Below are positions 1 to 64,000 of a stretch of DNA of 64,000 nt, piece after piece. The translations under genes were made by a program, and so were the position numbers. How positions within the stretch are numbered: position 1 is the stretch's first letter; every line of letters starts with the position of its first letter. The notes beneath the pieces were generated by a model. It was not told the origin of the DNA. It saw only the letters and a list, made by a program, of their open reading frames with translations, and searched no databases. Source of the stretch: Terriglobia bacterium (GTDB lineage: Bacteria > Acidobacteriota > Terriglobia > Bryobacterales > Bryobacteraceae); the NCBI GenBank assembly GCA_020073305.1, contig JAIQFK010000026.1, forward strand, positions 1 through 64,000. The letters run 5' to 3'.

Positions 1-160
1 CTGCCGCTCCTTCCTTGCGGTAGGCATCGCGCCAGCGGTACAACACGCTGCGTTTGATCTGCAGTTCGTAGTGCAGCGCCGTCACGCTTTCGCCGTTCAG
101 AATCCGCTGCGCCACATTCTGTTTGAACTCTACGCCGAAGACACGGTATTTTCCAGACAA
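1..160 (-). CDS. IS3-family transposase OrfA, partial (runs off left edge)
   Basis: This is the N-terminal part of a small transposase subunit; the rest lies outside the window. The reading frame starts at a TTG at 160 and gives about 53 residues (LSGKYRVFGVEFKQN... then VTALHYELQIKRSVLYRWRDAYRKEGA). The second stretch has the helix-turn-helix and LYRWR pattern of IS3/IS911-type OrfA DNA-binding proteins. An AAGGAG ribosome-binding site sits 6-7 bases upstream of the TTG, which decides the start. OrfA binds the element ends and is usually joined to the DDE catalytic OrfB by frameshifting. The gene reads away from the element terminus at about 228, as expected for a left end. Family assignment is fairly secure; the exact IS group is not visible. 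Confidence 0.75.
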   Translation of the reverse strand, partial: MSGKYRVFGVEFKQNVAQRILNGESVTALHYELQIKRSVLYRWRDAYRKEGAA

Positions 161-228
161 TCCCGACTCCTTTCCATTCAATGAAAAGTGTCCCTAATTT
201 CCGTGTCTCATTTTTGGGGTGCAGTCCA
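1..228 (-). mobile_element. End of an IS3-type insertion sequence
   Basis: Read on the minus strand from 228, the DNA begins TGGACTGCACCCCAAAAATG and continues to the orfA start at 160. A terminal TGGAC, a short C-rich run and an A-rich run are typical of IS3-family terminal inverted repeats. The other end is outside the window, so completeness and the target-site duplication cannot be judged. The outer boundary (226-230) is inferred from the motif. Confidence 0.65.
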
Positions 229-445
229 GGATGTCCCTGTTTTCCTCTCCAGCAAAGTGCAGGTCGCTGATGAGCTTGAGGTCAGTCGCCATACGCTGTG
301 GCGAGCCCTGTCGCTGGAGAAGACGAAAAGATCGGGCAAGCCCTGTAACACGGCGGGGGGCTGGAACCACGACGCTGCCGGTACCATTAACCTCTGCACT
401 GCGCGACTGATCGGGCGGAATCGGCCCATGCGGATATTGAGATGA
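229..445 (+). pseudogene. Possible remnant of a helix-turn-helix protein beside the IS end
   Basis: Immediately outside the IS terminus, one frame reads without a stop from within the IS to a stop at 445. It contains VADELEVSRHTLWRALSLE at about 267-323, which resembles the recognition helix region of a DNA-binding protein. There is no own start codon or ribosome-binding site after the IS boundary. It could be the 3' part of a gene whose 5' part was cut by the insertion. The downstream residues look less protein-like, so chance cannot be excluded. Confidence 0.3.
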
Positions 446-529
446 CCAGGCGCAAAGCATTTCCGGCCATTCTACGACTACGGGACTGTAGCTACAGAAA
501 ACCGATTGAGTAAGTGCAGTGGAAGGCCC
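446..529. other. Intergenic, nothing recognised
   Basis: Together with the weak remnant at 229-445 this makes about 300 bases without a confident gene. No RNA gene, hairpin terminator or promoter was recognised here. Confidence 0.5.
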
Positions 530-1045
530 TTAGGGCTTTGCGGACGGCGGCTGCCAGAGCTCAATCTTATTCCCATCCAGGTCATAGATCCAGGCAAAGC
601 GACCGTAGGATTCATCCATTCGTTTGGCGTCAATCTTTACTCCCTCTTGTTTTAAGCGGTCGAGCAGAGCATCCAGATCGTCCACGATGTAATTGACCAT
701 GAACGGTGCGTGGCTGGGGCCGAAATAGTCGGTGGAGGCGGGAAAAATAGTCCAAACCGTAACGTGTTCCTTTTGCGGGTCATCGTGTTCGCGCCAGGGA
801 AGCATCACGCCTTGGCCTTTGTCAGCGAGTCCAAGATGCTTCGAATACCATTCGCGCATCTGATCACGATTAGCGGATTTGAAGAAGACACCGCCGATTC
901 CAAGGATGCGCCCGCGCTGCTCCATTTTTACAGGGGGCTTCGACTTTTCAGGTTGCGGAGATTGCACTTCCTGTCCTCCTTTTGAGCTGGCCGAGATGAG
1001 CAACAGCGAGCCGAGCGCCATTGTGCTCCAGGGTATTCCTTGCAT
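530..1045 (-). CDS. Secreted VOC-fold (glyoxalase/bleomycin-resistance-like) protein
   Basis: A 171-residue protein with an N-terminal hydrophobic segment (residues about 5-21, probable signal peptide) followed by one vicinal-oxygen-chelate domain. The domain begins GIGGVFFKSANRDQMREWYSKHLGL and ends FAWIYDLDGNKIELWQPP, the usual last strand with a metal-ligand Glu (IELW). Such proteins may be lyases, dioxygenases or binding proteins; the substrate is not evident. The start is placed at the ATG at 1045 rather than the in-frame codon at 1060, because a perfect TATAAT lies at 1052-1057 and would start transcription about at this ATG. A signal peptide on a VOC protein is somewhat unusual. Confidence 0.8.
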   Translation of the reverse strand: MQGIPWSTMALGSLLLISASSKGGQEVQSPQPEKSKPPVKMEQRGRILGIGGVFFKSANRDQMREWYSKHLGLADKGQGVMLPWREHDDPQKEHVTVWTIFPASTDYFGPSHAPFMVNYIVDDLDALLDRLKQEGVKIDAKRMDESYGRFAWIYDLDGNKIELWQPPSAKP

Positions 1046-1080
1046 GTGTGGATTATACAAGTTTCGATTCGAATGGAGAA
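1046..1080 (-). promoter_or_regulatory. Sigma70-type promoter, predicted leaderless start of the VOC gene
   Basis: On the minus strand the -10 hexamer TATAAT is perfect (1052-1057) and a weak -35 TTCTCC lies 17 bases upstream (1075-1080). Six bases separate the -10 from the ATG at 1045, so transcription would begin at or next to the A of the start codon. No Shine-Dalgarno is possible for that start. The spacer includes the near-palindrome TTCGAATCGAA. Confidence 0.5.
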
Positions 1081-1311
1081 AATTGCGTGTTCATCGGCAC
1101 GAGGCGCGGATGACTCCTGCAAAACGCCGTAGGCATCCGCAAAATAGTGCCATCCTCGTCGCCCTACTAGCCGTTGCGTCAAGGACCGCTTGCGGGGGCA
1201 GCGACGCCGCGCGAACGCGAACGTCAAATAGCGCCGAAGAAAGCCCGTCATTCTTCTCTGAAGATCACAGTTTCCAGCACGGAAATGCCCCTACGAGCAG
1301 GGGAACTGGGC
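1081..1311. other. Intergenic, no gene recognised
   Basis: Part of a stretch of about 350 bases between the VOC gene start and the end of the GH16 gene. Open frames here lack ribosome-binding sites and recognisable domains. The right part of the interval holds a dispersed repeat, listed separately. Confidence 0.5.
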
Positions 1312-1402
1312 GACAGGAAGCACCGTCCACGCGCCGACGTAGAGGGCTGGGAGATTCGCAAGATCAGGCGGCTTGGGACGGTGAAGCCAGTCCAGTTTTT
1401 CA
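1312..1402 (+). repeat. Dispersed repeat family 1, copy A
   Basis: This copy aligns with the reverse complement of 13492-13590 over about 90 bases. Shared blocks are GACAGG-AGC-CCGTCCAC-CGCCG near the left end and CGGCTTGGGAC-G-GAAGCCAGTCC then TTTTTCA near the right end; the middle has diverged. The last three bases (1400-1402, minus strand TGA) form the stop codon of the GH16 gene. It looks like a short non-coding mobile repeat. Confidence 0.75.
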
Positions 1403-2221
1403 CACGGTGGGACCCTGTTTGGTTTTAAACCTTTGCCGGTGCTGGTAGACGCGCACGTAATCCACCAGCATCTTCTGCGGAAAGGAACTGGTGGCGTCCG
1501 GATTGCCAGGCCACGAACCGCCCACGGCGACGTTGAGCAACAGAAAAAACGGATGGTTGAACACCCAGACCGCGCCTTTCGGAAGCGATGACGGCGTCAC
1601 CGTGTGATAGAGATGGCCATCGACGAAAAACTGGATATTGCTCTCGGCCCACTCCACGGCGAAAACATGAAACTCATCGGCGACCCGCGCGTTACCGGGC
1701 GGAGTGTAGCTCTGGCCGATGCCCTTGTCGCCCGAATAGCCGGGCCCGTGCACGGTGGCATGCACCATGCCAGGCTCCCGTCCGATGTTCTCCATGATGT
1801 CGATTTCGCCGCCCTGCGGCCAGCCGCCGTCCGCGCCCAACATCCAGAACGCCGGCCAGATTCCCTGGCCCGCCGGCAGCTTGATGCGCGCTTCGATCTT
1901 GCCGTACTCCACCGTGAACTTAGTCTGCGTCTTGAGGCGCGCTGAGGTGTACTGGCCCGGTGAAGCCTCGCGGGATTCGATGACCAGATTGCCGGAGCCA
2001 TCCAGGTAGGAATTGTCGCGCGAGTCGGTGTAATTCTCGAGTTCCTGATTGCCCCATCCGCTGGCGCCCAGATCGTAAACCCACTTGGCGGCGTCGGGCG
2101 CCGTGCCTGCGGGCCCGTCAAACTCGTCACTCCAGATCAGCGTCCAGTAAGGAGGCGCGGCCAAGGCGGGTGCGGCGAGCCAGAGACTCAACCATAACGA
2201 AGCCGCGTGCGCCCGCTTCAT
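1400..2221 (-). CDS. Secreted family 16 glycoside hydrolase (beta-glucanase/laminarinase-like)
   Basis: A 273-residue enzyme expected to cut beta-1,3 or mixed beta-glucans outside the cytoplasm. Residues 1-22 form a signal peptide ending ALAA. The GH16 signature GEIDIMENIG gives nucleophile Glu139, Asp141 and acid/base Glu144. Family landmarks WSDEFDG at 30-36, IWPAFWMLG at 121-129 and the final MLVDYVRVYQ strand are present, so the catalytic domain is complete. The ATG at 2221 overlaps the stop of the upstream small gene by four bases, which supports this start over longer readings. The last dozen residues after VYQH (RQRFKTKQGPTV) run up to repeat copy A, which supplies the stop. Substrate specificity cannot be read from sequence alone. 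Confidence 0.93.
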   Translation of the reverse strand: MKRAHAASLWLSLWLAAPALAAPPYWTLIWSDEFDGPAGTAPDAAKWVYDLGASGWGNQELENYTDSRDNSYLDGSGNLVIESREASPGQYTSARLKTQTKFTVEYGKIEARIKLPAGQGIWPAFWMLGADGGWPQGGEIDIMENIGREPGMVHATVHGPGYSGDKGIGQSYTPPGNARVADEFHVFAVEWAESNIQFFVDGHLYHTVTPSSLPKGAVWVFNHPFFLLLNVAVGGSWPGNPDATSSFPQKMLVDYVRVYQHRQRFKTKQGPTV

Positions 2222-2406
2222 TCCAGGTAACCCAGCATTTTGAGCTTCTTGATAACGTCCTGTTTCGAATCGGACTCTTCGAAGTGCGCGAGTTCTTTTT
2301 CGAGGACTTGCTCGATGAATTCGTCGAGGGAGCAACCGGCGTGCTCGGCGATGCGCAGCGCCCGGCGGCACAGATCCGGGTTCAGCTTGACGGTGGTTTT
2401 GGACAT
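2218..2406 (-). CDS. Small ribbon-helix-helix-like protein
   Basis: A 62-residue protein, MSKTTVKLNPDLCRRALRIAEHAGCSLDEFIEQVLEKELAHFEESD and a short tail. A short beta-type stretch (TTVKLN) followed by two helices, the second beginning CSLDEFIEQVLEKEL, is the arrangement of ribbon-helix-helix DNA-binding proteins and antitoxins. No toxin gene adjoins it. It lies 64 bases downstream of the sulfatase-like gene and overlaps the GH16 start (ATGA), so all three may be co-transcribed. It might regulate the operon or some other target. The ATG at 2406 was chosen because upstream codons lack protein character. Confidence 0.65.
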   Translation of the reverse strand: MSKTTVKLNPDLCRRALRIAEHAGCSLDEFIEQVLEKELAHFEESDSKQDVIKKLKMLGYLE

Positions 2407-2470
2407 CACATGGCCTTCGGCGAGCGACCGCTCCCTCGCGGTCGCGGCTCGGTAAGTGGCGGTTCGGTCA

Positions 2471-3337
2471 TCATCGGAGCTTGCCTTCGACGAATGGAAC
2501 CTCGAGAACCTTTTCGTGGTAGATAGGCCCGTGTCCGAAATAGCCCTGCTCGCCGAACAGCTCGCCATGGTCGGCTGTCACGGTAATGTACGTATTCTTT
2601 GGAACGAGATCGAACAGCTCCTGGACCACGCCGTCCAGGTATTTGACGGCTTCGATCTGGCGGTCGCGCAGTTTGGCGAGTTTGCGATTGTCGAACATCT
2701 TTTCCCGGCCGCGCCGCAGCTTGCCGCCTACGATGGCTTCATCCAGGTGCTTGAATACGCCGTGCACGCCGCTGACGCGCGGCCACTCATCCTCGGGCTC
2801 GTCCGGCAGGGCATAAGGATAGTGGGTTTCGCCCACGTTCAGAAGATGGAATGAAGGCTGGTCCTCGGGGAAGCGCATCTGGCGAACCATGGCGCGCATA
2901 TCGTTGTGTTTCTCCATCAGACGATAGGAGTCGAAACCGCTGTTCAGCACCGTGGTCGGATTCAATACTGGCAACGAAACCATGGCGTTCGTACGGTAAC
3001 CCAGTTTCTGCAAAAGTACTGGAAGATACAGGCGGGGCACGAACGATTTGAACTCGATGCCGCCCTCGCCCAGGCGCTCGTTGAACTTGAAGAAGTCTTT
3101 TTTATAGTATTCGGATGCGTAAACGTGCCGCGGGCTGGTGTGCGGCATCAATCCCATCAGCAGGTTGTAATGGGAGGGCGCCGTCCAGGAGGCGTACGAC
3201 CATCGCGGCTCGACCTTGCCCAGCTTCCGGATGGTGCGCGGACGAGCCGTCATGAAGGAATCGTACCGGCAGCTATCGAAGACGATGAGAATGTAGTGAT
3301 TGCGGGTGCCTGTCTTCGCTTGATCCTTGACTGTCAT
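2471..3337 (-). CDS. Sulfatase/alkaline-phosphatase-superfamily hydrolase
   Basis: A 288-residue soluble protein with the metal-hydrolase pattern of the sulfatase superfamily. Asp21 in LIVFDSCRYDSF is the first metal ligand. SWTAPSHYNLLMG (about 50-62) holds the site of the catalytic residue: there is no Cys or Ser in the C/S-x-P-x-R sulfatase form, so Thr52 or Ser55 is the likely nucleophile. Asp256-His257 (TADHGE) and His269 (GHG) complete the metal site. Without the sulfatase formylglycine motif it may be a phosphohydrolase or phosphotransferase rather than a sulfatase. No signal peptide is seen. First gene of the leftward group with the RHH-like and GH16 genes. Confidence 0.8.
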   Translation of the reverse strand: MTVKDQAKTGTRNHYILIVFDSCRYDSFMTARPRTIRKLGKVEPRWSYASWTAPSHYNLLMGLMPHTSPRHVYASEYYKKDFFKFNERLGEGGIEFKSFVPRLYLPVLLQKLGYRTNAMVSLPVLNPTTVLNSGFDSYRLMEKHNDMRAMVRQMRFPEDQPSFHLLNVGETHYPYALPDEPEDEWPRVSGVHGVFKHLDEAIVGGKLRRGREKMFDNRKLAKLRDRQIEAVKYLDGVVQELFDLVPKNTYITVTADHGELFGEQGYFGHGPIYHEKVLEVPFVEGKLR

Positions 3338-3424
3338 CCCAGCCAGTTTAACGTAATGTGACTGTGATCGTTGAAGCGCATCACGAACGGGATGCTACAT
3401 TGGTTTTGTTGACGGAGGATGTCA

Positions 3425-3844
3425 TTGATCGGCGCCGTGTTCGACCTTCTGTTCTCGTGCAAACACCGGAGGACTACCTTTCCGTTTACCCCGGTCAGGC
3501 GAAAGACGAGCGGAGGCCAGGATGAGCCGCCCAGCGGAACTTACGTGGTCTGCCTGGAATGCGGCAAGCAGTTCGCTTACGACTGGGAGCGCATGGAGCT
3601 TGGAAAGGCCGTGGACATCTCCGAGGGCACGCCCCTCAGGGAAATCGACACCACGCCGATCCCCTTCCGGACGAAATCGAGCCTCAAATATCTGGCATGG
3701 GGCTCGGTAGTGTCCGCAGTCCTGGTGCTCGGCAAAGTGGCGCAGTCGCGGCGCCGATCCCGAAAATCGAACGCTTCCGGACAGGACGATGGCCAAGAAG
3801 GCGACATCGAAGACCCGCAAAACCCGCGTACCCCGCAAGCGTAA
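3425..3844 (+). CDS. Small zinc-ribbon-like protein with one membrane segment
   Basis: About 139 residues of unknown function. CKHRR near the N-terminus and CLECGKQFAYDWE around residue 45 together look like a split zinc ribbon. A short hydrophobic stretch (YLAWGSVVSAVLVLGKVA) may anchor it, and the tail is basic then acidic. GGAGG at 3414-3418 directly abuts an ATG at 3419 with no spacing, so that ATG is unlikely to be used. The in-frame TTG at 3425 sits at the normal six-base distance and is preferred. The 3' end overlaps the next gene by 56 bases in another frame, suggesting translational coupling. Confidence 0.65.
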   Translation: MIGAVFDLLFSCKHRRTTFPFTPVRRKTSGGQDEPPSGTYVVCLECGKQFAYDWERMELGKAVDISEGTPLREIDTTPIPFRTKSSLKYLAWGSVVSAVLVLGKVAQSRRRSRKSNASGQDDGQEGDIEDPQNPRTPQA

Positions 3845-4760
3845 ACCGCAGACCGCGGGCCTTGAGCCGCGCGATTGCAGGGTGGAAATCGGCGCGGAGC
3901 TCGCGCCCGTAGCCGGCCGCGTGCAACAGGAAGGCGGCGTCGTGCTGGCGGCCTATCGCGATCCGCTGGGCGGGCATCCGCTGGTGCTCGCCGTGCTACC
4001 GATCGATCGCATTCAGCCAACGCCTTTTCAGCGCGACCTTTCCGAAGCGCACCACAAGCGGCTGGCGGGAGTCATTGAGAAGACGGGACGGTTTCTCGAC
4101 CCGGTCATCGCCGTTCCGGCGCCCGCGGACGGCTTCTGGACGCCCAACGGCTTGCACCGGCTCGAAGCCATGCGGCGGCTGGGCGCGCGTTCCATCACGG
4201 CGCTGATTCTGCCGGAGCGGGAGGTGGCGCGGCAGATTTTGGCGCTGAATACGGAAAAGGCGCACAACCTCAAGGAGCGGTCCCTGGAAGTGATTCGCAT
4301 CTCGCGAGGCCTGGTGGAGGAGTCGCCCAACCAGCCGGAATCGAGCTTCGCGTTCTATCTCGAAGACCCATCACTGGTGACGCTGGGCATCGCCTACGAG
4401 CAGAAACCGAAGTTCGGTGGCGGAGCGTACCACCCGGTGCTGCGCCGTGTGGAGGCGTTTTCCGATGATTCCATTCGCAGCGCGATGAAAGTGCACGAAC
4501 GGCGCGCGGCGCTTCTTCTCGAACTGGAAGAAAAAGTTGCCGAAGCCGTGGCGAAGCTGAAAGAGCGGGGTTTGCAGAGTCCCTATCTTCGCGCGTTCGT
4601 GGTGGCCCGCATCAATCCATTGCGATGGATTCAGGGCGAGCCGCCGCCCGCGGAAAAGGTGCTCGAGACTATGCGGGACCGCGCGGCCCGCTTCAATGCG
4701 GATAAAATCAAGCAACAGGATCTGGCCGGCGGCTTCGCGCCGGTGGCGGATGAAGAGTAA
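3789..4760 (+). CDS. ParB/Srx-fold nuclease-domain protein (ParB-like)
   Basis: A 323-residue protein. A basic start (KKATSKTRKTRVPRKRK) could bind nucleic acid. Residues about 70-140 form a ParB N-terminal-type domain: PIDRIQPTPFQRDLSEAHHKRLAGVIEKTGRFLDPVIAV, then NGLHRLEAMRRLGARSITALIL, which replaces the usual GERRWRA box. The rest is helical and not recognised. A canonical chromosomal ParB would have a ParA neighbour and parS sites; neither is seen, so a role in partitioning is not claimed. The family also includes nucleases and CTP-dependent switches. It overlaps the upstream gene by 56 bases and is followed 16 bases later by a VOC gene. Confidence 0.75.
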   Translation: MAKKATSKTRKTRVPRKRKPQTAGLEPRDCRVEIGAELAPVAGRVQQEGGVVLAAYRDPLGGHPLVLAVLPIDRIQPTPFQRDLSEAHHKRLAGVIEKTGRFLDPVIAVPAPADGFWTPNGLHRLEAMRRLGARSITALILPEREVARQILALNTEKAHNLKERSLEVIRISRGLVEESPNQPESSFAFYLEDPSLVTLGIAYEQKPKFGGGAYHPVLRRVEAFSDDSIRSAMKVHERRAALLLELEEKVAEAVAKLKERGLQSPYLRAFVVARINPLRWIQGEPPPAEKVLETMRDRAARFNADKIKQQDLAGGFAPVADEE

Positions 4761-4776
4761 ACAGGAGGAATCTCAG

Positions 4777-5571
4777 ATGAGTGTCGTCGAGAAGCATGCA
4801 CCAGGATCATTCTGCTGGGTAGAGTTGGGAACGACCGACGCCAAGGCCGCCAAGGCATTTTATGGCGCGCTGTTTGGCTGGCAACCAAATGACATGCCGA
4901 TGGGTCCGGACCAGTTCTACACCATGCTCAAACTGAACGGCAAGGATACGGGCGCGATGTATGAACTGGACAAGAACATGCGCGCCATGGGAATCCCGCC
5001 GCACTGGATGTTGTACGTCGCCGTGGCGAGCGCGGACGAAGCCGCGGCCAAAGCCAAGACGCTGGGCGCGACAGTGATGAAAGAGCCGTTCGACGTTTTC
5101 GACGCCGGGCGCATGGCTGTAATTCGGGACCCCGCAGGTGCAATGTTCTGTATCTGGCAGCCCAACAAGAACACCGGCATTCAGGTAGCAGGCGAAGTGA
5201 ATGCGCTTTGCTGGTCGGAACTCTGTACCGGCGACACAAGCAAGGCCATCGAGTTCTACACCAAACTCTTCGGGTGGACGACGAAAACCAGTACGGACGC
5301 TCCGCAGGAGTACATCGAAATCTCCAACCACGGCCAGCCTATGGGCGGCATCATGCAGATCCAGAAGGAGTGGGGAAACGTTCCGCCGACCTGGCTGCCG
5401 TATTTCATGGTGGCCAACTGCGATGCCAGCGTGGCCAAAATCAACCAATTGGGCGGTTCTACGAAGATGCCGCCGATGGACATTCCGAAAGTCGGCCGCT
5501 TCGCCGTGGTCGCCGATCCGCAGGGCGCGGTGTTTCAGATTATTCAGATGGCCCAGATGGCCGCGCACTGA
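4777..5571 (+). CDS. Two-domain VOC protein (glyoxalase-like)
   Basis: A 264-residue cytoplasmic protein made of two tandem vicinal-oxygen-chelate modules. Module 1 (about 8-125) runs from GSFCWVELGTTDAKAAKAFYGALFGW to DPAGAMFCIWQP. Module 2 (about 137-258) runs from ALCWSELCTGDTSKAIEFYTKLFGW to DPQGAVFQIIQ. This layout matches a common family annotated as glyoxalase or hydroxylase-like, for which substrates are mostly unknown. The expected metal-ligand Glu of the last strand is replaced (FCIW, FQII), so classical lyase chemistry is doubtful. AGGAGG eight bases before the ATG at 4777 fixes the start. It follows the ParB-like gene closely and may be co-transcribed. Confidence 0.85.
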   Translation: MSVVEKHAPGSFCWVELGTTDAKAAKAFYGALFGWQPNDMPMGPDQFYTMLKLNGKDTGAMYELDKNMRAMGIPPHWMLYVAVASADEAAAKAKTLGATVMKEPFDVFDAGRMAVIRDPAGAMFCIWQPNKNTGIQVAGEVNALCWSELCTGDTSKAIEFYTKLFGWTTKTSTDAPQEYIEISNHGQPMGGIMQIQKEWGNVPPTWLPYFMVANCDASVAKINQLGGSTKMPPMDIPKVGRFAVVADPQGAVFQIIQMAQMAAH

Positions 5572-5614
5572 GGCATTGACAGCCAGCCGCTGAATCGTAT
5601 ATTCCTAAGGCTCC

Positions 5615-6553
5615 ATGAGCCTTCTTGCTGAACCTCTATCGCGACGCCGGTTCTTTCGGACATCCGCCGCGGCGGCCGGCGCCACCGTCTTGTTCGGCGC
5701 CGAGCCGCATCTCGAATTTCCCTCGAATCCGCGTGACCGTCTGGCGCTGACCTCGTGGCCCTTCCGCCGCATCATGGACACTCCCGGCAACTCCGATCGC
5801 GACCGCACGAAACCCGGGATCGACGCCAAGGATTTCGCCGCCATGGCGGTTGAAAAATTCGGCATTCACAACATCAATCCCCTGACTGGACATTTCCGCT
5901 CCACCGATCCCGCCTATCTCGAAGAGTTGCGCAACGCGGTGGCGAAGGCGGGCTCGCACATTGTGGATCTCGGCCACGGCGGTCGCAGCTTTTATCACCC
6001 CGACCACGCGAAACGGCAGGACGCCATCGAATTTGGCAGGAAGGGCGTGGATATTGCATTAGCGATTGGTTGCCCGAGCGTCCGCCAGCACATTAACGGT
6101 GCACCCGGCATGAAGGCCGACGTCGCTCTCGCTGCCGAAAGCCTGGGCGAACTGGCCGCGTACGGGGAGAAGAAGAACATCGTCATCAACCTGGAGAACG
6201 ATGCGCCGGTCAGTGAGAGTCCTTTCTTCCTCGTGGCGGTGATAGAAAAGGTCCGCAGCCCCTACCTGCGCGCCCTGCCGGATTTCGCCAATTCCATGAA
6301 CCTGGGCCGCGGCGCCGAGGAGAACTACAAAGGCGTCACCGCCATGTTCCGGCACGTGTTCAATATGGCGCATGTCAAGAGCGCGTACGTGGATGATAAG
6401 GGCAAGGAGCAAACCGTGGATCTCGAGCGATTGTTCGGCATCGCCAAACAGGCCGGGTATCGCGGCTATTTTTCCATGGAGGCCGAGATGCCCGGCGACC
6501 CGTTTGTGAACACCGCCAAGATGGTCGATGAGACCCTGCAGTACCTGTCGTGA
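5615..6553 (+). CDS. Tat-exported sugar phosphate isomerase/epimerase-like TIM-barrel protein
   Basis: A 312-residue protein of the xylose-isomerase-like TIM-barrel superfamily. The N-terminus SRRRFFRTSAAAAGATVLFG is a twin-arginine signal (RRxFF) with a hydrophobic core, so export in folded form is expected. Barrel landmarks include INLENDAP (about 190-197), the HVKSAY strand (about 255-260) and GYFSMEAEMPGD near the end, where the Glu residues would bind metal. It leads a three-gene rightward run with a Gfo/Idh/MocA oxidoreductase and a PmoA-like protein. Comparable sets in Acidobacteriota and Planctomycetota are linked to sugar or polyol catabolism. The actual substrate is unknown. Confidence 0.82.
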   Translation: MSLLAEPLSRRRFFRTSAAAAGATVLFGAEPHLEFPSNPRDRLALTSWPFRRIMDTPGNSDRDRTKPGIDAKDFAAMAVEKFGIHNINPLTGHFRSTDPAYLEELRNAVAKAGSHIVDLGHGGRSFYHPDHAKRQDAIEFGRKGVDIALAIGCPSVRQHINGAPGMKADVALAAESLGELAAYGEKKNIVINLENDAPVSESPFFLVAVIEKVRSPYLRALPDFANSMNLGRGAEENYKGVTAMFRHVFNMAHVKSAYVDDKGKEQTVDLERLFGIAKQAGYRGYFSMEAEMPGDPFVNTAKMVDETLQYLS

Positions 6554-6582
6554 TAGCCTGAAACTTCCCAGGGAGGTGACTC

Positions 6583-7890
6583 GTGGCTGGAGCAAACGAT
6601 CGCATTCGTGTGGCGGTGTGCGGAATCCGCGGCCAGGGTTTTCAGCACGTGATTGAATACTCGCGGCTCGAGAACGTGGAAATCGCGGCGGTGTGCGACG
6701 TGGATGAGAACATCGTGCGTGGCCGCCTGGCCGACATGGAGCGGCTCGACATTCCCAAGCCCAAGGTCTACAACGACCCGCGCCAGGTGATGGACGACAA
6801 GTCCATCGACGCCGTCTCCGTCGCCACGCCGAATCACTGGCACGCGCTGGTGACGATTTGGGCCTGCCAGGCCGGCAAGGATGTGTACGTCGAAAAGCCC
6901 TGCTCGCATTTCTGGTGGGAAGGCCGGCAAATGGTTCGCGCCGCGGAGAAATACAACCGCATCGTGCAGCACGGCGCCAACAGCCGCTCCAACCCGGCAG
7001 TGAAGGAAGGTATCCAAAAAATCCGGGAGGGACTCATCGGCGATGTGTATCTGGCGCGCGGATTGTGCTTCAACCGCCGCGATACGATTGGACGCGCTCC
7101 GGCCGAACCCGCGCCCGCGGGCGTGAATTACGACCTGTGGACCGGCCCCGCTCCCAAGCACGAGTTCACGCGCAACCGGTTCCACTACAACTGGCACTGG
7201 TTCTGGGATTACGGCAACGGCGATGTGGGCAACCAGGGCGCCCACCAGATCGACGTGGCGCGCTGGGGATTAGGCGTCGGGTTTCCCATCAAAGCAACTG
7301 CCATGGGTGGTCATTTTATGTTCGATGACGACCAGCAAACCCCGAACGTGCTGAGCTGCGCATTCGAGTTTGATGGCGCCGCCAAACGCAAGGTGTTGGA
7401 GTTCGAAGTGCGCCACTGGACCACCAATCACGAAGCCGGCATCGGCACTCCAGGCTTCGGCGGCGAACCGATCCCGGGATTCCTCGGCCCTCCCGGTCAT
7501 GAAGAAAAACTCAGCATGGCAGGCAACACGGTGGGCGACATCTTCTACGGTTCGAAGGGCTTCATGGCCATCACCAACGAAGAGGATTATCAGTCGTACC
7601 GCACCTGGCTGGGACGCGAACAGGCGCCCGGCCCGACCGCATCGCGCCGCGGAAATAACTGGGCCAACTTCATCGATTGTGTTCGCAGCCGGAAAAAAGA
7701 CGAGCTAAATGCTCCCATCCAGGAAGCGCACATCTCCTGTACGCTGATCCACCTGGCCAACACATCCTACCGGCTGGGGCGCACCTTGAACTTCGATCCC
7801 GCTACCGAGCAGGTGACCGGCGATGAGGAAGCCAGCCGCCTTCTGCGCGGTGCGTATCGCGAACCGTTCGTCGTCCCGGAAAACGTCTGA
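6583..7890 (+). CDS. Gfo/Idh/MocA family NAD(P)-dependent oxidoreductase
   Basis: A 435-residue sugar-type dehydrogenase. The Rossmann start RIRVAVCGIRGQGFQHV (about 7-23) binds NAD(P), and VYVEKPCSHF carries the family's EKP motif with catalytic Lys105. The DxGNQGAHQIDVARWGLG segment (about 210-227) supplies the usual C-terminal-domain Asp/His residues. No signal peptide is seen, unlike many paralogues. The start is a GTG at 6583 preceded by GGGAGGTG. It lies 29 bases after the isomerase-like gene and 2 bases before the PmoA-like gene, so an operon is likely. Oxidation or epimerisation of a sugar or inositol derivative is inferred from the family. Confidence 0.9.
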   Translation: MAGANDRIRVAVCGIRGQGFQHVIEYSRLENVEIAAVCDVDENIVRGRLADMERLDIPKPKVYNDPRQVMDDKSIDAVSVATPNHWHALVTIWACQAGKDVYVEKPCSHFWWEGRQMVRAAEKYNRIVQHGANSRSNPAVKEGIQKIREGLIGDVYLARGLCFNRRDTIGRAPAEPAPAGVNYDLWTGPAPKHEFTRNRFHYNWHWFWDYGNGDVGNQGAHQIDVARWGLGVGFPIKATAMGGHFMFDDDQQTPNVLSCAFEFDGAAKRKVLEFEVRHWTTNHEAGIGTPGFGGEPIPGFLGPPGHEEKLSMAGNTVGDIFYGSKGFMAITNEEDYQSYRTWLGREQAPGPTASRRGNNWANFIDCVRSRKKDELNAPIQEAHISCTLIHLANTSYRLGRTLNFDPATEQVTGDEEASRLLRGAYREPFVVPENV

Positions 7891-7892
7891 TC

Positions 7893-8876
7893 ATGTCGAA
7901 CAAAACCGGCAAACTATCCATTGCGGTGTTGGTGTGTTGCTGCGCTTGCGCGGCTCAGCAAAACGTCGAAGTCCAGCGCAAGGGAAATCAGATCGACGTG
8001 ACCATCGGCGGCAAGCCGTTCACCACTTATTATGTCGATCCGGTTGTCGCCAAGCCCTATCTCATGCCGCTCAGAAGCGCGCAAGGCACCATCGTGACGC
8101 GCGGTTATCCGGTCGTGAACGAGGTACCAGCGGGGAGCCAGCGTGACCCCAGCTTCGAGCCCCACCAGCGCCCGCTCTATTTCGCGCACGGAAACATCGA
8201 CGGTCTGGATTTCTGGGGTGAAGAGGTGTTCGGGAAATACTTCAATGACCACGGCAAGCAGGATTATGGTCACATGGTGCTCGAAAAAGTCGACGAAGTG
8301 CGCGGCGGCGACACGGGCGTCATCAAGGCCGAGTTCAGCCTGCAGGGCCCTGGCGGCCGCGTGATCGGCGACGAAACGCAGGCTTTCACATTTCGGGGCG
8401 ATGACCAAACGCGCACCATCGATTGCGAATTCACCGTGCACGCGACCCACGGCCCGTTGACGTTCGGCGACTCCAAGGAAGGGACGTTCGGTATTCGCGT
8501 GGCCAAGGAGCTCGATTCGCCTCCCGCTCGCATGGTGAATTCGCAGGGCGCGGAGGGCGAAAAAGCCATCTGGGGCAAGCGGGCCAACTGGGTGAATTAC
8601 GACGGCAAAGTGGATGGCGAGGAGGTGGGCATCGCCGTTTTCGATCATCCCAAGAGTTTTCGCCACCCCACCACGTGGCACGCGCGCGGGTACGGCCTGT
8701 TTGCCGCCAATCCGTTCGGGCTTCGCGATTTCACGCGCGACCCCAACCAGGACGGAAGCTGGACCATTCCCGAACGGAAGTCACTGACGTTCCGCTACCG
8801 CGTGATCATTCATCACGGCGATTACAAGGCAGCGAACATTGCCGAGGCGTACCAGAAGTACGCGGCTGAGCCGTAG
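7893..8876 (+). CDS. Secreted PmoA-like (DUF6807) protein
   Basis: A 327-residue protein with a signal peptide (residues about 1-21, Cys-rich VLVCCCACAAQ, which could also be read as a lipoprotein-type end). The body matches the so-called methane oxygenase PmoA family: IGGKPFTTYYVDPVVAKPYLMPLRSAQG, HQRPLYFAHGNIDGLDFW and HPTTWHARGYGLFAANPFG. Despite the name, these proteins are not membrane methane monooxygenase subunits; they are soluble beta-rich proteins often encoded beside Gfo/Idh/MocA oxidoreductases, as here. A carbohydrate-related role is inferred. The ATG at 7893 follows the upstream TGA after two bases. The 3' end faces the convergent gene at 8885. Confidence 0.85.
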   Translation: MSNKTGKLSIAVLVCCCACAAQQNVEVQRKGNQIDVTIGGKPFTTYYVDPVVAKPYLMPLRSAQGTIVTRGYPVVNEVPAGSQRDPSFEPHQRPLYFAHGNIDGLDFWGEEVFGKYFNDHGKQDYGHMVLEKVDEVRGGDTGVIKAEFSLQGPGGRVIGDETQAFTFRGDDQTRTIDCEFTVHATHGPLTFGDSKEGTFGIRVAKELDSPPARMVNSQGAEGEKAIWGKRANWVNYDGKVDGEEVGIAVFDHPKSFRHPTTWHARGYGLFAANPFGLRDFTRDPNQDGSWTIPERKSLTFRYRVIIHHGDYKAANIAEAYQKYAAEP

Positions 8877-8884
8877 GCCGCCTT

Positions 8885-9892
8885 TCAGAAGCGCATCAGC
8901 ATGATCCCGTAGCCGACGCCGGCTTCGTCCGCGGCGTGCGCAATCTGAAACGCCATGAACCGTCCATCGGTTGACACGACGGGATTCGAGGCTTTCCAGC
9001 CCTCGTAGTCATTGAAGTACGTCAGGCGCTCAAAGTCTTTTCCCGTGCCGTCCAGCTTCAGCTTCCAGATATCGATCTGGCCGGACCCTCTCGGGCCGCC
9101 ATACTGCTGGCACTGCCGGTCGGCTTCCACACAGGTGTGCCTGCCATCGGGGAAGATCCCTTCGCACTCGTTGTAGGTTCCCGGCATTTTCGACATGTTC
9201 GTAACCGCGCCGGAGTTCAGATCGATGCTCATCACAGACGCGGAATGATTGGGCTCATAGCAGGTGAAGGTCATTTTGGCGTCGTCATCATAGAAGTCTT
9301 GCGCTTCGATGGTGCACCCCGCGTCCCGGCTTTCGAAGACCGTCTTGCGATTGACGATTCGCGGTGCGCCCTCACCATATTGCAGATCTGCAGTGACCAG
9401 CCTGGAATACCCTTGCGGAAATTCCGGAAACTGTGCATGGGTTTCCGACCACGCCAGTTTCAGACGTCGCTTCGAGATGGCGGCGCCCTCGCTGAGCTTT
9501 TGGCCCAGCTTGACCGGCTTCGAACCTGCCGTGCGGCTGAGAAACCACAGTTCGTTGTCCTCGGCACGGCTGGTGTGAATGTCCTTGAACCGCTCGGGAC
9601 CAATCAGAAGGTAGTCGCCGGTGGAAAGATGCATCACGCGCAGGAAGACAGCAGCCGGCACATTGCACGTGAGGCAACGGATCGCCCGCGTCTTGAGATC
9701 GATTACGAATGCATCTCCGAAGCTCTTGGCCATGAAAGCGAGGCGCTGGTTATCGGGCGATAAGTCAGCGCGCTCTCCAAACTCAGTGAGCCGTTCGAGC
9801 TTGGCCGGCAGGTGATCGAGAGGGCTGCCCTGTTCTCGGGCTGCGCACAGGGCGATCGAAATTGCGAGAAAAACGAATCCGCGGGGTCTCAT
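8885..9892 (-). CDS. Secreted TolB/WD40-like beta-propeller protein
   Basis: A 335-residue exported protein with a short signal peptide (about 1-18). Repeated strands such as ADLSPDNQRLAFMAKSFGDAFVIDLKT, CEGIFPDGRHTCVEAD, GQIDIWKLKLDGTG and NPVVSTDGRFMAFQIAHA follow the DG-rich pattern of TolB-like propeller blades. Several Cys residues (CLTC, CTIE, CYE, CEG, CVEADRQC) suggest disulfides and support a periplasmic or extracellular location. No enzymatic motif is visible; a binding or scaffold role is possible. Its start codon is only seven bases from that of the divergent gene at 9900, leaving no room for ordinary promoters between them. Confidence 0.75.
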   Translation of the reverse strand: MRPRGFVFLAISIALCAAREQGSPLDHLPAKLERLTEFGERADLSPDNQRLAFMAKSFGDAFVIDLKTRAIRCLTCNVPAAVFLRVMHLSTGDYLLIGPERFKDIHTSRAEDNELWFLSRTAGSKPVKLGQKLSEGAAISKRRLKLAWSETHAQFPEFPQGYSRLVTADLQYGEGAPRIVNRKTVFESRDAGCTIEAQDFYDDDAKMTFTCYEPNHSASVMSIDLNSGAVTNMSKMPGTYNECEGIFPDGRHTCVEADRQCQQYGGPRGSGQIDIWKLKLDGTGKDFERLTYFNDYEGWKASNPVVSTDGRFMAFQIAHAADEAGVGYGIMLMRF

Positions 9893-9899
9893 CCGTCAT

Positions 9900-11189
9900 A
9901 TGATAGATCGCGTGGCGTGGCATCGCGTTCTTCCCGTACTCGCTTTGATCGCCGGGCTGGCCCTCCGCGCGGCTTCTCCCGAACCCTCCGGCTGGTTCGC
10001 CGGCGATGCACACGTGCACTGCGACTGCGGCGTCGCTGGCGGCCTCACGGTGACTCCTGAACAGGTGTTCGCCGCCATGCAGACCAACCATCTCGCAGTG
10101 GTTTCGCTCCTGGCCGACATGGGCAACGGTGAGGTGCGCGATGCCGCGCGCGATCTCCCTCAGATCAACGGAAAAGACTTTCCACTCTCGACTCCGCGGC
10201 AAATCCTGCACTGGGATGCCGAGTGGCATTTCGATCCGCGCGGCGTGACGTTCGATCAAAAGGCCATCGGTGGGCATCTCATCGTGCTCGGCCTCGAGCA
10301 CGGCGAGCGCGTGTTTTCCGAATATACCTGGCCGATCATCCAGCGCGCCAAAAAGCAGAAGGCCGTGGTTGGACTCGCCCACATGCAGTACCTGAACAAC
10401 GACATTCCGAAGGATCTGGATTGCTGCGCGCCGCTCGAGTATCCGGTGGAGACGGCGCTCGGTTCCGTCGACTTTCTCATGGAGGATGTCAACGGCGCGG
10501 AAAGCACCATCCAGGGCTGGTACCGCGTGCTGAATTGCGGTTTCCGCCCGGGACTTGCCGCGGCCACGGATTTCCCCTGCAACGCTCACCAACCCATCGG
10601 CACGCAGCTTACCTACGTCCGGACAGCAGACGGCAAACTGACTTACCTGGGCTGGATCGACGGCATTGCGGCGGGCCACACGGTCATATCGCGGAACGGA
10701 CATCGTGAGTTCCTGGATTTGAAGGTGAACGGCAAGGCCGGCCCCGGCGACGAGATTCTTCTCGACGGAAAAGGTGCGGTCGAAGTGGATGTCCACTGGT
10801 CAGCCGCGGCGCCGATCGAGGGGAAAATCGAGTTGGTCCACAACGGCAGGGTTGTAGCTGGGCGCGACGCTTCCGCGCCGGCCGATCTGCATGCCCGGAT
10901 TGACCTCACCGAGAGCGGATGGATCGCAGCGCGCCGCATGGATGCGAAAGGCCACCAGTTGCACACCGGCGCGGTTTACGTCACCGTCAACCACGCGCCC
11001 GTGCGCGCCAGCTCCGCCGACGCTGTTTTCTTCGTGCGCTTCATTGACAACTTGATCCGCCAGACATCGCCCGGCGGAGCATGGAGCAGCTTCTTTGCGC
11101 ACGATCGCGAGGCGGCGCAAGCCCGATACCGCCGGGCAAAGGCGATCTACGAACAGATCGCCGCCGAGGCGCGCAAGCAAGGACACTGA
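9900..11189 (+). CDS. Secreted CehA/McbA-family metallohydrolase (PHP-like)
   Basis: A 429-residue exported protein (signal peptide about 1-25). GWFAGDAHVHCDC (about 31-43) is the first metal-binding motif of the PHP-like CehA/McbA family, named after carbaryl hydrolases. Further candidate ligands are HLIVLGLEHGERV, GLAHMQYLN and AATDFPCNA. The C-terminal third is beta-rich (LDLKVNGKAGPGDEI... to HAPVRASS). Most members act on unknown esters, phosphodiesters or carbamates. The ATG at 9900 has no good ribosome-binding site; a GTG at 9912 is an alternative. It converges with the ceramidase-like gene (stop codons adjacent, 11189/11190). Confidence 0.85.
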   Translation: MIDRVAWHRVLPVLALIAGLALRAASPEPSGWFAGDAHVHCDCGVAGGLTVTPEQVFAAMQTNHLAVVSLLADMGNGEVRDAARDLPQINGKDFPLSTPRQILHWDAEWHFDPRGVTFDQKAIGGHLIVLGLEHGERVFSEYTWPIIQRAKKQKAVVGLAHMQYLNNDIPKDLDCCAPLEYPVETALGSVDFLMEDVNGAESTIQGWYRVLNCGFRPGLAAATDFPCNAHQPIGTQLTYVRTADGKLTYLGWIDGIAAGHTVISRNGHREFLDLKVNGKAGPGDEILLDGKGAVEVDVHWSAAAPIEGKIELVHNGRVVAGRDASAPADLHARIDLTESGWIAARRMDAKGHQLHTGAVYVTVNHAPVRASSADAVFFVRFIDNLIRQTSPGGAWSSFFAHDREAAQARYRRAKAIYEQIAAEARKQGH

Positions 11190-12479
11190 TTACGGCAATC
11201 CCGGCTTGTCCCTCCACATACCCAGCAGCTTGTACAAATTCACCAGGTGATGCTGCATGATGGTTTCGCCCGCGCCCACCTCGATGTGCGTGGTCACATC
11301 GGCGCCGTAGCCGCCGTACGCCGCCGCACGGATATCCGGGATGTACCCCGGCCACACGCCGCCAGCGCTGTAGGTGTATCCATAGAAGAGAGGATAGGGA
11401 ACGTCGGCCTGTTGCTTCCAGAATGTCTGGAACTTGTGCATGGCCTCGCCGGGCACGGTGGCGATGGCAATCTCGCGGTTGATGAGTACGGTCGTGATCC
11501 CGACCTCGATCGACTGCTCCTTGTCCCAGCGATCGGAAAATTTCAGAACTTCGCTCGTCGACTGAATCTGGTAGCGCGCGGGCGACGTGGCCTTGATCTC
11601 GTTGACGCTCCGCAGCACCTGCGCTCCCAGAAGCTCGCCCATGGTTTGCATGGTGGTGAAATCGGCATCTTCCTTGCCGGTGCGGCCTTCGAACAGCGGA
11701 TTGATGTCGCCCGCGCCGCCTTGCACAAACATGCACTGCGTTCCCGGCATGGCTGCTTCGACTTTGGCCACCATGACGCCGGGATAATCGGCGGACCACT
11801 TGCAGCTCGTCGGACCCAGCACAACCGCATGGCACGCGTAGTGCACGACCAGCGCTTTCGTCGCGCCGTTCATATCTTCGATGCGCAGCAGCGTGAACTC
11901 GGGATCGAGGGGCCCGTAGGGAACCCGCTCGAGATTGTCGAACAACGCTCGCGCTCGCCCGTCATCCCGCAGCACCAGCCGGTTGTAGCCCAGTTGCAGC
12001 GAACCGTGGCCAATGCCCAGCCGCGCCGGGAACATGGACGAGGTGGCCTGTTGGACGGCGCCGAAAACTTTTTTCTCCAGCTCGGCCTGATACGCCGAGG
12101 GCTCGAACGAGCCCGGTGTGATGCCTGGGGCTTTATCGCGAGACGGCAGAAAGGACGGTCCCGAGTGCGTGTGCGAGGCCGCGAGCAACAGCACGGGGAT
12201 GCCGAGTTTGCCGGCCACGTCCCGCTCGAGGTTCTCCGAAACGATGCTTCCCAGATCGAGCGTCACGATCGCCAGGCGCGAGTCGCCCGACGCCAGCACG
12301 AGCGCCCGCGCGAACAAAGGATCGTGCGTGCCGTTCGCAGGCCCGCACTTCCGATTGGCGTAACCGTACATCGGGCCGAAAGACGCGGGGGTGATGTCGA
12401 CCTTTGCCAGGCCGGCCTCGAGGTCCGCGGCGCCGAGCGGCAGGCCAAACACGAAACACGCGAAAAGCCAGTTCTTCAT
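11190..12479 (-). CDS. Neutral/alkaline ceramidase-like secreted hydrolase
   Basis: A 429-residue protein. Residues 1-18 are a signal peptide (MKNWLFACFVFGLPLGAA). The body has the neutral ceramidase N-terminal-domain pattern: AGLAKVDITPASFGPMYGY, HDPLFARALVL, LLLAASHTHSGPSF (Zn-binding HTHSGP), YACHAVVLGP and FVQGGAGDINPLF. Zinc-dependent amide hydrolysis of a lipid or other amide is expected. The family's usual C-terminal Ig-like domain is short or missing, common in the shorter bacterial relatives whose substrates are unknown. The ATG at 12479 directly precedes the signal peptide; longer in-frame readings run into the palindrome at 12489. Confidence 0.85.
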   Translation of the reverse strand: MKNWLFACFVFGLPLGAADLEAGLAKVDITPASFGPMYGYANRKCGPANGTHDPLFARALVLASGDSRLAIVTLDLGSIVSENLERDVAGKLGIPVLLLAASHTHSGPSFLPSRDKAPGITPGSFEPSAYQAELEKKVFGAVQQATSSMFPARLGIGHGSLQLGYNRLVLRDDGRARALFDNLERVPYGPLDPEFTLLRIEDMNGATKALVVHYACHAVVLGPTSCKWSADYPGVMVAKVEAAMPGTQCMFVQGGAGDINPLFEGRTGKEDADFTTMQTMGELLGAQVLRSVNEIKATSPARYQIQSTSEVLKFSDRWDKEQSIEVGITTVLINREIAIATVPGEAMHKFQTFWKQQADVPYPLFYGYTYSAGGVWPGYIPDIRAAAYGGYGADVTTHIEVGAGETIMQHHLVNLYKLLGMWRDKPGLP

Positions 12480-12488
12480 GTCGTTTAC

Positions 12489-12597
12489 TGTAGCGCAGGC
12501 CCACGCCTGATTTTGGCGGGGACCTGCGGCTTCTTTCCATTCGTAAGCGAAAAGCCGCAGCTCTCCCCGCAAACCCCGCGGGTAGGCCTGCGCTACA
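12489..12597. repeat. Nested palindrome of about 109 bases
   Basis: The outer arms TGTAGCGCAGGCC (12489-12501) and GGCCTGCGCTACA (12585-12597) are exact reverse complements. Inside them GGCGGGGA pairs with TCTCCCCGC, and CTGCGGCTT pairs with AAGCCGCAG, around a central loop near 12540. The whole unit could fold as one long interrupted hairpin. It lies upstream of two divergent genes (12479 leftward, 12695 rightward). It resembles a REP-like or MITE-like unit and could influence both promoters. No second copy was seen in the window. Confidence 0.75.
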
Positions 12598-12694
12598 TGC
12601 TACACGAGCGCCGATTCATTCAACGTTCTCTTATGTAACCGTAAGCCGCAACTTCGCGGCATCCGTGCGATGCGACAATGTTTCTGAAAGCCCT

Positions 12695-13486
12695 ATGCCG
12701 CTCCCTATCGTGCAAGTCGACGCCTTCACCTCCAAACCCTTTGCCGGCAATCCGGCGGCCGTGTGCGTCCTGCCGTCGGCGCGCGATGCGGTTTGGATGC
12801 AGAATGTGGCGCTCGAGATGAACCTCTCGGAAACCGCCTTCCTCGTGCGCCAGGCGGATGGATTCAATTTGCGCTGGTTTACGCCGGGTGTCGAGGTCGA
12901 TCTGTGCGGCCATGCCACCCTGGCCAGCGCACACGTGCTTTGGGAGGACGGCCATCTGCAGCCCGGCGAACAAGCGCGCTTTCACACGCGCAGCGGATTG
13001 CTCACCGCCGATCAGCGCGGCGACTGGATTGAAATGGATTTCCCGGTCAAAGCCGAGCAGGCGGCCGAGCCGCCGCCCAGGCTGGTGGAAGCGCTGGGCG
13101 TTGCGCCCAAGTACGTCGGCCGGAACAAGTTTGACTACATTGTCGAACTGGAGTCCGAAGCTGTGCTCAGAAACCTGAAACCAAACTTCACTTGGCTCTC
13201 GGAGATTCCGGTTCGCGGCGTGATTGTAACCGCGCGCTCTGCCAACGGCGGTTTCGATTTTATTTCCCGCTTCTTCGCTCCGGGCTCGGGGATCAACGAG
13301 GATCCCGTCACCGGCTCGGCGCACTGCTGTCTCGCGCCGTTCTGGGCCTCACGGCTCGGCAAGACCGAATTCACGGCGTACCAGGCCTCCCCGCGCGGCG
13401 GCGTATTGCGCGTCCGGCTCAATGGCGACCGCGTGCTTCTCGGCGGGCAGGCGGTGACGGTCTTGCGCGGTGAGCTAACGGACTGA
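12695..13486 (+). CDS. PhzF-family isomerase/epimerase-like protein
   Basis: A 263-residue protein of the PhzF family (diaminopimelate-epimerase fold). Conserved points are PIVQVDAFTSKPFAGNPAAV at the start, catalytic Glu46 in MNLSETAFL, FTPGVEVDLCGHATLASAHVL (about 67-87) and DPVTGSAHCCLAPFW. The family includes the phenazine enzyme PhzF, but most members lie outside phenazine clusters, and no other phenazine gene is seen here. An isomerase role on an unknown small acid is therefore the furthest safe statement. The ATG at 12695 gives the canonical N-terminus; a GTG at 12665 would add ten non-conserved residues. Repeat copy B follows directly after the stop. Confidence 0.88.
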   Translation: MPLPIVQVDAFTSKPFAGNPAAVCVLPSARDAVWMQNVALEMNLSETAFLVRQADGFNLRWFTPGVEVDLCGHATLASAHVLWEDGHLQPGEQARFHTRSGLLTADQRGDWIEMDFPVKAEQAAEPPPRLVEALGVAPKYVGRNKFDYIVELESEAVLRNLKPNFTWLSEIPVRGVIVTARSANGGFDFISRFFAPGSGINEDPVTGSAHCCLAPFWASRLGKTEFTAYQASPRGGVLRVRLNGDRVLLGGQAVTVLRGELTD

Positions 13487-13491
13487 ACGCG

Positions 13492-13590
13492 TTGAAAAAG
13501 GGGACTGGCTTCGCTGTCCCAAGCCGGGTGAGAACTCGGATCAACTTCACCCTGCCGCGGCGTGTGGACGGCGCTGCCTGTCCCCTTTTT
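13492..13590 (-). repeat. Dispersed repeat family 1, copy B (possible terminator)
   Basis: The reverse complement matches copy A at 1312-1402. The ends are inverted repeats: AAAAAGGGGAC at 13496-13506 and GTCCCCTTTTT at 13580-13590. Inside, GCTTCGCTGTCCCAAGCC also offers pairing. Because a GC-rich stem ends in a T-run on both strands, it could act as a bidirectional transcription terminator after the PhzF gene. The interior has no open reading frame. It appears to be a short, passively mobile repeat. Confidence 0.75.
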
Positions 13591-13615
13591 CTTACGTTAG
13601 ACTGTTGGTTTCCAG

Positions 13616-14416
13616 ATGAAACGCACCCGCCTGGCCTTACTCGCGCTTGTTCTGGCTGCATCGCTCGACGCTTCCACCAAGATGCTGGTCACGGTGGTGG
13701 AACCGAAATCCGGAAAGCCAGTCACAGGCCTGAAAGCGGAAGACTTCACAGTCCTCGATGACAAAACTCCGCGGCAGGTGGAATCCGCCGATTACAGCAG
13801 CGACATCCTCGATGTCATCCTGCTTCTGGACACCAGCCTGGCGGGTCCCATGGTTCAGCCGCTGGCCGATAATTTCATCGCACAGCTTCAGCCCAAGGAG
13901 CAGATGGCGGTCGTCTCGTTTCATTCCTCCGCCGATCTGATCCAGGATTTTACTTCCAGCCAGGAACTCCTCCGCCGCGCGATCTCCCAGGTGAAGTACG
14001 GGAACACGCCGCATGTGCTCGACGCGCTCTACGCCACCCTCGATGGCGGCTTCCAGTCCAGCACATTTCGCCGCGTGATCCTGATGCTGACGGCGGGCCT
14101 CGAAGGTCCCAGCCGGGTCAAAGAGGGCGAGGTCATCCAACTTGCGCGGCGCAACGGGGTATCGATTTTTGTGGCGTACGCGGTGGGCTACGAGAGGTCG
14201 ATGTTTGAGCTGCTAGCGCGGCAAACCGGCGGCGCGTCGTTCCGCCTGAAAGACATGCGGAAGACGTCGAATGACTTGCCCGGCTCGCGCATTTTCGAAG
14301 TGCTGCGTGCCCACTACACGCTCACACTCGCCGGAAATCTCTCGTCAGGCGCGAAGATCAGAGTGGAAGTGAAAGGGCCGGACAAACTCTTCGCCTCGGC
14401 CCTGCCGCTGGAGTGA
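13616..14416 (+). CDS. Acidobacterial-type VWA-domain secreted protein
   Basis: A 266-residue exported protein (signal peptide about 1-19). A short beta region (KMLVTVVEPKSGKPVTGLKAEDFTVLDD) precedes a von Willebrand A domain from about residue 65. This arrangement is the VWFA-related family expanded in Acidobacteriota. The metal-ion-dependent adhesion site begins LLLDTSLAG (Asp72-Thr-Ser74-Leu-Ala76); the third position of DxSxS is Ala rather than Ser, so metal binding may be weakened. The first part looks like a carboxypeptidase-regulatory-like strand set. An adhesive or sensing role outside the cytoplasm is likely; the partner is unknown. The start follows the signal peptide; the ribosome-binding site is weak. 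Confidence 0.85.
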   Translation: MKRTRLALLALVLAASLDASTKMLVTVVEPKSGKPVTGLKAEDFTVLDDKTPRQVESADYSSDILDVILLLDTSLAGPMVQPLADNFIAQLQPKEQMAVVSFHSSADLIQDFTSSQELLRRAISQVKYGNTPHVLDALYATLDGGFQSSTFRRVILMLTAGLEGPSRVKEGEVIQLARRNGVSIFVAYAVGYERSMFELLARQTGGASFRLKDMRKTSNDLPGSRIFEVLRAHYTLTLAGNLSSGAKIRVEVKGPDKLFASALPLE

Positions 14417-14449
14417 AACTCTTCTTCTGATGGGTGGGCGATTTCGCCG

Positions 14450-15310
14450 CTAATTCCGCACGACCTGGTCTTTGGGCGTTGCCAGATATCCGACGATCTG
14501 ATCCTTCTTCACCTGATTGACCACGATCTCGTAAGGCTGCCGGGCCTTGGAGACGTAGAACTGCACGGGTTCGTTGATGGTACGGTCCTTCTTCTCGGTG
14601 GTTTTGTCATCAGCGACCACCTCGATGGTGTACCTGTTCTTCTTTGGATCGGCCTTCTTCAGCAGCACCGAGATATCGCCGACTCGCTGCGGCGCCTTGG
14701 TCTTGGCCAAATTGAATTCGAAAATATTGCGCTCGCCCAGGCGCTTCAGGGCTGAAATTTCTTTGCCGTTGGTGGCGATATATCCACTCTGCACCCCCAA
14801 ATCGCCGGTAACCTTCTTTAAGTCGGCGACCGTCTTCTGCAACTCGGCCTGCGTGGTGCCGAGCTGTGACTTCACATTGGTCACCTCGCCGCTCACCTCA
14901 CTTACGCGGGTATTGGCAGTGCCGGCCGACTCTTTGACCTCGCTCAACTGGCTGGCCATCTTCTTCTGCTCCGACTCAATCTGCTTCGAGAGATCCTCGG
15001 CGTGCTTCAGCGCTTCGGTCTTAGCTTGGGTGGCCATCGAACTGGCCTGCCGGCGGGTGTTGTCCAATTCCTCTTTGAGCGCGTCGATATGATGCTTCGC
15101 GGTCTGGCTGGTCACCGACGACGTTTCGCGCAGGTTTGAAATCTCGGTAAGCAATTGCTCCCGCAGCTTTGCCATGTCGGTCTTTGTGCGGTCAATCTGC
15201 AGATAGAGATAGACGTTGGAAGCGAGCAGCGCCACGATGGCGCCGATCATGACTGCGGTCTTCATGGGCGAACCGCTCGGCGGTGGAACAGGATATGGTG
15301 CGTCTCCCAC
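14450..15310 (-). CDS. Membrane-anchored coiled-coil protein
   Basis: A 286-residue protein. After a Pro-rich cytoplasmic start (APYPVPPPSGSP), one transmembrane segment (about 17-36, KTAVMIGAIVALLASNVYLYL) is followed by a long coiled coil (about 38-180) rich in Lys, Glu, Ser and Thr. The last 100 residues are a compact beta-type domain beginning GERNIFEFNLAKTKAPQRVGDISVLLKKADPKKNRYTIEVVADDK. The coiled coil suggests oligomerisation or a spacer role in the periplasm. No known family was recognised. The GTG at 15310 has AGGAG nine bases upstream. It shares no operon with the permease at 15413 that one can be sure of. Confidence 0.7.
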   Translation of the reverse strand: MGDAPYPVPPPSGSPMKTAVMIGAIVALLASNVYLYLQIDRTKTDMAKLREQLLTEISNLRETSSVTSQTAKHHIDALKEELDNTRRQASSMATQAKTEALKHAEDLSKQIESEQKKMASQLSEVKESAGTANTRVSEVSGEVTNVKSQLGTTQAELQKTVADLKKVTGDLGVQSGYIATNGKEISALKRLGERNIFEFNLAKTKAPQRVGDISVLLKKADPKKNRYTIEVVADDKTTEKKDRTINEPVQFYVSKARQPYEIVVNQVKKDQIVGYLATPKDQVVRN

Positions 15311-15412
15311 AGGTGTTACTCCTTATGTCGTGACTTCGACTGACTATATAGTATAGATGGTCCCGGGAGGCTTTTCCGTTACGTTGAATGCGCAGCTTGG
15401 GCGCCGCTCGCC

Positions 15413-18157
15413 TCATTCGTGCCGCAGAGCCACCATGGGATCCACCCGCGAGGCCCGTCGCGCCGGCATATAACCGGCGGCCAGCGACACGGCGATCATG
15501 ACTGCCGCGGCCAGCGAGATCGTCACCGGATCTGTCGCTGCCAGTCCGAAAAGCTGGCCCTGGATCAGGCGGGTGCCGGCGACAGCGGCGGTCACCCCGA
15601 TACTGACCCCGATCAGCGCGACGAGCAGAGTCTCGCGCACCACCATGCGCGCGACATCCCCTCTGGCCGCGCCCATGGCCATGCGGATACCGATTTCACC
15701 CGTGCGGCGGGATATCGCATACGACATCACCCCGTACAGTCCCAGCGAAGCCAGCACCAGCGACAGAAGGCTGAAGAAAACCGACAGCTTCGCAATCAAA
15801 CGCTCCTTCGTCAGAGCGTCATCGAGTTGCGCTTTGACCGTCGTGACGCCGGTAATGGGCAGGTTCCTGTCCACATCCTGAACCGCCGTCCTGATCGCGG
15901 CGGCCACACTCGATGGATTACCCGACGTGCGCACATCGAGGCTGGCAGCAAAGCGCATGCGGTCGTTCGGATCGGTTAGTTGCAGCAAAGGCAGGAATGC
16001 CACCGGCCAGAATTCCTGTCGCGGCTCGTTAAACTTGAAATCCTTCACCACACCCACGATTTCGATGTCGTAGCGCTTGGCGGGAACATCCATGCTGAAT
16101 CTTCTGCCGATCGGGTACTGATTGCCCAGATAACGGTGAACGAAACTCTCATTCACCACCGCGACTCTGGGTGCACTTTCGTTGTCCGGAGAGCCGATGT
16201 CACGCCCCAGCAAGAGTCTCATCCCTTCCGTCTCACAATAGCGAGGCCCGACGGTAACCCACTGCGCAGAGGCGTACTCATTGACGGGCGGCGTGTAGTC
16301 CTCTACCGAGATGGATCCCGACCAATTGTCGCCGCTCATCGGGCTGTAGAGCGAAAGGCTCGCGGCTCGCACGCCGGGGACACGTTCCACGCGCTCGAGC
16401 AGCGCACGATAAAGGGAATTGAGCTGATTCGTTCTGTAACCGGCGATGATGGGGTTGATTCCCACCTCCAAAACCTGCTCGTGATTGAACCCCAGGTCCT
16501 GAGTCTCGAGCTTCTGGAACGTTTGGACGAACAAAACAGCGCCCACTAGCAACGGCAAAGAGAGCGCCAATTGAGATACCACCAGGATCTTCGCCAGGCG
16601 CGATCGGGCGCCTTGGTGTGATCCCGACATCCCACCCTTCAGCGAGGAAGCCAGGTCGAGCTTCGTGGCTTGGAGTGCTGGGACCAGGCCAAAAATAACG
16701 CCGGTTAGCAGAGACAGCGCGACCGTGAAGCTGAGAATGAAAGCGTCTGGCCTTACGTTCAGCGGCAGGCTGCTTCCACTGCCCGACACCATGCCGACTA
16801 GCGCGTTCACGCCCCAGGAGGCCAATACAACTCCGACCAATGCCCCTAATGCAGCCAGCAGCAGGCTCTCGGTGAGCAGTTGCCGTATCAGCCTCCCGCG
16901 GCTGGCCCCAAGAGCCAGGCGCATCGAGATTTCTTTCCCCCGGGCCGCCGACCGGGACAACAGCACGTTGGCCACATTCGCGCAGGCGATCAGCAGCACC
17001 AGCCCTACCAGCGCCATCAGGATCTTCAACGGGTCTGAGTACCGGAAACGCAAATACGATATCCCACTCTCGCCGCGTGTGAATACAATGCGAGACTGCT
17101 GCAACTCTTTCCGGCGTGCGGCCGATAAGCTGGTTCCGGCATTCTTCATCAGGAACTGGTGAAAGGCCACATTGGCGCCGGCTTGCGCCTGCTCTATGCG
17201 AACTCCGGGCTTGAGCCGGCCTATGAGGTTGATCCAACTGACATCCGGATGTTCCAGTGGCGACTCCCCGTCGGGCATAAACCGGTGGATCAAGGTGATC
17301 GGGAGCCAGAAATCGGCCACGGGCGCTTCTACGCTCTCACCAAAGAACTCGGGCGGCGCCACGCCGACTACCGTGACCGGAACTCCGATGATGTTAAATA
17401 CGCGACCCACGACCGATGGGTCGCGATTGAACATGCGATTCCAATACGCATAGCTCATGACGGCCACGGGCGTTACATTCGGGCGATCGTCGTCGAACCG
17501 GAGCGTCCGCCCAAGCTGCGCCTGAACGCCAAGAACGGTGAAATAGTTTCCGGATACCAGGCGGCCCCATGCCACCTGCGCGGCCGGATTTGACCCCTCG
17601 GGCCGGACGCTCAGGCGATCCATATCCGTGCGGAACGCGCAGATTCCTTGAAACGACGGATCGTGATCGCGCTCAGATTCGTAGAAGGGATACGGAAAGA
17701 TGTTCCATGTCCCCGTGATCCCGGAAATAAATCCGCGGGATCTTCCATCGCCAAAAAGCACGAGCTCGCCGGGCCGCTGGACCGGCAGGGCTTTGAGCAT
17801 CACGGCGTCAATCAGAGTGAAGATGGCCGTATTGCCGCCAATCCCCAGCCCCAGCGATAGGACAACCACCGCCGTAAGTGCAGGGCTCTTGCGCAGCATG
17901 CGGGAGGCCTGCCGGAGGTCGCGAAAGAGCGTCTCAATCATTTCCGTGCCGCGCGCATCCCGGCACTCCTCCTTGACCTGCTCCACGCCGCCAAATGTGC
18001 GCAGGGCCGCGGCGCGCGCTTCCCGCACCGGCATTCCGGCCCGTATGTTCAGCTCAATTTGTCTTTCGAGATGAAAATGAAGTTCGTCGCCCAACTCCTG
18101 CTCGACATCATTCCTGCGGAACAGCGATCGCACGCGCAGCAAAAATCGCTTCCACAT
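15413..18157 (-). CDS. Orphan FtsX/MacB-type ABC permease of the acidobacterial duplicated family
   Basis: A 914-residue membrane protein. Residues about 1-65 are the permease-prefix domain (FRRNDVEQELGDELHFHLERQIE...). A first membrane helix at about 85-110 (ALTAVVVLSLGLGIGGNTAIFTLI) is followed by a MacB-type periplasmic domain, an FtsX helix set at about 375-500, a second periplasmic domain and a C-terminal FtsX set at about 780-914. This duplicated layout matches the orphan permeases expanded in Acidobacteriota. No ATPase gene adjoins it, so the transport partner is unknown; some relatives may act without transport. PadR is encoded 16 bases upstream, implying PadR-controlled expression. 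Confidence 0.92.
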   Translation of the reverse strand: MWKRFLLRVRSLFRRNDVEQELGDELHFHLERQIELNIRAGMPVREARAAALRTFGGVEQVKEECRDARGTEMIETLFRDLRQASRMLRKSPALTAVVVLSLGLGIGGNTAIFTLIDAVMLKALPVQRPGELVLFGDGRSRGFISGITGTWNIFPYPFYESERDHDPSFQGICAFRTDMDRLSVRPEGSNPAAQVAWGRLVSGNYFTVLGVQAQLGRTLRFDDDRPNVTPVAVMSYAYWNRMFNRDPSVVGRVFNIIGVPVTVVGVAPPEFFGESVEAPVADFWLPITLIHRFMPDGESPLEHPDVSWINLIGRLKPGVRIEQAQAGANVAFHQFLMKNAGTSLSAARRKELQQSRIVFTRGESGISYLRFRYSDPLKILMALVGLVLLIACANVANVLLSRSAARGKEISMRLALGASRGRLIRQLLTESLLLAALGALVGVVLASWGVNALVGMVSGSGSSLPLNVRPDAFILSFTVALSLLTGVIFGLVPALQATKLDLASSLKGGMSGSHQGARSRLAKILVVSQLALSLPLLVGAVLFVQTFQKLETQDLGFNHEQVLEVGINPIIAGYRTNQLNSLYRALLERVERVPGVRAASLSLYSPMSGDNWSGSISVEDYTPPVNEYASAQWVTVGPRYCETEGMRLLLGRDIGSPDNESAPRVAVVNESFVHRYLGNQYPIGRRFSMDVPAKRYDIEIVGVVKDFKFNEPRQEFWPVAFLPLLQLTDPNDRMRFAASLDVRTSGNPSSVAAAIRTAVQDVDRNLPITGVTTVKAQLDDALTKERLIAKLSVFFSLLSLVLASLGLYGVMSYAISRRTGEIGIRMAMGAARGDVARMVVRETLLVALIGVSIGVTAAVAGTRLIQGQLFGLAATDPVTISLAAAVMIAVSLAAGYMPARRASRVDPMVALRHE

Positions 18158-18173
18158 ACTTGCTCCCGCCGGC

Positions 18174-18503
18174 TCAAGCCGTTTCCAGGATCTGCCGTAC
18201 CGCCCCCGAAAGCCGGTCCCAATTCGAGGTCTCCACCTCCAACTGGCCGCGGCCCGTCGCCGTCAACCGGTAAAACTTCGCCTTGCGGTTGTTATCCGAG
18301 TCGCCCCATTCGGCCTCAATCCAACCCCTCTGCTCCAGGCGATGGAGCGCGGGATAAAGCGAGCCTTGCTGCACCTGCAGCACATCGCTCGACATCTGCT
18401 GGATTCGTTGGGAGATACCCCAACCGTGCATGGGCTGAAGGGCCAAGACCTTTAGAATCAGCAAATCTAATGTTCCCTGCAGCAGATCGGCTTTGGAACC
18501 CAT
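18174..18503 (-). CDS. PadR-family transcriptional regulator (permease-linked)
   Basis: A 109-residue winged-helix repressor. LLQGTLDLLILKVLALQPMHGWGISQRIQQMSSDVLQVQQGSLYPALHRLEQRGWIEAEWG is the classical PadR DNA-binding domain, and RKAKFYRLTATGRGQLEVE the wing and start of the dimer helix. It matches the short PadR group linked to orphan permeases. The ATG at 18503 is preceded by AGGAGA, which rules out longer starts. The permease gene follows after 16 bases. A palindrome overlapping the promoter at 18523-18547 suggests autoregulation. The ligand is unknown. Confidence 0.93.
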   Translation of the reverse strand: MGSKADLLQGTLDLLILKVLALQPMHGWGISQRIQQMSSDVLQVQQGSLYPALHRLEQRGWIEAEWGDSDNNRKAKFYRLTATGRGQLEVETSNWDRLSGAVRQILETA

Positions 18504-18522
18504 GCACTCTCCTAGATGTTCT

Positions 18523-18557
18523 ACAAGAAGAATGCGCGCCTTCTTGTCGAATGTCAA
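18523..18557 (-). promoter_or_regulatory. Candidate promoter and operator of the PadR-permease operon
   Basis: On the minus strand a perfect -35 TTGACA (18552-18557) is followed, 17 bases on, by a weak -10 CATTCT (18529-18534). An exact 8-base inverted repeat, ACAAGAAG and CTTCTTGT with a 9-base spacer (18523-18547), covers the spacer and the -10. Its placement fits a repressor operator. Direct evidence for PadR binding is absent. Confidence 0.5.
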
Positions 18558-18618
18558 GGGGTAACCGCCTGGGGATGCTACAATGTGCGATTTCGGGTCT
18601 ATTCAGGAGAATCACGGA

Positions 18619-19473
18619 ATGCGTTTTGTAACGTTTGAACACGAGGGGTCGGCCGAGGCCGGAGTGATCATGGGAGACAAGATCGTCGGTCTGAAAGGCG
18701 CCGGCTTTCCCACGATGCTCTCGGTAATCGAAGGAGGCCCTGAGGCCCTCGATAAAATCGCGTCCTGGCTCGACGCGAGACCGGGTACCAACGGGGCGGT
18801 GCCAGTGGCGAAGGCGCGTTTGCTGGCTCCCCTGCCCCGCCCGCCGAAAATCATCTGCGTTGGCCTGAATTACCGCGACCACGCCATTGAATCCAAGATG
18901 GAAATCCCCAAGGTCCCGACCATCTTCGCGAAATACCCCACCGCCGTCATTGGGCCGGGCCAGCCGATCGTGCTCCCAAAAGCGTCTCGCAAGCCCGATT
19001 ACGAGGCTGAGTTCGCATTTGTCATTGGGAAGGGAGGCCGCCACATCCCAGGCGACCGCTGGCAGGAACACATTTTCGGCTACACCAACTTCCACGACGC
19101 CAGCGCGCGCGATTACCAGATGGCCACCAGCCAGTGGATGATGGGAAAAACTTTCGACACCTTCGCCCCCATGGGCCCGGCCATTGTGACGACGGATGAG
19201 GTCCCGGATCCCCACGCGCTCGACATTCAGATGATCATCAATGGCGAGGTATTGCAGAGCTCGAACACGGCGAATCTGATCTTCCGGCTCCCCGCACTGA
19301 TCGAATATCTTTCGGGAGTTTTCACCCTGGAACCCGGCGATGTGGTGGCTACGGGCACGCCCGCGGGCGTGGGTTTCGCGCGCAATCCGCCGCGCTGGCT
19401 GCAGCCGGGAGACGATGCCGTGGTACGCATCTCGGGCTTGGGTGAACTGCGCAACCCGGTGGTGGCGGAGTAA
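18619..19473 (+). CDS. Fumarylacetoacetate-hydrolase-family protein
   Basis: A 284-residue metal-dependent C-C hydrolase or decarboxylase/isomerase-like enzyme. The N-terminal region (MRFVTFEHEGSAEAGVIMGDKIVGL) is the short FAH prefix. The catalytic domain begins about residue 75 with KIICVGLNYRDHAIE; metal ligands are expected in PDYEAEFAFVIGKGGRHI (Glu) and the Asp/Glu that follow. SSNTANLIFRLPALIEYLSGVFTLEPGDVVATGTPAGVG is the family's C-terminal signature. Typical substrates are acylpyruvates or 2-oxo-hept-3-ene dioates of aromatic degradation; none of those pathway genes adjoin. CAGGAGA upstream of the ATG at 18619 fixes the start. Confidence 0.9.
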   Translation: MRFVTFEHEGSAEAGVIMGDKIVGLKGAGFPTMLSVIEGGPEALDKIASWLDARPGTNGAVPVAKARLLAPLPRPPKIICVGLNYRDHAIESKMEIPKVPTIFAKYPTAVIGPGQPIVLPKASRKPDYEAEFAFVIGKGGRHIPGDRWQEHIFGYTNFHDASARDYQMATSQWMMGKTFDTFAPMGPAIVTTDEVPDPHALDIQMIINGEVLQSSNTANLIFRLPALIEYLSGVFTLEPGDVVATGTPAGVGFARNPPRWLQPGDDAVVRISGLGELRNPVVAE

Positions 19474-19476
19474 CGG

Positions 19477-20121
19477 CTAGCGGCCGACTGGCAGATCGGG
19501 CCCGAGCATGACTTGCGCAAACCGGCCCCATACGAACGCCAGGCCGTTCACCAGGTGGAAGGAAACCATCAGCAGGACCACGCCGACGAGGCAGCAAACC
19601 GTCGCCTCATCTTTGGAACTCACCTGCCAAAAACCGAAATCCATGGTAAGCCTGCCGTAGGTGAGCGGCGCCAGGATCAAGCCGGCCGATAACGAGAAAG
19701 CCGTCACCAGCACCACAAAGGTGGCAACGCCGAAGGGGAATTTCAACAGCAGGTAGAAGAGGCTTTTCCACGTCGTGGGACTGCCGAACAGCGCCTTGAG
19801 TTTCGGCCAAATGCCGGGAGCTGGGGCTGGGTGTGGCGGCGCCGCAATGCTCACATGCAGCATCGATCGCGCCATCAACCTTTCGAACGCACCCAGGCCC
19901 GAGCACGCAAAGAAAACACCCATCAGAATCGGGATGCCGATAAAGATGACAACCAACCCCGCCCCCAGGCTGAGTCCGAAGATAAGGAAAATGAAGTAGG
20001 CGATGCCCAGCGGAAAACCCAGCAGCAGGTACAGCAGCTTTACATAGGTCTGCGCATCGGTGGCCGGACCGAACAGGAGGTCCAGCAGGTCGCGGTCAAC
20101 CGCTTGCGTAGTCTGGGTCAT
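19477..20121 (-). CDS. Four-helix membrane protein (putative sensor-type domain)
   Basis: A 214-residue integral membrane protein with an internal duplication. Segment TYVKLLYLLLGFPLGIAYFIFLIFGLSLGAGLVVIFIGIPIL (about 25-66) recurs as TWKSLFYLLLKFPFGVATFVVLVTAFSLSAGLILAPLTYG (about 116-155), each giving two membrane helices. The pattern fits the putative sensor domain often found in front of kinases in other bacteria, here standing alone. A final helical part (VCCLVGVVLLMVSFHLVNGLAFVWGRF) may form a fifth helix. No catalytic residues are evident. It converges with the FAH-family gene, three bases apart. Confidence 0.7.
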   Translation of the reverse strand: MTQTTQAVDRDLLDLLFGPATDAQTYVKLLYLLLGFPLGIAYFIFLIFGLSLGAGLVVIFIGIPILMGVFFACSGLGAFERLMARSMLHVSIAAPPHPAPAPGIWPKLKALFGSPTTWKSLFYLLLKFPFGVATFVVLVTAFSLSAGLILAPLTYGRLTMDFGFWQVSSKDEATVCCLVGVVLLMVSFHLVNGLAFVWGRFAQVMLGPDLPVGR

Positions 20122-20266
20122 GGCGTCTCACCCACTATAGAATACGCGTGCGCGGCCCCCGGAGTTCGCTCCAGCCTCCCTGGCGAGGTTAACAGTTATC
20201 CATGTGGCGGGTTTGAGAGACAGCTAGAGGGATGGCCGACGGGTCCACGACGGGGCCGGCGGACAA

Positions 20267-20515
20267 TTAAGGCTTGCGAGCCATCTTATGTTCCAAGGCG
20301 GTCATGAGCCGGGTATGAATCTCGGGAGGAATCGGGTACGGATCCATGCCCTTGTAGATCTGGATGGTCTTCTTCGTGGTATCGCAGATCACCCAGCAAT
20401 TCGGGCAATCGTTGATATGCTGCTCCAGTTTGTTGCGGAGCGCCTCATCGGTCTTTTCATCCAGATAGTCACTCAGTTCGTCGAGGAACTGTTTACAGGT
20501 AAGCAAAGGTGTCAT
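20267..20515 (-). CDS. Zinc-containing anti-sigma factor, soluble
   Basis: An 82-residue protein with the ZAS motif HINDCPNC, giving His33, Cys37 and Cys40 (H-x3-C-x2-C), and an additional Cys7. Such small soluble proteins bind an ECF sigma factor and release it upon oxidation or other signals. There is no transmembrane segment, so sensing would be cytoplasmic. Its start overlaps the end of the sigma-factor gene by 23 bases, the usual translational coupling of such pairs. The trigger is not evident from sequence. Confidence 0.85.
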   Translation of the reverse strand: MTPLLTCKQFLDELSDYLDEKTDEALRNKLEQHINDCPNCWVICDTTKKTIQIYKGMDPYPIPPEIHTRLMTALEHKMARKP

Positions 20516-21119
20516 CTCCCTTGCGTTTAAAGTAGCGAGTAAGTTTATCCCGAAGCTGCAGCCGCGCGCGCAGCAGCCGGCTCTTCACCGCGGGAACGGA
20601 AAGGTCCAGGGCTTCGGCGGCTTCTTCGGTTGAAAGGCCGTCGACGTCGCGCAGCACGAACACCGCGCGGTAGATCGGCGTCAGGCCGTCAATGGCGCCG
20701 CCCAGAATCTCGTTTATCTCTTCGCGCGAGTACTGCTGTTCCGGGTTTTCATCCCACGCCGCGATTTCCCGCGCCACCTTGTCCTCACCCGTGTCGATGG
20801 TGTCGTCGAGCGAAACCGAACGGTCGGACTTGCGCTTGCGCAGTTTCATCAGCGCCTGATTGACCGCGATGCGCACGATCCAGGTGTAGAACTTCGATTG
20901 GCCCTGGAACTGGTCGAGGTGCTCGTAGGCTTTCAGAAAAGCCTCCTGCAGCACATCTTCGGCGTCTTCGCGATTCTGCGTAATATGCAAAGCCAGCCGG
21001 AAGATTTTGCCTTCGTACCGCCGGAGCAGTTCGGTGAACGCTTTCTCATCACCGAGGCGCGCCTGCGCTACCACTGCGGCTTCGTCGTCGATTCCGATCG
21101 GGCTGCTCATAGCTGACAT
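20493..21119 (-). CDS. ECF RNA polymerase sigma factor
   Basis: A 208-residue sigma-70-family factor. Region 2 (about 20-90) contains YEGKIFRLALHITQNREDAEDVLQEAFLKAYEHLDQF and FYTWIVRIAVNQALMKLRKRK. Region 4 (about 140-195) contains LTPIYRAVFVLRDVDGLSTEEAAEALDLSVPAVKSRLLRARLQLRDKL. Regions 1.1 and 3 are missing, as in ECF factors. It is coupled to the zinc anti-sigma factor gene downstream, so its activity is probably controlled by that partner. The acidic linker (about 100-135) is longer than in many ECF factors. Promoter targets are not known. The caspase-like gene lies beyond it in the same direction and may or may not be in its regulon. Confidence 0.93.
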   Translation of the reverse strand: MSAMSSPIGIDDEAAVVAQARLGDEKAFTELLRRYEGKIFRLALHITQNREDAEDVLQEAFLKAYEHLDQFQGQSKFYTWIVRIAVNQALMKLRKRKSDRSVSLDDTIDTGEDKVAREIAAWDENPEQQYSREEINEILGGAIDGLTPIYRAVFVLRDVDGLSTEEAAEALDLSVPAVKSRLLRARLQLRDKLTRYFKRKGDDTFAYL

Positions 21120-21182
21120 CGCGGTGCCGTGGGATTCTTTTCATCATAGCGCGATCAGGAGCGTGAGGGGAGCTAACAACTG

Positions 21183-23198
21183 TTACCGCAGGAGCGTGGG
21201 CGCCTTCTTTTCGGTGCGATCCTTCGCGATTTGAATGCGAATCGCGGCGCTATCCGGCGCGTCCGGCGCCAGGCGAAGATAATTCTCGAACGCCTCCGCG
21301 GCCCGGACGTATTCGCGTGTGGCCTCGTACAGTTGCCCGAGCTCACGGTACGCAGGAGCATAGCCGGGCGCGACTTGTACGAGTGTGCCCAGTTCGCCTT
21401 CGGCGTCCTGGTAACGTCCGCGCGAACGATAGTATCCCGCCAGCGTCTCGCGCAATAGAGGCTGGCGAGGATCGAGTTGTACCGCGGTCTTGAATTCCTG
21501 CTCGGCGGACTTCCCGCCTTGCGCCTGGTATTGCAGCCCGAGATGCAAGTGCGGCAGCGCCCAGGCCGGGGCGAGATCCGCGGCGGATTTGAAAAACTGC
21601 ACCGCCTCACGGTTCCTGTTCAGCCGCTCGTAGGCAACGCCAAGCGAGTTCTGGATGTATGCAGCACGCGGATCGAGCGCCGCCGCTTTGTCCAGGGCAG
21701 CGACAGCTTCTTCGTACTTCCCGTCCACAACCAGCGCGCGCCCAGAGCAAAACAGGCGTTTGGCTTCAAGCTGCGACTCGGCGGGCCTGAGCGTCTCGAG
21801 GTCAGCGAACACCCGCGCCGCACGGTGGAAGGTATCGCGCCGGAGCTCGGTGATGGGCGCGTGCACGTAATCGTTAATGGCGCGCTGGCCGGTCTCCTCC
21901 AGGACCGCGCTCAGTTGTGTCTCTACCAGCAGGCGCTGCGGCTCCTCCGGCGTCGCGCGCACAAACCGCTGGTACAAGTCCCAGGCTCCGCCGGCATCCA
22001 GAATATTGCCCGCAACGATTGCCTGCCGGATCTCGCCCACAAACGGAGAACTCTGTGACGCGGCCGGCCGCGGCGCCGCGGTGTTCAAACGCAGAACCGT
22101 CCTTCCCGCCGACAGCGCGATCTTTTGGGCGGCCGTTTCCCCGCCGGGCGGATCAAACGAAAGATCGTGAGATCCGGCGGGCAATGGTTCCACGATGAGC
22201 GTTCCGGCCGGCCGGATTCGCCCGTAGTAGCGGTTATCGAGATAGACCTCTGTCCCCGCCACGCCCTGCAATTCCAGCGTGGCTCCCTCCGCCGCGCGAA
22301 CCGGAGCGGGCGCTGGACGCGCGACCACGGCGAGCGCCATGGCGGGATCCATGTGCCCGGCGGCCTGCGGATGCTGGAGCGCTTTGGTCTGTTGGGGAAC
22401 GACGGACGCCAGGTAATCGATCAACTCGGCGGCCCGAACCACTCCGTCATGATCCAGATCCGCTTTCCCGCTGAGCCCTTCGAGCAAAAAGTAGGTGAAG
22501 GCCCCGTGCCCGCCGCCCCACTGCGGGTCTTCGTACGACCGTTCATCGGAGCGCGACGCCAGCAGGCGCAGCACGCCCTGCCCGCTTTGCCCGATTTCGG
22601 CGAGATAACGGCCGACCAGCACCTGCTCGGCAAGCCCGCGCGATGACCACCCGATATTGCCCGCATGGCAGGCGTCCGCGATGAGGACGATATGCTTCGC
22701 GCGCACGCGCTGCGTGATGATCTTGTCGAGCTCGGTGATGGGCAGCGCGGTCGCGTAGAGGTTTTGTGGATCGGAATCGCGCGCCAGCAAATAGCCGTCG
22801 TGCTCACCCTCGGTCACGCCGTGTCCGGCGAAAAAGATATACACCATGTCTTCGGGTTGTGCGGATCGCGCCAGCCATGTCCCCAGGGCGGTGCGCACGG
22901 CGGAGAGACTCGCCTGGTCGTTCAGTAGGATCTGCACGTGATCCGAGGGGAACCCGCCGCCTGCCGGGCTGCGCAGAAATGCCGCGAACGCGCGCGCGTC
23001 CCGGTCCGCGAACCGGAGTTGCGCTTGCGGCGGAACATTATCGTAATGCGAAATGCCCACGACAACGGCCCACAGCCGGCTGCGCTGATCGAGGCCCGTC
23101 GCACTGTCGGGAGTTATTTTGAGATCCCGGTGCTGCGCCTGCGCGAGCGAACAGAGCAGGCCCGCGAGAAGGGCACGATGAAGGATGCCAAGAGCCAT
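21183..23198 (-). CDS. Secreted caspase-like (C14) protease with EF-hand-like loop, PEGA-like and TPR regions
   Basis: A 671-residue protein. Residues 1-21 are a signal peptide. A caspase-like domain (about 40-290) has His126 in FFAGHGV and Cys177 in ADACHAGN, the expected catalytic dyad. Within it DLDHDGVVRAAE (247-258) matches a 12-residue EF-hand loop (D-x-D-x-DG...E). A PEGA-like unit follows (about 307-350, VAGTEVYLDNRYYGRI... PLPAGSHDLSF). From about residue 480 to the end the sequence is tetratricopeptide repeats. A periplasmic or extracellular protease with a protein-binding arm is inferred; substrates are unknown. Confidence 0.88.
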   Translation of the reverse strand: MALGILHRALLAGLLCSLAQAQHRDLKITPDSATGLDQRSRLWAVVVGISHYDNVPPQAQLRFADRDARAFAAFLRSPAGGGFPSDHVQILLNDQASLSAVRTALGTWLARSAQPEDMVYIFFAGHGVTEGEHDGYLLARDSDPQNLYATALPITELDKIITQRVRAKHIVLIADACHAGNIGWSSRGLAEQVLVGRYLAEIGQSGQGVLRLLASRSDERSYEDPQWGGGHGAFTYFLLEGLSGKADLDHDGVVRAAELIDYLASVVPQQTKALQHPQAAGHMDPAMALAVVARPAPAPVRAAEGATLELQGVAGTEVYLDNRYYGRIRPAGTLIVEPLPAGSHDLSFDPPGGETAAQKIALSAGRTVLRLNTAAPRPAASQSSPFVGEIRQAIVAGNILDAGGAWDLYQRFVRATPEEPQRLLVETQLSAVLEETGQRAINDYVHAPITELRRDTFHRAARVFADLETLRPAESQLEAKRLFCSGRALVVDGKYEEAVAALDKAAALDPRAAYIQNSLGVAYERLNRNREAVQFFKSAADLAPAWALPHLHLGLQYQAQGGKSAEQEFKTAVQLDPRQPLLRETLAGYYRSRGRYQDAEGELGTLVQVAPGYAPAYRELGQLYEATREYVRAAEAFENYLRLAPDAPDSAAIRIQIAKDRTEKKAPTLLR

Positions 23199-23242
23199 GT
23201 GGTTCTAGTTCAGAGGACCATGTTACGCTGAAAGTTCCCGAT

Positions 23243-25177
23243 ATGAGCAGCATCAACGTTCGGCTGCCCGACGGCAGTACGCAGCCGGTTGCGCCCGGAA
23301 CCCGGCCCATCGACATTGCCCGCTCCATCAGCCCGCGCCTGGCAGACGCGGCGATCGTGGCGAAGGTGAACGGGGACCTGTACGATCTCACGCGGCCCCT
23401 GGAGGCGGATGCCGAGCTGAAGATCCTGACCAACAAGGATCCCGAATCGCTCCAGGTGTACCGCCATTCGACCGCGCACCTGCTCGCCGCGGCCGTGCTG
23501 GAGCTGTTTCCCGAGACCAAGCTGGGCATCGGACCGCCCATCGATACCGGCTTCTATTACGATTTCGACCGGCCCGCGCCTTTCACGCCCGAGGATCTGG
23601 AAAAAATCGAGAGGCGCATGTGGGAGATCCAGAAGCGCGACCTGCCCTACGAGCGGATCTTGACGCCCAAGGAAGATGGGCTGGCCAAGTACTCCGACGC
23701 CTGGATGAAATGCGAGCTGATCCGCGAGCGCGCGGGCGAGGTGTTCTCGGAATACACGCTGGGCCCGCAGTTCATCGATTTCTGCCGCGGCCCGCACCTG
23801 CCGTCGACCTCGAAAATCAAAGCGTTCAAGCTGCTCTCCATCGCCGGCGCGTATTGGAAAGGCGACGAGCACAACAAGCAACTGCAGCGCATCTACGGCA
23901 CGGCGTTTTTCAGTCAGAAGGAACTCGACGAGTATCTGCACAAGCTGGAGGAGGCCAAGAGACGCGATCATCGCAAACTGGGCCAGGAGCTGGACCTGTT
24001 CAGCATCCAGGAACTGGCCGGCCCGGGGCTGATCTTCTTCCATCCCAAGGGCGGCATGGTCCGCAAATTGATTGAAGACTGGATGCGCGATCAGTACCTC
24101 AAGCGTGGTTACGCGTTGGTTTATACTCCGCACATCGTACGGCGGGAACTATTCAAAGTATCCGGACACGCGAATTTTTACGGGGAGAACATGTTCACCC
24201 CGATGCAACTGGATGATGCCGAGTACCAGCCCAAGCCGATGAATTGCCCCGGCCACATTCTGATCTACGCCAACAAGCAGCGCAGCTACCGCGAACTGCC
24301 GGTAAGACTGGGCGAGCTCGGCACGGTCTACCGCTACGAGCGTTCTGGCGTGATGCACGGCTTAATGCGCGTGCGCGGGTTCACGCAGGACGACGCGCAC
24401 ATTTTCTGCACGCCCGGACAGATCGAAGACGAAGTTGTCGATTGCCTGCAATTCGCCATCGATACGCTTCACACGTACGGGTTCCAAAGCTACGAAGCCG
24501 AGCTTTCCACCTGGGACAACGGGAAGAGCGGCAAATACGACGGCTCGCCCGACCAGTGGCAGCTCGCCGAGAATTCGCTCAAGAAAGCCACTGAGCGGTT
24601 GAATCTCAAGGTCAAATTGATGCCGGATGAAGCTGCGTTCTACGGCCCGAAGATCGACGTCAAGCTGGTGGACGCGATCGGCCGCCTCTGGCAGCTTTCC
24701 ACCGTCCAGTTCGATTTCACGCTGCCGCGCCGTTTTGGTCTCGAATACATCGCCGAAGACGGCAAAGCGCATCAGCCGCTGATGGTGCACCGTGCGCTCT
24801 ACGGTTCGATCGAGCGGTTTTTCGGAATTTTGCTGGAGCATTATGCCGGCGCATTTCCGGTCTGGCTCGCGCCCGTGCAGGCCATCGTGCTGCCCATCAC
24901 CGACCGGCAGCTCGATTATGCACGCACCGTGCAGACCCGCCTGGATGCCGAAGGCATTCGAGCCACGCTCGACGATCGAAGCGAGAAGGTGAACCTCAAA
25001 ATTCGCGACGCGCAGTTGCAGAAGATCCCCTACATGCTGGTAGTGGGAGATCGCGAAGCGCAAGCCGGGCAAGTGGCTGTGCGCAACCGCAAGCATGGCG
25101 ACCTGGGCGCCAAGCCGCTCGACGCGTTCATCGCCGACGTACGCAAGCTGATCGATTCCAAAGCCGTGGAAGAGTAA
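23243..25177 (+). CDS. thrS: Threonine--tRNA ligase
   Basis: A full-length 644-residue enzyme charging tRNA-Thr. Residues 1-62 are the TGS domain. The editing domain follows (HSTAHLLAAAVLELFP at 75-90, with CRGPHL at 181-186). The class II catalytic core (about 245-535) contains the zinc ligand Cys335 in MNCPGH, motif 2 around YRYERSGVMHGLMRVRGFTQDDAH and motif 3 PLMVHRALYGSIERFFGILLEHYAG. The anticodon-binding domain occupies about 545-644. The usual infC-rpmI-rplT genes do not follow: the next gene is convergent. No T-box or operator-like leader is obvious in the short upstream interval. Confidence 0.98.
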   Translation: MSSINVRLPDGSTQPVAPGTRPIDIARSISPRLADAAIVAKVNGDLYDLTRPLEADAELKILTNKDPESLQVYRHSTAHLLAAAVLELFPETKLGIGPPIDTGFYYDFDRPAPFTPEDLEKIERRMWEIQKRDLPYERILTPKEDGLAKYSDAWMKCELIRERAGEVFSEYTLGPQFIDFCRGPHLPSTSKIKAFKLLSIAGAYWKGDEHNKQLQRIYGTAFFSQKELDEYLHKLEEAKRRDHRKLGQELDLFSIQELAGPGLIFFHPKGGMVRKLIEDWMRDQYLKRGYALVYTPHIVRRELFKVSGHANFYGENMFTPMQLDDAEYQPKPMNCPGHILIYANKQRSYRELPVRLGELGTVYRYERSGVMHGLMRVRGFTQDDAHIFCTPGQIEDEVVDCLQFAIDTLHTYGFQSYEAELSTWDNGKSGKYDGSPDQWQLAENSLKKATERLNLKVKLMPDEAAFYGPKIDVKLVDAIGRLWQLSTVQFDFTLPRRFGLEYIAEDGKAHQPLMVHRALYGSIERFFGILLEHYAGAFPVWLAPVQAIVLPITDRQLDYARTVQTRLDAEGIRATLDDRSEKVNLKIRDAQLQKIPYMLVVGDREAQAGQVAVRNRKHGDLGAKPLDAFIADVRKLIDSKAVEE

Positions 25178-25179
25178 CG

Positions 25180-25196
25180 AGGGGCATCTAGCCCCT
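25180..25196. terminator. Hairpin between convergent genes (weak terminator candidate)
   Basis: AGGGGC (25180-25185) pairs exactly with GCCCCT (25191-25196) across a five-base loop, right after the thrS stop and overlapping the stop codon of the convergent gene. No T-run follows on either strand, so rho-independent termination is uncertain. Confidence 0.35.
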
Positions 25197-26673
25197 ATCG
25201 CCGCACGATGACAGGCACGGAAGTAAAACTGTTGAACGGGCTGAATCGGAGTCCCAGGCCTGCGATTCCGGAGCTGGATGCGGGCTGAAACTCGATGGTT
25301 CCGAGCTGGCCTTTGGTCACTGCAAACTGGTCTGTTGCCACAAAGGCAAGGTGCCCGTTGGCGGGCAGCACGATGGTTGAGGGACTGCCCAGTTTGTTTC
25401 CAAATGCATCTCGTATGGTGACGTTGAGGGTCGTGTGCACGCTGGTGGAGTTGACCAGCGCCACTCCGGTCACGAATCCTCCCGTATTGTCGAAGGGTAC
25501 CAGCAGATCTGAGATGTTTCTGTCTTCCAGCGGACTCGTACCTTCGGCATATGTGCCGTTGCTGAGCTGCTCGCGGAAAATAGCAAATCCGGCCACGGGC
25601 CCCGAGCTATACACCTGAGCCCACCCCACCAGAGTCGTGGCGGATGCCGGCGCCTCCGTATCGATACGCAGAGTAGCACCGGGGTTCATGGTTTGATCCA
25701 CCGAAGATCCCGTTCCTGTCACCGTGTTGCCCTGCAGGGTCGCGGTGAAGGGCAAGGTCAACGCGCTGCCACTATCGGCCCAGAACTCCACTCTTACCTC
25801 GGTGGGAGTTGAGGAGATGTTTTCCAGGGATATGGTCGTCTTCCACCCGCCACCCGATGCCAACTGCGACAGGATGCCGGCTTTCGCGAACTGCCGCAGT
25901 GCGGAACCTGCAATGATGACCCCGGAGTCCGTCTCACTGAATAGAATCTCTCCGCCCCCGGAGACGACAGTGAAATTCAGGGCCGTGGAATTCCCCGCGC
26001 TATCGGCCAGAGTGGTTGAGCCAGTGCAATTCGAGCTGACGGTGTACTTGCCCGACATGCTCCTGTTGCCCGCCGTGCCGCCGATGCTGGCCGTGTCGCT
26101 GAGAGTGAACGTGCCGTTCCCGTCCGAGGTCAGCGTGCCGGAATCCGCAAATGGCTGGAACGTGCCGGTGGAGTCATAAAACCCGCCACGAAGGCCAAAA
26201 CCATAAGCGCCGCTTACGTCCTGGGCCGTGCAGTTGGTTTGCTGCGGCTTCGCATTGCCTGAAATGGCCGCCCCGGAATCGGATTCCATGAATTGAATCT
26301 GCACTCCGCTGCCGATGATCACCATGTTGATGCTGGCCGAATTTGTCAGATTGTCCGTGTACTTGAGAGAGCCGGTGCAGTCTGCGTTGACGGTGTAGGT
26401 TCCGGTGAGGGTTCTCGATGCGATCTGTCCATCCACGTTTAGGGTGCTGGAACCGGTGACCTTCCCGCTGCCATTCCAGGTCAGGCTGCCGGAATCAGTA
26501 AACGAAACGAAGCCAACCTGCGACAGGAAGATCTGCCCGGTCATCAAATATCCATAGGCGCCGGATAGGGTGGCGCTCTTGCAGACATGGCTCACGGGCT
26601 GGGCGCTGCAATGGAAGGACGTTGCCAACAGGACGGCTGACAGTGGCAAGATGCGGGCGATCAGGTATCTCAT
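25195..26673 (-). CDS. Secreted repeat-containing protein of unknown function
   Basis: A 492-residue exported protein (signal peptide about 1-24). Two related beta-rich units of about 120 residues each follow: LSGAYGYLMTGQI...DSGAAISGNAKP and VSGAYGFGLRGGF...DSGVIIAGSALR, each with a SGAYG-F/L opening, a DSGTLT/DSGSLT strand and a G-T/K-Y-TV-C-TG core. The C-terminal half (from about 275) is a separate beta-type region (GGGWKTTISLENISSTPTEVRVEF...). Low charge and many Ser, Thr and Gly residues suit an extracellular location. Similar proteins are common in Acidobacteriota but uncharacterised. No catalytic residues recognised. Confidence 0.75.
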   Translation of the reverse strand: MRYLIARILPLSAVLLATSFHCSAQPVSHVCKSATLSGAYGYLMTGQIFLSQVGFVSFTDSGSLTWNGSGKVTGSSTLNVDGQIASRTLTGTYTVNADCTGSLKYTDNLTNSASINMVIIGSGVQIQFMESDSGAAISGNAKPQQTNCTAQDVSGAYGFGLRGGFYDSTGTFQPFADSGTLTSDGNGTFTLSDTASIGGTAGNRSMSGKYTVSSNCTGSTTLADSAGNSTALNFTVVSGGGEILFSETDSGVIIAGSALRQFAKAGILSQLASGGGWKTTISLENISSTPTEVRVEFWADSGSALTLPFTATLQGNTVTGTGSSVDQTMNPGATLRIDTEAPASATTLVGWAQVYSSGPVAGFAIFREQLSNGTYAEGTSPLEDRNISDLLVPFDNTGGFVTGVALVNSTSVHTTLNVTIRDAFGNKLGSPSTIVLPANGHLAFVATDQFAVTKGQLGTIEFQPASSSGIAGLGLRFSPFNSFTSVPVIVRR

Positions 26674-26831
26674 GGGAAATGTGGCTCCTTGTGGCTAAAG
26701 CGAGGACGCATCTGGGAGGGGCGGAAGTTTCACCTTAATCAAGATTTTCCACTGAGACGGCAAGATTATCGAGCCTGCCCTAATCGGTCAAATCCCTTCA
26801 TAGAGAGATCGACGCGGCTGTGGGCAATGTA
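26674..26831. other. Intergenic, nothing recognised
   Basis: About 160 bases between two leftward genes, with locally lower GC. It should hold the promoter of the secreted protein at 25195-26673, but no convincing -35/-10 pair or RNA gene was identified. Confidence 0.4.
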
Positions 26832-28718
26832 CTAAGGGAGCGTAATCATCTCGCGCCAATCGGAGCCGGGGGAGGTGCTGGTTGTTGTGCCGGCGATGAC
26901 ACCCTGATTGTTCATCCAGTGATAATCCGAGTAGTTGTCGATCTTATACTGTTTGCCGCTTGTCGGATCCACCACGTCGACCGTACCCAGGATGGAGTTT
27001 TCGCGCTTGCGAGCGATTTCATCGTAGACGTGTGATCTTGCCTCGTAGCCTTTGGTGATCATGTCCGAGGTCTTCTGCTGGTTGTCGGCAATGGCCTGAC
27101 GTGCGTGGGCCTGGATTTCCGCGGAACGGGCATTGTCCTGTGCCACGGCGTTGCCGGCGATCTGATCCTCCCGCTGTTTCCACTGGGCGTTGATGCCCAT
27201 GGAGTTGAGAACGTGCCGGCTGATGTCGTCAGCTTGCTCGCGGCGCTCGGCGACGGCGATGTAGCCGTACAAGGAGTCGACGTACCAGATGCCGCCCCGG
27301 CCCGGAAAGGGGAGAATCGTCGCCGCCGCATAATAGCCGCGCGCTTCGCGCCCATTCCAGGTGCAAGAGAAGGATACACCCGCCGCCGTGACGCGCGGAT
27401 TCGGCGCACCCTGGCCGCGAGCCTGCTGCGCGGCAGAGCCCGCCAGGTCCTGACGCTCATTCTCGGAAAGGACATGCACATCTCCGCATTCCCGCCTTAC
27501 AGAACTCGCAACATATTCGCGTATGAATTGCTGAGCCGGCAAGAATCGGCGAATTTGCAGCTTCGAGCCGTCGCCCAGAGACGCGTACGCCCCTTCGCCG
27601 AGACCGGCGCGTGCGTACATTTGATTCGGCATGGAGTAAGCGCCGACGTTCGCATCGCCAATCGTCATACGGATCTGGCGGTCGGGCGAGATCAGAATCA
27701 GACTTTCACGGATATCGGTCGCGCTCTGGCGGATAGCTCCGCCCGAGATGTTCCATCCCTGCGGGACGGACGCTTGAAACGCGCCTTCGCGCGGATCGGT
27801 CCATCGAACCCAAGCTACCGGTTCGGCGGGCGTGACGCTTTTAGCGGGCGCAGCGCTGTTGGTCTTGGGATCGGATACAACGTGGAAACTTCTTAGAATG
27901 GCGGCAAAGGTGTCCACCGAGGCGCGATAAAGAGAAGAGGGCGCGGTTACGCAAAACAGAAAGAGGGTTGTGCCTTCGGGCGTTGAACTCCAACGCATCA
28001 ACGCCGCACCGCTCGTCTGGCCACGGGCGAATACCCGAGCCGTATTGCCAGTCAGTTTCGGCGCGTCCCAGGCCATGCTGGCGTCCACGCGGCGCGCGAG
28101 ATGTTCGACCACTGTTCCTGCTCCGCGGGCATCCAACTGTTGCTGCGGAACAAACATGGGCCAGATGACCACCTGCTGGCCTTGTGGACCCTGGATGTTG
28201 ATGCGTCCAACGCGCGGGTCGGCGCGCAGGTTCCAGCCTGCGGGGACACTGACGGAGAATCCCATGGGGTCGTTGTGCGAAACCCAGCGCACTGGCGCAG
28301 TCGATGCAACGGTTTCCTGTGGAGCCGCCGTGGCGGCGGTAACGGCTATCGCCGCCGGCGCCGCGGGCTGAACCACCGGCTTTTTCGGCCGAGCCGTGGC
28401 GTGAGAGGCCGGCATAGATGCCGAATCTTTCGCGGAGGCTTCTGCCGGCGCCGTCCGCGGAGGCGGCGTCTCCATCATCGCCCGTATGACGCGTTCGGTG
28501 ACGGAAGACGATTTGAGCAGAATGAGCTGATCGGCTGACAGGTTAAACGACGGGTGCCGGGCGTGGATCTGTGCCAGGATGATTTCGTCGCTCACCCCTG
28601 CTTTGGTGAGCCGCACCACATCTTCCACCGTCATTCGGGGACTGGCATTACCTATCCAAGCGCCGGCCACAAGAACAACAACCAACGCGATGAAGCGGCT
28701 GAAATTCGGTCTTTTCAC
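26832..28718 (-). CDS. Secreted protein of unknown function with N-terminal degradation-of-order helical domain shared with neighbour
   Basis: A 628-residue protein (signal peptide about 1-26). Residues about 28-85 (MTVEDVVRLTKAGVSDEIILAQIHARHPSFNLSADQLILLKSSSVTERVIRAMME) form a helical unit closely similar to one in the upstream gene. An Ala/Pro linker follows, then two copies of a fold starting WVSHNDPMGFSVSVPAGWNL and WVRWTDPREGAFQASVPQGWNI (about 145 and 310). The C-terminal 100 residues are helical and charged. Function unknown; export is likely. The GTG at 28718 has GGGAG upstream and is preferred over a TTG at 28745. It follows its neighbour after 31 bases. Confidence 0.7.
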   Translation of the reverse strand: MKRPNFSRFIALVVVLVAGAWIGNASPRMTVEDVVRLTKAGVSDEIILAQIHARHPSFNLSADQLILLKSSSVTERVIRAMMETPPPRTAPAEASAKDSASMPASHATARPKKPVVQPAAPAAIAVTAATAAPQETVASTAPVRWVSHNDPMGFSVSVPAGWNLRADPRVGRINIQGPQGQQVVIWPMFVPQQQLDARGAGTVVEHLARRVDASMAWDAPKLTGNTARVFARGQTSGAALMRWSSTPEGTTLFLFCVTAPSSLYRASVDTFAAILRSFHVVSDPKTNSAAPAKSVTPAEPVAWVRWTDPREGAFQASVPQGWNISGGAIRQSATDIRESLILISPDRQIRMTIGDANVGAYSMPNQMYARAGLGEGAYASLGDGSKLQIRRFLPAQQFIREYVASSVRRECGDVHVLSENERQDLAGSAAQQARGQGAPNPRVTAAGVSFSCTWNGREARGYYAAATILPFPGRGGIWYVDSLYGYIAVAERREQADDISRHVLNSMGINAQWKQREDQIAGNAVAQDNARSAEIQAHARQAIADNQQKTSDMITKGYEARSHVYDEIARKRENSILGTVDVVDPTSGKQYKIDNYSDYHWMNNQGVIAGTTTSTSPGSDWREMITLP

Positions 28719-28749
28719 GACAGGCTCCCTGGATGAATTCGGCAAAGCG

Positions 28750-29592
28750 CTATTCCTTCACCCGAAAGGAATAAATCTTCCCTGATCCACTGGTTGAACC
28801 GGGCGGCAAGAACCCGTATTCTCCGGGCGCGGACGTCGCTGGGAACGTCAGCTCATAAACCCGGCTGGCTATTTTCTTGCCGTCAAACGGCACCTGGTCG
28901 CGTTGCGATCCGCCCTGAGAATGCAGAAACCCGCCTGTGACCGTGCGGAATTCGCGATTGTCTTTATTTGAATGCAGACGGAGCAACTGGTATTCAGCCA
29001 GCGCGGCGCCTTCCGGGGCCACGATCAATAATTCAAGGGGATTCGCAAAAGCCGTGTGGCTGCTCGCGCCGGGCACATGACCGTTGACATCGCCATGTCG
29101 AGCGCCGGCAGTCGCAATGGTTTTCAGCACGCCGCCCGTTTTCCAGTAGACGATTTCCGGCGGAACTTCGACCCACTGGCTCTGCTTGTGGACGTAAACC
29201 CCGACCTCGGTGGGCAACGCCGCTTCACCGGGCGCGGGTATCATGACGGCAGGCGGTGGCCCGGCATCCTTGAAAACGGCGGGCGGCGGCGCCGGGATGT
29301 CCCCCTGCGACGGGTCCAACATGACCTCGACAACCCGGTCGCTCACATTGGCCGTTTTCAATGCAATTAACTGGTCCGTCGATAGATCAAAAGCCCGGCC
29401 GCTCTTTCTGATCTGCTGGATGATGATATCTTCGCTCAAACCAGCCCTGGCGAGCTTAATGACGTCTTCGGCTGTCAGGCCGGGCTTGGCCGCCTTAGAT
29501 CGCGCGGCCGTCTGTCCGGCGAAAAGTGGACTCCATACCAATAAACCGACCCATAGCGCGGTCGCGACCGCGCTCCCATTCAATTGCCTCAC
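28750..29592 (-). CDS. Secreted protein of unknown function sharing the same N-terminal helical domain
   Basis: A 280-residue exported protein (hydrophobic start VRQLNGSAVATALWVGLLVWSPLFAGQ). Residues about 38-93 (LTAEDVIKLARAGLSEDIIIQQIRKSGRAFDLSTDQLIALKTANVSDRVVEVMLD) match the helical unit of the next gene almost position by position, which implies duplication or domain sharing. The remainder is beta-rich and ends with an SGKIYSFRVKE strand. The start is a GTG at 29592 with CAGGAG nine bases upstream. First gene of a two-gene leftward operon. Function unknown. Confidence 0.7.
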   Translation of the reverse strand: MRQLNGSAVATALWVGLLVWSPLFAGQTAARSKAAKPGLTAEDVIKLARAGLSEDIIIQQIRKSGRAFDLSTDQLIALKTANVSDRVVEVMLDPSQGDIPAPPPAVFKDAGPPPAVMIPAPGEAALPTEVGVYVHKQSQWVEVPPEIVYWKTGGVLKTIATAGARHGDVNGHVPGASSHTAFANPLELLIVAPEGAALAEYQLLRLHSNKDNREFRTVTGGFLHSQGGSQRDQVPFDGKKIASRVYELTFPATSAPGEYGFLPPGSTSGSGKIYSFRVKE

Positions 29593-29751
29593 GAGTGCAA
29601 CTCCTGTTGTTTTCTCATGGTCATGAAGGGGCACAACCCTCCCCTAACCCTTTATCGGCAGAAAAGTGCATGAGGTGGTCAGTCCGGACTGCCAAACCTC
29701 TGATTTCAAATCCCGGTTGAGCTTTGGCTACAGACGCGAGTAAATGGTTAA

Positions 29752-31053
29752 GTGGTTCGTAGTTTCGTACTCCTGTTGCTCAGCGTAGCTTCCGTGGCGC
29801 AGCCGTCGGTCCAGCGCGGCGTGCTGGATCCGGCATTTGAAAAGGTCCCCTTCGATCAATGGCTCGGCGAACGCGACCAGGCGCGGTTCCGATGGACGGC
29901 GACCGTCCCCCGCGCCGAACTCTCGTTTCACCAGCGGCTCATGGCCCGAATCGCCATCAAATTGGATGGCCGGGACCTGGAGAGCCGGCGCGGCGAGGGC
30001 AAGCTGGTGTTCCTGATCCAAATCACCGACCGCGACGGAACGCGCTATCAGGACCACAGCAGCGTCGAACTCAGCAAACTCGACGAGAACATCAAAGCCG
30101 TGAACCTGGAGTACTTACAGCGCGCATTCTTTCTGCCGGGAGATTACCAGCTTGCCGCAGCGATCCTCGATACCGCCACCGGTGAGCACAGCACCAGGCA
30201 GGAGCCGTTTCGCGTGGCGGCGCCGCAGCACGATCTGCTGCCGGACGCGTGGCGCGATCTGCCGCCAGTTGAGTTTATCGGCAACGAGGAATCGCCCGAC
30301 AGTTGGTATCTGCCCGGCATTCGCGGCCGGTTGCGGTGGGTGGCCTCCGTACACTCCCCAGCCCGAGTCAACGTCATTCTGAACGTGGCCCCTTCCGTAC
30401 CGGCGCCGGGATCGCATCGAAGCCAAAGCGGCGATCTGGCCGCTCTGCTTCCGACCCTCAAAGCGATCTCGCAGACCGGGTCGCCGGCGCTTTCGGAGCA
30501 CGTTGAATTGATCGACCTCTCCCGCCGGCGTACCGTGTTCCATCAAGACGACGTGCACGATCTCGATTGGCCCCGCCTGAAGGCGTCTTTGGGAGAAGCG
30601 AATACGGCGTCCATTGACATTCACTCGCTCTCCGAGCGGCACAACGACGCGCAATTTTTCGTCTCCCAGGTGCGCAGCCTCCTCCGCGCCTCGGAAAAAC
30701 CCTGCGTTCTCGTCGTGCTCACCAAACCCGTGGCCTTCGAGTCCGGCGAAGATCTGGAGCCGGTTTCCCTAGAGGCCTTGCCGGCCTGCCGTGTCTTCTA
30801 TATCCGCTACCGCGCTCCGGCCGAGCCCGTTCCTCCCTTTGGCCGAGAGATGGGAGGACGGCGCCGGGGCCGGCGCATGGGCGGTTCCATGCCCGGCTAT
30901 GAGCCCCCGCAAGACGTCATCGATCAGTTGGAGGCTACCCTGAAGCCGCTAAGCCCGAAAGTATTCGATGTCGAGAAGCCGGAACAGATAACAAAAGCCC
31001 TCGCCGAAATAGAGAAGGCGCTTCTGACGTCTGACGCACAATCGACGCGCTAG
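29752..31053 (+). CDS. Secreted acidobacterial protein of unknown function
   Basis: A 433-residue protein with a signal peptide (about 1-17). The first part (about 18-145) is beta-rich, with RFRWTATVPRAELSFHQRLMARIAIKLDGRDLESR and YLQRAFFLPGDYQLAAAILDTATGEHS resembling a ligand-binding sandwich. The middle (about 185-345) has a Rossmann-like alternation that could be a degenerate VWA fold. A Gly/Arg-rich loop (GREMGGRRRGRRMGGSMPG, about 363-381) precedes a helical tail. No catalytic motif is visible. The start is a GTG at 29752; the ribosome-binding site is weak. Confidence 0.65.
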   Translation: MVRSFVLLLLSVASVAQPSVQRGVLDPAFEKVPFDQWLGERDQARFRWTATVPRAELSFHQRLMARIAIKLDGRDLESRRGEGKLVFLIQITDRDGTRYQDHSSVELSKLDENIKAVNLEYLQRAFFLPGDYQLAAAILDTATGEHSTRQEPFRVAAPQHDLLPDAWRDLPPVEFIGNEESPDSWYLPGIRGRLRWVASVHSPARVNVILNVAPSVPAPGSHRSQSGDLAALLPTLKAISQTGSPALSEHVELIDLSRRRTVFHQDDVHDLDWPRLKASLGEANTASIDIHSLSERHNDAQFFVSQVRSLLRASEKPCVLVVLTKPVAFESGEDLEPVSLEALPACRVFYIRYRAPAEPVPPFGREMGGRRRGRRMGGSMPGYEPPQDVIDQLEATLKPLSPKVFDVEKPEQITKALAEIEKALLTSDAQSTR

Positions 31054-31108
31054 CCGTGTCGAGGAATGGCCTAGATCGAAGCTTGAGGTCGCACATCTCC
31101 GCCCGGGC

Positions 31109-31966
31109 TTACCTCCGCATGTGTTCGTCCAGGAAAGCGAACACGTCGGGCTCCCAACTGCTCACGCCAAGATAAGGGAAGTCGTGCCCCTCATCGGCGG
31201 TGTGGCCGATTGGCGGATAGATCTTCAGGCGATGCGGTTTACCGAGCTGTTCCAGCCGCGCGTCCAGCGATTTGCCCAGCGCGACCGAGTAGTCGTTCGC
31301 GGCGTGAATGAAGAATACCGGCGCTGCGATGTGCGCCACGGCTGCAAGGAGCCGCGCCCGCAACTGCGGCGACCGATCCCAGCTATAGCCGGCGCCAGAG
31401 AAGATGACGACTGCCCGCAGGGCAGGCTCGCGCTCAGCCAATAGCAATGTGAGCGACCCACCGAACGAGTGTCCGATTGCCGCCACGCGGCGCGCATCGA
31501 CCTCGGGGAGTGCCTGCAGGAAAGCGAGTCCGGAATGGGCATCGCTAATGTCCCTGTTCTCCAGCAACTGGAGTTGCAGTGTATTCCGCGCCTCCGGTCC
31601 GTGAGCGGCGAGTTCGCTGTTCATCAGGTCGATGGCGTTCTTACCTTGGTCAGCGGACAACCCGACACCGCGCCGGAAGAGAAATAGGAACACATAGCCA
31701 TGGCGAGCGAACAGCGGTCCTAGCATTTCAGCCTGCCGCTTGTACGGTCCGAGCTGTTTCAGTTGCTCAGGAGTGCGGCCACTGCCGTGATTGAGCAGGA
31801 TCGCGGGAAACGGGCCGCGGCCCTGGGGGCGCCAGAGCAGTGCGTGCAGCGTGACCGGCCCGTTATGCACCACGACGGTTTCCGACCCACCGGACGCCTG
31901 TCCCTCGGCCGTCGCGAGCGCAGTTAGAACGAGCGCCGCCAGAATGAACACACGTGGCCCAGTCAT
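31109..31966 (-). CDS. Secreted alpha/beta hydrolase (dienelactone-hydrolase-like)
   Basis: A 285-residue exported hydrolase (signal peptide about 1-25). The nucleophile elbow GHSFGG places Ser167; an Asp follows in FIHAANDYS and the His in GHTADEGHDF, completing the triad. The oxyanion-hole segment is LLNHGSGRTPEQ (about 58-69). The fold is closest to dienelactone hydrolases and acyl peptidases, but the substrate is unknown. Start choice is uncertain: ATG at 31966 sits next to the hydrophobic core, and an ATG at 31984 would add MRPGVR. It is transcribed toward the gene at 29752 and lies beside galT. Confidence 0.83.
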   Translation of the reverse strand: MTGPRVFILAALVLTALATAEGQASGGSETVVVHNGPVTLHALLWRPQGRGPFPAILLNHGSGRTPEQLKQLGPYKRQAEMLGPLFARHGYVFLFLFRRGVGLSADQGKNAIDLMNSELAAHGPEARNTLQLQLLENRDISDAHSGLAFLQALPEVDARRVAAIGHSFGGSLTLLLAEREPALRAVVIFSGAGYSWDRSPQLRARLLAAVAHIAAPVFFIHAANDYSVALGKSLDARLEQLGKPHRLKIYPPIGHTADEGHDFPYLGVSSWEPDVFAFLDEHMRR

Positions 31967-32035
31967 TCGTACCCCCGGCCTCATTTGATAGCACAAGCCG
32001 ACGGCGGACCGTCGTGCCAGCGCTCCAGCCCAGGA

Positions 32036-32986
32036 TCAATCCAGCGGCGCGGTCTCGCGCAGCTCCTTGGCTTTCTGTTCGGCGACGGTGTCGTTGAGAA
32101 ATGTTCCCGCGCCGCTCTCGACCCCAGCGAGGTACTTCAGCTTGGTGGCGCTGCGCTGGATGGGGTAAAAATCGATGTGGAAGTGAAAGTAGGGGTGGTC
32201 GCCCGAGACCGGGCTCTGGCGCAACAGCATCATCAGGGGCATGGGAAAACCGTACAGATTGTCGTACTTCATGCGAACCTTCTTGATGAGCGCGGCGAGG
32301 TTTGCGGCTTCCGTGTCGCTCAGTTCGGGGATGCGCCCGAAGTGGCGGCGCGCGCAGATCTGCATCTCGCCGGGCCAGCGCGCGAAGAACGGAACAAAAG
32401 CCACGAAATCCGGATTTTCGGCGACGATCCTCACGCCCGACGCCAGCTCGTCACGCAGAATGCGGCAGTAGATGCATTCCTGTTGGTCGCGGAGATAGTC
32501 GGATGCCGCGCTTAGCTCACGCTCGATGAGCGGCGGAATGAACGGGAATGAGTAGATCTGCCCATGGGGGTGCGGCATGGTGACGCCGATCGACGCGCCG
32601 GTGTTTTCAAAAATGTAGATGTACTGGATGCCGGGGACGGCCACCAGCTCGCGGTAGCGGCGTATCCAGACGTCCACGACCTTGCGCCAGTGTTCGACCG
32701 GCATCTGCGATGGCGCGAGCGAATGCTGGGGGTGATAGATTACGACATCGCACGAGCCGCGAGCTCCGGTTTTGCGGTAGAGGCCGGTTTCGGGAGAGAA
32801 CGGTTCGGCGTCCATGCGAAACGCGGCAAAATCGTTCGGGTAGATCAATACGTCGAACTGATCGGGGACGCGTCCTGAACCGGGATCGAAGGGACACCAG
32901 TTTTCCGGCATCTGCGGGCGGTTCTGCCGGTGCGCCGCCACTCCCACCCACTCGCGCAGCAAAGGATGCCATCGAAGCTCGCTCAC
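32036..32986 (-). CDS. galT: Galactose-1-phosphate uridylyltransferase
   Basis: A 316-residue HIT-superfamily nucleotidyltransferase that exchanges UMP between UDP-glucose and galactose 1-phosphate (Leloir pathway). The active-site motif is MPHPHGQIYSFP with the nucleophile His141 preceded by His139. FENTGASIGVTMPHPHG and PYFHFHIDFYP are family landmarks, and the start RWHPLLREWVGVAAHRQNRP is conserved. The first zinc-site motif, usually CPxCPG, reads CPFDPG here (Cys31, Asp34), so the structural metal site may be altered. No galK or galE adjoins. Cytoplasmic. Confidence 0.93.
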   Translation of the reverse strand: MSELRWHPLLREWVGVAAHRQNRPQMPENWCPFDPGSGRVPDQFDVLIYPNDFAAFRMDAEPFSPETGLYRKTGARGSCDVVIYHPQHSLAPSQMPVEHWRKVVDVWIRRYRELVAVPGIQYIYIFENTGASIGVTMPHPHGQIYSFPFIPPLIERELSAASDYLRDQQECIYCRILRDELASGVRIVAENPDFVAFVPFFARWPGEMQICARRHFGRIPELSDTEAANLAALIKKVRMKYDNLYGFPMPLMMLLRQSPVSGDHPYFHFHIDFYPIQRSATKLKYLAGVESGAGTFLNDTVAEQKAKELRETAPLD

Positions 32987-33012
32987 AGATTCGATTTTGG
33001 CACAAGCACGGG

Positions 33013-33059
33013 GCCGCGAATGAAAGAGGTGGGTGCCTTCATTCGCGTGGATTCGCGGC
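33013..33059. repeat. Palindromic repeat family 2, copy at the 3' end of a small gene
   Basis: GCCGCGAAT (33013-33021) and ATTCGCGGC (33051-33059) are exact reverse complements; the right side continues inward as ATTCGCGTGG. The right arm matches the other copies at 56344-56372 and 58794-58867. The last base is also the first base of the minus-strand stop codon of the neighbouring gene (33059-33061). Confidence 0.6.
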
Positions 33060-33346
33060 TATTTCTTTTTGCCTTTGGCTTTCGGTTTCTCGGGCTCCTC
33101 GGCAGGGGCGGCGGCGGTTGTATCCGGCTGCAACTTCGAGAGCACCTCGTTAAACAACGCGGATTTGCGATTGTCTACCTTGGGCGGGGGCGCTTGCTCG
33201 TGCCGGTAGTCGTGGTCGCTGTAGCAGGTGCGGCAGCGTACTTTGGCGGGGTCCGGCCCCATCATGGAAACCACGGAGTGGTTCATGATGCGCTTGCACT
33301 TCACGCAGAAGTCGTCAATGACGTCGCCTAGCTGAACTTCACGCAT
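33059..33346 (-). CDS. Small zinc-ribbon protein
   Basis: A 95-residue protein. Cys pairs FCVKCK (about 14-17) and VRCRTCYSD (about 38-41) form a four-cysteine zinc ribbon separated by about 20 residues. The tail is Lys/Pro/Ala-rich and ends in KAKGKKK, which would favour nucleic-acid binding. GGAGAGCAGG upstream of the ATG at 33346 supports the start. It overlaps the preceding gene by eight bases and is probably translated with it. Function unknown; similar small proteins accompany RNA- or translation-related genes in Acidobacteriota, but that is inference. Confidence 0.7.
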   Translation of the reverse strand: MREVQLGDVIDDFCVKCKRIMNHSVVSMMGPDPAKVRCRTCYSDHDYRHEQAPPPKVDNRKSALFNEVLSKLQPDTTAAAPAEEPEKPKAKGKKK

Positions 33347-33686
33347 CCTGCTCTCCGGCGGGCTGATCTCCCGAAGTATATCCGATTGGCGCCGCGGCGG
33401 GCGTTGGTTCCGTGGCCGCGGCGGGCAGCACCCATACCGCCGCTTCGAAGCCGATGTATTTGCAGATTCGCAGCTCGCCGCCGTCAGTTTCGAGCAGATC
33501 GCCAACCTCCAGGGGCTTTTCCGAAGCGCGCAGATTTTCCCAGGCCGCGTAATCGCTGGCTGCCTCGATCTGGCCGCCTTCTTCGTAATCCCTGCGCTTG
33601 ACGTTGGCGGCGCCGGAAACGTGCGGAGCCGAGCGGAAATGCTCCCGCGGATTATCCTTCATGCGGTAGATGCGGTAATTGGGCAT
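33339..33686 (-). CDS. Conserved small protein of unknown function
   Basis: A 115-residue soluble protein starting MPNYRIYRMKDNPREHFRSAPHVSGAANVKRRDYEEGG. The centre ENLRASEKPLEVGDLLETDGGELRICKYIGFEAAVWVLP looks like a small beta-barrel, followed by an Ala/Pro/Thr-rich tail. No motif suggests an enzyme. The ATG at 33686 is chosen because the protein-like sequence starts there. The 3' end overlaps the zinc-ribbon gene, and its 5' end lies 7 bases after the patatin gene, so the three form one leftward operon. Confidence 0.65.
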   Translation of the reverse strand: MPNYRIYRMKDNPREHFRSAPHVSGAANVKRRDYEEGGQIEAASDYAAWENLRASEKPLEVGDLLETDGGELRICKYIGFEAAVWVLPAAATEPTPAAAPIGYTSGDQPAGEQDA

Positions 33687-33693
33687 AAAAGGC

Positions 33694-34479
33694 TTATTGT
33701 AGAACGCAGGGCGTAAAATCGCGACCCGCCGCCGCTGATTGGATAACGCCGCGCGCGTCTTCTGCGCCCTGCTCGATCCAGCGCCGAACGGTGTCCCGAT
33801 TCCAGCGAACCGATTCGGTGAGGGTGCCGAGCGATGCCTTGGGCTCAATGCGGATGACTTCGAGCGAGCCTGGCCGGGGTTTCCTCCGGCTGAATTGGCG
33901 ATAGATTTGTGCGCTGGCGCGAAGCATGCGGGAAGGCAGAACGGGAAGCGCGTTGACGGCGATCACGCGCGTCGCGCCCATCTCAAAGGCCGCCCACAGC
34001 GGCAGTACGTCGAGCAAACCGCCATCCACGTACCACCGCCCATCGATGTGCACGGGAGGCAGGCCGGTGGGAATGGTGCACGCCGCGGCCAGATGCCGCC
34101 AGGTAACTTCCGGTGAGCGCACCAGTCGAGGGGAACGGCTGATAAGATCGGTCAGCACCGCGCCAAACGGAATTTGCGGCGTGAAGGCGGAATGTAACTC
34201 CTCCACATGGCGCGAGAAACTGGCATCGTCAAAGAAACCACGCCAGGGGTTGAGAGAGAACCGGAACTTGAGAAAGGCGCCGGAGGATTCGCTGTTCCAC
34301 CGCTCGATGAGCTGGTCCGGCGAGCAGCCGCCCGCGATGGCCCAGCCGTTCAGCGCGCCCACGGATGTTCCAGCCACCAGATCGGGCTGGAGCCTGGCTG
34401 ACAACTCCTTCCAGGCACCCGCCTGATAAGCGCCGAACATGCCGCCGGCCGAGAGCAGCAATGCGGTTTTTCCTGGCAT
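33694..34479 (-). CDS. Patatin-like phospholipase
   Basis: A 261-residue lipid acyl hydrolase. The oxyanion-hole segment is LLSAGGMFGAYQAGAW (8-23), the nucleophile Ser39 sits in GTSVGALNG (G-x-S-x-G), and the catalytic Asp152 is in YVDGG. The size fits the short single-domain bacterial patatins, cytoplasmic or peripheral to the membrane. The Arg-rich loop (RQFSRRKPRPGS) could bind phospholipid head groups. First gene of a leftward three-gene operon with two small proteins. Substrate unknown, although phospholipid is the usual one. Confidence 0.93.
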   Translation of the reverse strand: MPGKTALLLSAGGMFGAYQAGAWKELSARLQPDLVAGTSVGALNGWAIAGGCSPDQLIERWNSESSGAFLKFRFSLNPWRGFFDDASFSRHVEELHSAFTPQIPFGAVLTDLISRSPRLVRSPEVTWRHLAAACTIPTGLPPVHIDGRWYVDGGLLDVLPLWAAFEMGATRVIAVNALPVLPSRMLRASAQIYRQFSRRKPRPGSLEVIRIEPKASLGTLTESVRWNRDTVRRWIEQGAEDARGVIQSAAAGRDFTPCVLQ

Positions 34480-34564
34480 GTGCCTGTACCGATCCTACCT
34501 CCATGTTAGACAATAGGTTAGGGTAACCGCTCCATTACCATCAGCGGTTTCAGACCCCCATCAA

Positions 34565-35140
34565 ATGAAACCATCGGTGATTCAATGGAATCCAGGGACT
34601 TATGGTGCCGAGGTCATGGATCTTCTTGCGCTGGCGGAAAATGGTGAACGCCTGATGCCGCTGGCTGAGGGAGCCTGCTGCTCGGACGCTGCCCGGCGGC
34701 GAATTCAGGGGGCGAAGGCCGGCGATCTTTTCCCTGGGGCGCGCGCTCCGCAAGGCGCATTGGCGGGCCTGTATCTTTATTTTTCCTGCCGCGAGGAGGC
34801 GCACGAAGCGGCGCAATCGGATTCTTCGGCGGAGGGCAGCTACTGGCACGCCATCGTGCACCGGCAGGAGCCGGACCCCGGCAACTCGTCCTACTGGTTT
34901 CATCGGGTTGGTGAGCACCCGGTGTTCCCGCGAGTGCTGGAGGCGGCCGGGGCCATTGGCGCCGAGCATCTTGACGCCACTTTGCGATTTTCCGAAGCCT
35001 GGGATCCTTTCGCGTTCATTGAGATTTGCGAGCAGGCCCGAAGACGGCCCGGATCCGCGCTGGAGCGCGCGGCGCTCGAGATCCAGCGGGCCGAATGGCA
35101 ACTGTTGTTTGATTACTGTGCTCGACGGAGTTCGTATTGA
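34565..35140 (+). CDS. Conserved hypothetical protein
   Basis: A 191-residue soluble protein not assigned to a known family. It contains mixed alpha/beta sequence with a repeated PxxYW-type feature (SYWHAIVHRQEPDPGNSSYWFHRVGEHPVFPRVLEAAG, about 97-135), which resembles a metal- or sugar-binding patch with two His residues. The final helix is rich in Ala and Arg. The stop overlaps the TTG start of the adaptor gene, so the two are translationally coupled, but a functional link is not otherwise evident. Confidence 0.7.
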   Translation: MKPSVIQWNPGTYGAEVMDLLALAENGERLMPLAEGACCSDAARRRIQGAKAGDLFPGARAPQGALAGLYLYFSCREEAHEAAQSDSSAEGSYWHAIVHRQEPDPGNSSYWFHRVGEHPVFPRVLEAAGAIGAEHLDATLRFSEAWDPFAFIEICEQARRRPGSALERAALEIQRAEWQLLFDYCARRSSY

Positions 35141-36348
35141 AGCGACGCCACGTTCTGATTCTGCTGGCACCTCTCGCCGTCATTCTCGTTTGGTCCTTCG
35201 CAAAGAAAAATGAGCCGCCGGAGGTGCCCTTCGCCAAGGTCAAACGCGAGACGCTAGTAAGCACGCTGGCGAGCAACGGCAAGGTGGAGCCGTTACGGTA
35301 TGCCTCGGTGCGCGTGGACACAGCCGGGCTGGTGGTTGAGCTTCTCGTGAAAGAGGGACAAAGAGTGGCGCAGGGCGCGGAGCTGGCGAAGCTGAGTGTT
35401 CCGGGCCTCGCGGCACAGCTCGCAACGGCGCAGGTCCGCGTGGAACAGGCGAGGGCGGAACTGGCCGTGATCGAGCGCGGCGGACATCGCACCGAACTCG
35501 CCGATATAGACGCCAACCTCGCTCGAACCCGGCTCGATCGTGAGGCCGAGCAGCGGGAATACAACGCGCTACACAGATTGGAAGAGAAGCAGGCGGCCAC
35601 GCGAGAGGAAGTTGAGTCCGCGCGCGGCAAGTTGCGGCAAACGGAGCTGGAGATCGAAGCACTCGATCGCAAGCGCACAGTCCTGGTGGGATCGACGGAT
35701 CGCGCCGTGGCGGAGGCCCGATTGCGCGAAGCCGAAGCCGAAGTGCGCCTTGCGGAGCGCCGCATTGCCGATTCGGTGGTGCGGGCGCCGATGGGTGGAG
35801 TGGTCTACGGCCTGCCGGTCCGGCTGGGAGCTTATCTCAACGCAGGGGACCCGGTGGCCAACATCGGGGTGCTCGACCACTTGCGCGTGCGAATCTACAT
35901 CGACGAGCCCGAGCTGGGCCGGGTTGCGGCGGGGCTGCCGGTCAACATCACTTGGGACGCATCACCCGGCAAGCAGTGGCAAGGAACGGTGGAGCAGTTG
36001 CCAACGCAGATCCAGCCGCTGGGAACGCGTCAAGTGGGCGAGGTATTGTGCACCATCGAAAACCCCGGGCGCGAGCTGATACCTGGAACAAATGTAAACG
36101 CCGAAATCCGTGCGAGCGTGATCGAAAACGCGCTCACCATTCCCAAAGAGGCGATGCGGCGGGATACAAACGGAACAGGCGTCTTCGCATTCACGGGCGG
36201 CGCGGTTCACTGGCGTCCCGTCAAAGCGGGCTCCACAAGCATCAGCCGCGTTCAGATTCTGGAAGGGGTGACGCAAGGGGATGCCGTTGCGCTGCCCACC
36301 AGCTCTACCCTGCACGATGGACAGAAAGTGACGCCGGTGTACCCGTAG
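35137..36348 (+). CDS. HlyD/MacA-like periplasmic adaptor protein
   Basis: A 403-residue membrane-fusion protein. One N-terminal membrane anchor (about 4-21, HVLILLAPLAVILVWSFA) is followed by a first lipoyl half, a long helical hairpin (about 95-205) with KQAATREEVESARGKLRQTELEIEALDRK, and the second lipoyl half VVRAPMGGVVYGLPVRLGAYLNAGDPVANIG. A beta-barrel and membrane-proximal domain complete it (TRQVGEVLCTIENPGRELIPGTNVNAEI...). Such adaptors link inner-membrane ABC or RND pumps to an outer-membrane channel. No pump gene adjoins, so the partner must be elsewhere. The start is a TTG overlapping the upstream stop. Confidence 0.87.
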   Translation: MKRRHVLILLAPLAVILVWSFAKKNEPPEVPFAKVKRETLVSTLASNGKVEPLRYASVRVDTAGLVVELLVKEGQRVAQGAELAKLSVPGLAAQLATAQVRVEQARAELAVIERGGHRTELADIDANLARTRLDREAEQREYNALHRLEEKQAATREEVESARGKLRQTELEIEALDRKRTVLVGSTDRAVAEARLREAEAEVRLAERRIADSVVRAPMGGVVYGLPVRLGAYLNAGDPVANIGVLDHLRVRIYIDEPELGRVAAGLPVNITWDASPGKQWQGTVEQLPTQIQPLGTRQVGEVLCTIENPGRELIPGTNVNAEIRASVIENALTIPKEAMRRDTNGTGVFAFTGGAVHWRPVKAGSTSISRVQILEGVTQGDAVALPTSSTLHDGQKVTPVYP

Positions 36349-36386
36349 CTGCCGGTCCCCATTTCGAAATTTTACGCGGATTCCGG

Positions 36387-36422
36387 TTGCCTACTTAACT
36401 ATAGTTAAGTATGATGGAGCCA
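36387..36422 (+). promoter_or_regulatory. Promoter with embedded 20-base palindromic operator, Nramp gene
   Basis: TTGCCT (36387-36392) and TATGAT (36410-36415) form a -35/-10 pair with a 17-base spacer. The spacer is filled by the exact palindrome TACTTAACTATAGTTAAGTA (36392-36411), which also reaches into both hexamers. Transcription would begin at about 36422-36423, the A of the ATG at 36423, so a leaderless mRNA is predicted. The AT-rich TTAA-containing dyad resembles operators of DtxR/MntR-type metal repressors; binding by such a protein would block RNA polymerase. The identity of the repressor is inferred. Confidence 0.65.
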
Positions 36423-38327
36423 ATGGACACGGCGCGAACCTTCGAACCCGCGCGCTCTCTGGCCGAAGTACATTCTTCGGTGGAGACCACGCACATCGGT
36501 TTATGGCGCCGGATGTTCGCATTCGCCGGGCCGGCTTACCTGGTGAGCGTGGGCTACATGGATCCGGGCAACTGGGCCACGGACCTGGAGGGCGGCGCGC
36601 GCTTCGGATACCGGCTGCTGTGGGTGCTGGTGATGTCCAACGCCATGGCCGTGCTGCTGCAGACCCTGAGCGCGCGCCTGGGCATCGTCGCCGGCCGCGA
36701 TCTGGCGCAGGCGTGCCGCGAGACGTATCCGCGGCCGATCACGTACGCGCTGTGGGTGCTGTGTGAGATTGCCATCGCCGCCTGCGATCTGGCGGAGGTG
36801 CTGGGAGCGGCGATCGGCTTGAACCTGCTGTTTCACCTGCCGCTGCTGGTGGGGGTGGCCATCACCGCGGCGGACACGCTTTTGGTCCTATGGTTTCAGC
36901 GGTTCGGCATCCGCATCATCGAAGCGGTGATTCTGGCTCTGATCACGGTGATCGCGGGCTGCTTTTGCATTGAGATTATTCTTTCGAGACCGGCTTTCTC
37001 CGAAATGGCCACCGGACTGGTCCCGCGGCTGAGCACGCAGAATCTGTACATCGCTATCGCCATTCTGGGCGCGACCGTGATGCCGCACAATCTCTATCTG
37101 CACTCGGCGCTGGTGCAGACGCGGCAGATTGGCAAGACGCCAGAGGCCAGGCACATCGCGTGTCACTACAACTTCATTGATTCCCTGGTGGCGCTCAACG
37201 GCGCGCTGCTGGTGAACGCGGCGATCCTGGTGGTGGCCGGTACGGTGTTCTTCAAACGCGGCATCGTGGTGACGGAGATCCAGCAGGCGCACCTGCTGCT
37301 GGCGCCGCTATTGGGAACCTCGGTGGCGAGTGTGGTATTCGCGATCGCGCTGCTGTGCTCCGGACAGTCGTCCACGTTGACGGGCACGCTGGCCGGGCAG
37401 ATCGTGATGGAGGGCTTTCTCAATTTCCGCATGCGGCCGTGGTTGCGGCGGCTCATCACGCGCAGCCTGGCCATCATTCCGGCGGCGATCACGATTTACT
37501 GGGCGGGCGAGCGCGGCGTCTATCACCTGCTGATTCTCAGCCAGGTGATCCTCAGCATGCAGCTCCCCTTTGCCATCATTCCGCTGGTGCACTTTACCAG
37601 CGACCGCAGGCGCATGGGCGAGTTCGCAAACAAGACCTGGGTCATCATCCTATCCTGGATTACGGCGGTTGTGATTCTCGCGCTCAACGTCTGGCTCATG
37701 GGCCAGTCGATTGCGGATTGGCTGGCGGTGGCAGGCTACTGGCGGCCGTACGTGATCGTGCTGCTAGCCGTGGCCGGCATTTTCCTCATCGCGCTGCTTC
37801 TGTGGGTAACGGTGGAGCCGGTGCTGACGCGCCGGGGAGCGCGCTTCGGCCGGGCGCCGGTCACCCTTCCCGCGGCGGCGGTCTCGGCGGCGGACGCTCC
37901 CGTCTACAGCCGCATTCTGGTTCCGCTCGACCATACGGCGCTCGACCACCTCGCCATCGCCCACGCCGCCGCCATGGCGCGTATGCATCATGCCAAGCTG
38001 TATCTGCTGCACGTCGAAGAAGGGGTGACCAGCCAGGTTTATGGATCGCTGTCCTCAACCGCCGAAGTCGAAGCCGGCCGCAAATATCTGGACGATATTG
38101 TCGATTCGCTGCGCGCCGAGGGTGTCGACGTCGAAACCATGGTGGCGCATTCGTCCAATCCCAACCGCGAGATTGTCCGCTGCGCGCGTCAGATCCAGCC
38201 CGACCTGCTAGTGATGGGCGCGCACGGCCACGGCGGTCTGAAAGACCTCATCTTCGGCACCACCATCAACTCCGTGCGGCATAAACTGCGCATCCCGCTG
38301 CTGGTAGTGCGGGATGTAGGCAAGTAG
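36423..38327 (+). CDS. Nramp divalent metal transporter fused to a UspA domain
   Basis: A 634-residue inner-membrane protein. Residues about 25-450 form the Nramp transporter: DPGN at 47-50 (first-helix metal site, Asp47 and Asn50) and MPHN at 220-223 (sixth-helix metal site), with about 11 helices. This predicts proton-coupled uptake of Mn2+ or Fe2+. From about 494 a complete UspA domain follows (YSRILVPLDHTALDHLAIAHAAAM...), with the ATP-binding pattern G-x2-G-x9-G-T (MGAHGHGGLKDLIFGT). The fusion suggests nucleotide or stress control of uptake. ATGs at 36411 and 36414 overlap the -10 region, so 36423 is preferred. Confidence 0.93.
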   Translation: MDTARTFEPARSLAEVHSSVETTHIGLWRRMFAFAGPAYLVSVGYMDPGNWATDLEGGARFGYRLLWVLVMSNAMAVLLQTLSARLGIVAGRDLAQACRETYPRPITYALWVLCEIAIAACDLAEVLGAAIGLNLLFHLPLLVGVAITAADTLLVLWFQRFGIRIIEAVILALITVIAGCFCIEIILSRPAFSEMATGLVPRLSTQNLYIAIAILGATVMPHNLYLHSALVQTRQIGKTPEARHIACHYNFIDSLVALNGALLVNAAILVVAGTVFFKRGIVVTEIQQAHLLLAPLLGTSVASVVFAIALLCSGQSSTLTGTLAGQIVMEGFLNFRMRPWLRRLITRSLAIIPAAITIYWAGERGVYHLLILSQVILSMQLPFAIIPLVHFTSDRRRMGEFANKTWVIILSWITAVVILALNVWLMGQSIADWLAVAGYWRPYVIVLLAVAGIFLIALLLWVTVEPVLTRRGARFGRAPVTLPAAAVSAADAPVYSRILVPLDHTALDHLAIAHAAAMARMHHAKLYLLHVEEGVTSQVYGSLSSTAEVEAGRKYLDDIVDSLRAEGVDVETMVAHSSNPNREIVRCARQIQPDLLVMGAHGHGGLKDLIFGTTINSVRHKLRIPLLVVRDVGK

Positions 38328-38462
38328 TACGATAGCGTCACGGTCAAACGGATGCGCCGGCGGTCACTCTGTACGATTGGGCTTATGACAGCGCTTGGGG
38401 GCTCGCTCCGCGCCGACTGGAAGATCACTACACAGACAACCTCAGGTTGAACTGCGGTAGCT

Positions 38463-39773
38463 TTATTCCAACGCGTACAAGTATCCGTCGGTGCTGCCAA
38501 TGTAGACCGCTCCATTCGCGATCAGCGGCGACGAAAAGAAGGAGCCGACGGTGGACTGTAAATCGAGGCCACTGGCGGCGGCTTCACGCCAGCCGCTGGT
38601 GAAAATCATGGGGCCGTTGAATTTCCGGTCCGCGGTCAGCACCCAGTTGCGGTTTTGCCGCGAAGCCTCCGTCTGGTACTCCCAAAGCAACTCGCCGGTG
38701 TTCAGATCGCGGGCTTCCAGGCTTCCATTGAGAACGCCAAGATACACGACCTCGCCCGCCACGGCCGGCGAGGAGAACACGTAGGCCTTCGTCGATTGCT
38801 TGAGGAGGCTCTTTCCGGTTGCCGCATCGGCGATGTGGAACAAACTCGAATCTGAAGTAGCGAAGACGACCTTGCCTTTTACGATGGCGGGCGAAGTGAT
38901 CACCCAGCTCCCGTTGTTGTAGAACTTCCATTTCTCCTTGCCGGTGGCCGCGTCGATTGCATACACGTTGGCATCGCGGCAGCCCGTGTAAACCACGCCG
39001 TCCACCACGGCCGGAGACGATTGAAACCCGATCTGGTTGTGGACGAGCGGATCATCGCCGCTCTTGAATCGCCACTTTTCTTTGCCGGAGGAAGCATCGA
39101 CCGCGTAGAGATACGTGTCCCAGCTGCCGAAATACAACGTGCCGGAATCAAAGGCGGGGGAAGCGTGCACAACGTCGCCCGTTCCGAACTTCCAGCGCAG
39201 TTCGCCGGAGGCCGCATCCAGCGCGTATAGGTTCCCGTCTCCCGAGCCGAAGTAGACAGCGCCTTGCGCCACTACCGGGCTCGACAAGTACAGGTCCCAC
39301 GGATCGGCGATGGTCTGGTTTTTCGGCAGCAGCCCGTGGATACCCTTGGCCTCGAAGCGCCGCTCTCCGCCCGTCGCGAATTTCCACTTCAGTTTTCCGG
39401 TTTGCGCATCCACCGCATAGAACTTGCCGTCGTAACTGGCGAAATACACGATCCCGGCAGCAACAGCGGGCGTGGACGGAACGGGTCCGTGGGTCTGGAA
39501 CTTCCAGTTCTGGCGGCCGGTGGCAGCGTCCACCGCGTACACGTTGTTATCATCGCTTCCGAAGTACACAATGCCTTCGTACCAGACGGGGGAGGACACG
39601 ATACGGTCTCCGGTCGCAAATTTCCATTTCACGCCATGCAACTTCCGCGGACCGGCGCCGGCGTATACGCCCGTGTGGGCCGGATCTCCACGGAACATGG
39701 ACTGTCCGTGGCACAGTGCCGCGAGTAACCCTCCGATCAACACCATGGCCGGGATGCGCATCGGTTCTCTCAT
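38463..39773 (-). CDS. Secreted PQQ-type beta-propeller protein (BamB-like)
   Basis: A 436-residue exported protein (signal peptide about 1-23). At least eight blades carry the PQQ-like repeat with an AxxG-W core, e.g. VDAATGRQNWKFQT, VDAQTGKLKWKFAT, LDAASGELRWKFGTG, VDASSGKEKWRFKSG, IDAATGKEKWKFYN and LNTGELLWEYQT. The blades are unusually regular. Similar proteins are quinoprotein-like or scaffold proteins; no cofactor ligands are obvious, so a structural or BamB-like role cannot be told apart from an enzymatic one. It overlaps the upstream gene by four bases (ATGA), implying co-expression. Confidence 0.88.
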   Translation of the reverse strand: MREPMRIPAMVLIGGLLAALCHGQSMFRGDPAHTGVYAGAGPRKLHGVKWKFATGDRIVSSPVWYEGIVYFGSDDNNVYAVDAATGRQNWKFQTHGPVPSTPAVAAGIVYFASYDGKFYAVDAQTGKLKWKFATGGERRFEAKGIHGLLPKNQTIADPWDLYLSSPVVAQGAVYFGSGDGNLYALDAASGELRWKFGTGDVVHASPAFDSGTLYFGSWDTYLYAVDASSGKEKWRFKSGDDPLVHNQIGFQSSPAVVDGVVYTGCRDANVYAIDAATGKEKWKFYNNGSWVITSPAIVKGKVVFATSDSSLFHIADAATGKSLLKQSTKAYVFSSPAVAGEVVYLGVLNGSLEARDLNTGELLWEYQTEASRQNRNWVLTADRKFNGPMIFTSGWREAAASGLDLQSTVGSFFSSPLIANGAVYIGSTDGYLYALE

Positions 39774-40486
39774 GGCCGCGCCTCGCTCGCATTCTTGGCC
39801 GCGGAACGCAAGACCAGCGGCACTTCGAAGGGGCCTTGCTGGAACGTCCCCGTGATCTCGCTCGCTTCCTTGCGGAACCGGCCTTCGTAGGTGATGCCGT
39901 TCTCCGTTGATTCCACGGTAAGGATACCGCCTTCATCCGTCACCAGGTTGAGCGGCAGAGGCGTTTCCTTGTTGCGAGTGAATATGAATTTGGCGGTTGC
40001 GGTTCCGCCGGCCTCGTTGACAAGGTCGAGCCGGACTTTCACGGTCCCAAACAGGTCCATCTCGCCCTGCCATGTCCCTTCCAGTTCCTTGCGGACGGAA
40101 GTGCTGCCGCGCGGTGATTCCACTTGCGGAGGTCCGGCCTTCTGCAGCGTAAAGGGAGCGGTGTTTCCCGCCTGCTGGTAATCGCCCGTCAAGGCGCCGC
40201 TGCCGGTGAGACGTCCTTTGAACTTGGGGTCGCCCAGAGCTCCTTTAATGGTGAATGCGACTTCGGACTCATTGATGACGATGTCCGCGAGGGGTGTGCC
40301 TTTGATGCCGAAGCCGGGGACGACGGCGGAACCGGTCCACCGGCCCTGGCTGTCTTGCGCCAGGTCGATCACCACGCGCATTTCCCTTCCCGGGATCTGG
40401 ACCGTACCTTCCCAGCGGGCAGCGGCGGGTTCTGACGCCTGGCACAGGATCGCGCAGGCGAGTAGGAGTGGGGCTATCAAGCGCAT
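39770..40486 (-). CDS. Secreted beta-rich protein of unknown function
   Basis: A 238-residue protein with a signal peptide (about 1-17, MRLIAPLLLACAILCQA). Two related beta units are visible: AARWEGTVQIPGREMRVVIDLAQDSQGRWTGSAVVPG and LEGTWQGEMDLFGTVKVRLDLVNEAGGTATAKFIFT. Each has a W-G opening and a hydrophobic strand, indicating an internal repeat of about 110 residues. This type of domain often accompanies serine hydrolases in Acidobacteriota. No catalytic residues seen. It overlaps the downstream propeller gene by four bases (ATGA), so the two are coupled. The ATG at 40486 precedes the signal peptide. Confidence 0.72.
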   Translation of the reverse strand: MRLIAPLLLACAILCQASEPAAARWEGTVQIPGREMRVVIDLAQDSQGRWTGSAVVPGFGIKGTPLADIVINESEVAFTIKGALGDPKFKGRLTGSGALTGDYQQAGNTAPFTLQKAGPPQVESPRGSTSVRKELEGTWQGEMDLFGTVKVRLDLVNEAGGTATAKFIFTRNKETPLPLNLVTDEGGILTVESTENGITYEGRFRKEASEITGTFQQGPFEVPLVLRSAAKNASEARP

Positions 40487-40640
40487 AGGCGTAATCGTTG
40501 TCAGGTGCAATTCTCGGGCCACGCCAGTACCTCGCTCAGGACATTGAGCGCGGAGCGGTTTACTGCTCTCCAGGCGCAATCCGATGTCCGCCTGTGGGAC
40601 CCAACCGTCTCGTTAGTGGACAACAGAGAGTCGCTCGACG

Positions 40641-43600
40641 CTATTTTCCCGACGCGTGATAATTTGGGAACGGAGGCCGTTTATGCGGCCGCATTTCGTT
40701 CTTGTTCACCAAGTCCATGACGACCTGGACCGCTTTTTCCAGCTGCGCATCGTGGCCCTGGCGCCAAAGCTTGGGATCCAACTCCACTTCGTAGTCCGGT
40801 TGAACGCCATGATTCTCCACGTCCCACTTGCCGTCAGGCGTATAGAACGCCAGGTTCGGTGTTCCGGCAAATCCATCATCAATCAGGTCAACCGGGTTGG
40901 TGTAATGGCCCACCAATCCGCCCCAGGTTCTCTTCCCCACCAACGGGCCGATGCCTGTTTTGCGGAAGAGCCACGGCATGGCATCACCGCCCGAGCCGGC
41001 CATTTCATTGGTGATCATCACCTTGGGCCCAAAAATGGCTTCGATGGGCGTGGTGATGTCCTCACCCTCGCGCATGTCCCAGTAACTGAGGAGCGGACGT
41101 CGCAAGTAGTCGATGATGTAATCCGCGATGTCGCCTCCGCCGTTAAATCGCTCGTCGATGATGACCGCTTCCTTGCCGACCTGCGCAAAGAAATAGCGAT
41201 TGAAATTGGTGTAACCGCCGGAGTAAGTGTCGGGTAAGTAGACGTATGCCACGCGGCCACCCGTCATCTGGTCGACCTTCCGCCGATTGTCTTCGATCCA
41301 CGCCAGGTTCCGCAGGCCCGTCTCGTCGTCCACCGGGACCACGGTGACTTCGCGGGAGCCGCTGCCGTCCGGGTTGGGCCCGACCCGCAACACAACCGAT
41401 TTTCCGGCAGTCTCTTCGAAGAAGCTGTAAATGTTGTTGGGACCTCGCACGTCGCGGCCGCGAACAGCCAGCAGATATTCGCCGGCGGAAACGTCCACGC
41501 CAGGCTGAGTGAGCGGCGCCTGCAGCTTGGGATTCCAATTCTCACCGTCGTACACGCGAGCAAACCGGTAGCGGCCGTTTTCAACTGTGTAGTCGGCGCC
41601 CAGCAGCCCGCCCTTCACTTTCTTAGTTTCCGGAGTATCTCCGCCACCCACGAACATGTGCCCAACGGTCATCTCGCCCAGCATTTCTTCAAACAGGTAG
41701 TTCAAATCGTCGCGGCTGGAGATATTTTCGAGGTAGGACTCGTACTTCTTCTGGATGGCCTTGGCATCTACTCCATGGAGGCCAGGATCGTAAAAGAAAT
41801 CGCGCTCGTCCCGCCAGATCTGGTGATACATGTGCTTCCACTCCGTGCTGGGATCGACATAAACCTGCATGGTATCCAGCTTGAGCGGGCCGCCTTCACC
41901 AGGTTTTGGCGGCGCGCCGCTGGGCTTATCCGCCGGCGCGATGACCCATTGGTCCTTTTGCCTGTACAGCATTTTTTCGCCATTGAACGCCAGCTCGAAT
42001 GAATTGACGCCTTCCAGAATCTTCTCCGTCTTGCGCGTCTTCAGCTCGAACTTATGCAGGGTCGCCGCCGAACCGCCGTCGTCTCCATCGAGCGAATCCA
42101 CCGCCGGGCCTTCCACCAGGAACAGTACGCCGGGCTTTCCGGGCGCCAGATCCACATAGTTACGCGCCGGGATCGGCAGAGCGACGATCCGCTGGCCGAT
42201 GTTCGGGAAATCGATCTCGACGGCCGGCGGTTTCGCAGCTTTGTCCTTGTCTTTATCTTTGTCTTTGTCCTTATCTTTGTCTTTGTCCGTGGGCTTCTCC
42301 TCGTCACTTTCCGGCGCCATCGGCGAGGACACGCCTTTCTTTAGCACGACGGCGTAAACGCTGCGCGTTACGGGATGAGCAAGGCTCGACATATCCAGCC
42401 AGCCCGTGCTCAGGGCAGCATCGGTGCTCGCCATCAGGTAGAGATACTTGCCCTCTTTATCAAACCTGGCAAACGCCGCGTCGCTCATCCCATCCGTTAC
42501 CTGGCGAGGTTTCGCCTCATCGATTTGATAAGCAAAAACGGCGTGCAGATGATTCCGAAGCTGCCGGGTGTATGTGAGCCATTTACTGTCGGGGGACCAT
42601 GCCTGGTTGAACGACTGGCCGGGCCCGGCGTAAGTATCGGTGTCCACCCGCACCGGCGGCTTTTTGCCCTCCAGACTCACGTACCAAAGGTTCAAACGTT
42701 TGTCGGTGTAGGCGATCTTCAGGCTGTCGGGCGACCACGTAGGCGAGTAAAAGAAGGACGGCGGAGCCCCCAGATCGATTTTTCGCACCTCGCCCATTCC
42801 GCTCTGATCGCGCACGTGCAGAGCATACTCGCCGGATTCGTCGGAAAAGTAGGCGATCGACTTGCCATCGGGCGACCAGGCCGGGTCCCGCTCGGCAACC
42901 GCCGGCGTATTGGTCAGATTGCGGATGTCGCCCTTCTCCGCCGGGACGGTAAGAATTTCTCCGCGCGCGCCGAAAACCGCACGCGCACCCGTAGGGGAGA
43001 TTCCTGCGAAACGGATGCGCCTCGGCTCGATTTTTTGAAAATGCGGACGGACTTCGAGCAGGTCGCCCGTCAGATGGATGCTGACCTTGCGGTCTTCGCC
43101 GGAGTTCAGATCATACAGATGGATGTCGCCGAACTGCTCGAAGACGATCGCTCCCGGGCCCGCGGAAGCGGATTTGAAATCGAGTCCGGTATTGCGAACT
43201 ACCTGTTTCACCTGCTTGGCGCGAGTTTCGTAGGCGAACAGAGATACCGGGCCGTTGCGGTCGGAGAGGAAGTAGACGGTACCGCCGACCCACATTGGAT
43301 TAAAGTCGTTCGAATTGTCTCGGGGGATCTCCGCCTCTACGCTCGAATCCGACAGGTTGACAATCCAGATCGGCTTGGTCTGGCCGCCACGGTAGCGTTT
43401 CCACGCGCGCTGCCATTGCAGCCGGGGCACATAAGCCATATGTGTGCCATCCGGTGAATAGGAACCCTCTTCGGCTCGCGGCAAGGGGATTTCGGAAGGA
43501 AAACCACCGGCCAGTGACAACGCGAAAAGCCGGTTGAACCCAAACGAATAACTGTTGCGCGAGGAGCGAAAAACGACCTGCTTGCCGTCCGGCGTCCAGC

Positions 43601-43934
43601 CGACAACTTCGTCGGCGCTTGGGTGATAGGTCAGGCGCCGGGGCACGCCACCGGCAGCCGAGACAACGTAAACGTCGGTGTTGCCATCATACTGACCCGT
43701 GAACGCGATTTGGCTTCCATCCGGAGAAAACACAGGGTCGGTTTCCACGCCCGGAGCTGCGGTGAGGCGCGTCGCGTTGCCCCCTTCGCGCGCAACAATC
43801 CAGAGGTCGCCTGCATAGCTGAACACGATATGAGTCCGGCTGACGGTCGGCTTCCGAAAGAGCATCGGTTTCTCCGATTCGCCGAGGCAGAGAGCCGCTG
43901 AAATGAGAAATAAAATCGCGACGTATTTGCGCAT
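40641..43934 (-). CDS. Tricorn-like protease with S41 C-terminal domain
   Basis: A 1097-residue exported protein (signal peptide about 1-18). The N-terminal half consists of two TolB/WD40-type propellers with repeated motifs (SPDGSQIAF, TPDGKQVVF, SPDGKSIAY). An Asp/Lys run (TDKDKDKD...; about 550-566) separates them from the protease half. A tricorn-type PDZ region follows, then the S41 catalytic domain with Ser981 in NEMAGSGGDAMPW and a following GLVGHYTNP segment. Tricorn-like proteases trim peptides to short products; exported forms are widespread in Acidobacteriota. Its length matches the family. Confidence 0.9.
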   Translation of the reverse strand: MRKYVAILFLISAALCLGESEKPMLFRKPTVSRTHIVFSYAGDLWIVAREGGNATRLTAAPGVETDPVFSPDGSQIAFTGQYDGNTDVYVVSAAGGVPRRLTYHPSADEVVGWTPDGKQVVFRSSRNSYSFGFNRLFALSLAGGFPSEIPLPRAEEGSYSPDGTHMAYVPRLQWQRAWKRYRGGQTKPIWIVNLSDSSVEAEIPRDNSNDFNPMWVGGTVYFLSDRNGPVSLFAYETRAKQVKQVVRNTGLDFKSASAGPGAIVFEQFGDIHLYDLNSGEDRKVSIHLTGDLLEVRPHFQKIEPRRIRFAGISPTGARAVFGARGEILTVPAEKGDIRNLTNTPAVAERDPAWSPDGKSIAYFSDESGEYALHVRDQSGMGEVRKIDLGAPPSFFYSPTWSPDSLKIAYTDKRLNLWYVSLEGKKPPVRVDTDTYAGPGQSFNQAWSPDSKWLTYTRQLRNHLHAVFAYQIDEAKPRQVTDGMSDAAFARFDKEGKYLYLMASTDAALSTGWLDMSSLAHPVTRSVYAVVLKKGVSSPMAPESDEEKPTDKDKDKDKDKDKDKDKAAKPPAVEIDFPNIGQRIVALPIPARNYVDLAPGKPGVLFLVEGPAVDSLDGDDGGSAATLHKFELKTRKTEKILEGVNSFELAFNGEKMLYRQKDQWVIAPADKPSGAPPKPGEGGPLKLDTMQVYVDPSTEWKHMYHQIWRDERDFFYDPGLHGVDAKAIQKKYESYLENISSRDDLNYLFEEMLGEMTVGHMFVGGGDTPETKKVKGGLLGADYTVENGRYRFARVYDGENWNPKLQAPLTQPGVDVSAGEYLLAVRGRDVRGPNNIYSFFEETAGKSVVLRVGPNPDGSGSREVTVVPVDDETGLRNLAWIEDNRRKVDQMTGGRVAYVYLPDTYSGGYTNFNRYFFAQVGKEAVIIDERFNGGGDIADYIIDYLRRPLLSYWDMREGEDITTPIEAIFGPKVMITNEMAGSGGDAMPWLFRKTGIGPLVGKRTWGGLVGHYTNPVDLIDDGFAGTPNLAFYTPDGKWDVENHGVQPDYEVELDPKLWRQGHDAQLEKAVQVVMDLVNKNEMRPHKRPPFPNYHASGK
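42239..42292. repeat. Hexanucleotide-type tract encoding an Asp-Lys run
   Basis: Inside the tricorn-like gene a short tandem of TTTGTC/TTTATC-type units (minus strand GACAAA/GATAAA) encodes about eight Asp-Lys pairs. It likely forms a flexible hydrophilic linker. Such tracts vary in length by replication slippage, so strain-to-strain variation is expected. Confidence 0.7.
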
Positions 43935-44014
43935 GGAAGTTTTCCTCAGGGTTGAGGGAATTATATCCCCAACAGCAGGCCGGCAAGAAGCATCACCGGG
44001 TTACCCTGCGACAG

Positions 44015-44266
44015 CTAGTGCGTCAGGTCCAGCGCCATCATTTCGTGGCGGTCGCGAATGTAGAGCCGCGTGCCGGCCAAAGTCGGTGGCGTCCACGCGT
44101 TATTCTTCAATAGCGATGGAACGGCGCTCAAGACTTTCAAACCCGCGGCAGATACCGTGGCCAGCGACAGGTTGCCGTCCTGGTCCAGAATGATGACTTT
44201 GCCGTCTGCGTAGATGAGGTTCGCCTCGGGATAGCCGCGCAGCAGGCCGGCGAGCGAAAATCTCAT
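44015..44266 (-). pseudogene. C-terminal fragment of a PQQ-type propeller protein
   Basis: An 83-residue frame reading YADGKVIILDQDGNLSLATVSAAGLKVLSAVPSLLKNNAWTPPTLAGTRLYIRDRHEMMALDLTH, which is the C-terminal blade of a PQQ-type propeller (WTPPTLAG, LYIRDRH, MALDL). There is no signal peptide or upstream blade, and the neighbouring 5' sequence encodes a different gene. It is best read as a remnant of a truncated gene. Its frame is intact, so a short expressed protein is possible but unlikely. Confidence 0.55.
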
Positions 44267-44298
44267 CTGGGCTTCACGGCGTCACTTCCGGATTCAGT

Positions 44299-44997
44299 TC
44301 AGGCTTGGCGCTGCCCGGGACCTGACGCTCGGCTCCGCGGCCGGGCGCGGTCCATCACCCAGGTTCCCTGCCCGACGACCTTGCCCCTTGGGCCTGCGGC
44401 AACGTGATTTCCGTTCGCGGTGGCCTCGAGAATGCCCGCCAGCTTACCTTGGCGGAGCTGGCCGGTGAAGCTCATGTCGGCATCGCCTGCCTGCACGCGG
44501 AAGCAAAGAGAATCGCCTTGGACTTTGATGTCCTCGAGCGGGCCGCTATGCATCGCGCCGTCCGGTCCCTGGATGTACAGCTTTCCCACCCACTGCGGAC
44601 CCGTCTTGGCGAGCATCAACTCAAGCGGCCCCGACGGGCCGGTCGAGCGCAAGGTGCCGACCCAGTTGCCACTGAACTGGACCGTCGTCACATCGGGCAT
44701 ACCGTCCGCCCATATGGCGCGGCGCACATAAACGACATTGGGAGACCGGCTCATCATCGGGAGCGTCATGACGAGGAACAGCGCCATGTGAAGGACTCCG
44801 CCAAAACCCGCCGCCGCGAGCGTCATCGTGCCGGGACACCTGATCCACTGGCGCACGAGCGAGAAAAAGCCGTCGGCGACGAGTGACACCGCGCCTCCCG
44901 TTTCCTCGAAAATCCACAGCATCTCTTCGCCGTACTGCCGGCGGAAAGCCGGCGGGTGCAACCAGAGCAGCGATCGATAGAGAGATCGGATCATCAC
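44299..44997 (-). CDS. PadR-linked membrane protein with permease-prefix-like start
   Basis: A 232-residue protein. The start RSLYRSLLWLHPPAFRRQYGEEMLWIFEE resembles the prefix region of PadR-linked acidobacterial membrane proteins. One or two membrane helices follow (about 57-82, TMTLAAAGFGGVLHMALFLVMTLPMM). The C-terminal part (about 105-215) is a beta-rich domain (VQFSGNWVGTLRS...GPLELMLAKTGPQWVGKLYI). It overlaps the PadR gene by four bases (ATGA) and so is presumably controlled by it. Function unknown. It differs from the large permease at 15413 in lacking FtsX helices. Confidence 0.72.
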   Translation of the reverse strand: MMIRSLYRSLLWLHPPAFRRQYGEEMLWIFEETGGAVSLVADGFFSLVRQWIRCPGTMTLAAAGFGGVLHMALFLVMTLPMMSRSPNVVYVRRAIWADGMPDVTTVQFSGNWVGTLRSTGPSGPLELMLAKTGPQWVGKLYIQGPDGAMHSGPLEDIKVQGDSLCFRVQAGDADMSFTGQLRQGKLAGILEATANGNHVAAGPRGKVVGQGTWVMDRARPRSRASGPGQRQA

Positions 44998-45347
44998 ACC
45001 CTCCTCGGACTCGGCGCGCGCAAGCGCATCCTGGCTTCGCGAACCACGCCGCCCAACCGCACAATCTCGGCGGAGAGTACGCGGCGCCCGAGCCCGGTCA
45101 GCCGGTAATAGCGGCGCCGCGGGTCCTCGTTCGCCGAAGGCGCTGGAGCCTCCTCCACCATCGCCTGGTTTATGAGCTTTTCCAGGTTATCGTAGAGCGT
45201 GCCCGGACCCAGCTTGTACTGGCCCTCGGACTGGCGCGCAACCTCCTGCATGATGCCGTAGCCGTGCCGGTCTTCCCCGGCCAGCGCCAGCAAAATGTGC
45301 AACGTCGCAGGGGATAAAGGAAGGAAGGGACTCAGATCTTCGGTCAT
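44994..45347 (-). CDS. PadR-family transcriptional regulator
   Basis: A 117-residue winged-helix regulator: PLSPATLHILLALAGEDRHGYGIMQEVARQSEGQYKLGPGTLYDNLEKLINQAMVEEAP, then RRRYYRLTGLGRRVLSAEI as the wing. It differs clearly from the PadR at 18174, including the HGYGIM and GPGTLYDNL motifs of the other main PadR group. The promoter with two palindromes lies immediately upstream, so self-repression is likely. It overlaps the membrane-protein gene at 44997 by four bases, and both are probably one transcript. The ATG at 45347 has no Shine-Dalgarno. Confidence 0.92.
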   Translation of the reverse strand: MTEDLSPFLPLSPATLHILLALAGEDRHGYGIMQEVARQSEGQYKLGPGTLYDNLEKLINQAMVEEAPAPSANEDPRRRYYRLTGLGRRVLSAEIVRLGGVVREARMRLRAPSPRRV

Positions 45348-45348
45348 A

Positions 45349-45387
45349 ATCGGATTCCGTTATATCGGATTCCGAGTATGGTGTCAA
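45349..45387 (-). promoter_or_regulatory. Promoter with twin palindromes upstream of the second PadR gene
   Basis: On the minus strand TTGACA (45382-45387) and TATAAC (45359-45364) are separated by exactly 17 bases. Two copies of CGGAATCCG, each a palindrome around a central A, flank and overlap the -10, with centres 15 bases apart (the direct repeat spans 45349-45359 and 45364-45374). Transcription would start about five bases before the ATG at 45347, leaving no room for a ribosome-binding site. The arrangement fits a repressor binding two sites across the promoter. Confidence 0.65.
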
Positions 45388-45400
45388 GGAAAATGTGCAG

Positions 45401-46765
45401 TCAGCGCTCCGCGATGGCGACGACGTGTCCGCGCGTCCGGTAATAGATTACGTCTTCAGAAACGGCCGGCGAGGCCATGGCAATATCCCCCAGTAGGTTC
45501 TTGGACAGCAGCGCAAATTGCGGGCCCGCCTTGATCACGTAGACCTCGCCTTCTTCGCTGGCGAAATACAACTTGGAATCGACGGCGATGGGCGAAGAAC
45601 TGAAGCCCGTGGTCCCGGCGCCGAGGCGTTCGGTGTAATGGAGCTTGCCCGTGCGGGCGTCAAACACTTTCAAAACGCCGCGATCTGAGCAACTGTACAG
45701 AAGATCGCCCAGGATCACGGGCGTTTGCATATAGGCGCCATTGTTCGGCTCAAACCACGCAAGACCACGGCTGGAGGTAGAGTCGCCTTGCGGCGTGATG
45801 TCGCCGGATGCGTCGGGCTTGACAGCGTAAAGAGGCTTCGGCCCGCCATGGGCATTCGTCACGTAAATGAGTCCGTGGGCGAAAACCGGGGTAGGCACGG
45901 GGATGTCGCCGCCCGATTTCAGCCGCCATAATTCCTTGCTGGTCTCCAGATCGTATCCGGCAATGTAGGGCCAGCCGTTCGAGACAATCTGCGTTCGCCC
46001 GCCGGCTCGAACCACCGCAGGTGTTGCCCAACTGTGGTTGGAGACGCCATCACGACCCACGCGCCACAACTCCTTCCCGTCTTTAGCGGACAGCACCACC
46101 AGAAACGAGCCCTTCTTCTGATCGCACTGCAGAACCAGCTTGTCCTCGAACAAAACCGGCGAGCTTGCGGTGCCCCACTGCAAGTCGTAACCTTGCGGGC
46201 CGGGATCAAACACACCGAGATCCTTCGTCCAAAGCAGCTTGCCCTCGAGATCGTACGCGTACACGCCTTCGGAGCCGAAAAACACGATGAGCCGTTTGCC
46301 ATCGGTTGTGGGCGTCGCATTGGCGTGCGTCGCCTTGGTGTGCCGCTTGGTTTTCGGAGCGCCCTTGTGGGCCACGCGCTGCCAGAGGATCTTGCCCGTG
46401 TTCTTGTCCAGGCAGTAGACCACCCAGCTCTGCTCGGTGTTGTCGTCCGCCGGATCCCCGTCGCCGTAAAGTCCCACTTTGAGCGGCGCGGTCCCGGCCG
46501 AGCTGATCGCGGTCGTCACAAACAGGCGGTTTCCCCAGATCGCCGGGCTCGAATGAGCCAGGCCCGGAATGGCTGTCTTCCATCGAATGTTCCGCAGCGC
46601 GCCTTGCGACGGATCAGCATTCCACGACGTCGCGGCCTTGCCCTCCGCCACGCCCCCGGCTTCCGGCCCGCGGAATGACGGCCAGTTGACCGTAGCCGCG
46701 CCGAGCGCCGCGGCGAGGGTGCCGGCAAGCAGAGTTCTCGGGATCACGTGGATAGAATACACCAT
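45401..46765 (-). CDS. Secreted PQQ-type beta-propeller protein
   Basis: A 454-residue exported protein (signal peptide about 1-24). NWPSFRGPEAGGVAEGKAATSWNAD is the opening typical of the FRGP-type propeller family. Blades follow with LDKNTGKILWQRVAHKG, YDLEGKLLWTKDLG, LSAKDGKELWRVGRDG and YDLETSKELWRLKSGGD. The HANATPTTDGKRLIVFFGSEGVYAYDL segment is conserved in that family. These are often called quinoprotein- or dehydrogenase-like but lack clear PQQ ligands. The ATG at 46765 precedes the signal peptide. Divergent from the radical SAM gene, with 106 bases between the starts. Confidence 0.87.
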   Translation of the reverse strand: MVYSIHVIPRTLLAGTLAAALGAATVNWPSFRGPEAGGVAEGKAATSWNADPSQGALRNIRWKTAIPGLAHSSPAIWGNRLFVTTAISSAGTAPLKVGLYGDGDPADDNTEQSWVVYCLDKNTGKILWQRVAHKGAPKTKRHTKATHANATPTTDGKRLIVFFGSEGVYAYDLEGKLLWTKDLGVFDPGPQGYDLQWGTASSPVLFEDKLVLQCDQKKGSFLVVLSAKDGKELWRVGRDGVSNHSWATPAVVRAGGRTQIVSNGWPYIAGYDLETSKELWRLKSGGDIPVPTPVFAHGLIYVTNAHGGPKPLYAVKPDASGDITPQGDSTSSRGLAWFEPNNGAYMQTPVILGDLLYSCSDRGVLKVFDARTGKLHYTERLGAGTTGFSSSPIAVDSKLYFASEEGEVYVIKAGPQFALLSKNLLGDIAMASPAVSEDVIYYRTRGHVVAIAER

Positions 46766-46871
46766 GGTGGGGCGGCTCCCGTTTGCCTCCACTTTCGCTA
46801 TCCTATTGAGAGTTGGCCATGACGGCAGGGAGGCAGTTTGCCTTCGGTGACGGGAGTTCGAGGAGAGACGC

Positions 46872-48203
46872 ATGACAACGGAATCGCCGAAGGATGTCCG
46901 TCCGGAAGAAGCCACCGCAGCCGGTAATTATTTTGTCTCCAACTATCCTCCGTATTCTTTCTGGACCCGCGAGCGCGCACACGAAGCCCTTGCCGCGTTA
47001 GATCGCGCCCCTGCGCCCGATACTCCGCTAGGGATCTACCTGCACATTCCCTTTTGCCGCAAGCGGTGCCACTTCTGCTATTTCAAGGTCTACACAGACA
47101 AGAACGCGGACGAGATCGAAGGCTACCTCGACGCCGCCATCCAGGAGCTGACGCTTTACTCGCAGAAGCCGTTCATCGGCGGCCGGAAGCCGAAATTCAT
47201 TTACTTCGGTGGTGGAACGCCCTCTTACATTTCCTCGCGGCAGATCACTCACATCGTCGACGGAATGAAGCGCCTCCTGAGTTGGGACGAGGCCGAAGAA
47301 GTCACCTTCGAGTGCGAGCCTGGGACCCTGACCGAGCCCAAGCTGAGCGCGATCAAAGACCTCGGCGTCACGCGCCTCAGCCTGGGCATTGAGAACTTCG
47401 ATGATCAGATTCTGCAGGTCAACGGACGGGCGCACGGCTCCCGGGAGATTGACCGCACGTATCAATATGCGCGCTCCATCGGATTCCCGCAGATCAATAT
47501 CGACCTGATCGCCGGAATGATGGGGGAAACCAACGGGAACTGGCGCGACTGCGTGCAGAAAACCATTGCGCTCGGTCCGGACAGCATCACCATCTACCAG
47601 ATGGAAATCCCCTACAACACCACGATCTTCAAGGAAATGAAAGTCCTGGGGCAGACCGTCGCGCCGGTGGCCGATTGGCGAACCAAGCGCGCGTGGGTCG
47701 ATTACGCGTTCGCGGAATTTGAAAAGGCCGGTTACACGGTAGCGAGCGCATATGCGGCCGTTAAGGATCCTTCACGCACGCGCTTCCTCTACCGCGACCT
47801 GCTATGGACCGGCGCCGACATGATCGGCTTGGGCGTGTCTTCGTTCTCGCACGTCGGCGGAACGCATTTTCAAAACGAACACGAGTTCGAATCCTACATA
47901 GCTAAGCTGCGCCAGGGCGCGCTCCCGATCTTCCGCGCCTTGACCACCACCGAGGAAGAGCGCGTGATTCGCGAACTCATTTTGCAGATGAAACTGGGAC
48001 GCGTTCACCGGCCCTACTTCGAGCGCAAGTTCGGCGTGGATGTGGAAAAGCGGTTCGCCGCCCCTTTGGGCAGATTGCGGGATCAAGGCTTCCTGACGGC
48101 GGACCAGAACAGCCTGCGGCTCAATCGGGACGGTTTGTTACAAGTGGATAAGCTGCTTCACGAGTTTTTCCTGCCGGAACACCGGAGCGCGCGGTATGCC
48201 TGA
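46872..48203 (+). CDS. HemW/HemN-like radical SAM protein
   Basis: A 443-residue radical SAM enzyme. YLHIPFCRKRCHFCYF gives the cluster ligands Cys62, Cys66 and Cys69 (C-x3-C-x2-C). FIYFGGGTPSYIS is the SAM-binding GGGTP motif, and RLSLGIENFDDQIL, NIDLIAGMMGET and a C-terminal HemN-type domain (TEEERVIRELILQMKLG...) follow. The family covers HemW (heme chaperone), HemN and several natural-product enzymes that methylate or cyclopropanate. The length and motifs resemble HemW, but the gene starts a four-gene biosynthetic-looking operon, so a modification role is plausible. GAGGAG upstream of the ATG is a strong ribosome-binding site. Confidence 0.88.
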   Translation: MTTESPKDVRPEEATAAGNYFVSNYPPYSFWTRERAHEALAALDRAPAPDTPLGIYLHIPFCRKRCHFCYFKVYTDKNADEIEGYLDAAIQELTLYSQKPFIGGRKPKFIYFGGGTPSYISSRQITHIVDGMKRLLSWDEAEEVTFECEPGTLTEPKLSAIKDLGVTRLSLGIENFDDQILQVNGRAHGSREIDRTYQYARSIGFPQINIDLIAGMMGETNGNWRDCVQKTIALGPDSITIYQMEIPYNTTIFKEMKVLGQTVAPVADWRTKRAWVDYAFAEFEKAGYTVASAYAAVKDPSRTRFLYRDLLWTGADMIGLGVSSFSHVGGTHFQNEHEFESYIAKLRQGALPIFRALTTTEEERVIRELILQMKLGRVHRPYFERKFGVDVEKRFAAPLGRLRDQGFLTADQNSLRLNRDGLLQVDKLLHEFFLPEHRSARYA

Positions 48204-48248
48204 GGGTACCGCTAACCAAAACCTCCCGGCTTTCGTCTCCGATATAAG

Positions 48249-48821
48249 GTGAATCCGGAATCGCACTTGATCTATCCATTGAATGAGTTTTACGAACAGT
48301 TGGGGTTGCCCCAGCCGGCGGCTGCCCAGGTGGAAGGCCGGGACGTGCCCGAGCCATACCGGAGCCTGCTGGTACACGACCGCGACATGACGCCGACGCT
48401 TGAAGACGCCCATAATCGAACGATCCAGCTTCGCGTTCTGCAATACACGGTGGCCGGAAACATATTGTCGCGGCAGGTGGTGCTGGTCCCGGAAAACGAG
48501 ACGCGGCCGGTGGCCTTCGGCGCCATCAAGATCAACCTGGAACACTTTCACGGCGAGGCGAAACGGCTGGTGCTCGAGAGGAGACAGCCGCTAGGAACCA
48601 TCCTGCACACCCAGGGAATGGAGCACTCAGGCCACGCAGACGCGTACATCCGGATAACGCCTGACGCTCTGATTCACGACGCGCTCAGCCTGCGGGAACC
48701 CACCACGTTGTACGGCCGGCGGAAGGCGATGGTGGATGCCGGCGGGCGAATCCTGGCTCAGGTGGTCGAGATTCTGGCGCCCCGGAACGGAACTTCACGC
48801 ACGGAGAGAACTGGTGCCTAA
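48249..48821 (+). CDS. Chorismate pyruvate-lyase-like protein (DUF98/UbiC-like)
   Basis: A 190-residue cytoplasmic protein of the chorismate lyase-like fold. Landmarks are YRSLLVHDRDMTPTLEDAHN (about 37-56), LRVLQYTVAGNILSRQVVLVPENETRPVAFGAIKINLEHF and LGTILHTQGMEHSGHADAYIRI, ending REPTTLYGRRKAMVDAGGRILAQVVEIL. The family converts chorismate to 4-hydroxybenzoate and pyruvate; members outside ubiquinone synthesis may use related substrates. Conservation of catalytic residues could not be checked. The start is a GTG at 48249 with a weak ribosome-binding site; the 3' end overlaps the flavin-enzyme gene by eight bases. Confidence 0.75.
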   Translation: MNPESHLIYPLNEFYEQLGLPQPAAAQVEGRDVPEPYRSLLVHDRDMTPTLEDAHNRTIQLRVLQYTVAGNILSRQVVLVPENETRPVAFGAIKINLEHFHGEAKRLVLERRQPLGTILHTQGMEHSGHADAYIRITPDALIHDALSLREPTTLYGRRKAMVDAGGRILAQVVEILAPRNGTSRTERTGA

Positions 48822-50088
48822 AGCGAATCGATACGATGCCATCGTCATCGGGGGAGGTCCCGCCGGCTCCACGGCGGCGGCGGTGCTGGCCCAAAAAGGC
48901 CGCCGTGTCGTGGTGCTGGAGAAGGAGAAGTTCCCGCGATATCACATCGGCGAATCCTTGCTCCCCTACGGCTACTACACGCTCCAGCGCATCGGTGTGC
49001 TGGACAAGATGAAAGGGTCCGAGTTCACCCGGAAATACAGCGTTCAGTTCGTGGGCACCAGCGGCCGGGCCTCTCTGCCGTTTTACTTCTTCCAGCAACT
49101 GAAGCACGAGGCATCGCAGACGTGGCAGGTGTTGCGCGGCGAGTTCGATCAGTTGCTGCTCGACAATGCCCGCGAGAAAGGCGCCGAAGTGATCGAGGAG
49201 ACCACGGTGCGCGGTGTCATCCGCGACAATGGCGCGGTCGCCGGCGTGAACGGCGTCACCCCGAGCGGCGAAACGCTGGAGTTTCATGCGCCGATTACCA
49301 TCGACTGCAGCGGGCGCGATGCTTTCTCCGTCACGCGCAACGGATGGAAGGTGCGCGATCCGAAGTTGAATAAGATCGCGGTCTGGACGTATTACAAGGG
49401 CGCGCTTCGCGACCCGGGAGTCGACGAAGGCGCCACCACCGTGGCCTACGTTCCGGAGAAGGGCTGGTTCTGGTACATTCCGCTACACCGGGATATTGTG
49501 AGCGTGGGCGTGGTGGCTGAGAAGGACTACTTGTACAAGGATTCGCACGACCTTCCGGCCATCTTTCATGGCGAGGTGGAAAAGAACAAGTGGATCAAGC
49601 ATCACCTGGCAGCGGGGCAGCAATTCGGGCCCTACCGGGTGACCGGCGAGTACTCCTATCGTTCCCGCCATTGCGCGGCGGACGGGTTGATTCTGGCCGG
49701 CGACGCCTTTGCTTTCCTCGATCCCGTCTTTTCTTCCGGTGTCTTCATCGCTCTCCGCAGCGGAGAGATGGCCGCGGACGCCGCCGACGCCGCTCTGGCA
49801 TCGGGTGATTTTTCGGCCGCACAATTCAGCGGTTACGGAGCGGATCTGTGTGGAGGCATTGAGGCCATGCGACGCCTGGTCTACGCTTTTTATGACCACG
49901 CCTTCAGCTTCCGCGTTTTTCTCAAGCACCATCCCGATATGCATGGCGACATGACCGACTGCCTCATGGGGAACCTGTTTCGCGATTTCGATCCGCTGTT
50001 CTCGGCCGTGGCGGAATTTGCCAAAATTCCCGAACCTCTGTCGCACGGCAGGCCCCTGGCGGTGGACAAAGTCGAAGTCACGCCGTAA
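48814..50088 (+). CDS. Flavin-dependent halogenase-like FAD protein
   Basis: A 424-residue FAD protein. The Rossmann motif is VIGGGPAGSTAAAVLAQKG (about 11-29), then FPRYHIGESLLP (40-51), as in phenol- and pyrrole-type flavin halogenases. GWFWYIPLH contains W-x-W-x-I-P (218-223), which in halogenases keeps NADPH oxidation from becoming simple monooxygenation. Lys74 in EFTRKYSVQF lies where the halogenase catalytic lysine occurs, although the usual K-x-G is K-x-S. DAFAFLDPVFSSGVFIAL is the usual FAD-binding C-terminal motif. GTG start at 48814 with GGAG upstream. Halogenase, monooxygenase or reductase remain possible. Confidence 0.85.
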   Translation: MPKANRYDAIVIGGGPAGSTAAAVLAQKGRRVVVLEKEKFPRYHIGESLLPYGYYTLQRIGVLDKMKGSEFTRKYSVQFVGTSGRASLPFYFFQQLKHEASQTWQVLRGEFDQLLLDNAREKGAEVIEETTVRGVIRDNGAVAGVNGVTPSGETLEFHAPITIDCSGRDAFSVTRNGWKVRDPKLNKIAVWTYYKGALRDPGVDEGATTVAYVPEKGWFWYIPLHRDIVSVGVVAEKDYLYKDSHDLPAIFHGEVEKNKWIKHHLAAGQQFGPYRVTGEYSYRSRHCAADGLILAGDAFAFLDPVFSSGVFIALRSGEMAADAADAALASGDFSAAQFSGYGADLCGGIEAMRRLVYAFYDHAFSFRVFLKHHPDMHGDMTDCLMGNLFRDFDPLFSAVAEFAKIPEPLSHGRPLAVDKVEVTP

Positions 50089-50099
50089 TCTTTCAATTC

Positions 50100-51386
50100 A
50101 TGGCGCTTTCCGGCTTTCCCGACCGCAGCAGGATTGAAGCCGACCAGCTCGGCAAGCTCAGAGCCCTGCTTGGGATTTTGCTCGGGGCCAATGCCTTTTA
50201 TTCAACGAAGCTCAGCGCCGCCGGCGTTGGCGCGGACCTGGCGAGCCTGGAAGAGTATTTCGAGCGCTGGCCTTTCACTCAGAAACGTGAGCTGACTCAA
50301 GACCAGCGCGAACACCCGCCATATGGCACGAATCTGACTTATCCTCTGGAGCGTTACACCCGCTTCTGCCACACCAGCGCCACCTCGGGCCGGCCCATGC
50401 ACTGGCTCGATACGCCGCAGAGCTGGGCCTGGATGGTCGACAACTGGACCGAGGTATTCCGCGCGTCCGGCGTGACCTCACAGGACCGCATCTTTTTCGC
50501 GTTTTCCTTTGGGCCGTTCCTGGGGTTTTGGACGGCGTTCGAAGCGGCGCTTCGCATGGGCTGCCTTTCGATACCCGGAGGCGGCATGCGCAGTTCTGCC
50601 CGATTGCAGGCCATCGTGGATACCGGCGCGACCGTGCTCTGCTGCACTCCTACCTACTCCATCCGCCTGGCGGAGGTTGCGGCGGAACAAAACTTCGACC
50701 TCAAAGACGCCCGGATCAAGAAGATCTTCGTGGCGGGCGAGACCGGCGGCAGCATCCCGGGCACCGTCGCCCACATCGAGAAACTGTGGCACGGAGCGCG
50801 CATCGTAGATCAGCACGGGATGACCGAAACCGGCCCGGTCAGCTACAGTTGCTCCGTGCGGCCGGGAGTGCTGCACGTGATGGAGTCGGCCTACATCGCC
50901 GAAATTATTTCCACCGACACCGGCAGGCCCGTTCCGCCGGGAGGCACGGGCGAGCTGGTGCTGACCAACCTGGGGCGCACCGGTTCACCCATTCTGCGGT
51001 ATCGCACCGGCGACCTCGTCCAGCGCGCGGCGGAATGCCCGTGCGCTTGTGGCCGCCACGATCTGGCGCTCGAGGGTGGAATCCTGGGACGCACCGACGA
51101 CATGGTGGTGGTCCGCGGCGTCAACGTCTATCCCAGCGCGGTTGAGGACGTGCTGCGCAGCTTCGGCGTGGCCGAGTACCGCGTCGAGATCCGCACCGAG
51201 CGCGCGCTTCCCGAATTGAGCATTCAGGTAGAACCATCTCCCGGACAGCAGGACGGCGCGGGCCTCGCTCACCAGCTCGAAGCCGCGCTGAACAATGCTT
51301 TTTCCCTCCGGATTCCCGTGTCTTGCGTGCACCTCGGCGAATTGCCGCGTTTTGAAATGAAAGCTCGCCGTTGGGTTCGGGTGTGA
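50100..51386 (+). CDS. Phenylacetate--CoA ligase-like AMP-forming enzyme
   Basis: A 428-residue adenylating enzyme of the PaaK type. FCHTSATSGRPMHW (about 84-97) is the AMP-binding P-loop; VAGETGGSIPGT and HGMTETGPVSYSC hold the adenine site; VLTNLGRTGSPILRYRTGDLVQ and LGRTDDMVVVRGVNVYPSAVEDVL form the hinge, and MKARRWVRV the C-terminal lysine segment. It would activate an aromatic or other small carboxylic acid as its CoA thioester. Substrate specificity is not evident. It ends the four-gene run, 11 bases after the flavin-enzyme gene. Confidence 0.9.
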   Translation: MALSGFPDRSRIEADQLGKLRALLGILLGANAFYSTKLSAAGVGADLASLEEYFERWPFTQKRELTQDQREHPPYGTNLTYPLERYTRFCHTSATSGRPMHWLDTPQSWAWMVDNWTEVFRASGVTSQDRIFFAFSFGPFLGFWTAFEAALRMGCLSIPGGGMRSSARLQAIVDTGATVLCCTPTYSIRLAEVAAEQNFDLKDARIKKIFVAGETGGSIPGTVAHIEKLWHGARIVDQHGMTETGPVSYSCSVRPGVLHVMESAYIAEIISTDTGRPVPPGGTGELVLTNLGRTGSPILRYRTGDLVQRAAECPCACGRHDLALEGGILGRTDDMVVVRGVNVYPSAVEDVLRSFGVAEYRVEIRTERALPELSIQVEPSPGQQDGAGLAHQLEAALNNAFSLRIPVSCVHLGELPRFEMKARRWVRV

Positions 51387-51497
51387 GTTTTTGTGAGCCC
51401 GTCGGCACACTCTCCAACTCTGTCCAAATTCCCGTTGCGCCCTAAACTTTGGGACAACCTGCCCCAGCGCGTGTCCATCGAACACAGAGAAGTTAAC

Positions 51498-51526
51498 TTT
51501 GGATATATTAAGTTCTTTGTTATTAT
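51498..51526 (+). promoter_or_regulatory. Candidate promoter of the matrixin operon
   Basis: In an AT-rich patch, TTTGGA (51498-51503) and TATTAT (51521-51526) lie 17 bases apart. The -10 is a good match and the -35 weak. Transcription would begin around 51533, just upstream of the candidate start codons of the next gene. Confidence 0.35.
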
Positions 51527-51541
51527 AGGGATGTGACTGGT

Positions 51542-52102
51542 ATGCGACGTGCACTGCACGGGTCTATGCGGCGCGTTCTGCTTCCACTCCTATTCTTCGC
51601 CGCCCTACTCCCAGCCGCGATTCTGGAACGCCTTTCCCTCGATGACATGGCCCTCAAGTCCACCGACATCGTGCGGGCGAAGGTGGTGGGTTCCTATGCG
51701 GATTTCCGGGGCTCGATGATTTATACCCACTGGAAGGTCCAGGTAGTGGAGCGGTGGAAGGGGGCGGACCGGTCTACGATCGAGGTTCTCATTCCGGGCG
51801 GAAGCGCTCGCGGGTCTCACCAGGACGTCTCCGGAGCTCCAAAGTTATCGATCGGCAAGGAATATCTGCTGTTTTTGTGGAAGTCGCGAAGCGGGTCCAC
51901 CTACATCACCGGGCTGAGCCAGGGACTGTTTGATCTGGGCAAGAACGCCGGTAACGAGTGGGTGGTGTCGCGTGCAGCCAGCGGCGAACCGATGATCGAC
52001 CGCGCCACATGGACACCGGTCGCCGATGAGAGCATTCAGATGCGGTACGCCGAGATCACCGCGCGGATTTCCGCCACGCTGAACCAGGGAGGCGGCCACT
52101 AG
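51542..52102 (+). CDS. Secreted protein of unknown function preceding the matrixin gene
   Basis: A 186-residue exported protein. A signal peptide (LLPLLFFAALLPAA) ends about residue 25. The mature part starts LERLSLDDMALKSTDIVRAKVVGSYADFRGSMIYTHWKVQVVERWKG, a single beta-rich domain that also has KEYLLFLWKSRSGSTYITGLSQGLFDL. No catalytic motif. It stops three bases before the matrixin gene, so the two are probably co-expressed, and the protein might be a partner or inhibitor. Start unresolved: GTG at 51533, ATG at 51542 or ATG at 51566; all give the same mature protein. Confidence 0.65.
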   Translation: MRRALHGSMRRVLLPLLFFAALLPAAILERLSLDDMALKSTDIVRAKVVGSYADFRGSMIYTHWKVQVVERWKGADRSTIEVLIPGGSARGSHQDVSGAPKLSIGKEYLLFLWKSRSGSTYITGLSQGLFDLGKNAGNEWVVSRAASGEPMIDRATWTPVADESIQMRYAEITARISATLNQGGGH

Positions 52103-52105
52103 CCC

Positions 52106-54610
52106 ATGCGTTTCCCCCGGCAAACGGCGGCTCTGGTTCTCGGCTGGGCGCTCACGGTGTCTTCCGCGGGCGCGTATTACCATTACATCCACTACACCAG
52201 CACGACGGCACCGTACCTTCCGGTTCCTGAGAAGTTCGACCTCTCGGTTCTGCCGAACAAGACCGTCACAATTCTCGTCTCGGATGCCGGCCCGAAAAAG
52301 TACTCGGCGAATGACAATCTGCCGTCGGTTTTGACCCAGGTACGCCAGGCGGCCGAAGTCTGGAATCGCGTGGCGACCTCGGATCTTCGGGTAACCTTCG
52401 GTGGACTGTATGCGGATGGAACGGCTGGCGTGACGCCGGGCGGTGAACTGGTATTCGACGACGAAGTTCCACCCGGTTTGTTGGCCATCACCACGCACAC
52501 GGCGGCCAATTCGCCCGTGGAGGGGCCGAACGGATCGTTCTTCCCGATCACGCGGTCGGTCATGCATTTCAGGAGCGACTTAACGCAGGCCCCGGGACCC
52601 AGTTACACCGAAGGCTTCTTCCTGACCGTCGTCCATGAGATGGGCCACGCACTGGGATTGCAGCACACCTTCACATCCAGCGTGATGTCGACGGCCGTGA
52701 CGCGCGCGACCGCCGAACTGCAACCGCTCGACGCCGACGATATTGCCGCGGTTTCGCTGCTCTATCCGCACAATTTCGGCGGCAATACCGGCACGATCAT
52801 AGGCACGGTCACCGCGGGGGGTGCGGGCGTGCACATGGCTTCCGTGGTGGCGCTACGGCCCGGTGGCGCGGCGGTCAGCTCACTAACCAATCCCGACGGC
52901 ACTTACCGCATCGACGGCATTCCACCCGGAAACTACGTGGTTTATGTGCAGCCGTTACCACCCACCGCGAACATCACGCCGCCGCAGGATGTGAATGGGA
53001 ACCCGGTAGCGCCAAGCAGCGCGTTCAACGGCGTGTTTTATCCCAATGTCAGCGATCCGAGTAAGGCCACGGTCGTCACCATCCAGGCGGGCGCCTCGGC
53101 CGACGGAATCGACTTTGCCGTCAACCACGCAAACACTGTGCCGGTCTACGATGTTTCCACCTACAGCTTCTACGGCCAGGCGGCGGCACATCCCGCGTAC
53201 GTAAACTTCGTGCCCGGACCGGCCACCATAGCGGCAGCGGGAGTTGGCCTCGGTTCGAACGGCAAGGTAGCCTCCGGCTTAAGCGCGACCATCCTGGGCA
53301 CGGCGTTCCTGGCTCCGGGTGGCCTGCGCGCCTACGGCACTACCCCGACGTACCTCGCACTCGACCTGATGTTCGGGCTCGCCACTCAAACCGGACCGCA
53401 ACACATGGTCTTTTCGCAGGGCAATAACATCTACGTGCTTCCCGCCGCCTTGAAGGTGACCAACAGCGATCCACCCTCCATCACGTCTGTGGCGGAGGGC
53501 GCGAATGAACATGTAGAGGTCACTGGAGCGAATTTCGTCCCCAACAGCCAGGTTTACTTTGACGGGCTGCCGGCGACGACAACCATCGTGGACGCCTCGC
53601 ACGCGATCGTGATCCCGCCGCCGGGAGTGAGCGGCCAAACCGCGGTGGTGACGGTGTACAACGGCGATGGACAGAACTCGATGTTCCTGGCTCCGACGTC
53701 CCTTCCCACATACAGCTACCCCGGTTCCAGCGCCACGGCGCCAACTCGGAGCGTGACGCTTTCCCCGAGCGTATTGCCCGCGGGAGCCCGCGCGCTGGTC
53801 GACATCACTGGCGTCAACACAAACTTCGCGGACGGATTCATGAGTGTGGGTTTCGGATCCAGTGATGCTCTGGTACGTGGGGTATGGGTGCTGAGCCCGA
53901 CGCATGCGCTGGTAAACGTGCAGGTGGCCGACAGCGCGCAATCTGGTTCATCGTACGCAACCGTGATTTCCGGCTTTCAGACCATCTCGCAGCCGAACGC
54001 TTTCCAGATCGGCGCCGCGGCGCCTAACGCCCCGGTGGTCGAGCCGACCCTGATCAACGCGGTATGGCTGCCGAGCGGCGTGTATCCGGGCGCGATCACC
54101 AGTCTGTTTGGGCTCAACCTGGGCGGCGCCCAAACTACCGTCACCATCAACAATGTGCCGGCGACGATTCTCTACGCCTCGGCGTCACAGATCAATTTGG
54201 TGGTTCCGGCATCGCTCAAGGCCGGACCCGCGATCCTCCGCCTGAATAATGGGTCCACGAACGCGTATCCCGTCGTGGTAGTGATCGGACCGGCGCCACC
54301 CTCCATCACCGCCATCGAGAACGCATCAAACGTCACTATCAGCGCATCCAATCCGGCGCAGGCAGGCGATGTCCTGAACGTGCAGGTAACCGGGCTGGCG
54401 CCCTCCGGTACGGCGGTAGCTCCCGGGCGCGTAAATCTTACCGCCGGCGGCGTGGACATGCCGGCAGGCAGCGTGACGGATGTGAACGACACCACGTCTG
54501 TCATTCAATTCAAGCTCGATCCGAACGTGGCTCCGGGCGCTCAGATCCCTCTGACTGTTTCTATCGACGGCAAGACCAGCTTGCCGGTCTACATCCCGAT
54601 CGTTCCTTAA
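52106..54610 (+). CDS. Secreted matrixin-type metalloprotease with carboxypeptidase-regulatory and IPT/TIG domains
   Basis: An 834-residue extracellular protein (signal peptide about 1-23). The zinc motif HEMGHALGLQH gives ligands His177, His181 and His187 with catalytic Glu178, and Met194 (SSVMST) is the Met-turn. From about 228 a carboxypeptidase-regulatory-like domain (TIIGTVTAGGAGVHMASVVALRPGG) follows. The C-terminal half has several IPT/TIG-like beta domains (ITSVAEGANEHVEVTGANFVPNSQVYFDGLPATTTIVD; VTLSPSVLPAGARALVDITGVNTNF; VYPGAITSLFGLNLGGAQTTVTINNVPATIL). These may bind surfaces or glycans. Substrates unknown. Confidence 0.88.
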   Translation: MRFPRQTAALVLGWALTVSSAGAYYHYIHYTSTTAPYLPVPEKFDLSVLPNKTVTILVSDAGPKKYSANDNLPSVLTQVRQAAEVWNRVATSDLRVTFGGLYADGTAGVTPGGELVFDDEVPPGLLAITTHTAANSPVEGPNGSFFPITRSVMHFRSDLTQAPGPSYTEGFFLTVVHEMGHALGLQHTFTSSVMSTAVTRATAELQPLDADDIAAVSLLYPHNFGGNTGTIIGTVTAGGAGVHMASVVALRPGGAAVSSLTNPDGTYRIDGIPPGNYVVYVQPLPPTANITPPQDVNGNPVAPSSAFNGVFYPNVSDPSKATVVTIQAGASADGIDFAVNHANTVPVYDVSTYSFYGQAAAHPAYVNFVPGPATIAAAGVGLGSNGKVASGLSATILGTAFLAPGGLRAYGTTPTYLALDLMFGLATQTGPQHMVFSQGNNIYVLPAALKVTNSDPPSITSVAEGANEHVEVTGANFVPNSQVYFDGLPATTTIVDASHAIVIPPPGVSGQTAVVTVYNGDGQNSMFLAPTSLPTYSYPGSSATAPTRSVTLSPSVLPAGARALVDITGVNTNFADGFMSVGFGSSDALVRGVWVLSPTHALVNVQVADSAQSGSSYATVISGFQTISQPNAFQIGAAAPNAPVVEPTLINAVWLPSGVYPGAITSLFGLNLGGAQTTVTINNVPATILYASASQINLVVPASLKAGPAILRLNNGSTNAYPVVVVIGPAPPSITAIENASNVTISASNPAQAGDVLNVQVTGLAPSGTAVAPGRVNLTAGGVDMPAGSVTDVNDTTSVIQFKLDPNVAPGAQIPLTVSIDGKTSLPVYIPIVP

Positions 54611-54683
54611 GTCCTCCAGAACTCTCGCTAGCGCCGCAGTTCCCCTCCCTCGGATATGATGTTTAGTCCGTACGGGAGGAAAC

Positions 54684-55844
54684 ATGCCGATTCCAAACGC
54701 TCCGCGGCGCAGCTTCTTGCAGCGCCTTGGCGGACTCGCCGGTTTTTATGGGTTAGCAGGTGCGCCATCCACCGCTCTAGCCCAGCCACGCCCAGGATCG
54801 GGCGATCCGCCGTTTCTCTCGCGCTACGCGCGCGCACAGAACTACAAGTCGCTCAAGCAATCCAGCTTCGACCGCAGCGGAGGCAACGAGGATTACTGGC
54901 CAATGGCGGCAGGCGCCACCCAGGAACTTTTCAACTCCAATGGACCGGGCGTCATCACGCACATCTGGTTCACGATCGCGGCCGAGAGCTCAAATCACCT
55001 GAAAGAAATCGTGATCCGCGCCTACTGGGATGGCAACTCCAAACCCAGCATCGAGGTCCCGGCGGGCGATTTCTTCGGGTTGAATCTCGGCCAGTACTTC
55101 GTGTATCAATCGGCGTTTCTGAACTGCTCTTCGATCAAGGCGCTGAACTCGTATTTCGCCATGCCATTCCACAAGTCGGCGCGTCTCACGGCCACCAACG
55201 AGAGCGAGCACAAAGTCGACGCCTTCTATTCGAATATCGATTATCAGCTTGTGCCTTCCCTTCCCGACGACGCACTCTACTTTCATGCGCAATACCGGCA
55301 GGCCACGCCCAACACAGCGCATACCGAATCCGACAAGAATCCGGACGGCCGGCATAACTACGTGTACGTCGAGACGCGCGGGCGTGGCCACCTGATGGGC
55401 GTGACGCTCGGCGTACTGCAGAACACCGATCACTGGATGGGTGAAGGCGATGACATGATCTTCGTCGACGATGAGACCAAACCCGCGATCACCGGCACCG
55501 GCTCGGAGGACTATTTCAACGGCGCGTGGGATTTTGGCGGCCGCGACGGCGCCATTCCGTTCGCGCACTTGTACAACGGCGCGCCGCTCATGATCGCGCC
55601 GGAGCGTGCGGGCGGCCGGTACTGCCTGTATCGCTGGCATGCCGACAACCCGGTGACCTTCACGCGCTACCTCAAGCACACCATGGAACACGGACACGCC
55701 GACGATCGCGCGGACAATTTCTTTTCCGTGGCCTACTGGTACCAGGCTGAGCCGTACACCAATTTTCCGCCGCTGCCGCCCGCGCGCGCACGCATTCCGA
55801 ATTTGAAAGCAGTACCCGGACCGGGCGGCGCCCAGCCGGCATAG
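54684..55844 (+). CDS. Tat-exported DUF2961/GH172-like glycoside hydrolase
   Basis: A 386-residue protein with a twin-arginine-like start (APRRSFLQRLGGLAGFYGLAG). The DUF2961 domain, now associated with glycoside hydrolase family 172, is seen in PMAAGATQELFNSNGPGVITHIWFT, VPAGDFFGLNLGQYFVYQSAFLNC and the acidic MGEGDDMIFVDDETKPAITGTGSEDYFNGAWDFGG. Glu and Asp residues there are the likely active site. Known members act on fructose anhydrides or arabinofuranosides. It is followed 13 bases later by a cupin gene. Substrate cannot be stated. Confidence 0.85.
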   Translation: MPIPNAPRRSFLQRLGGLAGFYGLAGAPSTALAQPRPGSGDPPFLSRYARAQNYKSLKQSSFDRSGGNEDYWPMAAGATQELFNSNGPGVITHIWFTIAAESSNHLKEIVIRAYWDGNSKPSIEVPAGDFFGLNLGQYFVYQSAFLNCSSIKALNSYFAMPFHKSARLTATNESEHKVDAFYSNIDYQLVPSLPDDALYFHAQYRQATPNTAHTESDKNPDGRHNYVYVETRGRGHLMGVTLGVLQNTDHWMGEGDDMIFVDDETKPAITGTGSEDYFNGAWDFGGRDGAIPFAHLYNGAPLMIAPERAGGRYCLYRWHADNPVTFTRYLKHTMEHGHADDRADNFFSVAYWYQAEPYTNFPPLPPARARIPNLKAVPGPGGAQPA

Positions 55845-55857
55845 CGACTCAGGAGAG

Positions 55858-56322
55858 ATGAATATGAGAACTGTCTTCACATTGCTTATAGCTTCTGCCG
55901 CACTTGTAGCGGCCGACCCCGCGGGTGTCGTCCAGTGGAAAGGCGCGGAACTGAAGAACTACGAGAAAAAGCTTGCGCCTAAAATTGATGCTCACAAGGT
56001 TGCGACGGCCTCGCTCGGCAACTTTGGCAATCACAACTTCATGGTTGCGCATCGGGAAGGCAGCGGCGAAGCCGAGCTGCACGAAAAGCAGGCTGACCTG
56101 TTCATTGTGCAAACAGGCGAAGGGACGTTGATCGTCGGCGGGACGGTGGTGGATCCCAAAACCACCGAGCCCAACGAGATTCGCGGGCCCTCGATTAAAG
56201 ATGGCGTGACCAAGCATCTGGGACCCGGCGACGTCGTGCACATCCCTGCCAAAACGCCGCACCAGTTAATGGTCGACGCCGGCAAGCAGATCACGTATGC
56301 GGTGATGAAGGTGAATGAGTGA
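55858..56322 (+). CDS. Secreted cupin-domain protein
   Basis: A 154-residue exported protein (signal peptide about 1-19). A single cupin barrel is recognised by NFMVAHREGSGEAELHEKQADLFIVQTGEGTLIVGG (motif 1, with His residues and Glu) and LGPGDVVHIPAKTPHQLMV (motif 2 with the final His). The metal site is probably complete, so binding of a small molecule or dioxygenase-type chemistry is possible. GGAGAG lies just before the start; two adjacent ATGs (55858 and 55864) are possible. It follows the GH172-like gene closely. Confidence 0.85.
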   Translation: MNMRTVFTLLIASAALVAADPAGVVQWKGAELKNYEKKLAPKIDAHKVATASLGNFGNHNFMVAHREGSGEAELHEKQADLFIVQTGEGTLIVGGTVVDPKTTEPNEIRGPSIKDGVTKHLGPGDVVHIPAKTPHQLMVDAGKQITYAVMKVNE

Positions 56323-56343
56323 AAGCGGCTAAGCCTGATTTTG

Positions 56344-56372
56344 ATTCGCGTTGATTCGCGTTCATTCGCGGC
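56344..56372. repeat. Palindromic repeat family 2, single arm at the 3' end of tsaB
   Basis: A 29-base sequence built from ten-base units ATTCGCGTNN, three in tandem, ending CATTCGCGGC. It matches both arms of the element at 58794-58867 and lies directly next to the tsaB stop codon (56373-56375). No inverted partner is seen nearby. Confidence 0.65.
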
Positions 56373-57047
56373 CTAGTTTTCTTTCCAGTAGAGCTCGGCA
56401 TCGGAGCGGCGGATATAATCGGCATCGATACCGGCCGGATCGCGGGCGAGGCCGGCGCAATAACGCTCGTAAGCGATCGCACCAATGGCCGCCGCCAGAG
56501 CGCGCGGCGCGGTCGTGATCCTGGATTTCTCAAATCTGGTGCCTTCGAGCGCCGGTTGAAATGGGGCGAAGTCGGACGAGATGAACTCGATCTCGCCCTC
56601 GGGCAGCGTGGCAAGCCACTCCGGAAAGCGTGCCACGATCGGGTCGTGCAGAGAATGCCCCGCCGCATCATAGACCGCTCCGTAAATCTCGCCGCGGCGC
56701 GCGTCTAAAACCACCGCCCGCTGTTTCGCCGTGCCGAAGCGCGCCAGCGCTTCCAGGTTCGAGACCGTGACGACCTTCCGCCCCGCGGCTTCCGCCAAAC
56801 CTTTTACGCACGCCAAGCCGATACGTACCCCGGTAAACGATCCCGGTCCTGAAGCTGCGGCAAAACACTCCATGTCATCCACCCGCCGGCCGTGACGTTC
56901 GAGCAGGCGTCCGAGATGCCCGAATAGCACGTGACCGAAGCCGTCTGGAGAGTGAAGCAGCACCTCTTCCCTGAGCTTCCCGCCTTCGACGAGAGCGATG
57001 CTGCCAAATTCGTGCGTGGTGTCGAGAGCAAGAAGGAATGCGTTCAC
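56373..57047 (-). CDS. tsaB: tRNA threonylcarbamoyladenosine biosynthesis protein TsaB
   Basis: A 224-residue ASKHA-fold partner of TsaD, needed for t6A modification of ANN-decoding tRNAs. The N-terminus FLLALDTTHEFGSIALVEGG (about 4-23) is the family's first motif, and ASGPGSFTGVRIGLACVKGLA (about 65-85) its signature. The C-terminal region (ADYIRRSDAELYWKEN) is the typical end. Its start overlaps the stop of the upstream hydrolase gene by four bases (ATGA). TsaD and TsaE genes are not in the window. Cytoplasmic. Confidence 0.95.
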   Translation of the reverse strand: MNAFLLALDTTHEFGSIALVEGGKLREEVLLHSPDGFGHVLFGHLGRLLERHGRRVDDMECFAAASGPGSFTGVRIGLACVKGLAEAAGRKVVTVSNLEALARFGTAKQRAVVLDARRGEIYGAVYDAAGHSLHDPIVARFPEWLATLPEGEIEFISSDFAPFQPALEGTRFEKSRITTAPRALAAAIGAIAYERYCAGLARDPAGIDADYIRRSDAELYWKEN

Positions 57048-58882
57048 TGAGTGATCTGGTAGGTCCGGTCCTGCGAGTAGACTTTGCCGTTGGCGTTCAT
57101 TCCGAAAAGGCGGACGTGAAAAACCGCCGGATAATGTTTCGCCATGTTCGCCGGAATCTGAAAAGTGCCTTTTTCACCCGTGCCGATCACACGATAACCT
57201 TGGAGTTCATCGGCGATCTCACCGGTCCAAAGATACATCACGGAACGTGTGGCGTGGGTCTCGCGCGTCAGCTTCACGGCATACGGGGCCGGTGAGCGCA
57301 ACGAAATCGTATCCGCCGACGGTTGCGCCACCTGGAACGGAACCTTGCTGACTTCAACTTCCTGCATGAGAATGCGCCGCGACTCGAACTTGTACGATTT
57401 CAACATTCCCTGTTTGTGGCCCTCACGCGAGATATGCAACACCCAGTCATGCGACCGGTCCGGGGGCTCGCTGGCGAAGCGCTCTGTCTTGACGCCCTTG
57501 AGCGGGACCGTTTCTCCATTGGCCGGATTGAGCCAGACCACGTCGTAACCATGCCTTTCGAGCAGGACCTCGACGGGGCCCGCGGGCTTCTCGACGTAAA
57601 GAATGTACTCGACGTCTTCGAGCGCAGCCGCGCGCCCGCCATCGACATCGAAGAACGGCTCCAGCTCCCAGTGCCGGTTGTCGGCGAAGAACTCGAAGAA
57701 GATTTTCATTTCGGCGGCGCCGGCTTCGTCCACTCCCGCCGCGCACACGTAATCGCCGTCCATGGCGGCGTTCCAAAGCCGGTGCCGGAACGTGTCTCGG
57801 TCGGCAGCCGCCTTCCCGGCAAAGGCCATATTGACGAACGGCGCGGAATAAAGCTGGTGCTCGATCGCTCCCACTTCGTCCGCGGCGGATTCGTGAGTGA
57901 CGTAGTCCATCCAGCCGTCCTCCAGCAAGGACGCCGACGTGGCACGCGTGCCGGTTGAGCGAAGATGCTGATAGGGATCTTCGTTCTTCAGCAGCAGCCC
58001 GATCTCCTTGAGCAAGTCGCGGCCATCCTCATAATCTTCGAAATTCTCCACGCCGCCCCATGTGATGTTCATGCCCGCGTATCGGGCAATCAGGTAGCGC
58101 ACGTAGCGCGCCCGCTGCTCCCAGTCGGGAAACCGTTTACGCAATTGATTCGCGCCGCCCGCGAGCGCCAGGTCCACGGTGATTCCCTTCTGGTTGATGT
58201 AGCGAATACGCTCGTCGAGTTGGCGGAAGTAGCCAGGATCGGGAGCATCCGGGGTGGGAAAGGCCTTGGCGGCGTCTTCACCCGCGCCGAGCGCGTTGCC
58301 GCGAATGTGAGTGAATTTCTGCCCGGCCCGGGCGTCCACGAACTGGTGGAAGGCGCTTTCATCCGTCTGCGCGAGGCGCATCAGGGTGTCGCCCATCCAC
58401 AGGTGGGGCGTGTTGCCGGTGCCTCCGGTATAGGCGAAATGATGAACGTTGGCAACGCGCACGAAACCTGGCGACTCCGACTCGATGGCGGAGAACTGGC
58501 CGATCTTGCCGTTGAAACTCTCGATGTTGCTGGTTACACGGTAATCCCAATCGCCGCCTTCAGTGGGGGTAAAGCGGATCACCATGCGCTGGCCCCCGTC
58601 CCAATAGGCGGGCAGGAGAAACGTTCGATGCCGCGGCGACCGGAACTCAGCCCTCAGTTCGACGGACCGATATGGATTCGCGTGCGCCGCGAAGTCCGCC
58701 TGGCTTAGCTCGAAAACGATCTCGCAGGGCGAGAAAGCCGGGGTCGAGGGGCACACGGTTTGTGCTTTTGCTGCGCACGCCAGTAAAAATGAAGCCGCGA
58801 ACAAACACGAATGAATGCGAATAAAACTCGGGTATTGGATTCGCGTGTATTCGCGTGCATTCGCGGCCCAATCAACACCCAT
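57044..58882 (-). CDS. Secreted DUF5060/DUF4038-type glycoside-hydrolase-like protein
   Basis: A 612-residue exported protein. Mature residues about 42-110 (ELSQADFAAHANPYRSVELRAEFRSPRHRTFLLPAYWDGGQRMVIRFTPTEGGDWDYRV) form the DUF5060 beta domain, and the centre (about 130-400) a TIM-barrel DUF4038-like hydrolase (HHFAYTGGTGNTPHLWMGDTLMRLAQ, FTHIRGNALG, YLIARYAGMNITWGGVENFEDYEDGRDLL). A C-terminal beta domain follows. The start at 58882 gives a long N-terminal region, of which residues about 6-30 are encoded by a palindromic repeat. Substrate unknown; related barrels cleave pectin side chains. Overlaps tsaB by four bases. Confidence 0.85.
   Translation of the reverse strand: MGVDWAANAREYTRIQYPSFIRIHSCLFAASFLLACAAKAQTVCPSTPAFSPCEIVFELSQADFAAHANPYRSVELRAEFRSPRHRTFLLPAYWDGGQRMVIRFTPTEGGDWDYRVTSNIESFNGKIGQFSAIESESPGFVRVANVHHFAYTGGTGNTPHLWMGDTLMRLAQTDESAFHQFVDARAGQKFTHIRGNALGAGEDAAKAFPTPDAPDPGYFRQLDERIRYINQKGITVDLALAGGANQLRKRFPDWEQRARYVRYLIARYAGMNITWGGVENFEDYEDGRDLLKEIGLLLKNEDPYQHLRSTGTRATSASLLEDGWMDYVTHESAADEVGAIEHQLYSAPFVNMAFAGKAAADRDTFRHRLWNAAMDGDYVCAAGVDEAGAAEMKIFFEFFADNRHWELEPFFDVDGGRAAALEDVEYILYVEKPAGPVEVLLERHGYDVVWLNPANGETVPLKGVKTERFASEPPDRSHDWVLHISREGHKQGMLKSYKFESRRILMQEVEVSKVPFQVAQPSADTISLRSPAPYAVKLTRETHATRSVMYLWTGEIADELQGYRVIGTGEKGTFQIPANMAKHYPAVFHVRLFGMNANGKVYSQDRTYQITQ
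58794..58867. repeat. Palindromic repeat family 2, full-length copy inside a signal peptide region
   Basis: Two 29-base arms, 58794-58822 and 58839-58867, are imperfect inverted repeats around a 16-base loop. Each arm carries ten-base ATTCGCG-type units ending in GCGGC. The element lies in the 5' end of the hydrolase gene and, on the minus strand, encodes the residues between the start codon and the hydrophobic core of the signal peptide (FIRIHSCLFAASF is encoded largely by the distal arm). Confidence 0.7.
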
Positions 58883-58913
58883 CCTAATAGTGTAAACTCA
58901 ACCCTTTCGGCCT

Positions 58914-59921
58914 ATGGCGCAAAAGAAGATCGGTGTGGTGCTGTTTCAGCTCGGTGGACCGGACTCGCTCGATGCGATCGAGCCGTTTCTTTACAACCTT
59001 TTCTGTGATCCGGATATCATCGACTTTCCCTTCGCCAGGATTGCGCGACAGCCGCTCGCCAAGCTCATTTCAATGAGCCGCGCCCGGCACGTGGCACACC
59101 ATTACGCCGAAATCGGGGGAAGATCGCCGATTCGCGAATTCACGCGGCGCCAGGCGGAAGCGCTCGAGTTGGAGCTGCGCCGCGAATTCGACGCGCGGGT
59201 GGTGGTGGCGATGCGCTACTGGCATCCGTTCACCGAGGAAGCTATTGAAGAGCTGGCAGCCCACGCACCCGAAACCGTCGTCCTGCTGCCGTTGTACCCG
59301 CAGTACTCCAAAACCACCACCGGCAGCAGCATCAACGAATGGCGCCGGCGCTTCCAACCCAACGGATGGAATCCTTGCGTGCACGTTCTTGCGGAGTTCT
59401 ACCAGGAAGCGGCGTATCTCGACGCGGTAACCGCTGCCATCGACGCGTCGCTTAGTGATTTCGAGAATCCGGCGGAGGTCGACATGGTTTTCAGCGCGCA
59501 CAGCGTCCCGACCGCCGTTATTGACCACGGGGACCCGTATCAGCGGCAGATCGAGCGCACGGTCGAACTGGTTTGGGGGCGCGGCCACTGGCCGGCGCGC
59601 CGCCACCTCTGTTATCAAAGCAAGGTCGGCGCCTCGAAATGGCTGCGCCCTTCAATGCATGAGACCCTGAAGAGCCTCGCCGCGGCGGGATCCCGGAACG
59701 TCCTGGTGGTGCCGATTTCTTTCGTGTCAGATCACGTCGAGACGCTTTACGAGATCGATATCGAACATCGCGAGCAGGCACGCAGCCTCGGCATTGAGAA
59801 TTACCGCATGATGCCCGGTCTGAACACTGCGCCTGAGTTCATCGCGGCGCTGGCGGGGCTGGTACGAAGGCGGGTTGGAGCGCCGCAACTTCTTTCCACC
59901 GCAGCGGGAGGCCTCCCGTAG
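58914..59921 (+). CDS. hemH: Ferrochelatase
   Basis: A 335-residue enzyme inserting Fe2+ into a porphyrin in heme synthesis. The start KKIGVVLFQLGGPDSLDAIEPFLYNLFCDPDII is conserved, as are VAMRYWHPFTEEAIEEL, LPLYPQYSKTTTGSS, the catalytic-His motif VFSAHSVP and PISFVSDHVETLYEIDIEHRE. Whether it uses protoporphyrin or coproporphyrin (the Gram-positive type) cannot be settled by eye. Followed by a lipoprotein gene, a geranylgeranyl-reductase-like gene and hemL, all in the same direction. Cytoplasmic or membrane-associated. Confidence 0.95.
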   Translation: MAQKKIGVVLFQLGGPDSLDAIEPFLYNLFCDPDIIDFPFARIARQPLAKLISMSRARHVAHHYAEIGGRSPIREFTRRQAEALELELRREFDARVVVAMRYWHPFTEEAIEELAAHAPETVVLLPLYPQYSKTTTGSSINEWRRRFQPNGWNPCVHVLAEFYQEAAYLDAVTAAIDASLSDFENPAEVDMVFSAHSVPTAVIDHGDPYQRQIERTVELVWGRGHWPARRHLCYQSKVGASKWLRPSMHETLKSLAAAGSRNVLVVPISFVSDHVETLYEIDIEHREQARSLGIENYRMMPGLNTAPEFIAALAGLVRRRVGAPQLLSTAAGGLP

Positions 59922-59969
59922 CCGTCGCGGCAAGACAAGAACGCAGCGTTTCCGCGCAAGTATAATCGA

Positions 59970-60395
59970 ATGGTGAAACGATTCCGGGCCTTATTGGCCA
60001 TGATTCTCGTATTGGGCGCGATGACTGCGTGCAAGCGCGGCGCCGGCAGCCAGGAAGAAGCCATCCGGCAAGGCGTGATCGACTACCTCTCCAAGCGTTC
60101 CAACCTGAATATGTCCGGAATGAACGTGGTGGTCACTTCGGTGATCTTCAGGCAGGACGAAGCCGACGCCGTGGTTGCCATTACGGCCAAGGGAGGCGCC
60201 GCGGGACAGGGGATGTCGATGCGGTATACGCTCGAGCGCCACGGCGAACAATGGGTGGTGAAGAACAAAGCCGAAGCCGGGGGGAGCCCGCATAGCGCCG
60301 GCGGCGCAAACCCGCACGGCGGAGCCGCGCCCGAGATGGGAGGAGCCTTGCCGCCGGGACATCCATCCGTCGACAGCACAAAACCCAAGCCATGA
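59970..60395 (+). CDS. Small lipoprotein of unknown function
   Basis: A 141-residue protein. The N-terminus has a lipoprotein signal: basic start (VKRFR), hydrophobic core and lipobox MTAC with Cys21. A compact domain follows (EEAIRQGVIDYLSKRSNLNMSGMNVVVTSVIFRQDEADAVVAITAKG...WVVKNKAEAGG), shaped like a small NTF2-type or pilus-assembly-like unit, then a Gly/Pro/His-rich tail. No catalytic motif. Its stop overlaps the next start by four bases (ATGA). It sits between two tetrapyrrole-related genes but no connection is shown. Confidence 0.72.
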   Translation: MVKRFRALLAMILVLGAMTACKRGAGSQEEAIRQGVIDYLSKRSNLNMSGMNVVVTSVIFRQDEADAVVAITAKGGAAGQGMSMRYTLERHGEQWVVKNKAEAGGSPHSAGGANPHGGAAPEMGGALPPGHPSVDSTKPKP

Positions 60396-61567
60396 AACGT
60401 GTCGCCATCTTAGGCGGTGGACCGGCGGGCGCGTTTGCCGCCGAACAACTGAGCGCGGCCGGTCTCGAGACGGTCGTCTTTGACGAAAAACTCGCGTGGG
60501 AGAAGCCGTGCGGCGGCGGTCTTACGTACAAGGCGTATCATCAATATCCCTTCCTGATCAACAACAGCACGCCGAAGAAGCTGATCGAAGAGACCGTGCT
60601 GGCTGCGCCCCGGGCCGGAGCCGTAACTTTGCAGTTGCGCAATCCCATCCTGATTTATTCACGCTTCGATCTGAATCGAATGCTGCTCGAGCGCGCCGAG
60701 CGCGCCGGCGCACGAATTGAGAAGGCCCGCGTGACCGAGATGACGCGGGCCGGAGGCGGCTGGCAGCTCAAAACAAAATCCGGCGCTCTGGATGCCGACT
60801 TCTGCATCGTAGCTACGGGCGCGCGCAATCCGCTGCGTCAGGTGGGCACCGAGTTGGGTCCGCGAGACACCATGGCCGCCCTGGGTTACTATGTGCCCGG
60901 CGAAAGTGAGCGGATCGATATTCAGTTCCTGCCGGAGCTGGAGGGCTATATTTGGGTCTTTCCCCGCTGCGGCCATCTCTCGGTGGGCATCTGCGGCAAG
61001 GGCGTGCCTGCCGGTGTACTGCGCAAGTGGCTGGAAGATTACATGGTGGAAAAGGGCATGTCCTGGAAGAACGCCTCGTTCTACAGTCACGTGCTTCCCT
61101 CGCTCGAAACGCCTTCCTGGAAACGAAACCGCGTGGCGGGCGATGGGTGGATGGCAGTGGGCGACGCCGCCGGCCTCGTGGATCCCATCACCGGCGAAGG
61201 CCTTTACTATGCGATCCGATCCGCGGACCTGGCGGCCAAGGCCCTGCTTTCGGAAATCACCGGTCTCGCCGGCCAGGCCTATCGCCGCATGCTGCGGCGC
61301 GATTTTACCGCGGATCTCGAATTCGGCTCACGGCTGGCCAAGCGCATCTTCTTCGGGCGGTTCCTGTTCGGAAGCGTGCCGGCGCGTATGGTGCAATTCA
61401 CGCGCAGCAGCCCGAAGTTTGCGGGAATTGTGCAGGATCTTTTCGCGGGAACTCAGCCTTACCTCGGCTTGAAGCACCGTCTGATGGAAAATCTGAACGG
61501 CAGCCTGCTCGAAATCGCCATGAACGTGAGCCTGCATCGGCTCGTGCCGGGCCGGGTCCGCGCATGA
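60392..61567 (+). CDS. Geranylgeranyl-reductase-family FAD protein
   Basis: A 391-residue flavoprotein. [30 protein letters not shown] (about 4-33) binds [23 protein letters not shown] is the CGGG signature of geranylgeranyl reductases and related enzymes. [26 protein letters not shown] is the second FAD motif. The family reduces isoprenoid side chains (chlorophyll phytyl tails, archaeal lipids, menaquinone) but also includes halogenase-like and unassigned members. It lies between a lipoprotein gene and hemL and overlaps hemL by four bases. A menaquinone or other isoprenoid target is inferred, not shown. Confidence 0.87.
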
Positions 61568-62826
61568 CGCGCGCCAACTCCGAAAAAATCTTTTCCAAAG
61601 CGCAAAAGCTGATCCCAGGTGGCGTCAACTCGCCCGTGCGGGCGTTTCGCAGCGTGGGCGGGTCGCCCCTGTTCATCGCGCGCGGCGAGGGCTCCCGCAT
61701 ATTTGACGTCGACGGCAATCAGTACATCGATTATGTGGGCTCCTGGGGACCGCTGCTGCTCGGTCACCGGCATCCGGCGATCATCGAGGCTTTGCGGGAG
61801 ACGCTTGAGACCGGAACCAGTTTCGGCGCGCCCACCACCCGCGAAGTCGAGATGGCCGAGGCCATTTCGAGCGCCGTGCCTTCCATCGAAATGGTGCGCC
61901 TGGTGAACTCGGGCACAGAAGCGACCATGTCCGCCCTCCGTGTGGCGCGCGGTTTCACCGGGCGTGACCTCATTGTGAAGTTCGAAGGCTGCTATCACGG
62001 GCACGTGGATTCCTTGCTGGTGAAGGCTGGCTCCGGCGTGGCGACCCTTGGGCTGCCAGACTCGCCCGGCGTTCCCAAGAGCTTTAGCGACACCACCCTC
62101 GCGCTGCCGTTCAACTCCACGGATGCGCTCGAACAGGCTTTTCGCCAGCGCGGCGATCAGATCGCCGCCGTGATTGTCGAACCGGTGGTGGGCAACATGG
62201 GCTGCGTGCCGCCCGCGCCCGGCTTTCTCCAGATGCTGCGCGACATTACCGCCCGCCACGGATCGCTGCTGATCCTCGATGAAGTGATGACCGGTTTCCG
62301 CGTCGCCTTCGGCGGTGCGCAACAGCTCTACGGAATACGCCCGGACCTGACGACGCTGGGAAAGGTGATCGGCGGCGGCCTTCCCATCGGCGCCTACGGC
62401 GGGCGTGCGGACATCATGAACCGCGTGGCGCCGGCCGGACCGATCTACCAGGCGGGCACCCTTTCCGGCAACCCGCTGGCGGTTGCCGCCGGGCTCGCCA
62501 TGCTGCTTTATCTCAAATCACATCCACAGATCTACGCGCAGCTCGAAGCCCGGTCCGCCGCCCTTTGCGCAGCAGCGCCGCGTGGGACCACGGTGAATCG
62601 CGTCGGATCAATGTTCACCATTTTCTTCACCGATCAGCCAGTGACGGATTGGGAATCCGCGAAGAAATCCGACACGGCGCGATTCGCGGACTTCCACCGG
62701 ACCATGCTGGACGCTGGAATCTACCTTCCGCCTTCGCAGTTCGAGGCCGCGTTCGTTTCCGCCGCACACTCCGAGGAAGACATCCGCACCACCGCCCGGT
62801 GCTTCCAGGGATTCTCAGCAAGTTAA
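61564..62826 (+). CDS. hemL: Glutamate-1-semialdehyde 2,1-aminomutase
   Basis: A 420-residue PLP enzyme making 5-aminolevulinate in the C5 tetrapyrrole pathway. [24 protein letters not shown] is the characteristic start, then [67 protein letters not shown] and the PLP lysine Lys267 in [32 protein letters not shown] is also conserved. The length matches the family. The ATG at 61564 overlaps the upstream stop by four bases; longer in-frame readings are shadows of that gene. Confidence 0.97.
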
Positions 62827-62874
62827 CCAAAGAATACTGGCCCTGCTTCAGCGCCGCAAGAAACAATAGGAGGC

Positions 62875-63183
62875 ATGTGGTTTCTGAAGCAGCGGCCGTC
62901 CATCAGCGTTTTTGTCTTCCTGCAAGTACTCGACATTCTCACCACCCTGATTGGACTGCGGCTGGGCGCCGGTGAGGCCAGCGCTTTTATCGGCAGTTTG
63001 ATGCATCTCGGGGTCGTCCCCGCGCTGATGATCTCCAAAATAATCGCGGTACTCCTTATGCTGCTGGCTCTCAAACGAGGGCGGCCACGGATTGTAGTAA
63101 TGGCAAATCTCTGGTTTGCGGGAGTCGTAACCTGGAACCTGGCGCTGATCTTTTCGCAGGCGTGGCGAAACGGGGTCGCGTAG
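62875..63183 (+). CDS. Small membrane protein (DUF5658-like)
   Basis: A 102-residue integral membrane protein with three hydrophobic segments: VFVFLQVLDILTTLIGLRLGAGEAS (about 12-36), GVVPALMISKIIAVLLMLLAL (about 45-67) and IVVMANLWFAGVVTWNLALIF (about 73-94). The conserved F-Q-x-LD-x-LTT opening resembles DUF5658. Function unknown. It lies 48 bases after hemL and may be in the same transcript. It converges with larE, the two stop codons being adjacent. Confidence 0.72.
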   Translation: MWFLKQRPSISVFVFLQVLDILTTLIGLRLGAGEASAFIGSLMHLGVVPALMISKIIAVLLMLLALKRGRPRIVVMANLWFAGVVTWNLALIFSQAWRNGVA

Positions 63184-64000
63184 CTACTTCAAATTCAAGA
63201 CTTCGTTGAGCGAACCCTGCCGGTAGCCCTCGAGATCCAGCGTCACGTACTTGAATCCAAGTTTCTTGAAAATCTGCGTGAAGTGGGCCGCCATCTCCGG
63301 CGTGAGCGCCTGCGCAAGCTCGTCTTTCGCGATCTCCAGCCGCACCAGCTCTCCGTGAAACCGGACGCGGAACTGCCGGAATCCGAGAGCTTTGATCTCC
63401 TCTTCACCCTGCTCCACGGTCTTGATGTTCTCGATCGTGACCGGCGTGCCGTATGGAATGCGTGAACTCAAGCACGCCGCCGCCGGACGGTCCCAGGTGG
63501 GCAGCCCCGCCATGCGCGACAACTCGCGGATTTCGGCCTTGCTTAAGCCGGCGTCCGCCAGCGGCGATTTCACTTGATGGATCTTGGCCGCATTTTGCCC
63601 GGGCCGGTAGTCCCCCAGGTCGTCCTGATTCACCCCGTAGATGATGTTGGGGATGCCGCGCGCGCGCCCGACTTCTTCCAGCTCCGTGAACAACTCATCC
63701 TTGCAATGAAAGCAGCGGTTCGGGTCGTTCTTGACGTAATCGGGATTCTCGAACTCGTACGTCTCGATGTACTCGTGCGCGATCCCGAACTGATGTACGA
63801 AGTCTTCGGCGTCGCGCTTGTGGGATTCGGGAATCGAAGCAGAGTCGGCGGTGATCGCGATGGCGTTCGCGCCCAGCATCTGCTGCGCGGCCCAGGCCAG
63901 ATACGCCGAATCGGTCCCGCCCGAATAGGCGACGATCACGCGTCCCATTTCACGCAAGATGGAAAACAGCTTTTCCTGCTTGGCCGCCAGCGCAGCCGCG
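63184..64000 (-). CDS. larE: ATP-dependent sacrificial sulfur transferase LarE, start outside window
   Basis: A PP-loop ATPase that makes the nickel-pincer nucleotide cofactor of lactate racemase and related enzymes. About 271 residues are visible; the frame stays open to the right edge (AAALAAKQEKLFSILREMG...), so only a few codons are missing. VIVAYSGGTDSAYLAWAA is the PP-loop. NRCFHCKDEL and AAACLSSRIPYGTP supply three cysteines; LarE types differ in whether a single cysteine is sacrificed or an iron-sulfur cluster is held by three, and this protein has the three-cysteine pattern. LarB and LarC genes are not visible. Confidence 0.92.
   Translation of the reverse strand, partial: AAALAAKQEKLFSILREMGRVIVAYSGGTDSAYLAWAAQQMLGANAIAITADSASIPESHKRDAEDFVHQFGIAHEYIETYEFENPDYVKNDPNRCFHCKDELFTELEEVGRARGIPNIIYGVNQDDLGDYRPGQNAAKIHQVKSPLADAGLSKAEIRELSRMAGLPTWDRPAAACLSSRIPYGTPVTIENIKTVEQGEEEIKALGFRQFRVRFHGELVRLEIAKDELAQALTPEMAAHFTQIFKKLGFKYVTLDLEGYRQGSLNEVLNLK

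Follow-up and report, generated by a model that had tools for sequence, protein, structure and literature searches.

A conserved four-gene operon in a Terriglobia bacterium is a candidate core of a pathway for a modified 4-hydroxybenzoate

Do four closely spaced genes of a Terriglobia bacterium form a dedicated pathway, and what could such a pathway make? The question comes from a window of 64,000 nucleotides (the whole stretch of DNA analysed here; contig JAIQFK010000026.1, assembly GCA_020073305.1), in which a first-pass annotation had described four tightly spaced rightward genes as an aromatic-acid biosynthetic operon. The ORF coordinates agree with four plus-strand genes at 46872-51386 and with the claimed spacing. 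The first gene (46872..48203, ATG start, 443 aa in the ORF list) encodes a radical SAM protein of the HemN family, and four bases upstream of its ATG there is a purine-rich site, GAGGAGAG. After exactly 45 bases follows a chorismate-lyase-like gene (48249..48821, GTG start, 190 aa, DUF98/UbiC fold). The gene for a FAD protein resembling flavin-dependent halogenases is listed as ORF 48736-50088 on the plus strand. Judged from the sequence, its start is most likely the GTG at 48814, four bases 3' of GGAGAGA, so that the gene (48814..50088) would overlap the lyase-like gene by exactly 8 bases. Exactly 11 bases further begins the gene for a PaaK-like AMP-forming aryl/acyl-CoA ligase (50100..51386, ATG start, 428 aa). 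A scan for consensus promoters and terminators gave 1 and 3 sites, no excess over shuffled sequence. We propose, with a probability of about 0.5, that a modified 4-hydroxybenzoate is made by a conserved pathway dedicated to its synthesis, of which these four genes form the compact core. The observed support for this reading consists of domains, folds, motifs, kept gene order and genome-level co-occurrence.

Comparison of gene order across genomes speaks for a functional unit. All four genes are grouped in 10 other genomes of Acidobacteriota and Planctomycetota, in seven of them in the same order, and because the group is kept in another phylum, the operon is not chance. Relatives of the gene set occur in three phyla (Acidobacteriota, Planctomycetota, Verrucomicrobia), names that we assigned from the record titles and take to be correct. 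In a set of 297 Acidobacteriota genomes, the families turn up together also where their genes are scattered. The lyase-like protein is accompanied by the radical SAM protein in 21 and by the ligase in 20 of 22 lyase genomes; radical SAM protein (48 genomes) and flavoprotein (44) share 42 genomes (Fisher p 4.6e-42, kinship ignored), and 18 of the 297 genomes hold all four families. Fisher values of this kind ignore kinship, and 11 of the 22 lyase genomes belong to one family (f47). The thresholds were chosen in this analysis (radical SAM 1e-90, flavoprotein 1e-100, lyase-like 1e-6, ligase 1e-80), and up to 5, 6, 11 and 5 candidates, respectively, were scored per genome, so that absences are less sure than presences. 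The flavoprotein count fell from 48 to 44 on removal of four weak genomes (G092, G110, G153, G278; E about 1e-102 to 1e-104). Among the 48 radical SAM-bearing Acidobacteriota genomes, 27 lack a lyase homologue at E 1e-6 and 18 lack a ligase at 1e-80; thus, radical SAM protein and flavoprotein must also use a substrate obtained otherwise. Nine genomes encode the ligase but not the radical SAM protein. In genomes reached via lyase loci (16 of 21 loci, all but L035, L036, L037, L039 and L046) the flavoprotein was found in 16/16, one match (G301) spanning profile positions 12-273 only, and the ligase in 15/16, often distant from the lyase. Beyond the Acidobacteriota, the radical SAM member is present in 58 of the 294 genomes from the phylum to which a Phycisphaeraceae record (L040) belongs, and all four families co-occur in Verrucomicrobia genomes. 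Brevifollis gellanilyticus NBRC 108608, a cultured carrier, has the radical SAM and lyase genes as a pair and the remaining two at other places in its genome. In two of seven Planctomycetota stretches (L217, L218), the radical SAM gene was the sole gene of the set to be recognised. Literature searches found no description of this gene combination. Single genes of these superfamilies are common, and the locus could in principle consist of unrelated housekeeping genes that lie together by chance, a HemW with a stray flavoprotein and ligase. This is extremely improbable: the genes stay grouped in two phyla and co-occur in three, HemW is encoded separately in the genome, and the co-occurrence counts together with the kept grouping rule out chance adjacency.

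The extent of the unit had been understated. The four genes stand as described, and in relatives the same four lie within sets of up to about 17 genes, which makes the operon a pared-down version of a larger set, a new finding here. The larger set is most complete in Planctomycetota and includes beta-propellers (up to three per fuller set), a symporter, an acid-to-alcohol reduction trio, a glycosyltransferase, a thioesterase and an FtsX-type ABC exporter; its non-core genes were picked as the longest or best-matching ORFs, which hides real genes, and re-examination covered the four core genes only. We liken trio genes to LuxE and LuxC; the domains found are only AMP-binding and aldehyde dehydrogenase. 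In the genome of the window the exporter pair is encoded away from the operon, with a permease matching at 1118 bits and 54% identity (next best 33.6 bits) and an adjoining ATPase 67% identical to its best match. An MMPL exporter adjoins the lyase gene in just three fetched Verrucomicrobia loci (L049, L051, L053; domain scanned for L049). Many relatives have propeller genes next to that of the radical SAM protein, and a divergent, secreted-looking PQQ_2/BamB-like propeller gene lies beside the operon on the minus strand (45401..46765, probable ATG at 46765). Its product is 48% identical to its best collected match; for the 12 others listed, identity is 23-38%. Being so loosely related to other propellers, it has an unproven link to the operon, and we dropped it as a certain operon partner.

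Another reading is that the set makes a siderophore- or metallophore-like molecule that is exported and then re-imported. TonB-dependent receptor genes lie in or beside the sets of several relatives, the one receptor tested (L155) passes TIGR01783 (245.1 bits, cut-off 223.5), and in three Verrucomicrobia (L043, L044, L047; domain scanned for L044) the gene for a P-type ATPase overlaps that of the lyase. However, none of the scanned proteins has an NRPS, IucA-type or catechol amidation domain, and a TonB-type receptor was recognised neither in the seven Planctomycetota stretches nor near the window operon, which leaves a metal-binding product distinctly improbable.

Turning to the four proteins, a housekeeping HemW identity of the first one, which the annotation had named as speaking against its reading, is ruled out, and so is HemN. 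The Pfam scan finds Radical_SAM (PF04055, 71.1 bits) and HemN_C (PF06969, 26.4 bits), and no SPASM domain at E 0.1. The protein remains under the cut-offs of HemW (TIGR00539, 168.4 bits against 205.4) and HemN (TIGR00538, 197.9 bits against 324.95), and another protein of the same genome passes the HemW cut-off with 211.3 bits. In a tree, 17 members of the family group in a clade of their own (support 99/99); HemW, NocN and HemN-like rows are long branches, so that the tree is readable only for the unity of this family. The CxxxCxxC motif is C62/C66/C69, and a Phe replaces the fourth Cys of HemN, so that CxxxCxxCxC is not formed. The signature IPFCRKRCxFCY occurs in 32 of the 38 listed cluster rows; the remaining six include one HemN-like row. 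Profile searches match HemN (1olt) and NocN (9p2u). CxxxCxxC and the second-SAM-stacking Tyr are invariant in 18/18 rows and aligned with NocN, and HemN and HemW have both too. The second-SAM contact residues of NocN are mostly present in HemW as well; they do not separate the family from HemW and thus do not demonstrate methylase activity.

The lyase-like protein matches no Pfam family at E 0.1, so that its label had rested on inspection by eye. Two results now confirm the label. Its profile matches the DUF98 structure 2nwi (E 6.6e-6), and the fold agrees: the structure model (pLDDT 93.5) superposes on 2nwi with Z 17.0 and 1.9 A over 143 residues, and on E. coli UbiC (1g81) with Z 11.9. The fold is common to UTRA regulator domains, with PhnF (Z 13.2) scoring above UbiC. 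UbiC-family membership by model score was dropped, because no curated Pfam cut-off is passed: scores stay below those of PF04345 and PF01947, 2 of 28 members reach PF01947 at all (best E 0.0023) and the window protein does not match it, nor does PF04345 match anywhere in the genome at E 0.001. R75, G91 and E174 are invariant in 28/28 alignment rows; in the VIA-align list for this protein, residues 1-34 are hardly tested. R75 aligns with Arg76 of UbiC. The invariant Glu is one column off Glu155 of UbiC in the sequence alignment and comes into register only by the structural end offset, in 3/4 UbiC chains. We take Arg76 and Glu155 to be the catalytic residues of UbiC. The retained UbiC-type Arg bears on a catabolic role, in which imported, possibly lignin-derived aromatic alcohols or acids would be oxidised, CoA-activated and hydroxylated, with another role for the lyase-like protein. 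In its favour, the genes are adjoined in relatives by those for SSF, TRAP and Na+/H+ carriers, 4HBT and VOC proteins, aldehyde dehydrogenase and Fe-alcohol dehydrogenase. Against it stand this Arg and a glycosyltransferase, exporter and HemN-like radical SAM protein that would better suit synthesis; a dedicated ring-cleavage operon was not noticed in the sets. We regard catabolism as quite unlikely.

The ligase contains AMP-binding and AMP-binding_C_2 domains above the Pfam cut-offs, and its profile matches PaaK (4r1l, 2.7e-74). By its domains it belongs to the superfamily, and it stays below the cut-off of the PaaK equivalog TIGR02155 (166.7 bits against 646.3). Lys421 near the C terminus, presumably the A10 lysine, is invariant in 9 rows. 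Aryl polyene, flexirubin and dialkylresorcinol pathways were considered and rejected, the ligase reaching 125.8 of 520 bits on FlxY and the Pfam scans finding no ketosynthase domain.

The flavoprotein scores 108.3 bits on Trp_halogenase (PF04820, cut-off 21). Profile matches are FasV (8zop, 2.9e-90), CndH, Mpy16, PltA and ChlB4, and Foldseek ranks 1-11 of its model are all halogenases (E 2.4e-39 to 1.8e-35); the first 20 structural matches share 24-32% identity with it. The active-site residues that the annotation expected of a halogenase are present and invariant in a 10-row alignment. The window protein has GGGPAGS (GxGxxG), WFWYIP (WxWxIP) and FLDPVFSSG (Fx.Px.Sx.G), and WxWxIP with FxxPxxSxG occurs in 34/34 listed cluster members, two of them paralogues in one genome. 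The catalytic-type Lys, K70, is invariant in 10/10 rows and aligns with a Lys of Mpy16, PltA and ChlB4. Roles of these motifs are discussed in passages of PMC10696468, PMC10377541 and PMC12645471. A halogenase fold does not by itself exclude hydroxylation: QhpG is, according to parts of PMC7876137, a hydroxylase with a halogenase fold closest to CmlS. Conceivably, then, the flavoprotein is a hydroxylase and the pathway yields an exported catechol- or quinone-type redox cofactor for the adjoining PQQ-like propellers, by analogy with QhpG and the radical SAM protein QhpD, which build CTQ. The propeller-rich fuller sets and the linked exporter fit this idea, as do scores on the NCBIfam models QhpG (128.2 bits), LodB (89.5) and GoxB (82.3). 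These scores are, however, far under cut-offs of 240-400, and the closest structures are halogenases. Lys and WxWxIP are conserved, the latter proposed to block hydroxylation in the part of PMC10696468 that treats it. Moreover, the radical SAM protein lacks a SPASM domain at E 0.1, no substrate peptide was noticed and the window propeller is just loosely related to others. A cofactor pathway is therefore unlikely, if far from negligible.

For the preferred pathway to a modified 4-hydroxybenzoate, we infer substrates, step order, halogen, radical reaction, export and product as follows. The lyase-like protein would convert chorismate to 4-hydroxybenzoate and pyruvate, and the ligase would turn the acid into its CoA thioester. 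Carrier-using relatives of the flavoprotein halogenate thioester-bound substrates, and the flavoprotein may likewise halogenate the phenol ring, most likely by chlorination and perhaps on the thioester. The radical SAM protein would contribute a single radical reaction, for which the simplest candidate is a class-C-like transfer of one carbon to an sp2 carbon. The FtsX-type ABC exporter encoded elsewhere in the genome could carry the product over the inner membrane. Fuller relatives might release, reduce and decorate this product by means of the thioesterase, the AMP-ligase/aldehyde-dehydrogenase/Fe-alcohol-dehydrogenase trio and the glycosyltransferase. White-rot fungi run a chlorinated anisyl alcohol cycle. 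By analogy, the full set could be a bacterial aryl-alcohol redox shuttle, in which a halogenated hydroxyaryl acid is made, reduced by the trio to the alcohol, exported by the FtsX-type exporter, oxidised by the propellers in the periplasm or outside and re-imported by the SSF symporter or a TonB receptor. We consider such a shuttle a long shot. If true, phyla of soil and water would have a diffusible redox mediator at their disposal, and natural organohalogens would have a large genetic source.

The setting makes the halogenation question relevant. Candidatus Solibacter is an acidobacterium. A forest-soil metagenome study counts it among the abundant genera known to have halogenation enzymes, and states that the main enzymes and organisms behind the cycling of halogens in soil are for the most part unidentified (PMC4926216). 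If the flavoprotein halogenates, the gene set is a concrete, testable source in this cycling. If it does not, the set is still a conserved pathway, for which we found no assigned product. Either way, it defines genes to delete and enzymes to assay.

Several known systems resemble parts of this set. With HemN and the class C radical SAM methylase NocN the radical SAM protein shares the HemN family, CxxxCxxC and the second-SAM Tyr; it differs in the missing fourth Cys of HemN, its separate clade and surroundings in which no thiopeptide or PKS context was recognised. DUF98/Rv2949c-like chorismate pyruvate-lyases are the closest structure and profile of the lyase-like protein. Rv2949c belongs to mycobacterial phenolic glycolipid synthesis, a context absent here, and the window protein is under every Pfam cut-off. 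The exporter recalls the E. coli type VII ABC system YbbAP-TesA, in which, as described in parts of PMC12646458, a YbbA/LolD-type ATPase and a large FtsX permease are tied to thioester chemistry. However, the ATPase of the set is under the YbbA and LolD cut-offs, and no TesA was seen in the set; an aryl-CoA ligase gene is linked instead. In the bmp pathway to marine tetrabromo-biphenyldiol, according to sections of PMC10579414, a chorismate lyase likewise adjoins a flavin halogenase acting on 4-hydroxybenzoate. That pathway has a P450 coupling enzyme, which is not among the eight window proteins scanned, whereas the present set includes a PaaK-like ligase together with a HemN-like radical SAM protein, and has many more linked genes in relatives and a distribution in other phyla, and the best structural match of its lyase is DUF98 rather than UbiC. 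Finally, FasV, PltA, ChlB4, Mpy16, Bmp2, CndH and CmlS share fold, WxWxIP, Fx.Px.Sx.G and Lys with the flavoprotein, beside which no carrier protein or PKS/NRPS was recognised; in contrast to the carrier-using halogenases, its thioester would come from the ligase.

The four open reading frames of the proposed aromatic-acid biosynthetic operon lie where the first-pass annotation had placed them: a HemN-family radical SAM protein (46872-48203, +), a chorismate-lyase-like protein (48249-48821, +), a flavin-halogenase-like flavoprotein (48814-50088, +) and a PaaK-like ligase (50100-51386, +). Its spacing is exact, given a GTG start at 48814 for the flavoprotein, and Pfam and NCBIfam scans match its domain assignments for all members except the second, which has no match in either collection. 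Hence, the chorismate-lyase-like label needed other evidence. Around the operon, a large tricorn-like S41 peptidase with WD40-like repeats is encoded at 40641-43934 (-), and downstream a small gene at 51533, of no Pfam family, adjoins that of a matrixin-type (M10) metalloprotease with a TIG domain (52106-54610, +).

Conservation of gene order was examined in 85 fetched genomic stretches (L-numbers) picked for holding one of the four genes, two of them, from contig 25 of the window's genome, being picked instead for an exporter and its flank. The four genes stand together in ten genomes beyond the window (L033, L040, L057-L061, L216, L220, L221), and seven of these keep the order radical SAM-lyase-flavoprotein-ligase; flavoprotein and ligase are reversed in L057, L058 and L061. 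Elsewhere the set is looser. Radical SAM, flavoprotein and ligase genes adjoin in L093, L094 and L164, the lyase of these genomes being at a separate locus (L034, L038, L054). A genome scan for the lyase found 21 loci in Acidobacteriota, Verrucomicrobia and one Phycisphaeraceae. Its pair with the radical SAM gene has no third member alongside in 10 of 11 verrucomicrobial loci (L043-L045, L047-L053), the flavoprotein joining it in L042. Genome searches for 16 of the 21 loci, covering all phyla, recovered the flavoprotein in 16/16 and the ligase in 15/16. In three Verrucomicrobia a P-type ATPase gene overlaps the lyase-like gene end by 4 bases (L043 4339-6186, L044 9525-11372, L047 2495-4342, all +; domain scanned in L044 only).

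Across the same 297 Acidobacteriota genomes, the radical SAM protein (E 1e-90) and the flavoprotein (1e-100; 44 strong) were each found in 48, the ligase (1e-80) in 39 and the lyase (1e-6) in 22, with all four in 18. Radical SAM protein and flavoprotein, sharing 42 genomes, are the tightest co-travelling pair, while 21 of the 22 lyase genomes also hold the radical SAM protein and 20 the ligase. Conversely, 27 of the 48 radical SAM genomes are without lyase and 18 without ligase, and nine ligase genomes are without radical SAM protein, all of them soft absences because few candidates were scored per genome. These absences speak against a strict four-gene unit; they indicate a pathway variant without chorismate-lyase input, and that ligase-like proteins of such score serve elsewhere too.

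The second protein is chorismate-lyase-like and probably active. A profile of 28 sequences, including the window protein, found a single solved structure, 2nwi (DUF98, AF1396; E 6.6e-6), which is also the best structural match of the AlphaFold model (pLDDT 93.5; Z 17.0, 1.9 A over 143 residues). E. coli UbiC matches at Z 11.9, in a fold common to UTRA regulator domains (one at Z 13.2), and profile comparison with UbiC gave E 1.5e-5 and probability 79.5. The invariant R75 shares a sequence-alignment column with the active-site arginine of UbiC; E174, also invariant, falls one column away from UbiC Glu155 in that alignment and is in register by structural end offsets in three of four UbiC chains. 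A diverged lyase-like branch from one acidobacterial family (L064, L065, L066, L068; 24-26% identity to the window protein by alignment) has a different conserved neighbourhood, the family's radical SAM and flavoprotein genes lying elsewhere in the genome.

The radical SAM protein is distinct from housekeeping HemW, of which the window's genome has a separate copy. Seventeen family members form one clade (support 99/99) that excludes E. coli HemN, HemW, the genome's own HemW, a HemN-like row and NocN. Assignment to HemN or HemW was rejected, the scores lying under both family cut-offs, and the fourth cysteine of HemN is absent. The residues that bind the second SAM in NocN, according to excerpts of PMC12871812, are retained, except that Ser225 is replaced by Thr; the residue of NocN stacking against the first SAM, Arg230, is replaced by Glu. 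HemW also retains most second-SAM residues. A second-SAM radical reaction of some type is plausible. L059 carries two identical tandem copies of the radical SAM gene (10168-11502 and 11792-13126, -), which may reflect either a true duplication or the assembly.

The flavoprotein likely halogenates. The best PDB matches of its profile are FasV (8zop, 2.9e-90), CndH, Mpy16, PltA, ChlB4, Bmp2 and CmlS, the geranylgeranyl-reductase-type 3oz2 being far weaker (87 vs 306 bits for 8zop), and structural matches 1-11 of its model (pLDDT 88.2) are halogenases. Its Lys is invariant across a 10-row alignment. WxWxIP and FxxPxxSxG, halogenase marks according to passages of PMC10696468, PMC10377541 and PMC12645471, occur in 34/34 cluster members listed (two being paralogues in one genome); for WxWxIP, the first of these, a review, proposes a block of hydroxylation. 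However, QhpG, a hydroxylase in quinone cofactor building according to an excerpt of PMC7876137, has the same fold, and halogenation is therefore graded no higher than likely; that the pathway itself makes a quinone-type cofactor we consider improbable. The Brevifollis genome (L050) encodes two further halogenase-like flavoproteins (L098 5357-6961, -, and 9879-11159, +), both close to the pathway's own. For the ligase, the nearest solved relatives are PaaK (4r1l, 2.7e-74) and 2-hydroxyisobutyryl-CoA synthetase (6hdw, 3.6e-74), its score lying far under the PaaK equivalog cut-off, which leaves room for an acid other than phenylacetate. That the gene set as a whole serves aromatic catabolism is quite unlikely.

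In Planctomycetota, where the radical SAM protein occurs in 58/294 genomes, the four genes of L220, L221, L222 and L216 lie inside one long single-strand run. The most complete, L222 (same contig as L040), encodes in order two PQQ-type propellers, a DUF3311-type small protein, an SSF symporter, a short AMP-ligase, an aldehyde dehydrogenase, an Fe-alcohol dehydrogenase, a third propeller, radical SAM protein, lyase, flavoprotein, glycosyltransferase, 4HBT thioesterase, a small protein of no Pfam family, ligase, ABC ATPase and FtsX permease. Content varies, some genes missing from some runs; L219 holds part of the set, and in L217 and L218 the radical SAM gene alone was recognised. A TonB receptor joins the set in variants from Acidobacteriota, and one such receptor scores over the siderophore-receptor cut-off; even so, a metallophore product seems very unlikely. 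On another contig, the window's genome encodes the ABC ATPase, which is 67% identical to its best match, and the FtsX permease (54% identity, 1118 bits vs 33.6 for the runner-up) with a VOC protein between them (G000:C25:216689-220989 = L214 13689-17989), by eye some way downstream of NADH-dehydrogenase-like genes. The boldest reading, an exported aryl-alcohol redox shuttle, we hold to be a long shot. Seven kb upstream of the operon, a second PQQ-type propeller (38463-39773, -) is, along most of its length, about 30-34% identical to propellers adjoining the radical SAM gene in relatives.

Lyase and ligase would supply activated 4-hydroxybenzoate, and the flavoprotein is most simply read as a phenol-type halogenase. 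Since radical SAM protein and flavoprotein travel together most tightly, they may work one after the other on the ring. The set's broad distribution, and its persistence where the genes lie apart, would fit a lasting useful role better than an antibiotic peculiar to single strains. In searches of open-licence literature for this gene combination, none of the titles and abstract openings listed described it. The closest published system found (PMC10579414) combines a chorismate lyase and a flavin halogenase with a P450 to form a brominated biphenyldiol.
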